A stretch of DNA of 64,000 nucleotides from Loxodes magnus (Eukaryota; Ciliophora; Karyorelictea; Loxodida; Loxodidae), in the NCBI GenBank assembly GCA_946699065.1, contig CAMPDV010000215.1, positions 62,001 through 126,000 of the forward strand, given 5' to 3'. How positions within the stretch are numbered: the stretch's first letter is position 1; the number at the start of each line of letters is the position of its first letter. Shown here in pieces: positions 1 to 64,000 of the stretch. The translations under genes were made by a program, and so were the position numbers. The notes beneath the pieces are model-generated. The model had not been told where the DNA came from. It was given only the letters and a program-made list of their open reading frames with translations, and made no database searches.

Positions 1-120
1 GCACAACATCGCTACATAAAATCCAAACGAATCTAGGTTCCAGACGGGAAATTATCTCGAACTCTAAGTGGCCATTCGATACTATGGATCATAAATCTAG
101 CTATTTAATTGGAATAGTTA
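1..120. other. Higher-complexity patch at the window edge
   Basis: The first 120 bases are visibly richer in G and C than the flanking DNA. They read as protein-like on either strand, for example minus-strand residues LDLWSIVSNGHLEFE. No motif or relative elsewhere in the window is seen. It may be the end of an element that continues to the left. Confidence 0.2.
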
Positions 121-1200
121 TTTAATTTATAAAAATTCTGCTAGATCCATCAAGTAGAAACATTTTCCTTGTTATTTAGCTAAAATTTAGTACCTTCATA
201 TGAGATTTTTTCTTATTTAATGTATATATGTTAAAATAGTAGTTAAAACAAAATAGATAGAAATTAAAAAGAGAAAAATTACTAAACTACAACATTTATT
301 ATGAAATTATTTGCGCCATATGTTCCATTTGACTTTTAATGCTCTTATATTATTACATTATTATTCTTGTTATAAATTATCTTTTCATCATCTTTAAAGT
401 TTCAAAGATCCATTTATTTCTTCATTTTTCTTGAAATTCTGAAAAATGTTTTGCTCTACTCTATTTCTTGCTTAGAAATTTTCTAGAATATTGCATAAAA
501 GTATTTTGATTCATTGAAAGGATGTGAAAAAATAAAAAAATTTAAGTAATAATTAAAAGTGAAAATTTTTTTTAATTTAAAAGTGAAAGATGTAAGATTT
601 AAATGATTTGAAGATAAGATTAAAAGAATGAAAATTTAAATTTCGCTCAGCAATTTATATTATTAAGATTTAGAAACAGATTAAGATTTTTATTTCTGAA
701 TATTTAATCAAAAATTGGAAAATATTATAAAATATTTCAAAAAGACTTTAAAATTGTTTGAAATAATTTTTTTTGAAGAAAAAGAATAATAAATTCTTTA
801 TTTATATAATAAACCATAAAATTTAAAAATTAATTACAAAATTAGCTTAAAAATTAAAGAAAATTAGGCCATATTTCCATAATGTTATAAATTATCTTAC
901 ATTATGAAACTTAATTTTAACTCAGTTAAAGTAACTATTTATAAAATATATATTTAATTTACATTAACTTTAAATTTATTTAATGAAATCAGCTTAGAAA
1001 TTATATTGAATGACATCTTTAAAGGAGATAATAATAAAAAAATAGCCAGTAAAGGTAGTAAAAGTTTATTCTAACTATTTTTTCCATTTATAATTACATA
1101 TCATTATTAAATTAGTTTCTGAAATCAAAATAAAGTTGCCTTGATTTTAAAATTTTAAACTTAAAATAGATAAAAATAAAAATCGAGCATTAAACAAAAA
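121..1200. other. A+T-rich stretch, no feature seen
   Basis: About 1.1 kb of low-complexity A+T-rich sequence. I see no RNA gene, repeat array, conserved motif or persuasive reading frame on either strand. Confidence 0.5.
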
Positions 1201-1521
1201 AATATTGTGACTATCAAGAATTTAGAAAAGGTAAGAATAATATTATATCTAGAAATAGCAAAATGAAGAAGTAAATAAAGAGATGTCAATTTGTATATTA
1301 AAAAGGTAACCAAAGGAGATTTTTCTAAAGATTAAAAAATCTAAGTGAATAAAAAAATATATTTTGGAGTAGACAACAAGATTCAGACCGGGGATATCAA
1401 AACTATGACTTACATATAAAGGAGATTATAGGAAGAAATACTGGACTCTAGTAATGACTTATCCTTTTACAATAGGTCTATTATTTAAGTGAATTTCCTA
1501 CAAGAAATTTAATTAATTTAA
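1201..1521 (+). CDS. Coding-like fragment, unknown
   Basis: Read with TAA/TAG as Gln and TGA as Trp, frame 1 gives a mixed, charged sequence. It includes AKWRSKQRDVNLYIKKVTK followed by an IYFGVDNKIQTGDIKTM-like stretch, quite unlike the Lys/Asn/Ile/Phe-only output of the surrounding DNA. There is no recognisable domain, no clear start and no clear end, and no second copy was found in the window. It is probably a fragment of a transposon protein, but that is inference from context. The strand and frame rest on composition only. Confidence 0.3.
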
Positions 1522-2102
1522 TTAAATTAAAGTTATGTATTTATTATAATATTAATTAAACTGCAAATCTCTTTTACCATATTTAAATAAGCGAGAAGTA
1601 AAAATTTATTTTTTAATTTAAAGATAATTTTTGTAAAGTTTGCAAATTATATTTATTTTTATTGATTTTATGATATTTTTACTATAGTAAACACTTTTTA
1701 TTTTGATTTGAATAATTATAAAGTTGAAGCTTAATTATTTTATATTTTAAATGTGGATTATTTTAAGAAATAGAAATATTAAAATATAAATTAAAATTAG
1801 AATTAATCTTTTAAGGAAGAATTATTGATCTATATAATTATTACATGACTTTTCTAATTTTAATTTATATTTTTAATCAAAATTTAACTATTTTTGCTTT
1901 CATATTTAAAATTATCATTTTCTAAAATTTTGAAAACTCTATTTTCTGCACAACTCTTGATAAGTTTTATTGTATAAACTTAAGTTCAAGAATTATCTTG
2001 TAAAAATATATCACCCATTATTACCTATTTATTTTTTAGCTTTGTTAGAATAACAAAAGTATGTAAAATCATTTTTAGATTAGAAATTTAATTAAGCATT
2101 AA
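1522..2102. other. A+T-rich stretch, no feature seen
   Basis: Low-complexity A+T-rich DNA between two coding-like patches. Nothing is recognisable on either strand. Confidence 0.45.
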
Positions 2103-2640
2103 TTAATAACTATAGATAAAAAGAATAAACTAGTAAAAATTAAAAGTAAAGTTAAATAGTTTTTCAGTAGATTAATTAAATTTAAATAAACTACTACTTT
2201 TACAAACAAGAGTAATAGTAATCTTTAACATATTCACTTAAAAAATATCTAAGTAGAATAAAGCTTGAATTAAGTTAAACTACTTTTGGAGTATCTGATC
2301 AGTAGCAAAATAAAAGAATTAACATTGAGTAAGGTCAAATTGTTTTTGGAGTTCTATCTGATCAGTGACAAAATAAAAGATTTATTCTGTCACAAAAAAT
2401 TAAGATAGCATATAAATAAAATAGATGAGAGATTATATAAAAATCATAAAAAAACATGACTTCGTTTATAAAATATGATTTTAATTGCTACAGAAATATA
2501 AGTTAGTTTTATATATTATAACTTAAATAAAAATTAATTTAAAATCCTCATATTTTCTTATAAAGGAATTTAAGAAGTTAATAAAAATTTTAAATTTGAA
2601 AAATGATAAATATTTAAATAAAGGGAGTAAATATTATAAA
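2103..2640 (+). CDS. Coding-like fragment containing an in-frame duplication
   Basis: In the frame beginning at 2103 the sequence reads as a basic, leucine-rich protein fragment under TAR=Gln and TGA=Trp. It contains an imperfect tandem duplication (2272-2390). The two units read VKLLLEYLISSKIKEL and VKLFLEFYLISDKIKDL. They are spaced by 60 bases and differ by a 3-base insertion, so the frame is kept, which is mild evidence for coding. No family is recognised. The following residues (KDLFCHKKLRQHINKIDERLY) have a plausible helical pattern. There is no obvious start. It could be a transposon remnant. Confidence 0.3.
2272..2390 (+). repeat. Imperfect two-copy tandem repeat, about 60 bp
   Basis: Units at about 2272-2330 and 2331-2390 share the core ttttggag...tctgatcag...caaaataaaag. 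The spacing is about 59-63 bases because of small insertions in the second unit. The in-frame spacing is discussed under the coding-like fragment 2103-2640. Confidence 0.7.
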
Positions 2641-2695
2641 GAATAAAATAGAGGTTTATAAATGATTTAAAATTTTTTTCTTAATATTTTTAAAT

Positions 2696-2728
2696 ATATT
2701 AAATTAAATTAAATTAAATTAAATTAAA
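2696..2728 (-). repeat. (TTTAA)n pentamer tail of a minus-strand LINE
   Basis: Six consecutive aaatt units. On the minus strand they directly follow the 3' end of a LINE remnant (2729-3870). The intact element at 28,918-34,965 ends in the same pentamer (tttaatttaattt), so the run is read as the 3' tail of a retrotransposed copy. Confidence 0.6.
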
Positions 2729-3870
2729 AATAATATAGTTTGCTTAATAGCTTTGAAGTTTTAAGTCTAAACTCAATACACTTCTACTTTTAAGTACTCT
2801 TGAAAATGTTGTAGTATTTCTTCTTGTCTCATTAAGATTAGATTTACTTGTCTTATTTTCATTAAGTTTTAGAAAGAATATATTTGTTTTCATGTTTATT
2901 TTATTCTGCTTCATGTAGATTTTATTATTCTATCAATTTGATTCATATAGTCTTTTTTGGAAAATATTTAATTTATTATGTTTTAATTATATTCTAAGAG
3001 CTCTTGTTCTATATTTTCATAAATATTTGCTTAGTTTATATTATTTTACGCTTTATTTTTGCTTTTAATAATTTTATCTATTTAGGTTTTAATATTATCT
3101 ATAGTTGTTTGGTAGTATTTACATTTGAATATGTGTTAGAATGTCTCTTTTTCTTGACATAAGCATTAATCATATTCTTAAGGAATATGTCTTTCTTGAA
3201 GATCACTTCTAAAAAAAAGTAGTTAGGTTCTCAGTCTGAATATTAATTTTGATGGTTGCATTTTCTCTTTGTTCAATAAAAAGTAGGTTATAATTGGGAA
3301 TTTTTCTACATTTTTGAATTACTTTGTTATAATTTTTGCTGTGATCATTTCTTTTTTTCTTTTTTTTGTTGTTTTTGTTATTCTCTAAATTGTTTAATTA
3401 AAAAATTGTTCTTTAATTTTTACATCAATTTTTTTATCGAATTACATCATATTTAGATTTTATAAAGCTTTTAAATCTATTTTAAATTTCTTTTACATTT
3501 TTTTAATTTATTTCTGTTATTAAGTCTTATTTTTTTAACTTATTTAGAATAATTGGATAAACTTTTCATCTTTATTCTTAGATTATTACTATTGATTATA
3601 TAAGTCATTTAGTTTTCTATAAAATTTAAAATATCTTTTTGCAGTTATTTATTCAAATCCAAGTCAGTTAAAATCTATGTGTTGTAACTCATTTCAGGAT
3701 GAATATTTTTAAATATATTCATAAAATATTTACCATTAAAAACTTCTCTTATATGATAAAATTTATATTTATTGAAACTATAATTTTTCATTTTAGAAAT
3801 AAATATAAATTTATTATTTACTCTAACATATTTTACTTTACTTTTATTACAATTTTTTTAATTGTTTAAT
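2729..3870 (-). pseudogene. LINE ORF2 3' remnant (C-terminal zinc knuckle region)
   Basis: The minus strand encodes the C-terminal part of the LINE ORF2 found intact at 31,456-34,848. The diagnostic piece is the C-terminal zinc knuckle CLCQEKETFQHIFKC (3121-3165), which keeps the spacing C-x-C-x7-H-x3-C of the intact element (CMCGEYETFEHIFKC). Just before it is RSDLQERHIPQEYDQ, matching FRKDLQDRHYPIDNPY. A pentamer run (2696-2728) follows the 3' end. The more upstream part (to about 3870) is weakly similar and its limit is approximate. No endonuclease or reverse transcriptase motif lies within it, so it is a 5'-truncated or decayed copy. Confidence 0.65.
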
Positions 3871-4544
3871 TGCATTAATGATTAAGGAAAGAAATAAAAT
3901 ATTAAAATAATAACTAAAAAACGGAAAGTTGAAATTATATTTTTTAAATGAATAATTTTTAATTAAAACAATAGCAAAATTTAATAAAAGACTTTATTGT
4001 ATGAAGTTTTCAATTTAAATCAGATTTATTTTAATTAATTTTATTATTATAATACATTTTTTATCTCATAGTTCTTCTCTCTTCTAATTTTTATCGCACT
4101 TCTCAAATTTGCTTATTGCTCTTCTTAAAATTTTATTCTATTTGATTTGATTTACCAAAAAGATAATTTATTTCCTAGTAAATTCCTGCGTAAAATTTAC
4201 ATTTATAAGTCCATTTTTGTTTTAAATTGGAAGTAAGTGTGTAGCTTTAGAAGGCGTAAATTTTTATGCTTAATTTAAAGATTCAAATTAAAGATTTCTT
4301 AATAATATTTTGTACCTATTAAAATTATAAATTCTGATTATGATTTAGATGAATTTGGATTTTAACTTTAATTGATAATAATACAAATATAGAATTTAAA
4401 ATTTTTTTGCAAGTTGCATTTAATATAAATTATTATATAAATTTATAAAATATTAAAGTAACTAGACTGAAAATAGGTTACTTAAATATTTTTTAATATT
4501 TGCTTTAATCATGTTTTAATTAAATTTGATTTTAATTATATTCA
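3871..4544. other. A+T-rich stretch, no feature seen
   Basis: No recognisable feature. It may hold decayed remains of the neighbouring minus-strand retroelements, but nothing can be aligned by eye. Confidence 0.4.
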
Positions 4545-4870
4545 AAGAAGGAACTGTTTATAATCGTACTTCCTACTCCCTGTCCAACCAAAAATATAAT
4601 TATTTCCAGGTCTAAATTCCCTCTATGCTCGAAGTTCCTCTTTTCACTGTCAAGTTTTCAAATCGGATTTATTGAATTTTAGTTTGCCTTCTTCTTAAAT
4701 ATATCCACAGGTTGGATAGAATTAGGCCATTTCACTCCATATTTTTTTCCTTATTTTCTCATTTTCCCAGCATTTCCTTCATTGATGTCCAGTCATTCCA
4801 GACTTGAAACATTTCTTTGAGAATCTTTTCTCTTAATCCCAGAATTTTTTTATTTTTCATTTGCTTATTC
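4545..4870 (-). pseudogene. Gag-like zinc-knuckle fragment (copy G2)
   Basis: The minus strand carries CFKSGMTGHQWRKC at 4770-4811. This is a retroelement CCHC zinc knuckle (C-x2-C-x4-H-x4-C) whose second Cys is replaced by Ser, so it is probably a decayed copy. Downstream residues match those of the copy at 22.6-23.3 kb: an NMEW...LILSN block here against NMEW...LILPN there, then ENLTVK in both. The nucleotide similarity is direct and includes ccctNtccaaccaa and ttcactgtcaagttttc. Zinc knuckles of this type occur in Gag or LINE ORF1 proteins and bind nucleic acid. The reading frame is not kept throughout. Confidence 0.55.
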
Positions 4871-5629
4871 CCATTCTTCTTCTATTGCAGAGCTCGATTT
4901 TATTCGATTCTTATTATAATTATTTCAGCTCTGCAATTATATTTTACTAATAAAAAAATTTAAAGTTATCCTCAATATTTTACATTATTTAATTCTCTTT
5001 TAGGATTGATTTCAACTTTCATCTTAGACTTATTTTTATAAACTACTTGCTTTTATACAATTAACTAGATTTCTAAGTGTTAAGTCTTAGATATTTAATT
5101 AAACAAAAATATTTATTATTCCCATTTTCTCTGAAATTCCAATTTTAAATATTTCTAAATTAATTTTTATTAAATTTTTAAGTCATAAATACTAATATAA
5201 GATTGCTAGAAATAAAAATTATAAACTACTTTAAGTTTTAATGAACGAACATTAAATAAAGAATCATTTAAGAATAATTATATCAATATTAGAGGATTCT
5301 AAATCACTCAATCTTTAAATTTTTCATACTTAATATAAATATTTTTGTTATAAATACTTTCTTTTATATTTTTTTACTCTAAATTTTGTTTATTTTAATT
5401 ACTAATTTTTTTTGATTAATAATAAAAAAATATTTTTTATTTTCTTCTAACAAGTATGCATTTTTTAAGATCATAATATATAAAATTTTAATTAAGATTG
5501 TTTAAACTTTTATATAAAGTTAAAACAAATGATTATACTAAGTTAATTAATTTACTATTTTTATATTTGCTTTGATTTTAATAATGCTAAATTTATAACA
5601 TAACTCTATTTATTAAAGTGTCAGCTCCT
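4871..5629. other. A+T-rich stretch, no feature seen
   Basis: A+T-rich DNA between two minus-strand Gag-like remnants. No motif or repeat is recognised. Confidence 0.4.
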
Positions 5630-6660
5630 TTTTTTGGTTAATCACAGAATTAGAGTTTGTAAAAGTTTTTTCTTATCAGAAATCTTCGATGTAATATTTA
5701 TCTGGTTTTTCCGGATCGTAAATTCTTATAAATTGCATATTTTTCCTCTTGCTTGTGCTTGGAAATCAAATCCTAACTGTCATTAATCAAATTGTCTCAG
5801 TGCATGTGTAATCTTTGATATTTCTAGGTAAGGCTAATGTTTTTTTATATAGTCTTCCGTTTGGTATGCAATAGATCTTAAATAGATTTTGGATTCCTTT
5901 TTTGTTTCATAATTTTATTTTCTCTTGAATCTATAGCATTGGCTTACCTTATGTCCATGTTTTTTATAGTATCGACATCTTTTTTTCTATTTTCTAATAG
6001 AAGAAGGACGGATTCTGCATTCCTCTTGATTCTGGATAAGATCGTTAATTAAGTTGGATTTGTTCAATTTAATTGATCTTCTGGTCAAACTTTTCTCTTA
6101 AATTCCATTCGATTTGAGTAATTTATCTTTCCATCTCTTAAGAAGATATCTGCTAGTTTTATTGTTTCTAAGAATTTTATTCATTAAAAAAAATGTTAAT
6201 TGCCAGCATTAGAGATTAGGTTATTTTATTTAAGATCTTAAACTTCTTTTGTTAGCTTCTTCTAATTGTCCAATTTTAGCAAATAAAATGCGTTAGAAGG
6301 GTCTGTTTAATTATTAGCATTTTTTGAAGAAGTTTAATATTTCTTAGATACCATTTTATAATAATAATAAATAAATTTAATTTTTCCATTTTGAGATATT
6401 TCAACCCCGTCCGGAAGACAGCAATTCATGCTCCCTGCATTTAAATAAAAATGTTTGGATTACCAATTTTTGCGAGATTTGGAACTCGGGATTTTCCATT
6501 TATCTTCCTCTCCTTTCCTGTTCTTGTCTTATCACATCTTTCTTGATTTTATAAATTTCTCCATTTGGACTTCAATAAATTCGGTTTAATCTTGCTTCTT
6601 CTTGATTCTTTCTTCTTTTTTCTTGAATCCAATAATTAAGTTTTTTACCATTTTTACAAT
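5630..6660 (-). pseudogene. Gag-like zinc-knuckle protein, decayed (copy G1)
   Basis: Minus-strand remnant of a retroelement nucleic-acid-binding protein. The knuckle CRYYKKHGHKVSQC lies at 5936-5977 and has the Gag/ORF1 pattern with the second Cys changed to Tyr. Upstream on the same strand (about 6073-6160) a block LRDGKINYSNRMEFKRK is followed by VWPEDQL. The copy at 51.2-51.8 kb has LRDGTLELSNRIEFKIK and IWSDDQL at the same place, and both Trp codons are TGA. The block and the knuckle are in different frames here, so the gene is broken. A third, poorer copy is at 54.66-54.95 kb. Whether this is ORF1 of a LINE or Gag of an LTR element cannot be told. No LTRs are visible. Confidence 0.55.
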
Positions 6661-8860
6661 AAAATAAAATAATTAATTTTCTATATAAAAAAGAAATATA
6701 AATCATTAATATTTCATTTAATAATAAGTTATAGTTAAAAGTTTGTTACTCTTTAAATTTCTAATAGTAAAATATCTTTTTATTATTTATTTTTAAACAT
6801 AAATATCAAAAGAAAGAAATAACTAAAAAATAACTTAAAATGAAAACTTTGTATTTTGTAGATTACTTATAAAAACCTTAATATTGTTAAGAAAAATTTT
6901 ATGTTAGATAAATAAAAAATTATATTGAAATATAAGCCTTTATTAAAAAATTAAATATTTCTATATTTTAATATTGTAATTTTTAGTTTAAAAAGCATTT
7001 AGATTAAAATTTATTTTTATTTTTCGTATACCTTCTAGATTTAAATATTGACGGAATAAATTCAAATCATTACATATAAATGACTTAATTATATAAATTA
7101 AGATATATCTATTCGTTTTTAAGAAAGTATATTAATAAAATGTTAAATGAAAAATAATATTTATTTTATTAAACTAGCGTAAATTAAAAATATTTAACTT
7201 ATATAAAAACTTAAAAAATTCAATATAATTTTTATAAATTAAAATAACTGAAAATCAAGAAAATTTGTCCTAAACAAATAAAAAAATAAAAATGCATTTA
7301 AATTGTTTCTTTTGCAAATATAATTTTAAATAAAAAAACACATTTTTATAAACTGAAAATTGTTTAAATTTAAATAAACTTTAAAAAAGTAATGAAGATA
7401 AAAAAATGTAAAAATAAAGTTTAAATGCTACGAAAATAAATTCGCAAAAGAAAAAATTTTTGCTATTAATTTTAAGAAATTTTTTAATTATTGCGGAAAA
7501 AAGTTTATTTTATATTAATTTAATTGTAGTTATTTTTAATTTCATATTTATCATAAAGTGTTATTTTTATTTTTATAATTTTTTTATATTTTTAATCTTT
7601 TTTTGCATTATTAATATAGATAATATTAACTAAATAGCAATTTGTACTTTTTACAGATATTAATGTTTCAAACATTTCCTAATTATTTTAATTTTACTGA
7701 ACTTAATTTTTCCACTAAATACAAACATTCGCTTTTATTTCTATTATCGTAACTTCCTAGATACGAGAAAATGTTTATGTCTCTTGAATAAATCGATAAA
7801 GCCAAATTGTTTTAAAGCTCTTTTTAGTTTTTGATCCTGTCAGAAGCTAATATTTCTTTTTATTCGTACTTTAATTTTATTTTTGTTACTCGTTATTAGT
7901 AATTTCAAAATATCCAAAATATCAAGTACAATTTGTAATTCTCTATTTAGCTCTGTAAAATTACACCTATTATTTCAAAAAAATATAAATCTATTATTTG
8001 ATTTTGTCTAAATTATCTCAATATAATAATAGATTACCTTTTTCTTTTAAATCTTTAGATTCTTTATTTATTTTCCTATTTTGATTGTATTATTCAAACT
8101 TATTATTTATTTTTTACTTTAATTATTTAATTTTTTTTTATTCTGAAAATGTTTAGGATTTCATGAAAGATTTTTGATTACTAATTGATTAATTTTTAAT
8201 ATTTTCTATAAAATAAGTATCAATCTTTTATCTTTATAGTAATGCCTATTAGTACTAATAACTTAAATACTTTACTAAATACAAAAATTATTAAGTTATC
8301 TTTTATTTCTTTCATTATAATTTAAATAAAAAAATAGAAATTTTCTATTTATAATTAAAATTTTAAAAATATTGTTTTCTAAATTCTAATTATCTTAATT
8401 TTTGTAATTTTTAATCTCTCGTAATACATTTTTAGCTATTTTTTATATAATAAATTCTTAACCTTAAAAATTATAGGAAAAGTTCTACTACTGCTTTCAA
8501 TTAAGTTTCTTTTTATAAAAAGTGATTCAATTTTAAATATTTTAATAAAAATAATTAAATATTATTTAATCTGTTAATAAATAAAGATATTACAATATAT
8601 AAATCGTATAGGTCAATTAATATCTCAATCTAAGCAGATAATTTTTTTTTAAGTAGTCAAAATTATGTTGAATAATATTTTTTAAAACCATATTTACTTT
8701 AAAAATTAATTGGATTAAATAAGTTACCGGAAATATCTTTCTTAATCGTGCTAATCAATAATAGTTATTTACATAAATAAAGTTTAATATTAAGTCACGA
8801 TTTTTAAAAATAATATTATAGATTACATAATTCCTCCTTTTATAAGATAATCGCTATTTT
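6661..8860. other. A+T-rich stretch, no feature seen
   Basis: 2.2 kb without a supportable feature. A short patch near 7,720-7,960 is slightly more complex but shows no motif. The rest is homopolymer-rich low-complexity DNA. Confidence 0.5.
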
Positions 8861-8864
8861 AAAT

Positions 8865-9566
8865 TGATTTAATTTTATTATTTTTTAGGAATCTTTCTTG
8901 CTGCTTCTGAAATTGTCGATAATTTTTTTCCTATTCCCCCATTTAAACTCAGTCTTCTTCATATTCCGATAATCAGTTTTCTTTTTACTTTTTTTAAATT
9001 ATTTGAATTGTAACTCCTTTTATCATTTTCATCGTAATTGTATTATTCACTTCTGTTATTGGTTATTATAATTCTATTCCTTAATACATTTTTCTTCTAA
9101 AAATTTTACTTTCTCTTGAGCAATATATTCAGTTCAGTTTAATCCATCTTTTTTTCTTATATATTTACTTTCTTAAAAGCATAGCATCATCTTACTAAAT
9201 ATATCTCCTCTTGAAGAATCAATATTTTAATATATTTCTCCGATTATAGGTATAAATTATTTTTTGTTCTTTCTCAATTTCCATAGGATCTCCAATGGTT
9301 TATTTTTAGTGGACTATTGATTGTGTCTACAAGGTAAACTGGTTGAATCTACTTTATTAATTTTAGTTGGAAGTTTACCCTTTACATTTTCCGATTTGCT
9401 GCTAATTTCCTTTTTTAATTATTTTTCTTGTTAGTTCTAAACATAACTTAAAACAAGATACTAATTTTCATTTCATTCCAAGATTTAAGATTTTAGGGTC
9501 TGATTCTGGAAGAACAGTTGTTATATCTCTTTTTAGTAGTTCATAGTTAAGGTTGTTTAAGTTTTT
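8865..9566 (-). CDS. Coding-like minus-strand region, unknown
   Basis: One minus-strand frame reads through about 700 bases as a protein-like sequence under TAR=Gln and TGA=Trp. It begins near YELLKRDITTVLPESDP, passes NLGMKWKLVSCFKLCLEL and ends with LSEYEEDWVQMGEQEKNY. First codon positions are G-rich in the upstream part, as in real coding DNA. No domain is recognised. A possible ATG at 9587-9589 is in another frame, so the start is not settled. It has no relative I can see in the window. The orientation matches the surrounding minus-strand retroelement remnants, so a transposon protein is plausible. Confidence 0.35.
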
Positions 9567-9589
9567 CCTTTAGAAGAGGTTTAATCCAT

Positions 9590-10224
9590 TTAATATAAGC
9601 AATTAAAGTTTATTTCATTTATTTTAAATAATAAATTTAAGAAAATATCAAATAATAAATATAAAATCGTTGCAAAAAACATTAAATCATTAAAAAATAA
9701 AAAATGTAATAAAGAACTTTAAAAATGTCAAAAAAATAAAAAATTCTTTCTAATATCATTTTAATAAGGATATTGATTGCTTGTAAAAGATAACATATTT
9801 ATTTAATAATTAAATGGTATTTACTTATACAAATTTAAGGTATTTTGTTTCTAATTTTTTTAATTTTTTTTAAAAGCTTAAATTCTCTATATCTAATTAT
9901 ATTAATTAAAAAAATGAAAAAACTAAAAAATTAGATAAAAAGTATTGCAAAATTTTAAAAATTTCTTTGACACTAAGTTTTGAATGATAAAATATAAAAA
10001 AAATTTTGTTGTAAATCCCACTAAATTTCGAATTTAGACAAATACAGAATGATTGTTTCTATTTATAACTTCTAAAATACTAAAATTTAAAAAGAAAAAA
10101 GTTGAAAAATTATTTAGCATAATTTGCTTTATTTTAATTAACAATTCTTTTTGACGATTAGAAGATAAAATTTTTTATTTATTATTCAAAAAAACATTCA
10201 TTTAAGAAAATTAATAATAAAAAA
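9590..10224. other. A+T-rich stretch, no feature seen
   Basis: Low-complexity DNA upstream of the decayed LINE. No recognisable feature. Confidence 0.4.
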
Positions 10225-13200
10225 ATGGAAAACAAGAATCTTTCTTTAATTACGAGAAAAACACTATCACTAATTTTCTTGAATAATAGAAAGCATCATT
10301 TAAAACAGGTCAAATTGAAAGAAAAATTGAAAAAAGTGGAAAGACCTACAATAAGTTTAGGGATATTAGAACCTTTTACTAAATAAAAATTAATTAAGAT
10401 TAAAAAACATTTAGAAAAAGCATTAGAAAAAGTGAGAAATAAATCTAAATTGTTATATAAAAATACCACTCAATGAATTAAAAAATTAAATTTTAGAATT
10501 TAAATAAGATTAGGAAGAATAGTTTAAACTGAAAAACTAATAAATCTCTGCATATTAAATGTAGATAAAATTACATAAAAATAATATTGACACATTATTT
10601 TTTTAAAAAGAAAATGAAATTTAAAATATAGTTTAATTTTATACCAACTAATTAAGAAATTATTTCAAAGAATAAAATGATAATCAAACTTAAACTCTTT
10701 AAGAAGGGCATATAAAATTATAATAAACTGATTAATAAATATAAGCTGATCAAATAACAAGAGAACTTTAGAAAATTATAGTTAAACTTCAACAAGTTAA
10801 TAATTCAATAAATATATTTAAACATCAAAAAAGTTTGTATATAATCGTGAAACAATGACTAATATTATGGAATAGCATCTAAATCATTTTTATTAGGAAT
10901 TATAACGATTGAAGTAAAATAATATGGAATAATAATAGGTTTGCAATACTTTGAACACTAAATATATTTAATTAATTAAGGAATATGGCCATTAGATTGA
11001 ACTAAAGTTAAATGTCTATGCTTAATTATCAGAAATTTAAAAAAATAAAAGGAAATCTTAGACTAAGTAATTTTAAAAACATTAAAATGAGATGTAGCAA
11101 AAAAAACCACTCACTTTATTGAATTCTTGGAAGAGAACTCAAATTCAACTTTAGATATTCCTAATTTCATTGCAAAAAATGATTACTCTCCCCATATAGA
11201 TTCTTAATCATTAGATTTATCAAAATTTGATAAGAGAAACTGGAGAAATGCTCATTTAAACTAAGAGAAATTAAATCTTAAATAACGTAATCTATTATTT
11301 AATTTTGATATTGAGGAAATGATAAAAAGATATAACTTCTAGAATGGAAAATTTGCATAATTTTTAAGATCATAAAAGTAAAAAAATTAAAATCTCTTTA
11401 CTACAATAGAAAATAGATTTGTTACTTTATCTTGCTAACTTGACTATGCTACGTGTGATGGAATTTCAATTCCTATAAAAAATAGGCAAAAAACTAACTT
11501 AACAAAATGATGCATTAACTTTATATATTATAGTTTGGTACAGAAATTCAATATTTTAGGCACCAAAATTATTACATATTTAAATAAACAATAATTAAAA
11601 GTTTCTTTGGATCTATGACCAAGGTCTTAAAGGTGTAGCCAAATCGAACTAATTAAAACTAGCGTATTTTTATATTAATTCAATTTAGAAAAATAATTAA
11701 GTATTGAATAATTAACTAAACGATAAGAAATTGATATATTTTCTATTAATGAAACTTGATAGCATTAAAACTTTATTCCTATATAAATTTATGGATATAG
11801 AACTTATTTCAAAAACTGTGAAGAGACTCGAAGAGCTGGTGTTGCTTGTTTTATTATTAAAGAAGAACTTGATCCTAAACAAATAGAATTGGATTTTGGT
11901 TAATAAAACAATCGTTTTCCACAAATAAAAGTAAATAATATATATTTTGCTACATGTTATATGCCAACAGATGAAAAATATTTAACAATAAAAGATTAAT
12001 CCTATTCAAATCTAGAATTAATACTTACAGAAGTTGGAGATCAAACACTTATGCTAATGGGTGATTTTAATGCCCTTTTACATGGATATGGTATCAATAA
12101 TTAACAAAACACTTAGAACAATGCTTAGAGATTGCTTAAATTCATTAAAGATTATGATATATAAATATTAAAAGATAAAAATTTGGATACTTTTAGAAGT
12201 AGTGCTAATAATAAAATATATTGCAATTATTATGTTATAGTCAACTATCATATTAACATTAACTATATTTATGAGTTTCAAAATTATATAAAGCAATGGA
12301 TTTGATACAGATCATTTTCCAATATTACTTAATTTACATATCTAAAATATTAACAGAAATATTCCTATACTACCTCCCAGAGTTAATTTTAAGATTAATA
12401 AACTCTAGAATTTAGAAGTTAGATCTGATTACAAAGCTCAATTTGATGGAAGTTCAATAAATTTTGAATTGATAAATGAAAAAGATATAGATGAACAATA
12501 TAATTATATTAAGCACATCCTAATAAACAACCCAGATAATATTTTAGGATAAGTTCGCCTAAATAATAATTTTAATAGATTACCACCAAACTTAATTTAA
12601 AGTTTTAATGCTGCGAAATAAGCACAAAAAGTTTATTAATAGGCCTTAGAATAATAAGGAAAATCAAATTAGATAGTAATAAAGTTAGTTTAAGAAAAAA
12701 TAAAAAATTTAATAGATATAAAAGAAATTACTGGTAATTCAAAATAAAATAGGCTAAAAATAATAGAGAAGAAATAATGAAATGAGCAACAATCCACTTA
12801 AAATGTTTAAATAAGCATAGAAAATTTTAAATCCAATGAAGTGCAACAATATGTATTTGGATTCTGAAGGATTTTTTCTTTTTATGAACAATTGAGAAAA
12901 TAATGTTTTCAATAAACATAAGGATATTGATTAGGTAGAGCTAAAAACAAGCAATAAAAAGATTTACAATATTTTTTTAATTTTGATTTTGTTAAAATGC
13001 TAAGAGTCTTATCGACAATGATTAAATCTCTTTAATTTTAATGAGGTTTAAGTAATAATAAGTAAACTAGCAAATAATAAATCATCAGGTGTGGATGGTA
13101 TTAAAGCAGAATGTATTAAATATGCAAATAAAGAGTTCCATATTGTTCTTTGAAAGTTTACGAATAATATGTTAAGAGAATAACGAATTCCTAATGAATT

Positions 13201-15110
13201 AAAGTAAATAAGAATTCTCCCTATTTATAAAAAAGGATCGAAAAGTAAATGAAAGAATTGAAGTCCTATAGCTCTTATTAATATAATTCTAAAAATTTAC
13301 GACAAATTATTAACTTAGAGAATTTATGAGTTTGCTAATTAGCGTAATATTATATACCCCTCATAAAAAGGATTCCTTAGAAAAGATTAAACTAAGCATC
13401 ATGTATGAACTTTGCAACAAATTATAGATTTGCATAGAAAGTGAGTAAAGAAAAAACATCTTTATACTACTCTTGTAGATGTAGAAAAGATATTTGATAC
13501 TATTGACAGACTATTAATTTTTGATCACTTAAGAAGAATTAAGCTTCCTTTAGCATTAATTAATAGCTTTGAATCTTTTTAAAAACAATTGAATGTTAGA
13601 TTTATTTAAAATGGAACCCTCTCTAGAAATTTACTCCATAATAACGGAGTTTTATAAGGGAATTCACATGGATCAGTTCTTGCTATTATCTTCTATGATA
13701 TTGTTATAAGATTTATTGAAATTTATCAAAAAAGTACGGCTTTAAAATATGTGGTTAAACTTTTATTAAGAAAGCTTGGGCAGATGATATAATCCTAAAT
13801 TCAGATGAAATAAACCTAATTCATTGATTTAAGCAACTTTTAAAATTTCTAGTTGAGTAAAATAATCTATCGATGTAGGAAAGTGTGAATACATCTGTTT
13901 CTTAAAGAAAAATAAAAGCTAAAATGATTCTAACTTTAAAATTACTTTTAATAACATATAGGTTAAAAAATCTAATTATATAGCATACTTGGGATACAAA
14001 TTTAATGAATATGAATACTATAAATCTCACTACAATGAAATCTATCAAAAGTTTAGATAATGTGTAAATGGCGCTATTTTGTAACTATCTAAATATAAAA
14101 ATATAACACCATCAAATTATGAACAGATTTTTCGATCATTTATTCTTCCAAAAGTAGAATATAGTTCAGAAGTAATTCCATGAGGTATAATTCGTGGAAT
14201 TCAAAAAATTAAAAATAATGTTCATGCAAGCTAAAGAAAAGTAGCAAGATAGGCCTCACAAAGTCCAAACTAGACATTTAATGAATCTTGTTTCATAGAT
14301 CTAAATTGATTACCATTTGAATACTACATTGCATTTAAATACATAAAATTCTATATCAAAATAAAATTAGAAACTTAATTACAACCTGATTTGAATATTG
14401 CTTTTCTTTTTAATAGATCTAAGAACGATAGCTTAGACCATTTTAAAAGCCTTTAGAATTTGTCCAAATACTTTTAAATAAATTTAGAAAATACTTATGA
14501 AAGCAAAGAATTAACTAAAGAATCTAAAATTTAATTTAAAAGAAATTCTACCAAGAGGTAGTGATTCGGATGAGTGATATGCCTATAGCAAGTCTTTATT
14601 TTGGAGAAATTTAAAATGATATAGAAAAGTTTCCTTGTTATACATATACAACACTTAACAAGAACAAAACAAGAGAAATAATTTCAATATAAAAACTAAG
14701 AACTTTCTGTTACAATTTTTAATATTATTTTAAGAAAAGACTTTATAAAATAAACCATTCAAAATTTTGTAATTGTGGATAATTGGATATTTTCGAAAAT
14801 ATTGAGCAATGTGAATTACTAAAAGATTTGATTTAATAATTTAAATATTTTAAAAACTATTTTTACTCAAACTTTTAACTTATAACTAAAATAACCTTAA
14901 TCAAAATTTATCAACCCGAAAATAATTTGAAAAGATAGATCTCGAAATAAAATGCTTCCATAAAAAACTAATTCAAAGAAGAAATCTAATTATTTAACAA
15001 AATGATGAATTTTTATAAGAAATATTGAACTGAGAAAGCTTTGGAAGCTATAATGAATACGAAGAGGAAGATAAAACAGATATGGAACAAGATAATTAAT
15101 CAATAAATTA
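10225..15110 (+). pseudogene. Decayed LINE copy with ORF1 and ORF2
   Basis: A diverged, frameshifted relative of the intact element at 28.9-35.0 kb. The left end is placed at the ATG preceded by an A-run (10225), as in the intact copy. The ORF1 C-terminal domain is recognisable near 11,410-11,650 (FVTLSCQLDYATCDG against YVTVTQDLEQGTCDS). ORF2 follows with endonuclease motifs SINETWQHQNF (near 11,740), MGDFNALLHG (near 12,060) and CYMP. The reverse transcriptase shows KWKNWSPIAL (near 13,250), DVEKIFDTID, NNGVLQGNSHGSVL (near 13,650) and AWADD (13,767-13,781). DLNWLPFEYY and the C-terminal knuckle FCNCGQLDIFENIEQC (His replaced by Asn) follow. Several single-base frameshifts, for example near 11,690 and 13,740, show it is dead. 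Trp codons are mostly TGA, and TAA/TAG stand for Gln. Confidence 0.9.
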
Positions 15111-15189
15111 CTAAATTTACTTATTACCTAAATGAAAATATAGTAAAAACATATTAATTATTACTATTACTTAAGAAAATGATTTGATT

Positions 15190-15775
15190 AAGTAACTGAA
15201 ATCAAAAAAGATTAAGTAAATTTATGAGGAATTTGTTTATATGAAAAATAAATATTTTTTAATTTAATCCATATAAAGAAAAAATATTTTGGTAATTCAA
15301 AATATAGAAAGTTCTATTTAAACCTGATAATTTTTTAGTTTTAAGATTTAAATTTAAAGAGCTAATTAAATAATCTCTTTTAAAATTACTTATAATCAAA
15401 ATAAAAAAGCAGAATAAAATCTTTTGAATAAATTATTTCTTTTTAAATAAGACACAACTTAATGAATTGACTAATTCAGCTTTAAAATAAATTTTAGATT
15501 CTTAATATTTCTGATTAATATTGAAATAAAGTCCAAAATCATTTGTGTTAAAGTGGTTGCCTATATATATAAAAAGTCACTATAATAAATGATATTATAA
15601 TTTTTGGTTTTATTGCAAGAAACATAAAAGGTATGATGAAAAAGATTAACCAATAAAAAACTAATATAAAAATGAAATAGAAAAATTTTATTAAAAGAAA
15701 ATGATAATTAAGTCTAATCTAGAACAATATAAAGTATTCAAAATATTTGAAATGCTTCACATTAGATAATAATAT
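15190..15775 (+). pseudogene. Fragment related to the 52.1-53.3 kb coding region
   Basis: The plus strand has SPKSFVLKWLPIYIKSHYN near 15,535-15,595. It matches NPKKFILKWLTYWCEDK encoded near 53,070-53,120. The DNA agrees well around tattgaaataaa and ttaaagtggtt. The two copies are offset by a one-base indel just before this block, so at least one is frameshifted. It follows the LINE copy directly and may be its 3' part or a separate element. Function unknown. Confidence 0.4.
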
Positions 15776-18700
15776 AATATTTAAAATTAAGTAAAAATTA
15801 TAATTTTAATTATTTTATTGATTCTAAATTTTCTTTTTACTTTTATATTTATTAAAATTTTGTAAAATTAAAATCATTCAAATTACAAAATTTTTAAAAA
15901 TATGAAAATAAGAAGATTTAAATAATAAAATTAAGAGATTTAACAATTTCTAAAAATAAAAGAAATATATTACTAAGAATTATAAAATAGTTGCAATATA
16001 AAAATAACTTAAATTTTATAATTACATATAATTATACTATTATAGATTGAATAGTTAAAAAAAGTTAATTTCTATTGATTTAATTGCAAATTTTAAAGAT
16101 TGTAAAATAACTCAGATTTTTTATTAAAATTTATAATTATTTAATGGCTTATAAGCTAAATTATTTAATAATTACAACAAATCAAATTTAAATTATTTCA
16201 TCTTTACAACGCTAGTAAAGGCAGTTCTATTTATATGTATAAAGTTTGTTTGATTTAAAAAAATAAAATTATTAAAAATAATAAATTAACGTTAAAATAA
16301 CGTTAATTTCGCATCCTCTGAAATAAGAGACTTAATAATTTTATTAAAATATAAATTAGTAGAAAATTAGAAAATAATTACTTTATTTAATTTAAATTTT
16401 TAGATATTATATTAAATTTAATTAAATTTTTGTAGCAATTATTTTCTCATAAATTTATGTGCATTTTACTCAAAAAAAGTTATATTAAATTATCAAAATT
16501 AAAAATTTTTAAAACATATTTCAAGAAACGAAGTTATTCAGTGCCATTATTATGAGATTTTCTATTTTTAAATAAATACTCTTTAAAAAGTAAGAATAAT
16601 ACTTTGTTTAAAATAAAATTAAATGTAAAATTATTTGCTTTTAATTTAAAATAGTCTATTTTTATATTTATATGAGTTTAAAAATTTATATTTAGATAAG
16701 AAAATAAAATTTTTTATGCTTATAATGCAAGACTTTACAAATTATAAATTTAAATTAATGATAAAACATTTAGATTATAAATATTTATAATAGTTAATCT
16801 CATAAAATATAAAATAGATATGTGGAATAATATTAAAAAATATTTATTGATAATTTTAGTTTAATTTTCGGTATCTCTATAAATTGTTACCTTTTCAGAA
16901 CTATATTCTGTTTCCAATCTGTTTTCCATTGATTAAGTTATGTCATCTTAAAAAAAATTTAAATTCCTTTAAATAATTAATAACTCATGTAAGGTTTTGC
17001 TTAGATATAAATGTTTAAAAATTTACATTAAAATTAATGAAAGAGCTCTCTTTTTACTAACATACATTTGACATCAAATTTAGATCTCTTAAAAAATTGG
17101 TTAAAATTAATTAAAATTGGTATCTCATTAATAAAGAGTTTATATAATTTTCTTAACTCATCCGACATATTGGATTTGCAATTTTTAAATTGTTAAAGAA
17201 TACAACTCACAGAATTATTTTAAATGCTTTATTTACTATTCGAAAACTACTTTATTAGTGTAATTTTTAGTTAAGTAAAAAAATAATAACTCTCTTAGTT
17301 AGTTAAATCTACGTTGAAAAATTATTTATAAGTGCTTTTGGAATATATCTATTACAAACACTCATAAAAATTCTAAATTTATTCCTAGTTTGCACATTTC
17401 ATTTATTTGAAAGTACTAATAAATAAGTTTTAATGCTTTTAAATGTCAAAAACTCCAATCCTATTCTTATATTTTTTTGTTAATTTAAGCATTATTTGTT
17501 AAACTAATTTTCCTTAAATTAGAAATTTTGAAATTTAAGAAATAAAGAAAAGTTTTTTTCATTCGTATTTTAAAAAGGTTTTTAAAAAAGGTAAGAAAAA
17601 CAGCTAAATAAATTTAAATTTGAAATTATTAAAAAAAATTAAAAATGAAATATATAAAAATAAATTTAAAGCGAATAAAAATAATTAAATTAAAAAAGTC
17701 TTAATGAAATAAAAACATTTTCCTATAAATTAAATTAAATTCTCCTTTATAAACTATAATAGATAGGTAAGTATTCAATATACTTTATATAAAAAATATT
17801 ACCCTTAGTTATTTTATAAATCAAGTGTATACTACGTCTTAAGTAATAACTAAAGATTTTTATTTATAAAAGAATTTTTTACTGGAAAAAGTTTAGCATA
17901 TATTTTGCAAAAAATTTTGTAAGTTTTCCACTATTAAAATAGAGAAAAATTTAGATAAAAAAAGTGAAAAAAATAAAACTTCAATGTTTCTATTGTTAAG
18001 TCTTTTCAAAAAATTTAGCATTATAAGTAAAAGGATATAATTTAAAGATGAAGATTCAAAATTTTTATAATTTAGATCTTTTATTTTATAAATTGCGTTT
18101 TTACATTGCTCAACATTATTATCAATAAATCATAATAGTAATATTTTAAAAATTATTTTTCAAATATATTATTAGAAAAAAAAGGTAAATTAAAAAAATC
18201 AGAAAATACACTCTATTTTTGACTACCTATGAAATGAAACACTGAAGTAAGTTAAATTTGTATTACAATAAAAGAACTCTGATCTTTCATAGGTTGAATA
18301 ATTGAGAATATAACATATTATTTAAATTGTGCATTTCCAAGAATAAATTAATAAGATTTAATAATTAAAAAGAACTTATTTAGCACTTTAGCAAACAATA
18401 AAAAGTGACTAAGGTGTATTTTTTAAAGAGATGCTTAAATCCATTAAATTATTTGAAGGTGAGAGTAAAAATGTTTTTTAAATATATTCAACAAAAATTT
18501 TTAAAATAAATTTTGAGAAGATAATATAATATTTATATAGAAATGTTTATATGATTCAGATTGCCATCTTGCAATTTTAATTGCTATTTCTTAACTTAGA
18601 TGTGCTTTTCTCCACTTCCTTTTTATATTTTTTATAATTTCACATAAATAAAGAACGGAGTAGAGGGTATTATGCTTTATTATAAATTAGAAGTATTTAC

Positions 18701-20529
18701 TGAATAAATTTTTTTATTATCTAAAGTTACTTATTTATATTGTCTTAGTATCTGGGCTTCATTTTAATTATTTCTAAAAATATTATTTCAAACTCTCTTA
18801 TTTCCATTTTTTAGTTCTGACTCTTTAATGTAAGCATAAATTTTCTTTTCGTTTTTAAATTCCTAAATTATGATTAATTAAATATACATTAAATACTTAT
18901 GCTTAAGGATTTATAAAATCTATAAATTTATTTCTTCTACTTTTTTTTAAATTCAAAAGTTCTTATAGAGAAATGTCAAGCTAAATATATAATAGCAATC
19001 ACAATTTTTCAAGAAGTTATACTTGAAATTATTTCAATCTAAATCGATGCATTTTTTCTTGTTATTTTTTTTCCTAAAATTCTTAATAATAATTTATTTT
19101 TTCAAAATAAATTATTCTGCTACACTTTTCTATGCTATTTTTCATTTCTTAATATCTGTATAATATTTAAATTTGCTTATCTTCCTTTATAATTTATGTA
19201 AATAAATTTCTTTTAATAAAATTCTACTTATTCCTTGATTAAAATACCTTATTTAATCAATTTACTTTTCTTTTACTAATTTTCGGTTAAAAGTTAAATT
19301 TACAAAAGAGCATTTACTTATAATTTAGATTCAGCAACTATATGTAAAAATCATTTTCATACTAAATTTTTAATTTATCTATTTTTCTTTCTATAAACGT
19401 TAAATTTCCTAATATTTTCCTAAATTTTTTACTTAAAAATGCATACAAATCTAAAATATCTATCGAAACTTGACGAGTTTCTCAATACTTAAATTAACAA
19501 TTTTTAATTTTAGGCTAATATCTTTTGAAGTTATATTTTTAAACTTAAATATATTTTTTATTTAGCAATTTTAGTTCATAATAAATTTTTTATTGGAACA
19601 ACAAATTTAGTGACTTTTAAGTCCTTTTAAGAATGATTATTATCAGTATTGCATAATCTAATCTCTAAAAAAATTTAGCTTAAAGAAATCTTTATATTCA
19701 CCTGATGTCGTTTCTTTTAAAATTTTTCAATCGATCAATGTTTAATTATATTCTTGGTTAAAAACAATTTCGGTTATGATATTTTAATATGAGATGCTTC
19801 CCTCGATTGCTGATTTAAACTTCAAAGTTAACTTTTAATTCTTTAATCACTCTTCCTTAAGTAATAATTTTAATAATTAGAAAATTTCTTCAATTAGATA
19901 AAATAAAGAAAATCGAATTAGCTTTTACCTCATAAGAGAGTTCCAATATTAATTAAACACTAAAAATTTCGATCTTAACTGACAATCCACAAACAAAAAT
20001 ATTTAATCGTAAGAAAACATTATTTAAAATCTAAAATATCAAGAAAATGCAACAACAGGAGCTTTTTTTATTTTCAAAAATTTTAAATAAACATGAGTTA
20101 AAAAAATTATCCGTTTAAAATTTTAATTATAAGACAATTTTTTGTAATTTTTATCATAAGTAGTCAAAAGCTAGGTTTAATTTAGAACACATATTTTCTC
20201 TTCTTTAAAATGTTTAAGATATTTTCTATGTATATTTTAGTGAATAGGTTTCATAAAATTACGAAAGTAAAATGTTATTATTTTGATCTAAATTTTGTCT
20301 TGTTAGACATAAATAATTCTTCACAAATGATTCTTTGACCTCTGCTAAAAAATATTTTCCTTATATTATTGTATTAATTAAATTTTTGATATCATTTATG
20401 TAAAAATTTCTTCAGAAAGAAGGTAAAATTAATCAACTTAGACAAATGAGTAAGAAAAATAAAGAAGAATTCTAATTAAAATTGTAGATTTCTCTTAATA
20501 TTAAAGGCTAAATTAAAATTTTATCAACT
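15776..20529. other. A+T-rich stretch, no supportable feature
   Basis: Nearly 5 kb of A+T-rich DNA. Patches near 17.0-17.5 kb and 19.6-19.9 kb are slightly less simple, but I can support no gene, repeat or RNA in them. No tRNA- or rRNA-like sequence was seen. Confidence 0.5.
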
Positions 20530-21160
20530 ATGGCAAGAAAAATTATTTTTAGTTATGTTTATAATATTCGTCCAAATCAAACGAAATAGAATCTGGATCT
20601 CTTAAATCTTTGTCATCGATCTATTTATAAAAAGGAAGTATTCATTCTTCAAATTTTTAAGGAAAAAAATTAAAAACACAGGATTTGTCGAAATTCCTTC
20701 TTTTAAAAGAAAAATAGAATTTACATTTAGTGATGATGAAATTATTAAGTTTCATTTGGGAACAAATAAATACATAAGCCTTTAGTAAATCAAATCTTTT
20801 ATACTTGATTATTTAATCATAAATTTGAAAAAATTAAGAAGGTTTTAATCATTTAGATGAATATTTTTCTTAAAAATGTAAATTCATGTTTTTTTAAAAT
20901 ATTTTCTATAATTTAATTCTTTCAGTATAAGAAATCATGGTTTTTAGATTTTTTTATTATGCAAAACAAAGAATTTTTATTTATGAGTTTTTTTTATGAT
21001 AAGGCTTTAAAGAATAATTTTTATACTTTTAATGAGGAATTTTTTTATTTAAATTTTAATATATTGTGTTCTGACGTTTTTTGTTTGAATTTGCAGATCA
21101 TATGTGAATAGAACGGTTCTGTTTTTTCGAATGACCGTTTAAAAAGTTATTTTTAAAATT
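20530..21160 (+). pseudogene. Coding-like region with a frameshift, unknown
   Basis: From an ATG at 20,530 the sequence reads MARKIIFSYVYNIRPNQ and continues to about 20,670. It goes on one frame later with KNTGFVEIPSFKRKIEFTFS and DDEIIKFHLGTNKYISL. A further patch in frame 1 (20,941-21,140) reads KEFLFMSFFYDKALKNNF. The mixed residue use stands out against the simple-sequence surroundings. No family is recognised. The frame change near 20,671 could be a mutation or an unrecognised short intron. Likely a decayed transposon or gene fragment. Confidence 0.3.
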
Positions 21161-22593
21161 TTAATATTTAAGAATTGTAATATTTTTATTTTTAAAAATT
21201 TTTTTAAGAATAATTTTTGTATTGTTTTTAACTTAAAAATTTTTATCAAAGAATAAAGAATCTGAAAAATTTGAAGACTGATTTAAGTTATCTTTAAATT
21301 TTAAGCTTCGAATTAGTCATTTTTTTGTTTTAAATAGGTTAATTTAATTTTTAATTTTATGTATGCTATTCTTTTAATTATCACAAGTTTTTACATTTAT
21401 AAAAAATTTTATGCGCTTTTATTGCCTATTTTTTAAAATAGATTTTAAAATTTTTTAAGAAAAAGATTTATTGATATTTTTTAAATAAATCAAAACAACC
21501 ACTAAATAATTTTTTTAAAGAAATATTTACAATTCAAAATTATCTCAAAATTAATATATTTAAATTTTACGTTAAGATATATTTTTACATTTCAATTTTT
21601 TATAAATGCTCTTTTGGTTTTATGAATCGTATAAACATTACTTAAATTTATGTAAATTTATTAATCTTTTTTTAGATTTTTTTTAGCATTTTTTCTATTT
21701 ATAAAAAAGATTAGATTAATTTCCTTTACTAAAAAATTTAATTTAAGATAATCTAAATACAATGTTTAGAATTAAATCATATAAAGATTTTTATATAAAT
21801 GATATTTTTTTTAAACTTTAATTCTTTTTCGAGTTTTTTGCTTTGATTTTTTTAAATATATATAAATGTATTTTTAAGTTTAGATTTGTTATTTGCTAAA
21901 TTTTAGGAATTTTTACTTTTTTTTAATTTAATTTTATTTACACTTTCAAATTGATAAAAAAGTTATTTTATATAATAGTAATGAGGATGATTAATTGATA
22001 AATCTATCTTTAATTTTTATTTTATAGGTATCTTAATACCAATTTTTGAAATCTAAGATTAAGTTATTTTTATTTTTTTCTTTTAAGTTGATTACATAAT
22101 TTAAAATCCTTCATTTAAATAGATTTATCTTTTGTGATGATGGGGATTTTTAAATAAAAAAAAGAATTCCATTTATTTAAATTATTGATTGCATTTAGTT
22201 ATAGTTTATTATTTTTTTAATTAACTAATTAAATCTCATATTAGAAGAAATTTTTTTAATTTTTACAATACCATAATTCAACTAGAAAAAGAAGTTCTAA
22301 ATTATAGTAAAATAAAGACTTTAATCATGAAAGTAATTAAATATAATAAATATAATTAAATATTGTATAAAATTTTATTTAAATATTAAAATTAAAATAT
22401 TTAGAAAAGTTAAAAATTTGTTTTGAGCTTTGATATTTTATGAACATTTTATAATTAATTTTGTAAAATTTAAAGTTTATTACTTTTAATTAATTATTTA
22501 TATTATCTAATTTTTTATACCGATTTATAATAAGTTTTTTCCAAGTGATAGGTTTCGAACCAACCTATAAAAGTTATACTTGCTAATAACTTA
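21161..22593. other. A+T-rich stretch, no feature seen
   Basis: Very simple T-rich and A-rich DNA. It contains a small inverted repeat at 22,552-22,572 (ataggtt and aacctat around ggttcga, minus-strand sense), which I do not consider a tRNA. Confidence 0.45.
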
Positions 22594-22628
22594 TTAAATT
22601 AAATTAAATTAAATTAAATTAAATTAAA
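22594..22628 (-). repeat. (TTTAA)n tail joined to a Gag-like remnant
   Basis: Seven tandem aaatt units immediately to the left of the minus-strand Gag-like remnant. Seen from the minus strand it is a 3' tail, as at the end of the intact LINE. This suggests the remnant was inserted by the LINE machinery. Confidence 0.55.
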
Positions 22629-23260
22629 GTGTTAAAGAAGGATCGTCTACTTAAAAGCTTCCTACTTCCCTATCCAACCAATAGGAACTTGATCTCTAGG
22701 TGGTCTTCTCCTCCCTTCACTGTCAAGTTTTCGGAATGGTTGTCTCTTCATATAGCTTGCTTTCTTCTTATAAATTTCTCCATTCATGGTTGGGTAAAAT
22801 TAGGTTAGGTCATTCCATATTTTCTATTAAATCTTCTTTCTCTTCCAGCATCGTCTCCATAGCTGGTCTGTTCTCCTGCAGATGTAACATTTTTTCCTAA
22901 AATATTTCTCTTTCGTTTGTTCAATTGGCTTATTATTCTCTTATTCCAATAGTACTTTTGGTGCTAAATATCCTGAGGAATAGTTTTTCTAAAGTAGGAA
23001 GAATTGGTTATTCTAACCTATTCTAATTTGACTACATATTCTACTTTCAATAGTTGATGTATCGCTAGCAATTTAGCTAACAAGTCTGAGACAAAAGTAG
23101 TCAAACGTCTTTAAATATTGGTTCTGTTAATCTTTTCTTATACTGAAGTGTTCTTTGAGCAAACATATTTATCAATTACCTAGACTAAATCTTATTACAA
23201 CCTCTTAAATAATCTGTCATAATAACTAGTTAGAGATATCTTAGATATTAAAGTATTTCT
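22629..23260 (-). pseudogene. Gag-like zinc-knuckle protein (copy G3)
   Basis: A minus-strand frame runs from about 23,260 to 22,800. It reads as a helical N-terminal region (for example YLKTFDYFCLRLVSQIASD, then NYSSGYLAPKVLLEQENNK) followed by the knuckle CYICRRTDQLWRRC at 22,848-22,889. The knuckle has the C-x2-C and final C, but Asp-Gln replaces the usual Gly-His, so zinc binding is doubtful. Downstream blocks match copy G2 at 4.5-4.9 kb. The helical region followed by a knuckle is the usual arrangement of retroelement Gag or LINE ORF1 proteins. No reverse transcriptase is attached: the sequence passes directly into a pentamer tail, so this looks like a short non-autonomous or deleted element. 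Confidence 0.5.
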
Positions 23261-23602
23261 AAAATAAATAATATCTCTTATGAATAATTAAACTTATAAT
23301 GTATTTGGTACTTCTCTTTTATTAGATTTAGATTTACTATTACTTAGCTTTCTTCTTTATTGGATCTATATTTTATTTTACCCTCCAAATATTTTTTGTT
23401 CTAATACTTGAATTGCTTATAATTATCTACCTTATGTATGTTAAATTTCTATATTTAAGGATAATTAAAGTATTTTCTACTTATTGGATATTAACAGTCT
23501 AATCCTCATTATTTATTTTCCTTTTCATTTAATCCTTTTTTAATTTCCTTCATTTAAAAACAATATAATTAATTTATAGTTTTAGCTTAATTAAGAAGAC
23601 AA

Positions 23603-23635
23603 ATCTAACTATCTAGTTTAGTAAGATAGTTAGAT
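23603..23635. repeat. Perfect 12-bp hairpin with 9-base loop
   Basis: Arms atctaactatct (23603-23614) and agatagttagat (23624-23635) are exact complements around agtttagta. It lies between the minus-strand Gag-like remnant and the plus-strand coding-like region. It could be a structured RNA end, a terminal inverted repeat relic or an intergenic hairpin. The function is unknown. Confidence 0.75.
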
Positions 23636-23693
23636 ATAAAAGGGTAACCATAAGAATAATAAAGAAAAGTGATTATAACAAAATATACTATCA

Positions 23694-24840
23694 ATGATAC
23701 TTTACTGTAGCATATCAAATGCTAAGCAGTTTAGATCTTTAGTTTATATTTTATAGAAATGAAGCTACCCAATATTTAAATATCAAAATATAATTAAAAA
23801 TAATAACAAAAAGAGATATAGTAGCATGCATTAGACTATAGAGTCTAACTACAAGTCATCCACTCATTAATTAAAACTAAGAAAAGATTAAGTAGAAAAA
23901 TTAGATTTAAATACAGAAACTTATTCTTATGGAAGCCTTAAGAATAGAAGGTCTGTTAAGCTAAACAACACTATAGAAGAAGTTTCTAAACATATTTCCT
24001 AACCAATTTTCATTCTAATATTCGAAATATAAAGCGGCATTAACTTTATTTCTCTGTAGCTAGCTAGTTAGGAAGTAGAAAGATTATCTTAATTAGTTAC
24101 TTATTTTAGAGACTGAACTATCAGTCAGCATATTCGTTAGCAGTAATTTGAATTTGCACAAGGATACATAATTAGTCCAGCATCTTCTCATAAGCTTTAC
24201 TTTGAGTCTTTAAGCTTAGTTTTAGTTACTTACATTTAATATTTGGAAAATGCTTTGGTAATAAAGCAGTTATTATTATAATTAAAATAAACTTTACTTT
24301 ATTCAGCTTTAAAGCTGCTTAGTCTAGTCCCTAGTTCCTTAATTTTCTTTTAATATCCCAATCATTTTATCATATTGCTAAGTTAGATCTTTTCATTAGT
24401 AAGTAAACTGGCAGATTTTTTATTATCAAAAGTCTTAAGATATTAAAGATACCAAGAAGAATAATTAGTAATAAGATCAAGCAGCCAACATAGTCTGTTA
24501 TAGCTTAAGCCAAGGATCTTATTTATAGATATAAAGCAGATAGCTCAGAAGGAAGATTTATAAAAGGACTAAAGAGAATAATGAAATTATATATTAAAGA
24601 AGCATTATGAAATCCATATTCAGCTAAGAATTTATATTAAACATAATAAGAGAAAAAGGCAGATTCATCCTAACATTACAAAACTGGACGCTCATTAGAG
24701 AAAAATCTACCTTTATATTATTTAAGTTCAGCTACTAAGAGAAAGGATATAGATCAAAATAATAAATTATAAAGAAGAAAATTAGATATTAAAAAGTGGA
24801 TAGATTTGCGTTAATAACTAAGTATTAGTTTTAGTATTAT
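23694..24840 (+). pseudogene. Coding-like region, unknown, frame change near 24.45 kb
   Basis: From an ATG at 23,694 one frame gives a long protein-like sequence, including QVEKLDLNTETYSYGSLKN, LASQEVERLSQLVTYFRDW and FEFAQGYIISPASSHKLYFE. Leucine-rich hydrophobic helices follow. First codon positions are G-enriched here. From about 24,450 a different frame looks better: RYKADSSEGRFIKGLKRIM, EALWNPYSAKNLYQ, KRKDIDQNNKLQRRKLDIK. The change of frame implies a mutation or an intron. Base composition is less extreme than in the neighbourhood, so several frames look protein-like and the assignment is not secure. No domain is recognised and there is no second copy in the window. Confidence 0.35.
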
Positions 24841-24949
24841 AATATTGTAAAATTAATACTCTTATAAAAATAGATTTAAGCAAAGAATGATTTAAAGATA
24901 TCAATTTAATTTAATGTTTATAAAGTTATTAAATTACTGTTTTGCTAAA

Positions 24950-25720
24950 AATAATTATTAACATCCAAGAGATTACATTAAGTCTTAGCTTTAAAATTAA
25001 TTATGAGTTATAGCAAAAACCTTTTTCAAAACTGTTTATTTTACCAGCTTTCTTATTTCTACTTTTAATTACCATATAATAGTAGGATCCATGAATAATA
25101 GATACCCATTCTCTTCTTTTTTACTTAAAATGATGCTTCATGAATAAATTTTGGTCACTATCTAATTACCAACTGAGTAGGTTGTTTTTATTACTATTTC
25201 ATTTGAATGTATTAGAATTAGCTTTCTTCTTCTATAATTATAAATAACCCTATCTTCAATTCTTCATAGTCTAATCTTACTATCTTATTTAGATTCTTTA
25301 GCTAGACAACTTTCAATATCATTCATATATTCTTTTAATTCCTTTATAGCGAAGTTATTATATGCAACAATTAGCTTAACCTAAATAGGATTTAGAAATA
25401 CATTCTAATCATTTTGAATCCAATATTGCATCTCTTAAACTTACTCTAAACTGCTGAGATTGTACAATATTAACCTTTGTTCTTTAAATTTTTTCCCCTA
25501 ATTCTGCTTAATTTAGTTTCTATTAGATTAACTTTTTGGTGCTCATTTTGTTACTTACAACTCCTAGTCTTGATATCTCTTATCATGATTGTGTCTTCGT
25601 TCTATATAATATCTGGAACACCACTGGAAGTTATTTACCACACTTAATTAGCCTAAGCAATTTTTAAAACTTATTTACGCATATCCTATTTCTCCTTTCC
25701 TAAAATCTCAATTATAATTT
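24950..25720 (-). other. Coding-like patch, strand uncertain
   Basis: The minus strand reads as REWVSIIHGSYYYMVIKSRN, then KKAGKINSFEKGFCYNSQ, and nearer its start GVPDIIQNEDTIMIRDIKT. These are in different frames. The plus strand is also readable but less convincing. No family is recognised. It may be part of the same complex segment as 23.7-26.6 kb or an oppositely oriented insertion. Confidence 0.2.
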
Positions 25721-25880
25721 TTAGCCAGAATATACTGCCTGAAGCTTAAATCTAACAGTAACTCAAAAAATGTAATTAAAGTTTAGCTAAAAATGAAATA
25801 ATAAGTTTTATTACTTTAAATTTAAGATTGAGATTAGAAAGGTAAGTAAAATAGCCATTAATAATAGATAGGATAAACAT

Positions 25881-26560
25881 ATGAGTGACTGCTAAGAGAA
25901 GATATATGTGATTTAGCTTCTTAAATATCTTTATAATATCAACTTTAAATTAAAAATCAAGAGCAACACTATAGAAGAAAAAGTAGAATCAATAACAGGC
26001 TTTTCTTATTATAAGCCTTATAAAGTGTCAAGCAAATATTTTATAATTAAATATAGTTAAATTAAATAGACTTAAACAAGGCTAAAATAGGAATTATTTT
26101 TAATATCATAGCAGATATTAAAAGAAGAGTGCTGATCTAATAAAGGTGAAAAGTAAGCTTGAAGCTACTCTGTTTCGATTTTACTTGAAAGAGAAAAATA
26201 AATTATCTTAACCTAATATAAACTGCATGAAAAGAGAAAGAGTAAGCAAATTGAAGGAAGATGAATGGATAAATCTTAATCCAGAGACAAATAAATTAGC
26301 AGCTTAAGATTAAAATTAAATTCAAAGAATTTAAGAAAAACTAACAGACTTAAGAGGGTAAGTTTTCTTATTTAGGATTATTTTTTAAACCAAACATCTA
26401 GAATTATCTTCTGTCTAGATTAGGACTAAGATCAGTTTGTTCAAATTAATAAAATAAAATAATAGAAAATAAATAAGTTCGCTAGGTGAACACTGAATCA
26501 GCTTTCAAAATGTTTTACTATAGAAGTGAAATGAAGAATAAATAATAAATAAATATAATA
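25881..26560 (+). pseudogene. Coding-like region with one frameshift, unknown
   Basis: From ATG 25,881 the frame reads MSDCQEKIYVIQLLKYLY, then NTIEEKVESITGFSYYKPYK and LKEECWSNKGE (Trp from TGA). At about 26,146 it shifts by one base to KLEATLFRFYLKEKNK, then MKRERVSKLKEDEWINLN and QRIQEKLTDLRGQVF. Both halves have the acidic and basic mixture and G-rich first positions of real protein. The second half has a coiled-coil-like pattern. No domain is recognised. The single frame change suggests a recently broken gene, or an intron or frameshift site that I cannot resolve. Confidence 0.4.
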
Positions 26561-26569
26561 TCTTATATT

Positions 26570-28285
26570 AGTTAGACTTTACTCTATTATTACATAGATA
26601 CCTAATATTTGTTTTTTGCTAAATATGCTTTTAATATAAAAGGTTTTTGAAAACTTCTATGAATCATTATTAATGTTTTTTATACCAACATCATAAATTA
26701 TATGCTACTTACTTTTTCTTCTACTAAAGAATTTGGAGAAAGGATTATTTGCTTGCTATCATGATTATTAAAAAAGCATACTTTTATAAATAAAGAAGTT
26801 TAAGATTATATGTAACCAATCTAAATAGCCAAGATTTTATGCCTTATTAGTTTTTTCTTTTTAGATATATTAACTTCTTAGAAAAGGCTTCATATCTCTG
26901 GCTTCTGTCTTTTTTATTTGCATTTTTAAAGTTTTAAAGGTAATTTCCTTTTATTTTAGAATTAAAGCTCTCCTTTATAAAAATCTTGGTTGAATTAAGC
27001 AGTATTATTAATTAAGGAAAGGGAATGATGATTAGGTATTAATGAATATAATAATAGGAATATGACTTACTAGAATCTAAATAATAGTAAGAATATTTAT
27101 TTGAAATGCTAGTTAAAGATAACTAGATTAATTAAGATTATTAAAGCTTCTAAATAAAATAGTAGAAATATTAATTAGATTAACTAAAATCATATTCTAA
27201 TTGTATCATCTTTCTTTAACTTCAATTAAATCTCTAGTTTTAACTTTTCATTACTAAATAGAACAGGCTGCTTTTTATATTTCTGAACCATCTATTTACA
27301 TTTTATTTACTTTAAGATTGTAAATTTACCCACTACTATCCTTTTCATTATGCCTTTTAATTATATTGGTAAATATTATTAAAGTCTTTCACACTAAAAC
27401 CAGTATCTTTAAGATCTTCTTTTTTGCAAGGATAAAATTTAATTTTTGGCGTTATCTTAGATTTATTTAAAATCTACTTGGATTTTGTAATGCTTTTGTT
27501 TATAAGTTTTACATTTTCCCCTATAAATACAAAATACAAAATTTCTTTAGATAGCATTAGATTAACTATCTTAATATATTACATTTTATACTTTCCTTGT
27601 ATTTTAAAAGTTTAATTTTTATTAAATGTAAAAAGATACTTTAAAAAGGCTATAGCAGTAATAGATTACTTACTGATAGTAAAATAAGTTTATAAGTTTA
27701 GCTATTCTATACTATTAGAAAATTGAAGAGCATTATAATTTGCATTAAGTTATTTTATAAATATAGAGATTAAGTATCTTAATTATAAAGCTTAATCTTT
27801 TTAATATTCATTTAATACTTTAATAAGATATAGTTCTCCAATATATAGCAACTTTTAATAGTATGTAAAAAGTATTGAAATAGTAATTATTATTGAATTT
27901 GGTACTAAATATTGGAGTTAATCTTCTTAATTAAGGAAATATAGAAAATTATATTAAAACTAAATTTTAAAGTTTATAAATCTAATTAATTCTAAACTTA
28001 AAAATATACATTTTTTAAATGTTTAAAATAGTAAAATAAATATATATATTTTAACTATTTTTATGATAATAAACATTTAAAAGATAAATACAAATACATT
28101 TATTATTAGCCTAGAAAAGATAATAAAGAATAATTATATTTTTATACTTTACATAAAAGATAAAATATAAAAAATGTATCGAAATATTTACAACAAAAGA
28201 ATGATAAAATTAATAATTTCTATTATAGTAATAACATAAGAAGTTTTATTTAAAATATTAATCAAAAGATCGAAAAAAACAGCAA
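26570..28285. other. A+T-rich stretch, no supportable feature
   Basis: Gradually returns to simple A+T-rich DNA. The left part (to about 27.2 kb) is somewhat more complex and may belong to the segment before it, but nothing can be supported. Confidence 0.4.
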
Positions 28286-28289
28286 AAAG

Positions 28290-28740
28290 ATTCTATTTAA
28301 TTAAAGAATCAAAGATTAAAATAAATGGATATCTAAATACACAAAAAATAAAGAAAAAAATGTTATTATTGCAACTTATTTAATTATACGATGATTCTGA
28401 GTTGAAAGAAGTAAAAAGATTAAGACTTATACAGAACTATATCAAGATTATTTTATAATAACTCAAATGATATAGAAGAAGTTAGTATCTAATTATGAAA
28501 AACCAGTAAATACCTTTCGAAGATTAGTTTCGATAAAAAAACGGGAGAGGTAAAGAGCTTTCAAGCATTTTTTGATTTTAAGTATCTTATCAACTTATTA
28601 ATAAGCTTAAGCTTACTTAAATCCTTCAACCAGAAAGGGGTAAAAAATATCTAAAATGATTTTTTGATTTTCAAACATCAAATTTAAATAATCTCACAGA
28701 TTAAGCACCAAGATTAATTACCTATTTTTCTATTTCTAGC
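28290..28740 (+). pseudogene. Coding-like fragment upstream of the intact LINE
   Basis: Plus-strand reading gives LYDDSELKEVKRLRLIQNY, then one frame later FYNNSNDIEEVSIQLWKTSK and ISFDKKTGEVKSFQAFFDF. The residue mixture resembles real protein. The LINE inserted about 160 bases downstream (28,918), so this is the pre-existing target locus or an older element. No family is recognised. Confidence 0.3.
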
Positions 28741-28902
28741 AGAATTAAATATACGTTCTTTTTAATTATAATTAAAAATACCAATATTAGATTTTATCAT
28801 TTGATTTTACTCTTTAATTTTAAAGCTTAAAAAAAGAACATTTTTAAGTTAGTTTGATTTAAAATTTATAAACTAAAATAAAAAATGATAATTTTATAAA
28901 TA

Positions 28903-28917
28903 TAATATCTTATAGTT
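28903..28917. repeat. Left target-site duplication of the intact LINE
   Basis: The 15 bases taatatcttatagtt are repeated exactly at 34,966-34,980, immediately beyond the other end of the element. This fixes the element boundaries and indicates a recent insertion. Confidence 0.9.
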
Positions 28918-28929
28918 AAAAAAAAAAAA

Positions 28930-31440
28930 ATGGACGAAATATAGAATTCACTAGTTTTTAATAGTGACTCTTCTTTAATTAATTTCAAAGAAGCTGCAAA
29001 TTCATAGGAAAAGCATAGGCAGGTGCATTAAAATCTCCAAACGAAAGATTTGGAGTAACTACAAATTAAATAAGTAAACCTAATAATGAATTTATTAAGA
29101 CAACTACTTAAAAATTGTAGTCAAAAACCGGAAAACAAATTCATACGCGTCCCATTAAAACTACTTAGGAACTCTCTTCAACGTGGATATTAATTGTAGC
29201 GTATTATGAAAGTGAAATCAACCTATAAATAGATGAACAGATTAACCGCCTAAAATAATACCGCGAAAGATACGAAACGATTACCTAAGAAATCTTTCCA
29301 AAAATAAGATATTATCTTAGATAGTTAGAATTCAAAAGATATACCTTCAAATCCTAATTAAAATTCAAATAAAGATATCCTTTTATGGTAGTCAAAAATA
29401 ACATAAACTTAAGATTCATTTTTGAATAATACTAATTAACAATTCTATTAAATTTCAAATAACGAAATTAATCAGAAATAAAATAATACTACTAATCCTG
29501 ATAATTCAAATAATCATTATTTACCTGATCTTCAGAGCAAACAAGCTTAAAATTAAACTGCTGATTTAAGAAATGTAATATAAAATCAAATAATTAATTA
29601 GTCTAATGAGAATTTATTTACCTTAGAAATAAAAGAACTTAAACATAATATATAAAGACTTATAGATAAGAACCAATAATTAAATGAAATGTTAATTAAT
29701 ATAAAAGCAAAATATGAACGAGATATTGAAACATTGATAAGTAACTAAGAAATATCCAAAATATATTATAAAACTTATATAAATAAAATTTATTAGAAAT
29801 ATAAACTATTATAGAACAATTTTTAGTCAATCAAATCTGATATATAGCAATATCACAAAAAAATGCTATCAAAATAACTAGTTCATAAAATTACTTAAAC
29901 AAACTTCTCCACTTATTACAGTAACTAAATAGTTTAAACAGATGAAATAATTAGTATATTTCAAGAAATTTAGATATAATAGAAAAACTATGAGAATTAA
30001 GTCAATTCAAAATATGAAATATAATCTAATTAAGAGATTCAAATTGAAGCCAATGCTAATTAAAGCTTTACTTAAGCTTAAATGATAGGAGCAAATAATT
30101 CACTATGCCAAAACTTTAATAAAATTAAAAATTTTACTTAAATTGAAATAGATAACTTTCTAAATAAAACTTAGCAAGGATATCAATAGACTATATTAGA
30201 ATAGAACTAATATTTACTTCAACAAATTACCTAATAAAAAATAATAAACGAAATTTAACTCCAAGAGTTATATTCTTAATATTAAAAATTATAAAACTAA
30301 AATAAGTAATTTATAGATTAAGAATAGAAAGCTTAAATGGAAATTTTAACTTTTAAAATCGAATTAGATAAGTAAAGATAATAAAAATATGAAATAAATA
30401 TAGCTTTTCAAAATTAAATTCTATTAAAAAATAAGGAAATTCAAATGTATAAAGAATTATTTTAGAATTAAATCTAACATACAAAAGAATTCAGTAATTA
30501 ATAGTAATTTTAGAAGAAGTAATTTGTAGATGCATAAACTTAGACATTATATGGAAATATTTAAACAAAGGATAGTATTATCTAAACAGATAATATAAAT
30601 AAATAATAAACAGCTTTTTTGTGTCAAAAATTTACTCAAACAAATATAATCAAGCAAGACAAGTTAATGTAAACTTAAAATAATTAATAGGAAGCATAAA
30701 CTAATACTATTATAACATAACATAATAACTAATACTGTCAAATAAAATTGCCAGATGAAGATTTTGTTTTACTATAGCATTAGTATCACTAACTCAACTT
30801 AAAATTCATTTAAAGTACCCAAAATATGTAGACACTTGAGATAAAAATAGAAGAGTTTTAAAAACTTAATTAAAATTTGAAAAAAGATATATTTAATTAT
30901 TCTACTAAAAGATGAAAAAAAGATTAATAAAACTAAACAGATTCGATCGATGCTATTTATCAGAATTAAGCCTTATCTTCCAATATTAATCTTAATATTC
31001 TTAAAAGGAAACATGAAGAAGAAGATAAAACAATTCCGCCAGCAAAACGTATGAGTAAACATAATAATAAAAAAGAGTGCGATTAAATAATATGTTATTT
31101 CAATCTGACTAGTCTATAACTTTAAAAGTTTATTAAATCCGAAACTTGAAGACGTCCATAGTACGAAATGCACAATATATAAGGTAGATATGTCACAGTT
31201 ACTTAAGATTTAGAATAAGGTACATGTGATAGTGTGAAAAGTAAAATTGATATAGATAGAAAGCTACTTAAAAAATATACGACGTAAGTAATATATATTT
31301 TGATACAATATTTTCATTAACATCCTGAGTATGGAAAAAGATTAGTACATATTTAGATTAACCAATAAGGATAGAAAAGCATTTGCATTTACGAAAGTGG
31401 TCTATCTGCAGGCTCGGAAAAAATTAGAAAGGACTAATAA
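28930..31440 (+). CDS. LINE ORF1 protein, Gln-rich coiled coil plus conserved C-terminal domain
   Basis: 835 codons read with TAA/TAG as Gln and TGA as Trp (TGA at 30,913 and 31,147). ORF1 proteins bind the element RNA and accompany it to the target. The N-terminal part is Asn/Gln-rich. The middle (about residues 220-650) is Gln/Lys/Glu-rich with heptad-like spacing, suggesting coiled-coil multimerisation. A basic stretch (LKRKHEEEDKTIPPAKRM, near 30,996-31,050) resembles a nuclear localisation signal. The last 120 residues contain ETWRRPQ and YVTVTQDLEQGTCDSVKSK. The same region is recognisable in the copies at 11.4 kb and 39.4 kb, so it is the conserved functional domain. No CCHC knuckle is present, unlike the Gag-like remnants. 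The end is placed at TAA TAA (31,435-31,440), which is followed by ATT TAA and then the ORF2 ATG in the same frame. Confidence 0.85.
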
Positions 31441-31455
31441 ATTTAAAAAATAAAG

Positions 31456-34400
31456 ATGGGACATATAAATATTAATGGAATAGCGAGCAAGTGCTTGAAT
31501 ATTGAAGAATTTATCAGAGATAACAGTATAGATATTTTATCAATAAACGAAACCTGATAAAAAGATGACTTTCCTCCAATATTGATAAATGGATTTAAAA
31601 CATATTTTAAGAACTCAGGAAAAGGAGGAGGTGTATGCTTAATTGTAGGAGAAGAATTTAATAGTACAGAAATACATATATAAGTTGAAAAAGAAATAAA
31701 TAGATTCATAACAATTAAACTGGATAATATTTTAATCACGTCTTGTTACATGCCTGATAATGGAAAAAGTTAAGATGTTAAAGATTTAGCTTATGAACAA
31801 CTAAATACATTGCTGAATTTATATAATGATAATCCACATATACTAATGGGAGATTTCAATGCTCTTTTATAAGGCTTCGGTGATAATCCTGAAAATGCTT
31901 ATGATAATAACATTAGACTATAAGAATTCTTACTATAAAACGATCTTGAGATAGTGAATGATAGCAACATTAATACATGTATTCACAAAGGAACAGGAAA
32001 AACGTATTGTAATGATTATATCATTATAAACAACCATTTGAACGTTAATTAGTTTGCAAATTTCACTGCTCATAATAATAGTTTATTTTCTGATCATATT
32101 CCAATCACTGTCGACTTTATCAATAATTCTATAGTATATTGGGAAAAGATAACTCAGAGAAAATATAAAATAAATAGGTTATAAGATGCAATAGATAGAT
32201 AAAAATATTAAGAATCTTTCCTACAAACTTATCTAGAATTCTTTTAAATAGATTAAGATAATCTTGAAGATTAATATGAATGCATCAAAAGTAATATTTA
32301 AGACAATGCTGATCAAACATTAGGTTCGTTTATTCCAGATTCAAATTATAACAAACTTCCTCGAGCTCTCACAAAGAAATATATAGAGGCAAAAAGAACT
32401 AACTCAGAATATAAGGAAGCTCACGTAAGATTTGGAAGAATAAACTAGCAAGTAACTAATCTTCATGAGGAAGCAAAACGACTTTGGAAAGACTTCAAGT
32501 ATAATCTATGAAAATTTAAAAAAAACGAAGCAAAAAAGAAATTTCTACTTCTTAATGGAGATTCTAGGGAAATTTTTTCACAGGCTAAGAAAATTTTAAA
32601 TCCTTTGAAGAGAAATACTATGAACTTTAATTAAGAAATCAAAAATAAATTCATTGAATCATGGGAAAATTGTGTTTTTAACAAGCATTATAATCTAACT
32701 CAAGAATAGATAAATCTTAGTAATTAAAAAATAGATAAAATATACGATAATATTTAAGAAATTAAAGATTATCCACTCTCGTATTTGTAAGGATTTGATC
32801 TTTTTACCATAAAAGAAATCTAAGAAATTATAAAAGAAATTCCGAATGGAAAAGCAGCTGGTCCAGATGGAATAAAAGGCGAACTTCTGAAATATGGTGG
32901 ATAATATTTATTAATAATTCTTCATTCTTTTCTGAATAATATGCTAAGACTTGGAAGAATCCCTTAGGAATTAAATATATCGGTGATAATTCCAATATTT
33001 AAAAAAGGAAATAAAGATGATTGGAAAAACTGACGACCTATTTCTCTTATTAATACTATTCTAAAACTATATGATAAAGCTTTAACAAAAAGATTATACA
33101 ATCTGATTTATTAGAGAAATTTGATTCACCCTTCATAAATGGGATTTATGAAAAACAGATAAACAACTTAATAAATTTGAATAATATAACAAATAATTGA
33201 TAACTATCGGAAATGTGCTAAAGGTAAGACTAAATTGATAGCAACACTGATAGACGTTGAAAAAATGTTTGACTCAATAGAAAGAAGACTCTTGTTTGAT
33301 TAACTTAAGAGAGTTAAACTACCACTTGGAATAATAATAGCCTTAGAATCGTTTTATAAAAACCTAAATTCTTCATTTATCATAGATGGTAAGAGCACCA
33401 GAACTTTATAATTCAACAATGGAGTTATGTAAGGAAGTTCTCATGGACCAGTTTTAGCATTATTGTATTATGACATAGTAATTAGATATCTGGAAAGTAA
33501 AAGTAACTAATTGGGATTTAAATGCCAGGATTCAAGTATTAGCTTCGCTTGTAGAGGATGGGCAGATGATCTTATTCTTCTTTCCAAATCTGCAAAGTAG
33601 ATGTAGAATTTAATAAATGAAGCAAATAAAGTTTTTGCATGAACACATTTAAAGATTAATGTTACCAAATCCGAATGCATCTAATTTCTAAAGAAGAATC
33701 AGAAATAATAAATTTTAAATTTATGATTAGGAAATTAGCCAATTGCTTAAAAAGAACAAGTAACATATTTAGGAGTTATTCTACATTAGAAGAAGAACTT
33801 AAATCCCCATTGCAAAGAAACTGCATTCAAGTATATAGCTGCAATGAAGAAAGCTGTTTTTTAACTGATGAGATATAAGAATGTAACTCCTTGACATTTT
33901 AAAACTTTATGTAGACTTTTTACATTACCTAAAGCAGAATATGGAGGAGACTTAGTACCATGAAGTATTCAAAAAGGAGTAACTGGAGTTCTGAACAGAA
34001 TAGAATCAAGTATGAGATTAATTTCAAGAAAAGCTTTTTAAGTAGCAACTTCAACATTTAATGAATCATGTTATATAGACCTGAATTGATTACCCTTTAA
34101 GCACATTATGGCTATAAAATTCTTCAGATTCTACCATAAAATTAAATAAGAAAGTACTGATTTTCCAAGATCAACAATAGGCTCTCTTTTCATTAATATA
34201 TGGAAAAAAGGATTTCAATACTACGATTAAGTGTAGCAATTATCAGACCTTTATAATATCGATCTGCAGAATTAATAGAATAATACCAATCTTAAAACTT
34301 TTACTAAACATGTAAGAGAAAAAATACAACAATATTTCTACAAAGTAGCTACTAAAAAATTTATGAGGATGAAAACAGCTAGAGTATATACTGAATAATT

Positions 34401-34848
34401 TGGTAATCTTTAACAATTTCCAAAAATTACTTATACTAAATTAAACAAATAGTATAGACGAGAAATTATCAGTATATATAAACTTAGAACCTAAACTTAT
34501 AATTTCCGTAAGGATCTTTAAGATCGTCATTACCCCATTGATAATCCCTATTGTATGTGTGGAGAGTATGAAACTTTCGAGCATATCTTTAAATGTGTGT
34601 ACTATTCTAATATAATGAATTGATTATCGGAAAATATCGGAAATTATGACTTAAGGCGCCTTATACTATACGATCAAGAATATCTAAACTCATTTTCAAG
34701 GTCTAAATTGGAGTATTTAGACTTATAGATCAAAATATTTCATAAGAAGCTAATGACAAGGAGACTTGAGATTCTAGAAATGGAGAAAGCAAAAAAGGAA
34801 GAAGCTAAAGATGAATAGAAAGAAGAACTAATTAAAGAAAAATGATGA
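31456..34848 (+). CDS. LINE ORF2: AP endonuclease and reverse transcriptase
   Basis: About 1,129 codons in the same frame as ORF1, 15 bases after its presumed stop. Domains in order: AP-like endonuclease with GHINING at the start, INETW (31,543-31,557), MGDFN (31,846-31,860) and SDH (32,089-32,097); a linker; the reverse transcriptase with IPNGKAAGPDGIKGELL, DDWKNWRPISL (33,016-33,048), DVEKMFD (33,253-33,273, catalytic Asp), NNGVMQGSSHGPVLALLYYD and GWADD (33,556-33,570, catalytic Asp pair); a thumb region with PKAEYGGDLVPW and DLNWLPF; and a C-terminal knuckle CMCGEYETFEHIFKC (34,552-34,596, C-x-C-x7-H-x3-C). Before the presumed end there are ten in-frame TGA and six TGG codons, several at family-invariant Trp. 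The end is uncertain: tandem TGA TGA at 34,843-34,848, or TAG at 34,945-34,947, 18 bases before the element end. Confidence 0.95.
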
Positions 34849-34965
34849 AATGTAAACAAGATTAAAAAACTATTTAAAAACATTTACTAACGTCTATAAT
34901 TGAAAGAAGCAATTCTTGCAATTAAAGACGTCAAAAAACTCTTTTAGTTTAAATTTAATTTAATT

Positions 34966-34980
34966 TAATATCTTATAGTT
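34966..34980. repeat. Right target-site duplication of the intact LINE
   Basis: Exact repeat of 28,903-28,917, directly after the pentamer tail of the element. Confidence 0.9.
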
Positions 34981-35775
34981 TATTTAAATTAATTATAAAT
35001 CATATTTTAGATATATAATTAAAATATTAATATAATCATATTATTTACTAAATTCAAAAATGTTTTAGATTAATTAATCATCTAATATACTTAAGAAGAG
35101 TAATAAAAAGTAATTAAAAACTAAATATTTAAATTTAATAATATCTAAACTAAAAAATTCAAATTTTATTAAAATTAAATTTAAAAGGTAATTTTTGCTT
35201 TACTATTGTAAAAGCAAACAAAATCTTTATTACTATTTATCCTATAAATTTAATAAAATTTAGGTTAGTAATTAGATTAAAAAATTATTATAACTTAGAT
35301 ATTTAATTAAGAAAAGTTTACTTCTAAACATTCAAATAGCACATAATATCATAATAAAATAATTAATGTTTTTATCATAAAAATAATAATTTTAAATGAT
35401 TTTACTTTAAAGAATTATAAATAAGATATTAAAAAGAATGATATAATTAATATCATTTAAGATTGTTTATTTATGTATATTATAAATCTATCGAAAATTA
35501 GTTTAATTTATAACTATAATAAAATTACTAGCTTAATTATTTTAAATAATTAAAAATAATTAGTTTTTTATAAATAAAATTAATAATTACTAAAGTAAAA
35601 GTTTTATGCATAAAGCTATATAGTTGAAAAGTTAGATTATATTTAAATATTTGAAATGTAAATTGAATCAATTTTAAGTTATAATAAAGAAAATATTAAT
35701 AGTTATAAATAAAGTATCTTAGCTTGTAGTTTAATTTAATTTTACTAATAGAAATTAATATTTTTATTTAATTAA
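34981..35775. other. A+T-rich stretch, no feature seen
   Basis: Simple A+T-rich DNA continuing the target locus of the LINE. No recognisable feature. Confidence 0.45.
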
Positions 35776-35777
35776 TT

Positions 35778-36600
35778 GGAAAAAATAAAGACGAAGATAT
35801 TCACTTGGGATTTTTCCCAGCTCAGAAATTAATCTAGGGAAAATTGGTCTTTTAAAAGGACGTTACTAAATAGAAGCTCTCATTTCTTAAAAGAAGCCTA
35901 GAAAATAGATTAGCAACATTTTCAACTCGGAAATTTCGAATTTCACCATAATTTATAGATAAATTATAAATAACTTATTGAAGTAGTGCTTAACCTTTAA
36001 GTGAAGGTTAAAATTTGAAGAAAGATAATAAAAGGCTGATGGGTTAGCTAGAAATAACAGAAAGAACTAGATCCGAGAATTATGTTCGAAGAAAGAGATC
36101 TAAATGCTTTCTGAAACATTTAAAAGAATGAGCAAAGTTAATCACAGAAGTAAAAATAAAAACAAAATTAACTAATCAACAAATAAAAATGAAATAATAG
36201 GAAATTAGCAAAAGTTGAAGCATTAATTGATCATAAAGTACTAATGATGATAATAGAGAAAAATAAGTAAATCACCAAATCCAAAAAAATCAAATAAGAA
36301 ATTTATTTCAATAGAATAGGAACATATTTATGAAGAAGATGCGAGTGATTTATTAACTTCAAATAAGAATACTGTAAAGAGTAATTTTTAAGTAAAAAAA
36401 TGAAAATAAATGAAACTAAGGAGAACATTTTAAAACAAAACTTTTATATATTAGAATAAGTTTACAGGGAAAAGAAGATGCTTACTGAAAGAGAAATGGA
36501 AGTTCTCAAGAAGTGCATATTAAAGAAATTTTACTATGACTGATTAAGAAAATATAATTTAATAAGAAATTTTAAATAATATTTAAAATATTTTTTGAAA
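35778..36600 (+). pseudogene. Coding-like region in three frames, unknown
   Basis: Frame 0 from about 35,778 reads NKDEDIHLGFFPAQKL, then LENRLATFSTRKFRISPQF, LMGQLEITERTRSENYVRRK and CFLKHLKEWAKL, with TGA as Trp. Near 36,296 another frame gives SIEQEHIYEEDASDLLTSNK. From 36,421 a third frame gives QVYREKKMLTEREMEVLKK and FYYDWLRKYNL. Each piece has a protein-like mixture and fairly G-rich first positions. The frame changes indicate decay or introns. No domain is recognised. It is probably the remains of an element or germline gene. Confidence 0.35.
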
Positions 36601-37414
36601 TGAATAAAAAGTAAGCGATGATAAAAGTAAAATTTTACTATAAAAATGTAAATTTAAAAGTGAAATAAAGAAATTAAAAAGAAAATTTACATTATAAACT
36701 GTAAATTGTATTAAAATTACAAAAATGGTTGAACTAATTTATATAATTTATTTTGTCAATAATTTTTAATCAGAATTGGCTTTAAAGAAACAAAAATGAA
36801 TTTTTAAATGTTTTAATTAATTTAAATATATATGATAAAATGATTTAACATAAATTTAAAATTTAAGAAAATTTAGGTTAAAAATTAAATTAAAAAAAAG
36901 TAATAAAAAAATAAAAAAGTGATCTTAAATAATGTAAAATTAGGCATTCTCAAATTTTAATTAAAAAATATAATATATTCTATAAAAGTATATATATTTC
37001 TCTAAAATAAATTTTAATATTTAAATAAATCGTTTTAATTTTAAAAAGTTATAAAATTAAATGTTAAATATACAATAGATTACGCAATGTAATATAAATA
37101 ATCTTAACAGATAAATACTAATTTAGATAGATTCAACATAATTTATTGTTATTTACTGTAATTATTAGAATTTTACAATACTCATATATTTTATAAGCAA
37201 ATAATTAAAAAATTTAGACTAGAGTTTAATATAATGCAAATAATTTAAAATTTATCTTAACTTTATTAAATATTTTTTAATTAAATAATAACTAATTCAA
37301 TTATGCTTTTTATGTTGTTTTTTTTGTTCATTATTATTTGATTCCTATATGATACCTTTAGTCTTTAATAATGGAAATTTTATAAATTTCTTTCTTAAAA
37401 AAATAATTAAAATA
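36601..37414. other. A+T-rich stretch, no feature seen
   Basis: Simple A+T-rich DNA up to the left edge of the duplicated segment. No recognisable feature. Confidence 0.45.
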
Positions 37415-37669
37415 TATATATAAAAAATAAATTAATATCATAAGTTTTCTTATTATAAGCTTAGTAAAATATTATATATTCATAATCTCTTTAGATAACT
37501 TCATAATAATAACAATTAAAGAAAGTTAAATTACTTTATGTTTAGATTTAAGAATTTAAAATAAGTACTATAGTAAAAAATAAAATAGTAATATAAAAAA
37601 TATAAGTAAATATATCTTTAATTATCTACTTATAAAGAAATTATTAACTTTAAAAGGAAACCCTTTTAA

Positions 37670-38470
37670 ATGGATATTCTTGAATAAGAGTATTAATATG
37701 CTTAAGTGGGGGACAATTAGTTTAAGAGAACCAGTTTTATCGTTGGTTAATTAAAAGTTTTACTCTTTCACAAATACATGGAAAATATAGATCCATAAAA
37801 GTGTTAAAATAATGAAAACTTAAAAAGATATCAGGTTCATTTCTAAATTGAGGATTTAATTGATATTATGTAGATTACTGCTAGTTTATTTTAAGTATAA
37901 CTTAAAAAAGAAATTATTTTTAATCCAAAAATTAAATTTATTTTAAAATATCTTACAAATTAGAGAAAAATGAGAAAACATTACTTTTTTAAATGTAAAT
38001 AACTAAAAAAAGCAGAATAAAATAGAAATTTTAAGTTAAAATATTATTCTATTATTTAATAAAAAATATTTGCAAAAAATTAATAATATTTTTGCTTCTC
38101 TTATAGACTAAATTTTTTGAATAATTGAAGATAAAATTTTTGATATAAAAATATTTACAAATTAATCTTACTATAGCATATAATAACAATAATTACAGCA
38201 ACTTTAAGTTAAAGCAAATCAATAACTATAAGGAAAAGAAAGTGAAAAAATATTAAGGATAATGATTAGGAAAAATTTTTCAATCTTATTTTAAGGAAAT
38301 ATTTAGAAATAAAAATTAAAAATTCTTAATCTTAAATAAGATAAAAAAATAATTGATGCGAATAAATTATATAAATTGAGAAAATAAAGATTAAATTATT
38401 GTAATTGCATAATTTTATATTATTTAAATACTTAAGTTATCAATTTATTTCATTTATTTATATTGGTTTA
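37670..38470 (+). CDS. Coding-like region in duplicated segment, unknown
   Basis: From ATG 37,670 the frame reads MDILEQEYQYAQVGDNQFKR, then TSFIVGQLKVLLFHKYMEN, and later FQIEDLIDIMQITASLFQVQ and LTNQRKMRKHYFFKCKQLKK. Copy B encodes the matching EQENQIKYAQVRDNQFMRTS near 55,216-55,275, but lacks the ATG and changes frame soon after. The agreement YAQV-DNQF-RTS between the copies is the main support. No domain is recognised. The 3' limit is arbitrary because the sequence grades into simple DNA. Confidence 0.35.
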
Positions 38471-39048
38471 TTAAAAAAATCTGTTTATTTTTATATGAAA
38501 CTTGGCTTAATTTTTTAAATTCGCTAATTTAATCATAGTATTATACATTAAAAAGTACATTGAGATGAATTAATTTTGTAATATTTATCAATCTATTCTC
38601 AAATAGATTTTAATTAGAAAAATATAACATTTTTTTAATTTTATTAAATAAAAATATTAACCATATTTATGATTTATAGTCAATAAGAACATATACTATA
38701 ATAACAGCATTATTTATTTAACCTAAAAGAATATCATTCTACTTTTTGTTTTTAATATTTTAAAGTTTAGAATTTATTTCTAATTATTTTAGTATTTTAA
38801 ATTTCTTACAATCATTTCCATAAATTTTGATTGTAGCATATCTTTCGACTTATTATATATAATAATTTTTGAAAATACTGTTTGCTATAAATTCTTTAAC
38901 ATTCATATTTTTTCAACTTAACATAATCAACCGAAAATTTTAATTTTATTTTAAATTCTCGGAAGCATGTAATAATTTAAATTTTAAAATAAAATAGATT
39001 AATTTAAGTATTTTTTAATATCTTTTCAGTATTAGTCTTTTATTTTAA

Positions 39049-39062
39049 TTATTCTTTTTATA
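39049..39062. repeat. Left target-site duplication of the RT-deleted LINE
   Basis: ttattctttttata is repeated as ttattctttttgta at 41,825-41,838 (13 of 14 bases). Copy B of the segment has a single, uninterrupted version of this site near 56,560, confirming that the LINE was added to copy A. Confidence 0.7.
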
Positions 39063-39770
39063 AATTTATCAATTAAGTCAAAGATTACGATATTTTAGTT
39101 CTATAAAACATTAATTTACTGGAAAATATGAATCAAATTTAAATTTCTATGTATTAATACTCTTCAAATTAACAGTTCTATCAATCAAATATTTCAAACA
39201 ATCTTTTTAGATTTTTGTTTATTCAAATCAACAAAGTATAAGCTAGTACACGAAATAAAATATTTAGAAGGAAGAATCCATAAATGAACTGAAAAGATAA
39301 TGCCAAAATTCATATATTTTTTTTTTAAATAACGTATTAACAAAACTGAAGAAAGTAATATTATCATAAAAACTATTATGCTAATTCGAAATAACTACAG
39401 GAATTTATAATATTTAACCTCTGAAGAAGAAAATACTTATAAAACAGTAATCTGTAATAGATATATTGTAATTGATTAAGAACTTGAAAAAGAATAGTTG
39501 AGTGTCGGGTATTTAAAATTAACATTTATAAAGAATTTTTGACAATATATAGAAGAAGATGCATCTGCATAATAGAATAAATTCGATTAGCATTAAGAAC
39601 AAAAAAAATCTCCATATTGAAATTAATGGATTAAAAAAGGAAATTCTAATTTATGAATTTGTATGAAAGAATGTTCTTAATCAAATCCGTAAATAAAACA
39701 AATAAATTTAGGTTATGTCAATATAGATGGCATTGCAACTAAAATTTATTCTATTCAGGAATTCATCATT

Positions 39771-39790
39771 GAAAATGACTTTGAATTTTT
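39771..39790. repeat. Left target-site duplication of the nested LINE
   Basis: gaaaatgactttgaattttt is repeated with one difference at 40,344-40,363 (gaaaatgactttgacttttt). Both lie in the endonuclease codons of the host element, which continue correctly after the insertion. Confidence 0.9.
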
Positions 39791-40343
39791 GTTAAATAAT
39801 TTCAAAATTTGTCTTAGTTTCCAGTAATAACATATACAAAACTTAATAAGCATTACGTAAGAGAAATTAATAGCATTTATAAAATGAGAACCCAGTCTTA
39901 CAATTTTCGGAAGGAATTATAAGACCGTCATTATCCTATTGATAATCCTTATTGTAAATGTGGAGAATATGACACTTTAGATCATATAATGATATGTATA
40001 TATTATAAACACTTAAGGAACTGATTTTTATAACAGGTTGGGAATCTTGATATTAGGAAATTAATAATTTACGATTAGATATATATTAATTAATTTCCTA
40101 GAAAGTAATTAGATTATTTAGATCTTTAGATTAAAATTTTTCACAGAAAACTTCTATCTTTCAGGGTGCAATTCTTGGATGTAATAGATGGGAATGAAAG
40201 AGCAGAATTCAAGTTGAACAAATTGAAGAAGAGAGAATGATGATTTGTTTTTTAAAGACTTTTAAAATGTCTTTGATTGAAAGAATTAATTCTTGCAATT
40301 AAAGATGTCCATAAACACTTATAGTTAAAATTAATTAATTAAT
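39791..40343 (+). mobile_element. Nested 5'-truncated LINE copy
   Basis: 553 bp holding only the 3' end of the element. It starts in codons equivalent to QFGNLQQFPKITY of the intact ORF2 (here QFQNLSQFPVITY). It carries the intact knuckle CKCGEYDTLDHIMIC (near 39,955-40,000) and RNWFL (Trp TGA), ends with LAIKDVHKHLQ, and has a short ttaattaattaat tail. The frame is uninterrupted. 5' truncation, a short A+T tail and a 20-bp flanking duplication are standard signs of target-primed reverse transcription. The insertion is younger than the element it interrupts. Confidence 0.9.
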
Positions 40344-40363
40344 GAAAATGACTTTGACTTTTT
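40344..40363. repeat. Right target-site duplication of the nested LINE
   Basis: 19 of 20 bases match 39,771-39,790. The host endonuclease reading resumes here with ENDFDFFSINE. Confidence 0.9.
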
Positions 40364-41824
40364 TTCCATTAACGAAGTACATGCTAAATAATAGTTTGTA
40401 TCTGTTATAGTAAATGGATTTCGAACATATTATAAAGATGCTAACGGGAGAGGAGGCGTCTGTATATTGACTAAAGAGAAACTAAAAAATACTCAAAAAA
40501 TTTAACAGGCAGATGGAGAGGTCTTGCTAAGATTTTGCGCAATAAAACTTGATGATATAATCTTCACTCCTTGTTACATGCCAGATAACAATAAGACAAT
40601 ATATATGAAAAGTGAATCTTAAGAAATTCTTAACGAAATAATTAAAGCGTATTTCTATAATGCTCATATTATCCTAGGTGACTTTCACGCACAATCGGCC
40701 ACTGTAAATAAAGGACTTAAATCATTTAAATCTGAAAAAAAATGTATTTATACTCTCAGTAGATACAAGAATATATCTTCCAGACATTTCAAAATGTTCT
40801 ATCTCATTTTTGCACTTCCTAAGGCTGAATACGGTGGAGAGCTGGTTCTTTTAGCTGTAATGAGAGGCTTATAGAGTATGAAAGAGAAGATAAGCAAAAG
40901 CACGCGTATAATGGACTATCACTGTCTTTAATTGGGCTTGCTACATAGACCTTAACTGACTACTATTTGAGGAAATAATGGCTAAACACTTTTTTCTATT
41001 TTACTTTAAAATACAGAAAGAAGTTAGGACTTATCCAGAATCCGATTTAGGAAGAATCTTTGAAAGCACTTTTCCACTCGATAATGACATTTATATTAAT
41101 CATATTGGAAATTATTAGATTAAGTCCGCAACTTAAAGATTGAAGATATTTCTTTCCTGCATTCCTCGCTAAGTTTAGTATAATTTATAGCAGGAAATTT
41201 TTGAAAACTTTCAAATTACTCTCTGAAAATCTATGTATGTGCATATCTCTAAAGTGTTGAATTGCTTCTTAATAAAATTTGTTTCTTATGATATCTTAGA
41301 TAAATTTCTCTATAGAAAGTTAGTTATAAATTATAATTTGATAGATATTACTAATTCCAGAAATAAATGCATCTTTTTAATCACTAAAAATAAAAAAAAT
41401 TTTAGTTTCAATTACTCTGTCTATGCAGAAGAAAAGATTCATTTAAGTATATCTTCGAATGTGTCCATTATTTGGACTCACTTAGAAATTTTTCTTATAG
41501 ATTTCCTGGAAAAAACTTGGAAAATATAATAAATTATGAACATCTCTACATAAACTAGCATTTCGCTTCAAAAATAAACGGATACAGACCTTCAAATAAA
41601 AATTTTCAAAAGAATCTACTAAAAAAATAATTTAAATTGTTGGACAAAATACAAATAAATAACTAAAACTTAAATAAGAACAGCCAGAAAATATAAGAAG
41701 CAACAAGAAAGAGTCGGAAGATGAAAAGAACGATGGTTGAACTTTATAAACATAATTAAAATGAAGTAACTAATTCATATTAGTGACTTCATTTCATTAA
41801 AATTTTTATTAAAGTGATTTTTTC

Positions 41825-41838
41825 TTATTCTTTTTGTA
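41825..41838. repeat. Right target-site duplication of the RT-deleted LINE
   Basis: 13 of 14 bases match 39,049-39,062. Sequence to the right continues the alignment with copy B (near 56,570). Confidence 0.7.
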
Positions 41839-42919
41839 TTATCATTTAAATAGATTAAAATGTTTTAGTATTATGTAATTCTATTTTTTTTTATAAATCA
41901 AAACACGTTTTTAAAAGAAATACATTGTTCTTTTGATTTAGTTTAATATCTTTCTATCTATATGTCAGTTGTATTCTTCCATTAACTTATAATTTCAGCT
42001 TTTTTTTCTTTTTCATCTATTAATATGTTTTAATTTAAATTAATGCTTAATTTTTTTTGGCATTTCCAACCGCACTTTTATTTCTGGAAAGGTTAAACAT
42101 TTTTACGAGTATTAGATATGATTGCTTAGTTAAATTTCTTTAATTATATCAAGCATGGATTTTTAATTTTAGTCGCTTAGGATCACATAATAATTACTAT
42201 TATATCTTTATCTAACATAAAATTAAAATATATTATATTTATTTTTTTTATTTTATTTTCTTCTCTTATTAATTAATTAAATTCAAAAAATGTTAATAGA
42301 TACTAATCAAAGTTCAATAAATTGTATCTTTTATCATTCATCATTCGAATTTCTGAAATTAATTTATGCTTCAATTCCTTAAATTTTGAGTTTTTCTGAT
42401 AGGAAAATTTCTAAATATTTTGAGAATACTTAAATATTCTAAAACTCTCTTCTATAATATAAATTTAAACTAAAGATAGATTATATTGAAGCCATTTAAT
42501 AAATGTTTTTACATATTCTTTAGTCTTATATTTAAAAATATAATTATTTTTCGAAAATTTTATTATGCTAAAAAAGATTTTAGTTTAAGCATATCAATAT
42601 ATTACTTTTCATAAATAGGTTAAGTTATTAAAATAAAAGTTTTGTCATATTCTAACATAAAATATAATAGTAAAGAAATGTAAAATACCTATATCCATTC
42701 AAATAATTAAAAATAATATTTTTCTTCTGAATGATATTTATTATGCTACTTAAATAGTCTGTAATTTTTAATTTTTTTGCTCTTAAATCTGATCTAATAT
42801 GTTTTATTTTTCTACTCTAGATTATAAATGGAGCTAATACCTAAATTAAACCAATAGCTAACAAAATTTTTAAATCATAATTTAAAAAAGATGAAACTAT
42901 TTAATTATTTACCTTAAAA

Positions 42920-43450
42920 TAAATAGATAAACTCGATTATAGAGTTTGTAGCACTCTCGATGGTGCACAGCTCTTTAAATTAATTTTATTTAAAGTTAAT
43001 AAAATATTCTCTTTGAATTTTCCTCCAGTGCTTCACTCATTTGGAAATTCTATCTTATATAGGTCATGATCGGAGTGATGCTCTAAGAGACCTAATTGTC
43101 TGGTATCTTTCAACAACCGTTACTCAATGCCTCTGGTTCTTTCCTCTTGGCTCCTTCCAAGATTCTTGCTCAGTTTGTTGCTCCTAAAGAACTTCTTGAT
43201 ACTTGTGTTAAGTTAATCTCAGTTGGAAGCCTACTCCTCCCTTTTTGAATATATTATATAATAAAGATACTAGGTAGTTTAGTTTCAATAGCCCTTTTTA
43301 AATATTTTCCCATATTGGACAAATTTCTTTCTCCGGTTCCATTGTTTTGGGGATTCTTGAATATCACTGAAATACAATCATGGACTACGTCTATTTAATG
43401 TCTTACACTAGTTGTATCTTAAGTAAAAAAATATTCCCTTTTATAGTAGG
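42920..43450 (-). CDS. Coding-like minus-strand region, unknown (family F)
   Basis: One minus-strand frame reads EYFFTQDTTSVRHQIDVVHD, then NNGTGERNLSNMGKYLKRAI and, without a break, GRSRLPTEINLTQVSRSS, GATNWARILEGAKRKEPEAL (Trp TGA) and MSEALEENSKRIFYQL. The right two thirds (42,950-43,260 in plus coordinates) have an inverted relative at 57,301-57,600, with shared DNA such as ctccaactga, aggtctcttag-like and gagctg-gcaccat blocks. In the relative a different frame also aligns (YQEVLQ in both), so the frame is not settled. G+C is clearly higher than in the surroundings. No domain is recognised. Possibly a fragment of a DNA transposon or ORF1. Confidence 0.4.
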
Positions 43451-45565
43451 AATGTTTTCTTAAATATTTATTTATTATAAAATTCCAAAGGTAAATCACA
43501 AAGACCCATCTTTTATCAATTATTAATTATCTAATTTTTGTTTTATTATAGTTTTAATAATTTTCACTATTTAATTTTATAATCTAACCAAATTTTATTA
43601 ACTAGCAAAAAATTTAAAATTTTAATGGCAAGAATTGCTTCTTTAAAATCGTTTAGTCTGTTTTTTTCAAAATCGCATTTTTATTTTATAAATCTTGAGA
43701 TAAACTGATTTTTAACTTCTATTTAACTGATTAATTAAAGAAAAATATAAAATAATAAAGAGAAAAATTAATTATGATAACTGAAATAATGTCTATTTTT
43801 AATGCTTATTTAATTAATTATAATTTCTTAATAAACTTATATAAATTATATAGAAATAATTTATAATTTTTGTGCTTCATTTGAGTAATAATTGCTACTA
43901 AATTAGTATATATTAATAAGCTAAAGCTTATGCTATTATAACTAAATCTAATATTTATAAGGATATGCATTTTGAAAACAAGGATAGATAGTATTATCGT
44001 AAACTAAAATTTTCAGTACTCTCTATTATCCTTCTAAACAGTAATACGGAATTAAAGCTTAATTTAAATCGATGAAATAAATTTTTGTCATTCTTTTTAC
44101 AAAATAATTAAGCATAAAATAAAAAAAGTAGATCTCTAAGTGTAAAATCTTAAAGATTATAAAATGATTATAGAAAATTAATTTCTGAATATAAATTTTG
44201 AGAGTTTTGTAAAAATTAAGCAAACACAAATAAAAAGCTAGACAAATAATTAGAAATCACTAAACGAAATAGAGATATGATAATATAAAAGAAAATATGT
44301 TAGAAGCATATATATCTCAATATGAATTCATATTTTTAAGAAATATTAAGAAGATTCGTAGTTTTATTTTTCTCATATTTTTAATAATTAATATCATTGA
44401 TATGATATTACCATAACTAATATAAAATCTCAAGTTATTATAACAAGTTTTACTGTGAATTTTATGACCAATTAATAGTAAAAATTAAGCATAAAATTTA
44501 ATATATAAATTAGATTAAATTAAAAGATAAAAATATAAAGATAAACTATAAATAAGAAATATCCAAAAATGTTATAATTTTGAATTAAAAAATTGATTTA
44601 AAAGCAAAAGGCAAAATAAAATATGATTAATCAAAAGAAATTAGCCATTTGAAATTTTAATTAAGATTACATTTAATTTAATTTTAATTAATAAATTAAT
44701 TGATTTAACAAGTTTAGATAAAATTATTGATTTAATAATAAAAAAATGTTAATAATTTATTTTTATAATAGAGATAGTTCAGTATTTATGATTTTAAAAT
44801 AGATGATTTCTATAATTTAAGTTTAATGAAAATTAAAAGAATAAAAATGCTAATTAAAAAATTTAAAGATTTGAAATTTTAGTATAATCTAATATGTTTT
44901 GCGATTAAGCTTATCCATTTGGGAAATTTTCTTAGTATGAATTTCTGTAAAAAGTAATAATAAAATATTATCAAGATTAACTTAATCAAAAAGAATATAA
45001 GATTAAGATAAAAATAAGCAACGTATCTAAATTATAATGCGTTTTATATAATTTCTTGTCTAACTTCTTTAGACTGACAATGCAATTTTCAACTTTTGAT
45101 AAATTGAATAATTTCATACTAAAATAAAAAAAAATATACTGAACATTAAATTTAATAATTAGTATTAATTAAAATTTTTAACTGACTATCTTCAAGTTAT
45201 TTGCAAGTATAGAATTATTTAATTTTTCAAAGCTGAATCTTAAAAAATTCAATTTTATATGGCTTTAAAGTAATATTTTAAAATTTTAAATTAAAATTAA
45301 TTAACGTAAATAATCATAGTTTTCTTTAAACGAAATAACCAAAAAAAATTATCTCAAAAAATCGATTATCTACAAATTTTAATTTTAATTCAAATTTATT
45401 TTCAGAATATATTTCTATTTATTTAGTTATTAAATTATTATAAACTTGGTTTTTAATTAATCTCATTTTAAAATATTAAATATATGGAAAAAAATTAAAC
45501 ATTGACTATTGATTATTAGAAAAAATAATTTATTTTAGAATTCACAAAATTTTTCGTTTAAAAAT
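43451..45565. other. A+T-rich stretch, no feature seen
   Basis: 2.1 kb of simple A+T-rich DNA with no recognisable gene, RNA or repeat. Confidence 0.5.
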
Positions 45566-46110
45566 AATTTTTAAATTAAAACTTTTAAGATTTTAGACCT
45601 TTTTCTGGTGATTGACAACCATCAGTGCTAGTTGAGCAATGTTCACTAGCTTCTCTCCAAAGTCAAATTCACTTACTGCCTGGTTCAGTACTATTTGTTG
45701 TTTTTTTTTGGTTTCAATGCCAAATTAGAGTTTAGGAGTCTATTTATGTCTCTTTATGTTTTTATGGGTTTATGAAATCAAGCTTTCTTAAGAAAATTGT
45801 TCGTTTAAATTAGATTTAGTATGAAAAATTAACTTTTCTGGTTTTCTCTCCTGATTTGAGGAGAAGGCCAAAAAACTTTTCTTGAAATCTTCTATCATAT
45901 TTTTATGAAAAATCATATTTACCGATTAATAACTATATTAATTTAAACTTTTCTTAGTTTTTAAGTCTTTTCTTCATATCCTACAAGAAAAGTTTTGAAT
46001 GAATAATAAAAATCTTTATAATTCACATTTTCCTCACTTGTCAGAGTCATTATTCAATTTTTTGATCTAGCATCTTTTTTCATTACAAAAGTAAAGTTAA
46101 AATTTAGATC
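45566..46110 (-). pseudogene. Coding-like minus-strand region, unknown
   Basis: A minus-strand ATG at 45,898 starts MIEDFKKSFLAFSSNQERK. It continues PEKLIFHTKSNLNEQFSQES and KKKQQIVLNQAVSEFDFG, then EKLVNIAQLALMVVNHQKK. Upstream, in another frame, MKKDARSKNWIMTLTSEEN and YKDFYYSFKTFLVGYEEKT read equally well, so the true start is probably further right and one frameshift separates the parts. G-rich first positions support coding. No family is recognised and there is no second copy here. Confidence 0.45.
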
Positions 46111-47283
46111 TTTCTTTAAAATACATAATATGATCGTAATGTATTTTTTAAGAAATATTTATAATTTTTCCAAATTAACTCTTAACATTTTTGTGATCTT
46201 TAAAGATCTGATTAGATATTAACTTTAGCAAAGTTAGTTTGTTCGAGTTTTTTCTAGTACTACCTTTACCATTACATTCTTCATTCGTAGTTAAAACTAT
46301 TTTTTTATTTTTACTTAAAATATAATAATTAAAACTAAATCAATTTCCACTTTACAACAACTTTTTCTGATCATAAGGTTGAAATTTAAAATTTGGATAT
46401 TATTTCACAAATTATTTTTTATGTTTAAAAATTTTCTTTACTATTTTAATTAATTTATTAGAATGAAGTTTTACTATCTTATTATATTTTTATGATAATA
46501 AATTTCTTATAAGAATACTCCCCAGAGATAAAATTTAACAATCTTTCATAAAAAAAAAATTTTAGTTCAAATTTTTTCTTTTTTTGACATTTATTTTTAT
46601 TTTTTCCTAAATAATCCGAATTAAATTAAATTTTTTTAAACTTTTTTTTCTAAAATTACAATAATTTTTGCAACTTTCTTTTCATTTAGTAACATTTTTA
46701 TTACATTATTATCTCTAAATTATCTAAGAAATTAAATTTTCAATTATATTTTTAGTAAATTATTCTATTATATATAATATAATTAATATATCTTTATGAA
46801 TTTTAAAATTGAGTTAATTTCTTAAATTTTTATTTTCTTTTTATAATATATTTATAGATATAAAATTAAGCATAACTAAAAATATTTAAAATTTAAATTA
46901 ATTACTTAAAAGAAAATTCCCTATATGTTTATTATATAACAAATTAAAAATATTACTCATTAAGCTTAGAAAATAATGCATATAAATGTTTAAAGTTATT
47001 TCAATTTTTTTATATTATTTAAATAATAATTATAAGTTAACTAAAATTATTATAGGCAAGTTAGTTTTATGAATAAGTCATAAATTTTTTATTTTTATGT
47101 ATTATATTTTGCGTTAACTTTTGTTATAGCTTCATGCTTAAGTTTGTTATTCTCTATGTAAAAATGTTGAATTAATAGTAAGCTTTTTTCTCATGTGCTT
47201 ATTTATTGCAGCTTTTTTATTCTGTATAAAAGAATATTTTATAGATGCTTTTATTTTATAAAATAAAATTGAAAATTAAGGTC
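46111..47283. other. A+T-rich stretch, no feature seen
   Basis: Simple A+T-rich DNA without a recognisable feature. Confidence 0.45.
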
Positions 47284-47880
47284 AAAATGTATTTCTTAAT
47301 TTTCAGACAAACCTGATCAATAATCTTTAGCGAACTTCACAGACTGCAATCTAAGAAATGAAAGTTAAAGCCAAAAATTAAGATTTTATGAATTTAATCC
47401 GAGACTTTATCACTAATATGGTAAAAATTAATGAAAAACATAAAATAGCTTTAACGTTAAATTGCAGCAAGTAATCCTATAGATATTGAATCTTAAATTC
47501 TAACTCGCAGTAAAGAAGAAAGAGATTTAAGAGATGCTGATACTGCAAGAAAATATAACACATAAAAAATCTTTAAAATTTATCAAGAAAAGTAAAGAAC
47601 AGAGAAGGCAAAACAGATAAACTCCTATGTTGAATCTACTTTATGACCGATAGTTGTTATAAAGAAGAAAGCAATTTTAAAGAATGGAATTACAATAAAA
47701 AATGATAGAAGCAAACAAAAATCATGAAAAATTCATATTTGGGGATTAACCGGGCTAAAGAATTGTAAATCCTAAGATGAAGAACAATGAGAAGTTTTTA
47801 AATTCCTATTACAAAAGCGAATAGTTTCAGGAAAAGGAAAAAGATGTGAAAATTTTAATCTACTTAAATTTTGTTAACTT
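47284..47880 (+). CDS. Coding-like region, unknown
   Basis: A single plus-strand frame from ATG 47,284 passes through IQSETLSLIWQKLMKNIKQL, IAASNPIDIESQILTRSKEE, RDLRDADTARKYNTQKIF and AKQINSYVESTLWPIVVIKK to KSWKIHIWGLTGLKN. Several Trp are TGA, and Gln are TAA/TAG. First codon positions are strongly G-enriched from 47,461 to 47,650 (16 of about 62), third positions are not, and this is the best composition signal outside the LINEs. No domain is recognised. The start is arbitrary, and the sequence becomes simple after about 47,880. It could be an exon of a host gene or a transposon protein. Confidence 0.45.
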
Positions 47881-48083
47881 ATTATTATACGAAATCACTA
47901 TAATCATTTATTATTATATTATAAAATTATTTCATTTAAGATTTATTATTTTAATCATTTATTTTGGTAAGTATTTTCAAAAAGCTTTAGTTATATCCAT
48001 ATTTGAAGCATATTTAAGCACTTATCTATTCTGCATTAGTTACATTGAAAATTTTTTTCCCATCTTTAAAATTATTAAAAGCC

Positions 48084-48103
48084 AATTAAATTAAATTAAA
48101 TTA
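48084..48103 (-). repeat. Pentamer tail of minus-strand LINE copy
   Basis: Four aaatt units directly to the left of the minus-strand LINE remnant 48,104-51,060, in the position of its 3' tail. Confidence 0.5.
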
Positions 48104-51060
48104 TATAATGTTCGCCTTTTAGCTTAATAAAATAATTTTTTATGATATCACTCTCCTTTTTAAACTCATTGGCCTTCATTATTGTTTTGATTTGACTTTA
48201 TTTTTTTATTGTTTTGATTCTCTTCTTCTTTAATCTTTGTTCATATTAAAAATAATTATTTTAATTTTTTATTCTCATATTACTAATAGATTTAGTTTTC
48301 TCTCATTCATTCTTAAAATCAAGTTATTTGTCAATTTTTTGTTTTATTCTAGGTCATTTTTTATCTTAAATCAATATCTTCTAATATTTATTTATTCTTT
48401 TTTGTTTCTTAATTTATTAAAAGTTGATTATATGCTAGCATCTCTTTCAATTTTTTATTAATTTAATTTTTTATTTGATATTTATTCTTTCCTTCTTTCC
48501 TTCTTTTCAGATTTATGTTTGCGCTTAGATTTTATAATGTTTCTTGAATCTGAAGACTATTTTCTTATATAATTTAACTGTAATATTAGCCATCAAAGAC
48601 GTGTTCAAATTTTTCTTATTGCTTACAAATACGGCATATTTACTCATAATCAATATATCTTTCTTGAGTAATCAGCTCTAAAAAATATTAATTGAATTTT
48701 AAGTCTATAAATTAATTTTTATTCTTTTATTAATTCTTTGTTTGTTGTTATATAAGTAATTTTTTTAAATTTAGTCTATTTTTATATTGTTTATAATTTA
48801 TATTTGCTGCTTTCATATCTTATATTCACTTTATTGTTTCTTTGAAATAATTTTTTTGTATATTTTTTTAGATTTCTTTAGTATAATTTTTTATGTTAAG
48901 ATTTTTTATTTATTCATTGTTTATTTCATAGAATTTTTCAATTTTTTTAATGTTTTTTTATATTTTGAGTTCTATTTTTAACTGTGTTTGAAAAGTTATT
49001 AGAATTTTGTATCTTATCTGCTTTTTTCTTTTTATCGATCATTTCTGAATTAATTTTATAGGTTCTTGCAGAATTTTAAAAATCTTTATGCTGTTGAATC
49101 TTCAAATTTATATAAATTAAAATCTATATACTATATCTATTTAAATAATGCTTGCGGAATTTTCAAGCATTTTCTTATGATTTATCTCTGTGCTATTTAA
49201 ATTTTATTCTTTCATTTTGCAATTCCTACTTAAATACTATATGGGATTAATTCCGAGTATTCAAGTTTTGGCATTATAAATAATCTGAATAATTTCTTAA
49301 AGTTAATTGGCTATGTTTTATTATAATTTTTAAAGAATTAGCATTAGAATATAAATATCGATTATAAAATTTCTTAAAGAGCTACTCAACCTTAACCTTT
49401 TCTTCATTAAGTTAGTTTATTTGATATCCTAGGTATTAAATTTAATATTTCTATTAAATTTTTTTCCTAATAGAAAAAGTTCAATCTCTTTGTTCTTTGC
49501 GTTTTTATTCTTGAGTATTTATATAAATTCGCATTTCTCCGTGTTAATATTAAATCTTTATTAATTTAAAAATTTTTCAGTTTCGTTTAATAAAATTTAC
49601 ATATTTTCTTGGTTATTTAATATGAGTACTAAATATCTGCTCAAGCAAGTTTAACATGATAAATATTTTGAATTTTATGACCTAGATTTTCATATTCTTC
49701 TAAATATCTTAATACTATATCATAGTATATTATTTCCAAAAGTGGTTCACTTGAGCTGCCTTGTAAGACTCCATTTACTTACCGATTTTTTCTTGTTATT
49801 TCTTCATCAAGATAGAAGTGTATTTATACTTTTTAATAAGTATCTTTTATTATATCGATTATATTTTACGAAATGTTTAATCTTTTCATCTGGTCAAATA
49901 AAAATTCACGATTTATTGTATCGAACATTTTTTCTACATCAATCAATGTGATTAATAAGTTTTCATTTTCTTTTTCTTTTTATTTATACAGTTTTATATT
50001 TTTGCTTTAATTATCATATATTATTAGACGTTTGCATCTTTTTTATGAATCCTTTTTAATCTTTATTTAATATGTCTTAATATTATATTTCTTAATATAA
50101 TTGGTTAGTTATTAGTTTATCAAATATTTTTTAAGATACGTTTATTATTGCTATTAGTGGTAATTTTTTCAATTTTATTTATTTCTTTTTTTGTGGAGCA
50201 TTATTATTTTGGCTTTGTTCATATTTTAGGTAATTTTAATTAATTCTAACAATTTTAGAAAAATTGAATAGTATTTATCATAGTTCGTGAAATGCGTTTT
50301 TTATTAGATCATTTGATATTGAATTGAATCCTTAAGCTTTATTGTTAGGTAAAAATCTTATTACATCTCATACTTATTAATATAAAATATTTTCTCATTT
50401 TTAATTTTCTTTTAATCTTCCTTTAAAATTTGTTCCATAGATTTTATCAATTTCTTTATTAATTTTTTTATTTTAGTATAAAGAAAGGTTTTATTATTTT
50501 TTAAATACATTTTCCCCCAATTTTGAATGAATTCTTCTTATTAAATTTTAGTTAGGTTCATTTTTGTTCCTTTTTTTGGATTTAAAATCTTTTGGCTTTT
50601 TGCCATTTCTTGATTATTACCATTTAGAAATATTTATTAATTATTTTTATTTTCCTGTTATTCTTCTTTTTTACATTTTACTATATTTGTTTATTTCTTT
50701 TAAATACTTCTTTTTAATTTTTAATATTTAATCATTATTTCTATTATATTAATTTATTTCTTACATATACAAGTTTCTAGCTTTATTTTTTCTCAACATC
50801 TATTAGTATTATTTTTAAGACTTTTTAACCTCTTGCTGTCTTTTGATTACTACACTATTGAATGTTGATATATGAATTAGATTTATAATAAAGTCTTATT
50901 ATTCTTCTAGGTTTTTTTCATCCATAAATTAATTAAAAAATTCATATGTCCCTCTATATTCTTCTTTATACTATAAGTAATTAAATTAATTCTAAATTTT
51001 ATAAATTTTACAAATTTTCCAATATTTAATCATATTTAATTTCTGGAAGAATTTTTTCTT
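48104..51060 (-). pseudogene. Decayed minus-strand LINE ORF2
   Basis: The minus strand gives, 5' to 3': linker NGNNQEMAKSQKILNPKKG (near 50,600), RT start LPNNKAQGFNSISNDLI (near 50,310), NVSQKIFDKLITNQLYQE (near 50,100), FIKKMQ, then NGVLQGSSSEPLLEIIYYDI (near 49,740), RYLEEYEN and AWADI (near 49,640; the second catalytic Asp is lost). The C-terminal knuckle appears as CRICKQQEKFEHVFDG (near 48,590-48,640; last Cys lost). Many frameshifts lie between these blocks. The endonuclease is not found, so the copy is 5'-truncated or deleted at about 51.06 kb. A Gag-like remnant in the same orientation lies just upstream. Confidence 0.85.
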
Positions 51061-51189
51061 ACTTTAAATCCATATGGATATAGCAACTTATCGGAGAATC
51101 ATTTTTTATTAATATGATAATTTTTTATCTATTTTTTTAAATTATTTTTTATTTATTTATTTATTAATAATAATTTTATTATATTAAAG

Positions 51190-51790
51190 TAATATCACTA
51201 AACTTAGGCTTACCACAAACTAGATTTTGTAGAAATCTTTTTTCATCAATAGATTTCTAAATCGTTCTCCCCTAGTTTTTAGGTTGTAAATCTTTATAAT
51301 TTGTTTGTCTTGTTCTCTAGCCAACAATTACAAATCAATGTAGATCTAAAATTTCTCAAATCTTCTCAATGCATCCATTATTTTTGGAGCTTCATAAAGA
51401 GGCCGGAATCTTTTTTCCTTGTAGCATCTTCTGCTTAGCAAACAATAAATCTTGAATAAGTTTTAAATTCCTTTTTGCGCTATTTAAATTTGATTATATT
51501 TAAATCTATTCACTAATTTATCTTATTTCCATATTTTTTGCAATGTAAGCATCTAATATTTTTACAGAAGAAGCTTAAGGATGGATTTATCTTATCATTA
51601 CTTTAATCCTGACCCTAAGTTGAATTTTTTATGCTCAGTTAATTAATCATCTGATCAAATTTTTATCTTAAACTCTATTCTATTAGATAATTCTAGCGTT
51701 CCATCTCTTAGAAGGTAAACTATTATTTAATTGTTTCTTATATTTATATTAATTCATTTATTTATTAATGCTTAAAATAAAAAAATAAGT
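51190..51790 (-). pseudogene. Gag-like zinc-knuckle protein, decayed (copy G4)
   Basis: Minus-strand reading starts with LRDGTLELSNRIEFKIK and IWSDDQL (near 51,640-51,710; Trp TGA), the same block as copy G1. One frame later comes CLHCKKYGNKIN (near 51,515-51,552), a zinc knuckle that keeps both first Cys but has lost the His and the last Cys. Downstream ARE-type residues continue to about 51,190. It lies directly upstream, on the same strand, of the LINE remnant 48.1-51.06 kb, so the Gag-like protein may be ORF1 of that LINE lineage. Too little space remains between them for an endonuclease. Confidence 0.55.
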
Positions 51791-52128
51791 TATTTATTCA
51801 ACATCTTTCTTTTTTGTTATCTAAAAAAGAAATAATTAGACAAAACTAAAAAAAATTGACTTTAAAGCAAATTAAATCAAAGAAAAATAAGCAAAATTTG
51901 TAACGAAGAAGATGCTTGATTATAAAACAAATTTTGTAAGTTTCAATCTTTAAAATGTAAAAAAGAAAGAACCAAAATGTTACTGATACTGAATAATATT
52001 AATATTTTATAAATTCTAAAGATTTATTAAGTTTGAAGCTTTAAAAATTATTAAGTTATTTTTTTAATTAATTTATAATCAAAATTAAATAAATTGTAAA
52101 AGATAATCGTTTGAGATAAAAAAATGTA

Positions 52129-53274
52129 ATGATTAAGATAATATGATCTCAAAAATTAAAGAATTAATATGATTAGAAAGAGTAAAAGAAAAATGAACCT
52201 TCTCCTTTCCATCAAGTGTCGGAAAAAGCCCCAAAAATATTCTGGAATGAAGGAAGGTTATTTGGAAAAGCTAAAAAAAGGTTAATGATAGAGACATGCT
52301 TTTATAATGCCTAGGTATACCTTCTTTAAGCTAGGAATGAAATACAAGGCTTATAAGGAAGAAATTAAGGAAAGTTTGCAGAAAACGATCAGCTACAGAT
52401 GAATTATGAAAAAAACAAAGAAAAAATTTAATAAATAAACTTTAAGCAAATTGAAACGTCAATATGCAAGGAAATGGAATAATCAGCGGTTCTCAAAAAA
52501 AGAAAAAATGCTGAAATTAAACAAAAATTTTAATTATAATATTAAAACAAAAAATATATATTAACTAAGAAAAAACACATTAAAGATCTATTTAAATCAA
52601 ATAAGCCTTATTGTAATTCTAACAGAATTTACAGTAGCAAGATATCCTAGGTGCAGCAGAGTTTTTAAATAAAATATAGATAAGGAGGAAATAAAATAAC
52701 TAAAAAAGAAAATAATGGTCTAAAGGATAAAATAGAATTAATGAATGAGAAGTTAAAAGAAATTCAAAAAGAACTCAATTAGTACAAATAATTAATTGGA
52801 TCTGATGACGAGAAAATATACATAAATTTCGTAACAGTGCGTTTTATGGATGAAGAAGAGCTATATTCATGAAAGAAAAACTTTATTTAAACAGGGAAAT
52901 ATCATAAGAATTAGTACCTGTTGAAATTTAAGTTAAACTTAAAATCAGAATTGTTTGATAGAAAGACAATTTTTTAGCAATATGCGAAAGTTTATGAATA
53001 AAACTAGTGGAATATGTAAAATAAACAATAAATATAGAATCTTTTCGACCATTATTGAAATAAATCCCAAAAAATTTATTTTAAAGTGGTTAACCTATTG
53101 ATGTGAAGATAAACTTTAAGTTTTTATTATTGTGCTTTTGCCGAGAAAAAATAAAAAGTTAACGATGGTAAAAATTTACCTTTCAAACAAAATCAAATAA
53201 AGGATGTAATAATATAAAACTTAATTAAATAAATTAGAACCCAAAGGATTGTTATGTCTATTAAAACTTAATGA
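52129..53274 (+). CDS. Best unknown coding region: coiled-coil protein, about 380 codons
   Basis: From ATG 52,129 frame 1 reads continuously through SPFHQVSEKAPKIFWNEGR, LFGKAKKRLMIETCFYNAQ, QARNEIQGLQGRNQGKFAE and LKDKIELMNEKLKEIQKELN (a leucine-spaced coiled coil near 52,720-52,790). It goes on to SDDEKIYINFVTVRFMDEEE, LYSWKKNFIQTGKYHK and YLLKFKLNLKSELFDRK. TAA/TAG read as Gln and TGA as Trp. It could end at TAA TGA (53,269-53,274). First positions are strongly G-rich. Around 53,070-53,120 the neighbouring frame (NPKKFILKWLTY) matches the 15.5-kb fragment better, so a frameshift near 53.04 kb is possible. No known domain. It may be an element protein or a germline gene. Confidence 0.45.
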
Positions 53275-54654
53275 TATGTCTACTTAATATTTGATCTTGT
53301 CTAATAAGATTATATATATTAAAAAAACTTAATTTTAAAGTCTAGTTTTAAAAATGAAAAGATATTTAGCATTCTTCAATTATGTCTATTTGATAATAGT
53401 TTAGATAAAATGAACTACTAATTAAATTTAAAAATATTTCAAAATTATGAAAATGAGGAAATTAAAAAATAGAATTAAGAAGTTTAATAATTATATAGAA
53501 TGAGTAAGTTAATTAGAATTTAAATAGTTTTATGCTAAATAACTAAGGAATTTTAAATGAACAGTAATTTATATTCTATAATTTGAATATATTTTTTAAT
53601 AAAATATCTTTTGTAGAATAAGAAACTAATTTTAATATATAAGCATTAAATCAAAATTTGTTTAAAAGAATATCATTTAAAATGATTTAAAAAATCCTTA
53701 ATTAATGAAGTAAATCAGTGTTGAATTAAAAATTAAATTATTTAATTATTTTGATATTGTAAAGTATTATTCTATTATATTTTTTGTGAGTTTAAGAAAT
53801 TTAAATTTTATTAGTATTAAAAAGCATTTTTCTGAACATAATCAAATATTAATTTTTATTTATAAATAAATTAGAATAAAATAAACCTAAAAATTAGAAA
53901 ATAAAAAATAGTTTTTAGGTTATTTTGATGATATTATACTACATTTATTAAATTCTGCAGAAAATATTGCATCTATTTTTGTATGTAAAATTTAAGAAAA
54001 ATAAGTGTTTTTTAATTAAAATTATAAATTAATATAACATAATTATAGGAAGGTGTTTTTTCATTTTCATTGCTATGATAATTTTTATTTTATAAAATAT
54101 AAAAATATTATAAAAGAAAATAAAACAGTAATAAAATATAATTAACTTTATAAATGTAAATTTATTCATTTTCATTTAGATAAATCGAGTTAATATTTAT
54201 AAAATATTAATTAAAAAGAAAATTATTTGAGTTTTACTTATAGGAAAAAACTACCAAAAATAATATTAAATTATCCAAACTTATAATAATGAAGATACAA
54301 GCTAATTTCAGTTGAATATTATTTTAAGAATAAGCTCATAAGATATAAACCAAAAAAGGCAAAACCAAAGTAATAGACTATGCCATATTATATTTACATT
54401 CATGAAAATTCATAGTTATAATCAGAAATAATTAATTTATGCCTATAATATATACTTATAAAATTTAAGTTAAAATTAGTTATAAATAAAACTTAAATTT
54501 CAAAAATTATTAATCTCGAATATCCAAATAAAAAGAATGATAATATATTAATAGAAATATAAAAATTTACATTATTTAATTTATTCGTTAGTACACTTGT
54601 TGGAATTGGAAATAAAAGAAGAAGTTTAATTAAATGTTTTCAATACAATTTTCT
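53275..54654. other. A+T-rich stretch, no feature seen
   Basis: Simple A+T-rich DNA, no recognisable feature. Confidence 0.45.
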
Positions 54655-54950
54655 TTAAAAAATTATTATAAATTAGCTTCCATTCGATTTGATTAATCTA
54701 CTTTCCGTTTCTTAAGAAATAGTCTATTATTTAAATTATTGTTTAGGGTTCTATTAATTTATCAATTTTTTGATGGCTAGCATAAGAAATTTAAGTTACT
54801 TATTTAAAGTCTTAACTACTTTTACTACTTCTAATTATCTAATTGTAGCAAATAGAGATAATAAGCAAAGTATGATTAGGTTTTGTTGTAGAATTCTATT
54901 ATTTCTTAGGTTTTATTTAATTTAATTATCTTAATATTAATCATTTTTAA
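54655..54950 (-). pseudogene. Gag-like fragment (copy G5)
   Basis: The minus strand carries FLKKRKVDQSNRMEA (near 54,675-54,720), a degraded version of the LRDG...SNRMEFK block of copies G1 and G4. The DNA matches around attcgatttgattaat and the following ttcttaagaa. No knuckle is present because the alignment stops first. It adjoins the left edge of duplicated segment copy B. Confidence 0.45.
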
Positions 54951-54954
54951 ACAA

Positions 54955-57295
54955 TAAATATAAAAATAAATTAATATCATAAGTTTTCTTATTATAAGCT
55001 TAGTAAAATACTATTCATCTATTCTCTTTATGTAGCTACATAATAGCATCAATTAATAGTAAAACTTCTTTAAATTTAAATATAAGAAATTAGCATTGGT
55101 ACTATAGGTAGAATAAATATAAGTAATTAAATATATCTTTAGTTATCTATTTAATTATAAAGAAATGATTAACTTTAAAAGTTAATAATTACTTTTTAAA
55201 CTAATATTTTGAATAAGAGAATTAAATAAAATATGCTTAAGTGAGGGACAATTAGTTTATGAGAACGAGTTTGATCTATAGCGAAATAAAAGTTTTTCCT
55301 TTCAATAAACATGGAAATTTATAGATGAATAAAAGAGTTAATATAATGAAAACTTAAAAAGATATCGGTTCATTTCTAAATTGAGGATTTAGTTGATAAT
55401 ATGTAAATCACAACTAATTTTATAAACTATAGTTTAAAAATTACTTTTAATCAAAAAATTAACTTTCTTTTAAAATGTCTTCAATTAAAGAAAAAGAATG
55501 AGAAAAAATTACTTTTTTTAATGGAAGTAGGTAAAAAGGCAAATAAAATCAAAATTTAAGTTTAAAATATTATTTTAATACTTACTTAAAAAGAATTAGA
55601 GAAAGATGTATATTGCCTCACTTATAGAATAAATCTTAGAATAATTGAAATTAAAATTTTTTTGACATAAAAATAATTGTAAATTAATCTTTACTATAAC
55701 CTACAATTACCATAATTTCAATAACTTTTAATATTAAAAATCAATAATCAAAAGAAATAAAGAAAATGAAAATGAAAATGGAAAAATATAGGATAATGAT
55801 TAGGAGAAACTTTTATAAATTTGTTTAAAGGAATTTTAGAAATCAAATTAAAAATATTAATCTTGAATAATATAAAAAATAAATTTGTCGTGAATAAAGT
55901 ATAAAAATTGAGAAAAGAAAGATTAAATTTTAATAATTGCGTAATTTTTTTAATTTAAATACTTAATTTATTAATTTTCTAAATTATATATAATATTTTG
56001 TTTAAAATAGTCTATTTATATTTGTATGTAACTTGGCTTAAATTTTAATATTAAATAATTTAATTATAGTTATGTACATAAAAAATATATTGAGATAAAT
56101 TAATTAGTAATATTTACCAATTTTTCCTAAAATAGATATTAATTAGAAAAAGTTAATAATTCTTTAAATTTTATTAAATAAAAATAAGAACCATAATTAT
56201 GATTTATAACCAATAAGAGCATATATTTTAATAATATCATTAATTATTTCACTTAGAAGAATATTGATCTATTTTTTGATTTAATATCTTACAATTTCGA
56301 ATTTATTATTAATTAGTATTTTGATCTTTTTAAAAATTTCCTTAAATTTTGATGCAACATATCTTTCTACTTATAATATGTAATAATTTTTTTAAATATT
56401 GATTATTATTTATTAATCATAATTTTTCGACTTAACATAATCACTTGCGAATTTTAATTATATCTGAAATTCTTAGAAATACATAATTGTTTAATTTTTT
56501 AAATAAAATACATTAACTTTTATACTTTTTAGTTTTTTTAATTCGAGTCTTTTATTTTTATTTATTCATTTTATGTTAGTATTTAATTAGATTAAATTGT
56601 TTGAGGTTTATGTAAATCTATTTTTTTGTTTTATAAATCAATGTTTTTAAAAAGAAATACATTTTTCTGTTTATTTAATCTAAAATATTTCTATATACAT
56701 CAGTTGTGTTTTTCCATTAACTTAAAATTTCTGATTTTTTCTTTTTATTTTGTAATATGATTAAATAAAATTAATACTTTTTTTGGTATTTCAAATCACG
56801 CTTTAATTTCTGACTAAATTTCGAAATTTTAGTGAGTAAAAAACATGATTAATTTGTTAAATTTCTATAATTAATTTTAAATTTTCGCTTTTAGAGTCTA
56901 TGAAATTTACTATTATATCTTTATCTAACTTAAAGTTAAAATTTATTCTATTTATTTTTTATTTTTACGCTTAGCAAAGAAATGCAAATAGATACTAATC
57001 AAATCTAATAACTTGTAACTTTTATCCTTTATCGTTCAATTTTATTAAATCTTATGCTTCAAATTTTTAAAATATTTTTTTAAATCTTTTGTGATAGTAA
57101 ATTTTCTAAATATTTAGAATATGTAAATATGCTTAAACTATTAACTATAAGATAAATTTAAGCCAAAATATATTATTTTGAAATAATGTAATAAATGTGT
57201 TTAAATATTCTTTATTCATATATTCAAAAATATAATTGCTTTTTGAGATTTTTTTTACTAAAAAGCTATTAACTTAAAAATATTATTATATATAT
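54955..57295 (+). repeat. Duplicated segment, copy B (empty LINE site)
   Basis: Second copy of the 37,415-42,615 segment in the same orientation, without the LINE. The position equivalent to the insertion (near 56,560-56,575) is continuous, so this copy preserves the pre-insertion state. The ORF seen in copy A is frameshifted and has lost its ATG here. Confidence 0.8.
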
Positions 57296-57300
57296 AAATA

Positions 57301-57600
57301 GGGAGGGGCAATTCTCCAACTGAAGCTAACTTAAAATCTGGTACCAGGAAGTACTCCAAGGTGAAGAATCAGCCAAGAGATGAGAATACAAGATCGAAGA
57401 GGTATCAAGTAGCATTAATGATGAAAGATGCTAGATACTAAGATCTCTTAGGGTAGCATTCCTATCGCAGCCCTATAAAAGAAAAAATTAGCAAGGGAAT
57501 GCTAGTACATTGGAAGACTTTAACAAAGAATTTTTTTAACTTTAAAAACCTTTATTAAAGAGCTGGGCACCATTGATGTTCTACGCACTTTATAATCTCA
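57301..57600 (+). pseudogene. Family F fragment, inverted relative to 42.9-43.3 kb
   Basis: A G+C-richer 300-bp block starting gggaggggcaattctccaac. It is similar to the reverse complement of 42,950-43,260. It reads as NWSQLKIWYQEVLQGEESAK and DERCQILRSLRVAFLSQP in one frame, or SPTEANLKSGTRKY in another. The part of the 43-kb copy upstream of GRSRLPTE is absent, so it is truncated exactly at the end of duplicated segment copy B. Function unknown. Confidence 0.45.
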
Positions 57601-58441
57601 TTTATTTATTATAAAAATAATTGTTTCCTAAAAGTACACTAATTTAAAGAATACAAAAATATCACATATCTAAAGCTAAATTATAAGAATAAAAAACTCT
57701 ATTTTTTAATTTAAAAATAAGAATTTTATGATATTTTCTAAAGGATAGGAAATAAACATCTTAATAAAATAAAAAAATAAAAATCATTTATAAGCAAATA
57801 TATAAGGAAACTAAAAGAAGTTTAGAGTTAAAATATTATTTAATTAAATTATTTTGATGCTTATCTCTTATATTTAAAAATTTAATTCTTATTAGAAATT
57901 ATAAAGATAGTAAAAACAGGAAAAAGATGAAAAATAAAACTTTTTAATTAAATATTTAACTACTAAATAAGTAAAATAGTTTAAGTTAAATAAATAAGCA
58001 AAATACTAAAAATTTGGATTTTCTAATGCATTAGTTTTAGTAATTAATTATTTAATCTATGTAAAATTTTTAAATTTTCATTATTAAGGGTATTTAATTT
58101 TTATTATTTCAATTAGATTACCTAAAAAAATTAGCTTCTTTTTGTCTTTTTTGATATTAAAATAAAATGAAGAAATATAAAGAATAAGTAATACTGAAAT
58201 TAAAAATAAGAGGAAAATTGTTTTAATAACCTTGTAAATTCACTTATCGGTTTTTTCTACTAAAATATTTAAGAAAAGAAATTTCTATATAAAACAAAAA
58301 GGATGCTAATCATTATAACTTGCTAGAATCAAAAATCTTACGCATTTATTTAAAACTATTTCAAATGCTAAATATGAAAAAACAATTTAATTGAAAAATT
58401 TACCTAAAAAATTAAATAGTTTATAGTTAAAGCAAATATAA
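57601..58441. other. A+T-rich stretch, no feature seen
   Basis: Simple A+T-rich DNA between two coding-like patches. Nothing is recognised. Confidence 0.45.
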
Positions 58442-59410
58442 TAAGTGATTCAACTAATTCACATAAAAGTCCGGAAATGGAAAATTAAATTCTAACCTAA
58501 TAGATTAATATTGAGTCTCAGTTAACAAACAAGATAAAAAGACTAAAAAAGATAAATTTACTCCTCTAAAGGGTTAGAAAAAACTGAATTTCCTAACAAA
58601 ATAAAAAAGCTTAAGGAACCTCGTACCAATGCGTTATTTAGTTTTATTCTTTAAATGATTAAATGAATACAAAATATAGATTCAGAAGGTGGAAAACTTG
58701 AATCTTCGGCTTATTTAAAAAAAAGGAAGATCAAGGCTTGGTAAAATAAATTTAATTTTAAATAGAAACATAAATTTCCAAATTTGTAGTAATAGAAAAA
58801 TACTTTTAAGCAAATCCATATAAAATAAAATAAGAAGTTCATATCCAATTAAAAAAAATTAACCTAAAAAGATAGATGGAAATTGAACAAAGATTCTATT
58901 ACACCAAAAACTTTATTTCAAGCCCTTAATTTAATGTTGAAATATTGTTGACAAAAGACAGGACATCTATGGAGTTAATATCTGAAATTAAAAAGAGTGC
59001 TTGATCAGTCCGAAAATAATTTAGAATATCTAGGAGACTATATTATAATTGCTTTGAATATATTTAAAGAAAGCAGCATTAGTTGATTTATGAGTGAAAT
59101 TAATTAAATAAAATCTTGTTAAATAATAGCAATAAAATATATGCTTCGAAAGGACAACGATACCTTCGAATTTATTTAGAGTTACTGGAGAAAATTGTAT
59201 GAAAATGAAAGAACATTTTTATGAGTTTATTGAAGAGAAAGAAGAATATCTCAGTTTGAAATCAACTCAGATGAAGAAATGTACAGATGAGAAAAGAATA
59301 ATAGAAAAATTTCATCTTTAAATTGAAGAAGCATTTCCTCATAATAAAGATAATCTTAATCCTTTTAATTAAAATTAAGAAAAATCCCATAAATATAGTA
59401 ATTTCTTCGA
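58442..59410 (+). pseudogene. Coding-like region, unknown, probable frameshift
   Basis: Frame 2 reads EKTEFPNKIKKLKEPRTNAL, then DSEGGKLESSAYLKKRKIKAW, DRWKLNKDSITPKTLFQAL and LKYCWQKTGHLWSQYLKLK, then LDQSENNLEYLGDYIIIAL, to about 59,150. From about 59,200 another frame is better: MKMKEHFYEFIEEKEEYLSL, KKCTDEKRIIEKFHLQIEE and AFPHNKDNLNPF. Composition supports coding, but several frames look acceptable, so boundaries and frame are uncertain. No domain is recognised. An HMG-box resemblance was considered and dropped. Confidence 0.35.
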
Positions 59411-61892
59411 CTATTTGATCAAAGCAGTTTTTAATTATTTTACTTTAATTTCTTATTTTTGTTGAAACTTTTTTAAAATTTGGTACTTTTTTTATTTTGC
59501 AAGTATTCTATAAAAAAAAATTTATTCTCATTAATTTAAAAATTTTTATTACCTAAACTAAATATTTTAAATTCCTCTAACTTAATACAAGAAATATATT
59601 TTTTATTTAATGAGTCTAAATATAATTTTTTGCTACTATTTATTTTTACTTTATATAAGTATATAAATTAAACAAATTTAAACTACAATATTTTAAGATT
59701 GCTTTTAATTCAGACTAAAAAGAAAGAATTAGCCAAGCTTGAAGTGAAGATTTATTTTTAAGCATTAAATGTATATGTGATAAACACACTAAAGTGACAC
59801 CATATCAATAATTATTTTAATTATATTATGTTATTATTGTCTCTATAATTAATTAATTATGCTTAATAAGAAATTATATAGTTTTTTATAATAATAGTTT
59901 AGTTTTTATATTACTATATAATATTATTACTGTAGTTAGATTTAGTTATTCAGAATAAATAAATAGCACCGATATAGATTTATTTTGTATTTTTCTTCTA
60001 TAAAATTATAATATTAAAAGAGTAAAATTACCATATTTTAAAGAATATTTATCTTAATATACTATTAGAAAGAAATATATATAATAAAATTTAAACTTTT
60101 ACGTTAAATTTTTGAATAGCAAATAGATTATTTTAGTATTATATAATTTAGAGATTTTAGAATATGTTTTAAATATTTATTTTATATAATAATATTTACA
60201 AAAATATGTATAGATAAATAAAAATAATTTATATTAAACAATAGCAATAAAATTATTAAAATAAAGGCAATATTTAGTAAAATACCTTTAATTGTAAACA
60301 AAAGTTTAGGAGTTATTAATTTATAAATAATGCATTATATTTAAAATCGAAGACTTTAAATAAAATAAAAAGGATCGTATAGCTATTGAGATAGATGAAA
60401 ATTAAGTGCTTGTTGAATTCTAAGAAAGAATGAGTGGATGAGATAATTATTTAGCAAGTTATTTGCAAAATATCTTTCGTTAATGTAAATAGACTCAAAA
60501 GCAAAAATTATCTTTTTCATTCTTTTTAGTATACAAAATTAATAAAATAAATTTACCTAATTTATATTGCAAAAAGTATAAAAATTTAATTAAAATGATT
60601 TATTACTTAAATATATTAGAATATACTAAGTTATTTCAATTAATAATTAAAATTAGAAAAAAAAGAAAATTTTTAACGAAAAAAGTAATTAATTATTGAA
60701 AATCAACTATTCTTAATCTAAAAAAATATTTTAGTTATTTTATTTAGAAAAAATAAGTAAGAATTGTATCTTTAAATTTTTGTTTAATGAATTACAAATT
60801 GAATTATGTATTTATAAAGAATGTTTTTATATTTGCTATAATAAATTAAATATTATCTAAAATTAAGTTATAGATACAAAATTAATAAAACAGTTTATTT
60901 CTTTATAATTAATTTGTTTTTTTATTGATTTTATATTAATTCTTTTAGCTTTTAAATATATTATACTTTCTAGTTACTAATTTATTATTTTATAATATTT
61001 TAAAATTAATTAGTTTTCTAAAGTTTAAGGAATTAATAAAAGAAAAATACTAATACTAAAGTAAATAATAGTTTTTTATTATATTATGTGGTTTAAATTT
61101 TATAGCAATTGACTATTAGAAAAATTTACATAGTATTTTTCCGATAAGCAAAAAGAGTGGTAGTATTTTTTACAAAATAGGCATTTTTAATTATAATTAT
61201 ATAATTTTTTTTAAGTTTTATAGTTAAATATAAAAATAACAAAAATACAACAAAAAGAAATAATTTAATTAATTTTAAACTTTCTATATTAATTTCGCTA
61301 TTAAATTTATCTATTTTCCATTATAATTTTTAATCAAAATTAAATTATAGAATTTATATATTTTTTGAAACTTATTCTTATTGGAATTAGGCAATAAAAA
61401 TAATTAATTATAAACAAAAATTAAAAAATAAGTATAAAATAAAAAAGACTTAAGAGAATTAAATTAGATAATTTTATTCTAAAAAATAAATAAAAACTAG
61501 CTTGAGAAAATATAGTAAGTCAGTAATTGAGATAAAATTTAAATTTTTTAGTAATTTTAAATAAAAAATCTATTAAAAATGCTATTAAAATAAATTAACT
61601 TTAATATTGGTTTAAATTATTACTAAAATAGTATTATTCTTGCTTTGATCTAGAAGGGAATTCAAAATTTAATAAGTAAAATAAATAACTGAAAATAATT
61701 ATAATCAGACAAAATATATAAATTATGCTTTTGAATCAAAAAATGAAAAGTGTAAAATACAAAACTAATTATTATATTTATTATAATCATTTAAAATATG
61801 GAATCCGTCACTCAAGCATAGCTAGAGTGGTGGAACCTACACTCTAATCTAAGTCTAACTATAGTACCAGTTGAACATACTGTCTCTACTTG
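59411..61892. other. A+T-rich stretch, with a small G+C-richer patch at its end
   Basis: About 2.4 kb of simple A+T-rich DNA without a feature. The last 95 bases (61,798-61,892, from ggaatccgtcactc) are G+C-richer and adjoin the breakpoint of the LINE copy. They match nothing else in the window and do not fold as a tRNA by eye. Confidence 0.45.
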
Positions 61893-64000
61893 CGAAGATT
61901 CTGCCAATAGTATTACATCTGAATCCTGATATTTTACTTTTACTTTCTAAATATCTAATTACATTATCATAGTACAGCAAAGCAAGCACTGGACCATGTG
62001 AGATACCTTACATAACTCCATTATTGTATTTTATTTTCCTAGATAAGGTTCCATCTATAAGAAAGGAGGAATTTATGTTTTTATAGAAAGATTCAAGGAT
62101 ATTTATAAGTCCTAAAGATAACTTGACTCTCCTGAGTTAAATGAAAAGCAATCTTCTTTCTATAGCATCAAACATTTTTTCTTCATCTATTAGTGTGGCA
62201 AAAAGTTTTTTCCTCCCTTTTGCTTATTTGCGATAAAATTCTATTATTTACTATACTGTCAAAATTTATATAGTAGTTTATTTCGTTTTCATGAATCCCA
62301 TCTAGCTTTCATGAATAAAGTTTCTTTTATATATTTAATCATAAAGCCTTTTAGTTAAAGCTTTATCATATAAATTAGTATAGAGTTCATCAAAGAAATA
62401 GGTCGCCAATTTTTCCAGACATCTTTGCTTCTTTTTTTAAATATAGGAATAATGATCGAGGTATTAAGTTCTTCAGGTATTCTACCTAACCTCAGTATAT
62501 TATTCAAGAAAGAATGAAGAAGCAAAGTAAAATAATAACCTCCATACTTCAATAATTCTCCCTTTATGCCATCTGGACTAGTTCCTTTCCCATTAGGGAT
62601 TTATTGAATAATTTCTTAAATTTTTTAAATCGTAAAGAGTTGGAATTTTTGTAAATAGGAAGGTATTTACTCTTAAATTTCTTTGATATTTTAATAAGCT
62701 AGATTAAAATTTTTGCTCTATTGTCAAGCTACTTTAAGTAAGATTTTAATGTTTGGTAAAAACAAATTTCTCTCTTGAATCAACGAATTGATTTATAAAC
62801 TCTTAATTAAAATTCATTTTGTTTCTTATTTTTGAATTAAGAATCGTTTTCGCTTGTGAAAACATAATTTTTGGTTCTTCATTAAGATTTAGAAATTTCT
62901 TCTTTGATTTATCTTTTAACCATTTTTATAGATGATATTTGTTCTTATTTCAAAGTTTATTAGCTGATTTCTGAAGATTAAGGACTTATTAATTAATTCT
63001 TCCAAAGTAATTTTTAGTTTCTTTATACTCTTAATTAGCTCCTTTCGCATCTATATACTTTTTGCAAGATCTTGAGGAAGTTTGTTGTATTTAGGATCAG
63101 GAATAAATGCTCCTAGTACTGAATCTGCTTTTTCTTGAATGTTTATGCTACTGTACATGTACTATTCCTCTAAATTATTTCTATCTATTTGAAAGAATTC
63201 ATTATAAGTTTCTATAAATGATAGTTAATATCTTTATCGTCAATTGGATCTTGCAAACTATTAATTTTATATTTTCTCTAAATTATTTTTCATCATCGTA
63301 ATATTTTATATTAAATAAAAAGTTAATTGGAATGTGATCAGATTTTAAGCAGCCATTGTGAACCTAAAAATTTACAAATTAATTATTATTTAAATGACTA
63401 CTAATTAAAATATAGTAATTACAGTACAATTTTCCCGTTTCTTTGTGTATGAATGTATTACTAATCGCATTATTAACTATTTGAAGATCGTTTTATTGCA
63501 AGAATTCTTAAAATCCAGATGTGTTGTTTAGTCGTTTCAAGTATTTTTTCCGTAATTTTGTAATAGAGCATTTAAGTCTCCTATCAATATATGAGGAAAA
63601 TTTTGAAATTATCCGATATATGTATTAATATAATCATAAGCTTAATCTTTAATAAGACTACTTTTATTATTGTCTGGAATATAACAAGAAGTGATAAATA
63701 TATTTTCCAATTTGACTGAAACAAATCGATTTTAGGATTCTATATTTACTCTAGATTCATTAGTATTTATTTCATCTCTAATAATCAAGCTTACACCTCC
63801 TCTTTTATTTACATTTCAAAATATGTCCTATATCCTTTTATTAATATAGTAGGAAAATCTTACTTTTGTCATGTTTCATTAATTGAGAAGATGTCTATGT
63901 CATTATTTTAATAAATTCTTCAGTCATTAACTTTTTTCCTGCTATTCCATTAATGTTAACGTGTCCAATCTTGATTCTAGTTCTATACTTATATTAATTA
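61893..64000 (-). pseudogene. Minus-strand LINE ORF2, 3'-truncated, extends past window
   Basis: Reading the minus strand from the window end: GHVNINGIAGKKLMTEEF (endonuclease start, near 63,955), FSINETWQK one frame later, and so on through the linker. Then come the RT blocks IPNGKGTSPDGIKGELLKYG (near 62,565), DVWKNWRPISLMNSI (near 62,415; both Trp TGG), LYDKALTKRLYD, NNGVMQGISHGPVLALLYYD (near 62,000) and GFRCNTIGRIFASR. Similarity stops at 61,893, just before the catalytic WADD motif. The thumb and knuckle are therefore missing, an unusual loss for a LINE, where the 5' end is normally lost. Frameshifts show it is dead. The start of ORF2 lies at the right edge, and ORF1, if present, lies outside the window. 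Confidence 0.9.

What the first reader, a model, noticed from the sequence alone, without database searches (positions are those of the whole stretch)
28930..34848. All three stop triplets appear to be read as amino acids
In an otherwise undamaged 6-kb element TAA and TAG fall at Gln positions (the Q of the MQGSS block is TAA) and TGA falls at tryptophans. ORF2 has ten TGA and six TGG. TGA sits at Trp sites shared by independent, diverged copies: NETW (11.7 and 31.5 kb), the second Trp of WKNW (13.25 and 33.03 kb), PW before GI/SI, DLNW (14.3, 34.09 and 40.9 kb). Random TGG-to-TGA decay would not leave zero frameshifts. This matches the karyorelict or Condylostoma type of code, not the Tetrahymena code in which TGA stops. 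The host identity is inference.
Basis: partly seen in the sequence, partly recalled or inferred. Interest (0 to 1): 0.9.

Follow-up and report, generated by a model that had tools for sequence, protein, structure and literature searches.

The report
Retrotransposon reading all three stops

Summary
A LINE retrotransposon lies at 28918-34965, flanked by an exact 15-bp target-site duplication. With all three triplets masked before alignment to diverged copies in the window, TGA scores best as tryptophan. In those copies 13 of 18 well-aligned in-frame TGAs sit on its Trp codons against about 1% expected; TAG does so 0 of 23 times. TAA is clearly glutamine; TAG is most likely glutamine, but E and K are not excluded. 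Codon-position conservation and the fresh insertion argue against decay. Best reading: a karyorelict-type code (NCBI table 27), TGA being Trp inside genes and stop near the mRNA 3' end. Host genes, tRNAs and eRF1 could not be checked: the own-genome search did not complete (14 tries) and no host gene was found in the parts of the window scanned. The code type is known. New may be the LINE's form: ORF1 and ORF2 share one frame with no stop between them, as such a code would demand.

The parts
28903..28917 (+). Left target-site duplication, TAATATCTTATAGTT
   Evidence: Exact match to 34966-34980; a common string of 15 or more in 1 of 19,868 random flank pairs
28918..34965 (+). Complete LINE (element A), 6,048 bp; 5' end is a run of 12 A directly before the ATG; 3' end is an AATTT/TTTAA simple repeat
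   Evidence: Limits from the duplication
28930..31455 (+). ORF1 part: Q-rich N-terminal 661 codons (no TGA), then a C-terminal part with TGA at 30913 and 31147; same frame as ORF2
   Evidence: the C-terminal part is conserved in copy B at 11.4-11.7 kb; no Pfam family above its cut-off
31456..34842 (+). ORF2 part: endonuclease (Exo_endo_phos/_2), reverse transcriptase (RVT_1), C-terminal Cys/His motif (seen by eye); 10 TGA, 6 TGG, 41 TAA, 14 TAG
   Evidence: Pfam RVT_1 4.8e-30, Exo_endo_phos_2 6.8e-11, Exo_endo_phos 3.8e-9; codon counts; best solved relatives by sequence are LINE-1 ORF2p (E 1.6e-24)
34843..34848 (+). Tandem TGA TGA, the probable stop; also tandem in copy C
   Evidence: that it is the stop is inference
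34890..34931 (+). 3' UTR stem-loop, possibly the reverse-transcriptase recognition hairpin (role inferred)
   Evidence: Folds the same way in A and in copy C (40267-40308) despite sequence differences
34966..34980 (+). Right target-site duplication
11406..14997 (+). Copy B, diverged and frameshifted; TGA at Trp sites 11757, 12893, 13250, 13259, 13406, 14181, 14307
39635..40308 (+). Copy C, 3' fragment ending in tandem TGA and the stem-loop; TGA at 40022 matches Trp TGA 34621
40323..41690 (+). Copy G, fragment abutting copy C; TGA at 40957 (DLNW)
48297..51174 (-). Copy D, more distant, decayed; TGA at 50171 and 50016 opposite Trp sites (the second in an alignment below the local-identity filter)
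61708..63978 (-). Copy E, 59% amino-acid identity to A in well-aligned columns; TGA at 63871 and 62952, TGG at 62408 and 62417; no ATG at the ORF2 start
2878..3702 (-). Copy F, 3' part; TGA at 3666 (DLNW)
4580..4832 (-). Copy H, zinc-knuckle-like stretch, probably of an ORF1 (GHQ-TGA-RKC), aligned with copy I at 22910-22670 where the same site is TGG
   Evidence: E 8.9e-7; two shifted frames of the same stretch also align (E 2e-5, 1e-4), so the frame is my choice; the motif name is recalled

Best explanation
Element A is a recently inserted, protein-coding LINE of a ciliate-type host whose ribosomes read TAA (and probably TAG) as glutamine and TGA as tryptophan inside coding sequence, with termination at TGA only close to the mRNA 3' end (NCBI table 27 type). 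ORF1 and ORF2 are translated as one uninterrupted frame from an ATG 13 bases into the element to a tandem TGA about 120 bases before its end. The element then inserts by target-primed reverse transcription, leaving a 15-bp duplication. Shown here: the frame, the codon meanings by comparison of copies (TAG weakly), the duplication and a hairpin shared by two copies. Inferred: the host and its code, that the tandem TGA is the stop, that the two ORFs are made as one protein, and the insertion mechanism.
For: Masked comparison of copies: TGA scores best as W (11.8 against Y 7.0, n=29), TAA as Q (13.3 against E -1.6, n=151); the same method recovers 54 of 56 sense codons. First version, anchored on A only: W 7.3 against Y 3.2, TAA Q 11.1 against E 0.0, controls 51 of 54. 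TGA and TGG interchange at Trp sites: A TGA / E TGG at 33031, A TGG / B TGA at 33022 and 32662, A TGG / E TGA at 32485, and H TGA / I TGG in a second family. 13 of 18 other-copy TGAs lie on A Trp codons, TAG on 0 of 23. The A:G third-base ratio of Trp codons (12:7) does not differ from that of K+E+Q (415:110; Fisher p 0.15), as expected of synonyms. Third positions are the least conserved in all six copies compared. Profile of 57 outside proteins: TAA is Q (LL 7.7, next -1.7). Fresh insertion. The last in-frame TAA is 108, TGA 74 and TAG 9 codons before the tandem TGA, like the published Loxodes pattern in which UGA and UAA but not UAG are depleted before stops (PMC11441545, passages).
Against: The outside profile alone prefers Y (0.79) to F (0.10) and W (0.04) for TGA, largely from one column (NYRPIS); TGG itself scores only W 0.46 / Y 0.41 there. 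TAG is unresolved without using TAA=Q (K 10.8, E 9.5, Q 6.7); with it Q 17.8, E 14.0, K 13.0. 5 of 18 TGAs in the other copies lie on non-Trp residues (E 2, V, H, C). Of 30 well-aligned columns at A's Trp codons, 15 have TGA or TGG in the other copy and 15 something else (L 5, TAA 2, R 2, Y 2, N, I, S, H). An unfiltered all-against-all version, which mixes antisense and shifted frames, gave Y -4.1, W -13.7 for TGA. No host gene, tRNA or release factor was examined. The tail of about 120 bases after the tandem TGA is longer than the mean 53-base 3' UTR of Loxodes (PMC11441545, passages).
Confidence: 0.8

Rival explanations
1. The host uses the Tetrahymena/Paramecium code (TGA is the only stop), and the element and its relatives are dead copies in which TGG decayed to TGA.
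For: TAA as Gln fits code 6; the window is very AT-rich (about 20% GC), without a recognised gene where scanned, and so could be germline-limited DNA; the first TGA of the frame comes only after 661 codons.
Against: A fresh insertion with an exact 15-bp duplication and no frameshift seen in 5.9 kb, yet 12 of 19 Trp codons are TGA; TAG, the equally likely product of a G-to-A change in TGG, is at Trp sites of A in 0 of 23 cases; TGA and TGG interchange in copies only 35-62% alike in well-aligned columns; conserved protein continues in frame beyond the first TGAs.
Confidence: 0.07
2. Condylostoma-type code (table 28): all three triplets are sense inside genes and all three can stop near the mRNA end.
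For: Same internal assignments; not separable from table 27 by internal codons.
Against: Two copies (A and C) end in tandem TGA; an in-frame TAG stands only 9 codons before the end of A, whereas all three triplets decline before stops in Condylostoma (PMC4967479, passages).
Confidence: 0.12
3. The host has TGA as its stop, but the element is decoded by its own route, for instance a tRNA-Trp reading UGA present only when the element is active, or A-to-I editing of UGA to UGG in its RNA.
For: The codon comparison shows only how the element family has been read, not the host genes.
Against: ARAGORN (bacterial setting) finds no tRNA gene in the window; needs an added mechanism; a second family would have to depend on it too.
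Confidence: 0.04

Closest known systems
Karyorelict nuclear code, NCBI table 27 (Parduczia, Loxodes)
   Same: TAA/TAG Gln and TGA Trp inside coding sequence; TGA at the end; [quoted passage not shown]
   Different: UGA is only 0.120% of codons in Parduczia and 0.042% in Condylostoma (PMC4967479, passages); here it is 12 of 1,971 (0.6%) and outnumbers TGG 12 to 7. Window GC is about 20%; Loxodes coding sequence is 33.5% GC and 3' UTRs 18.6%
Condylostoma magnum code, NCBI table 28
   Same: All 64 codons translated inside genes (PMC4967479, passages)
   Different: There TAA and TAG also stop; here the two ends seen are tandem TGA, and TAG stands close to one of them
Paramecium germline LINEs, Groups 1-3
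   Same: APE and RT in ORF2, an ORF1, short simple repeats at the 3' end; Group 3 has both ORFs in one frame (PMC5405496, section 7 and passages)
   Different: Paramecium elements are thought to need +1 frameshifting, re-initiation or read-through of an ORF1 stop; here no stop separates the ORFs if internal TGA is Trp
Tetrahymena thermophila Tt.REP
   Same: Ciliate non-LTR element with endonuclease and RT in ORF2 (PMC6564038, passages)
   Different: Two ORFs; its ORF1 is described as a potential zinc finger protein. Its codons could not be examined (the 2004 REP paper is not held)
Amoebophrya sp. ex Karlodinium veneficum nonstop code
   Same: All three triplets are sense; UGA probably Trp, UAR probably Gln (PMC12005148, passages)
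   Different: 65.2% AT and its retroelements are mostly LTR, 2.0 of 2.1 Mb (PMC12005148, section 10 and passages); the window is about 80% AT and LINE-rich
Blastocrithidia nonstop code
   Same: All three triplets are sense, UGA Trp
   Different: UAR is Glu there (PMC12153298, start of abstract in the listings); here TAA scores Q 13.3, E -1.6

Membership tests
NCBI table 27 (karyorelict code) | UAA read as Gln | tested here: met
   in the element family
NCBI table 27 (karyorelict code) | UAG read as Gln | tested here: inconclusive
   Q best only when TAA=Q is used (Q 17.8, E 14.0, K 13.0); otherwise K 10.8, E 9.5, Q 6.7; outside profile E 0.27, Q 0.26
NCBI table 27 (karyorelict code) | Internal UGA read as Trp | tested here: met
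   in the element family only; the outside profile alone says aromatic, Y ahead of W
NCBI table 27 (karyorelict code) | UGA is the stop close to the mRNA 3' end, UAA and UAG are not | tested here: inconclusive
   Tandem TGA ends A and C; no transcript ends known
NCBI table 27 (karyorelict code) | Host genes genome-wide use the code; tRNA and eRF1 fit | not testable with these tools
   Own-genome search unreachable in 14 tries; no tRNA found in the window
NCBI table 28 (Condylostoma code) | UAA and UAG also act as stops at gene ends | tested here: inconclusive
   The two ends read (A, C) are TGA; only LINE copies seen
NCBI table 6 (Tetrahymena/Paramecium code) | UGA is a stop, absent inside coding frames | tested here: not met
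   12 in-frame TGA in a fresh element, many at Trp sites shared with other copies; host genes not seen
Non-LTR retrotransposon (LINE) | APE-type endonuclease and RT in one ORF | tested here: met
Non-LTR retrotransposon (LINE) | Target-site duplication and simple-repeat 3' tail | tested here: met
Ciliate LINE clade (Paramecium groups with Tetrahymena REP) | Groups with them in an RT tree | not tested
   No sequences of those elements were at hand

The most novel reading that the evidence does not exclude
A LINE family reshaped by a code without a dedicated stop: because an internal TGA far from the mRNA end is read as Trp, ORF1 cannot be ended separately, and the element has become one polyprotein frame of 1,971 codons (176 former stop triplets) with almost no 5' leader and its only stop, a doubled TGA, next to the 3' hairpin. 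TGA is here the majority Trp codon, unlike the two table 27/28 species whose UGA usage I saw in print. If the host proves not to be a known karyorelict or Condylostoma, it would also be a further lineage with such a code.
Probability: 0.4. Interest if true: 0.65.

Novelty: new member of a known kind. Interest (0 to 1): 0.5.

Why it matters
Codes in which every codon is sense are known from a few ciliates and other protists, and how such organisms tell stop from sense is still studied. A mobile element whose copies diverged while using TGA as Trp is a record of the code written by selection outside host genes, and it allows a test: two-ORF elements should lose their internal stop under such a code. 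It also gives a warning for annotation, because standard or code-6 translation would call this intact element a pseudogene.

Tried and rejected
Decay of TGG to TGA in a code-6 host was tested and rejected for this element. TGA as Cys was never among the three best residues. Blastocrithidia-like UAR=Glu is rejected for TAA, not for TAG. A whole-window all-against-all codon comparison gave no support for W (Y -4.1, W -13.7, n=80); I dropped it because its alignment list contains antisense and shifted frames of the same elements, and repeated it with sense-frame columns only. In one search the printed partner counts mix three frames of one stretch and are not used; they hold, beside one TGA-TGG and one TGA-TGA pair, nine TGA pairs with other residues and one TAG-TGG pair. 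Tetrahymena chromosome-breakage sequence: 2 matches at up to 3 mismatches, 5.04 expected by chance. Host genes: Pfam six-frame scans of 15.2-20.1, 22.0-26.5, 35.0-39.6, 42.0-46.8, 51.8-56.7 and 56.7-61.6 kb and one-strand scans of 4.0-10.0 kb (-) and 47.4-48.2 kb (+) gave nothing above a curated cut-off. Not scanned: 1-4.0, 10-15.2, 20.1-22.0, 26.5-28.9, 39.6-42.0, 46.8-47.4, 48.2-51.8 and 61.6-64 kb (in part known LINE copies) and the other strands of 4.0-10.0 and 47.4-48.2 kb. Rfam and ARAGORN found nothing in the window. Relatives in viral contigs: no pattern match; in GTDB contigs: 6 pattern matches, none a relative. AlphaFold of the ORF1 C-terminal part from one sequence was too poor to use (mean pLDDT 40). 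Searches used ORF2 one base out of frame and are void (one protein search lost); repeated.

Full report
What is there. Positions 28918-34965 hold a complete LINE of 6,048 bp. It is bounded by an exact 15-bp direct repeat (28903-28917 and 34966-34980). In 19,868 random pairs of stretches of the same sizes from the window, a common string of 15 or more occurred once. The element starts with a run of 12 A, then the ATG at 28930, and ends in an AATTT/TTTAA simple repeat. ORF2 starts at 31456 and matches RVT_1 (4.8e-30), Exo_endo_phos_2 (6.8e-11) and Exo_endo_phos (3.8e-9) above their cut-offs. By sequence its best solved relatives are LINE-1 ORF2 proteins (E 1.6e-24), found with TGA given as X.

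One frame. From 28930 to 34842 there are 1,971 codons in one frame, of which 122 are TAA, 42 TAG and 12 TGA; TGG occurs 7 times. I saw no frameshift: domains and copies follow the one frame. For the Q-rich first 661 codons the frame rests on codon usage alone. Under code 6 the protein would be cut at 12 places, including inside the reverse transcriptase.

What TGA means. I masked TAA, TAG and TGA as X on both sides, aligned this frame with the other LINE copies of the window, and kept columns with at least 32% identity in the 24 columns around them: 2,041 columns. TGA then scored best as W (7.3; Y 3.2), TAA as Q (11.1; E 0.0), and 51 of 54 sense codons were recovered. Adding 575 sense-frame columns between the other copies gave TGA W 11.8 (Y 7.0), TAA Q 13.3 (E -1.6), and 54 of 56 controls. 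TAG was not resolved by itself (K 10.8, E 9.5, Q 6.7); with TAA taken as Q it became Q 17.8, E 14.0, K 13.0, with 57 of 57 controls. Ordinary Gln codons also scatter to K in the first version (CAA and CAG scored K first), so I read TAG as probably Gln.

Counts behind this. In the other copies 18 well-aligned in-frame TGAs were found; 13 lie on Trp codons of element A (9 TGA, 4 TGG), against a background of 0.96% (p 5e-23), and 5 on other residues (E 2, V, H, C). Of 23 in-frame TAGs of the other copies none lies on a Trp codon of A. At A's Trp codons 30 columns are well aligned: 15 are TGA or TGG in the other copy, 15 are something else, 2 of these TAA. TGA and TGG change places: A TGA / E TGG at 33031, A TGG / B TGA at 33022 and 32662, A TGG / E TGA at 32485. 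A second family, probably its ORF1, shows the same at a zinc-knuckle-like Trp: TGA in copy H, TGG in copy I (best frame E 8.9e-7; two shifted frames also align more weakly, so the frame there is my choice).

Outside evidence. A profile from 57 outside proteins (of 70 found) assigns TAA to Q firmly (7.7; next -1.7; 24 columns). For TGA (9 columns) it says aromatic but puts Y first (0.79), then F 0.10, W 0.04, largely from the NYRPIS column; TGG (5 columns) itself gives W 0.46, Y 0.41. TAG (7 columns) is E 0.27, Q 0.26. It assigned 27 of 32 sense codons with 8 or more columns correctly. So the outside profile does not decide between Trp and Tyr; the copies do.

Against decay. The insertion is fresh by its perfect duplication and unbroken frame, yet 12 of 19 Trp codons are TGA. 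A TGG-to-TAG change should be about as frequent as TGG-to-TGA and is not seen at these sites. Copies differ least at second and most at third codon positions in all six comparisons (for E identities 0.71, 0.80, 0.53), so the frame evolved under selection while it carried TGA. The A:G third-base ratio of Trp codons (12:7) is not different from that of Lys, Glu and Gln codons together (415:110, p 0.15), as expected of synonyms.

Where translation ends. A ends in TGA TGA at 34843, and copy C has the same doubled TGA in a poorly conserved tail. After it comes a stem-loop that folds alike in A (34890-34931) and C (40267-40308). The last in-frame TAA lies 108 codons before it, TGA 74, TAG 9. From the ORF2 rate of TAA (41 of 1,129) a gap of 107 codons has a chance of about 2% by my own arithmetic. 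In Loxodes UGA and UAA, but not UAG, are depleted just before the stop (PMC11441545, passages). This favours table 27 over 28, but it is one element, and that the doubled TGA is the stop rather than two Trp is inference.

ORF1 and ORF2 together. They share one frame in A. At the ORF2 start copies B and E have no ATG (E is cut by the window's end 22 bases further up); the other copies were not aligned that far. [quoted passage not shown] Under a code in which an internal TGA is Trp, a separate ORF1 end is not possible, and a fused frame is what one would expect. I found no paper that describes this in the listings of my seven searches, but the library holds only open-licence papers and I read parts of a few.

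Host. The window is about 20% GC and holds about eight LINE copies or fragments (A to I, F and H perhaps parts of one). Pfam scans of most of the rest found no host gene (the parts left out are named under tried and rejected), and ARAGORN no tRNA. The own-genome search did not answer in 14 tries. A karyorelict such as Loxodes fits by code, by abundant LINEs of 5-6 kb and by the base composition of its UTRs (18.6% GC), less by its coding GC of 33.5% (PMC11441545, sections and passages). Amoebophrya (65.2% AT, mostly LTR elements; PMC12005148, section 10 and passages) and Blastocrithidia (UAR=Glu; PMC12153298, abstract in a listing) fit worse. The host remains inference.

Verdict. The code type is known. 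The fused-frame LINE, with TGA as the commoner Trp codon, is the part worth following.

Noticed in passing
window 37423-39025 and 54962-56539: Two stretches repeat each other in blocks over about 1.6 kb at 74-89% identity, 17.5 kb apart; no Pfam match above a cut-off.
   Followed up: partly
window 40267-40338: Copy G seems to begin directly behind the 3' end of copy C, one LINE fragment right behind another.
   Followed up: no
window 22594-22628, 2699-2728, 48088-48102 (minus strand): TTTAA-type simple repeats of three to seven units lie at the 3' side of the LINE copies I, F/H and D, as in element A.
   Followed up: partly
window 28918-28929: The element's whole 5' leader is 12 A before the ATG, which seems very short for a LINE.
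   Followed up: no
window 4580-4832 and 22670-22910 (minus strand): A second family with a zinc-knuckle-like motif, probably in its ORF1; the ORF1 of element A gave no Pfam zinc finger.
   Followed up: partly
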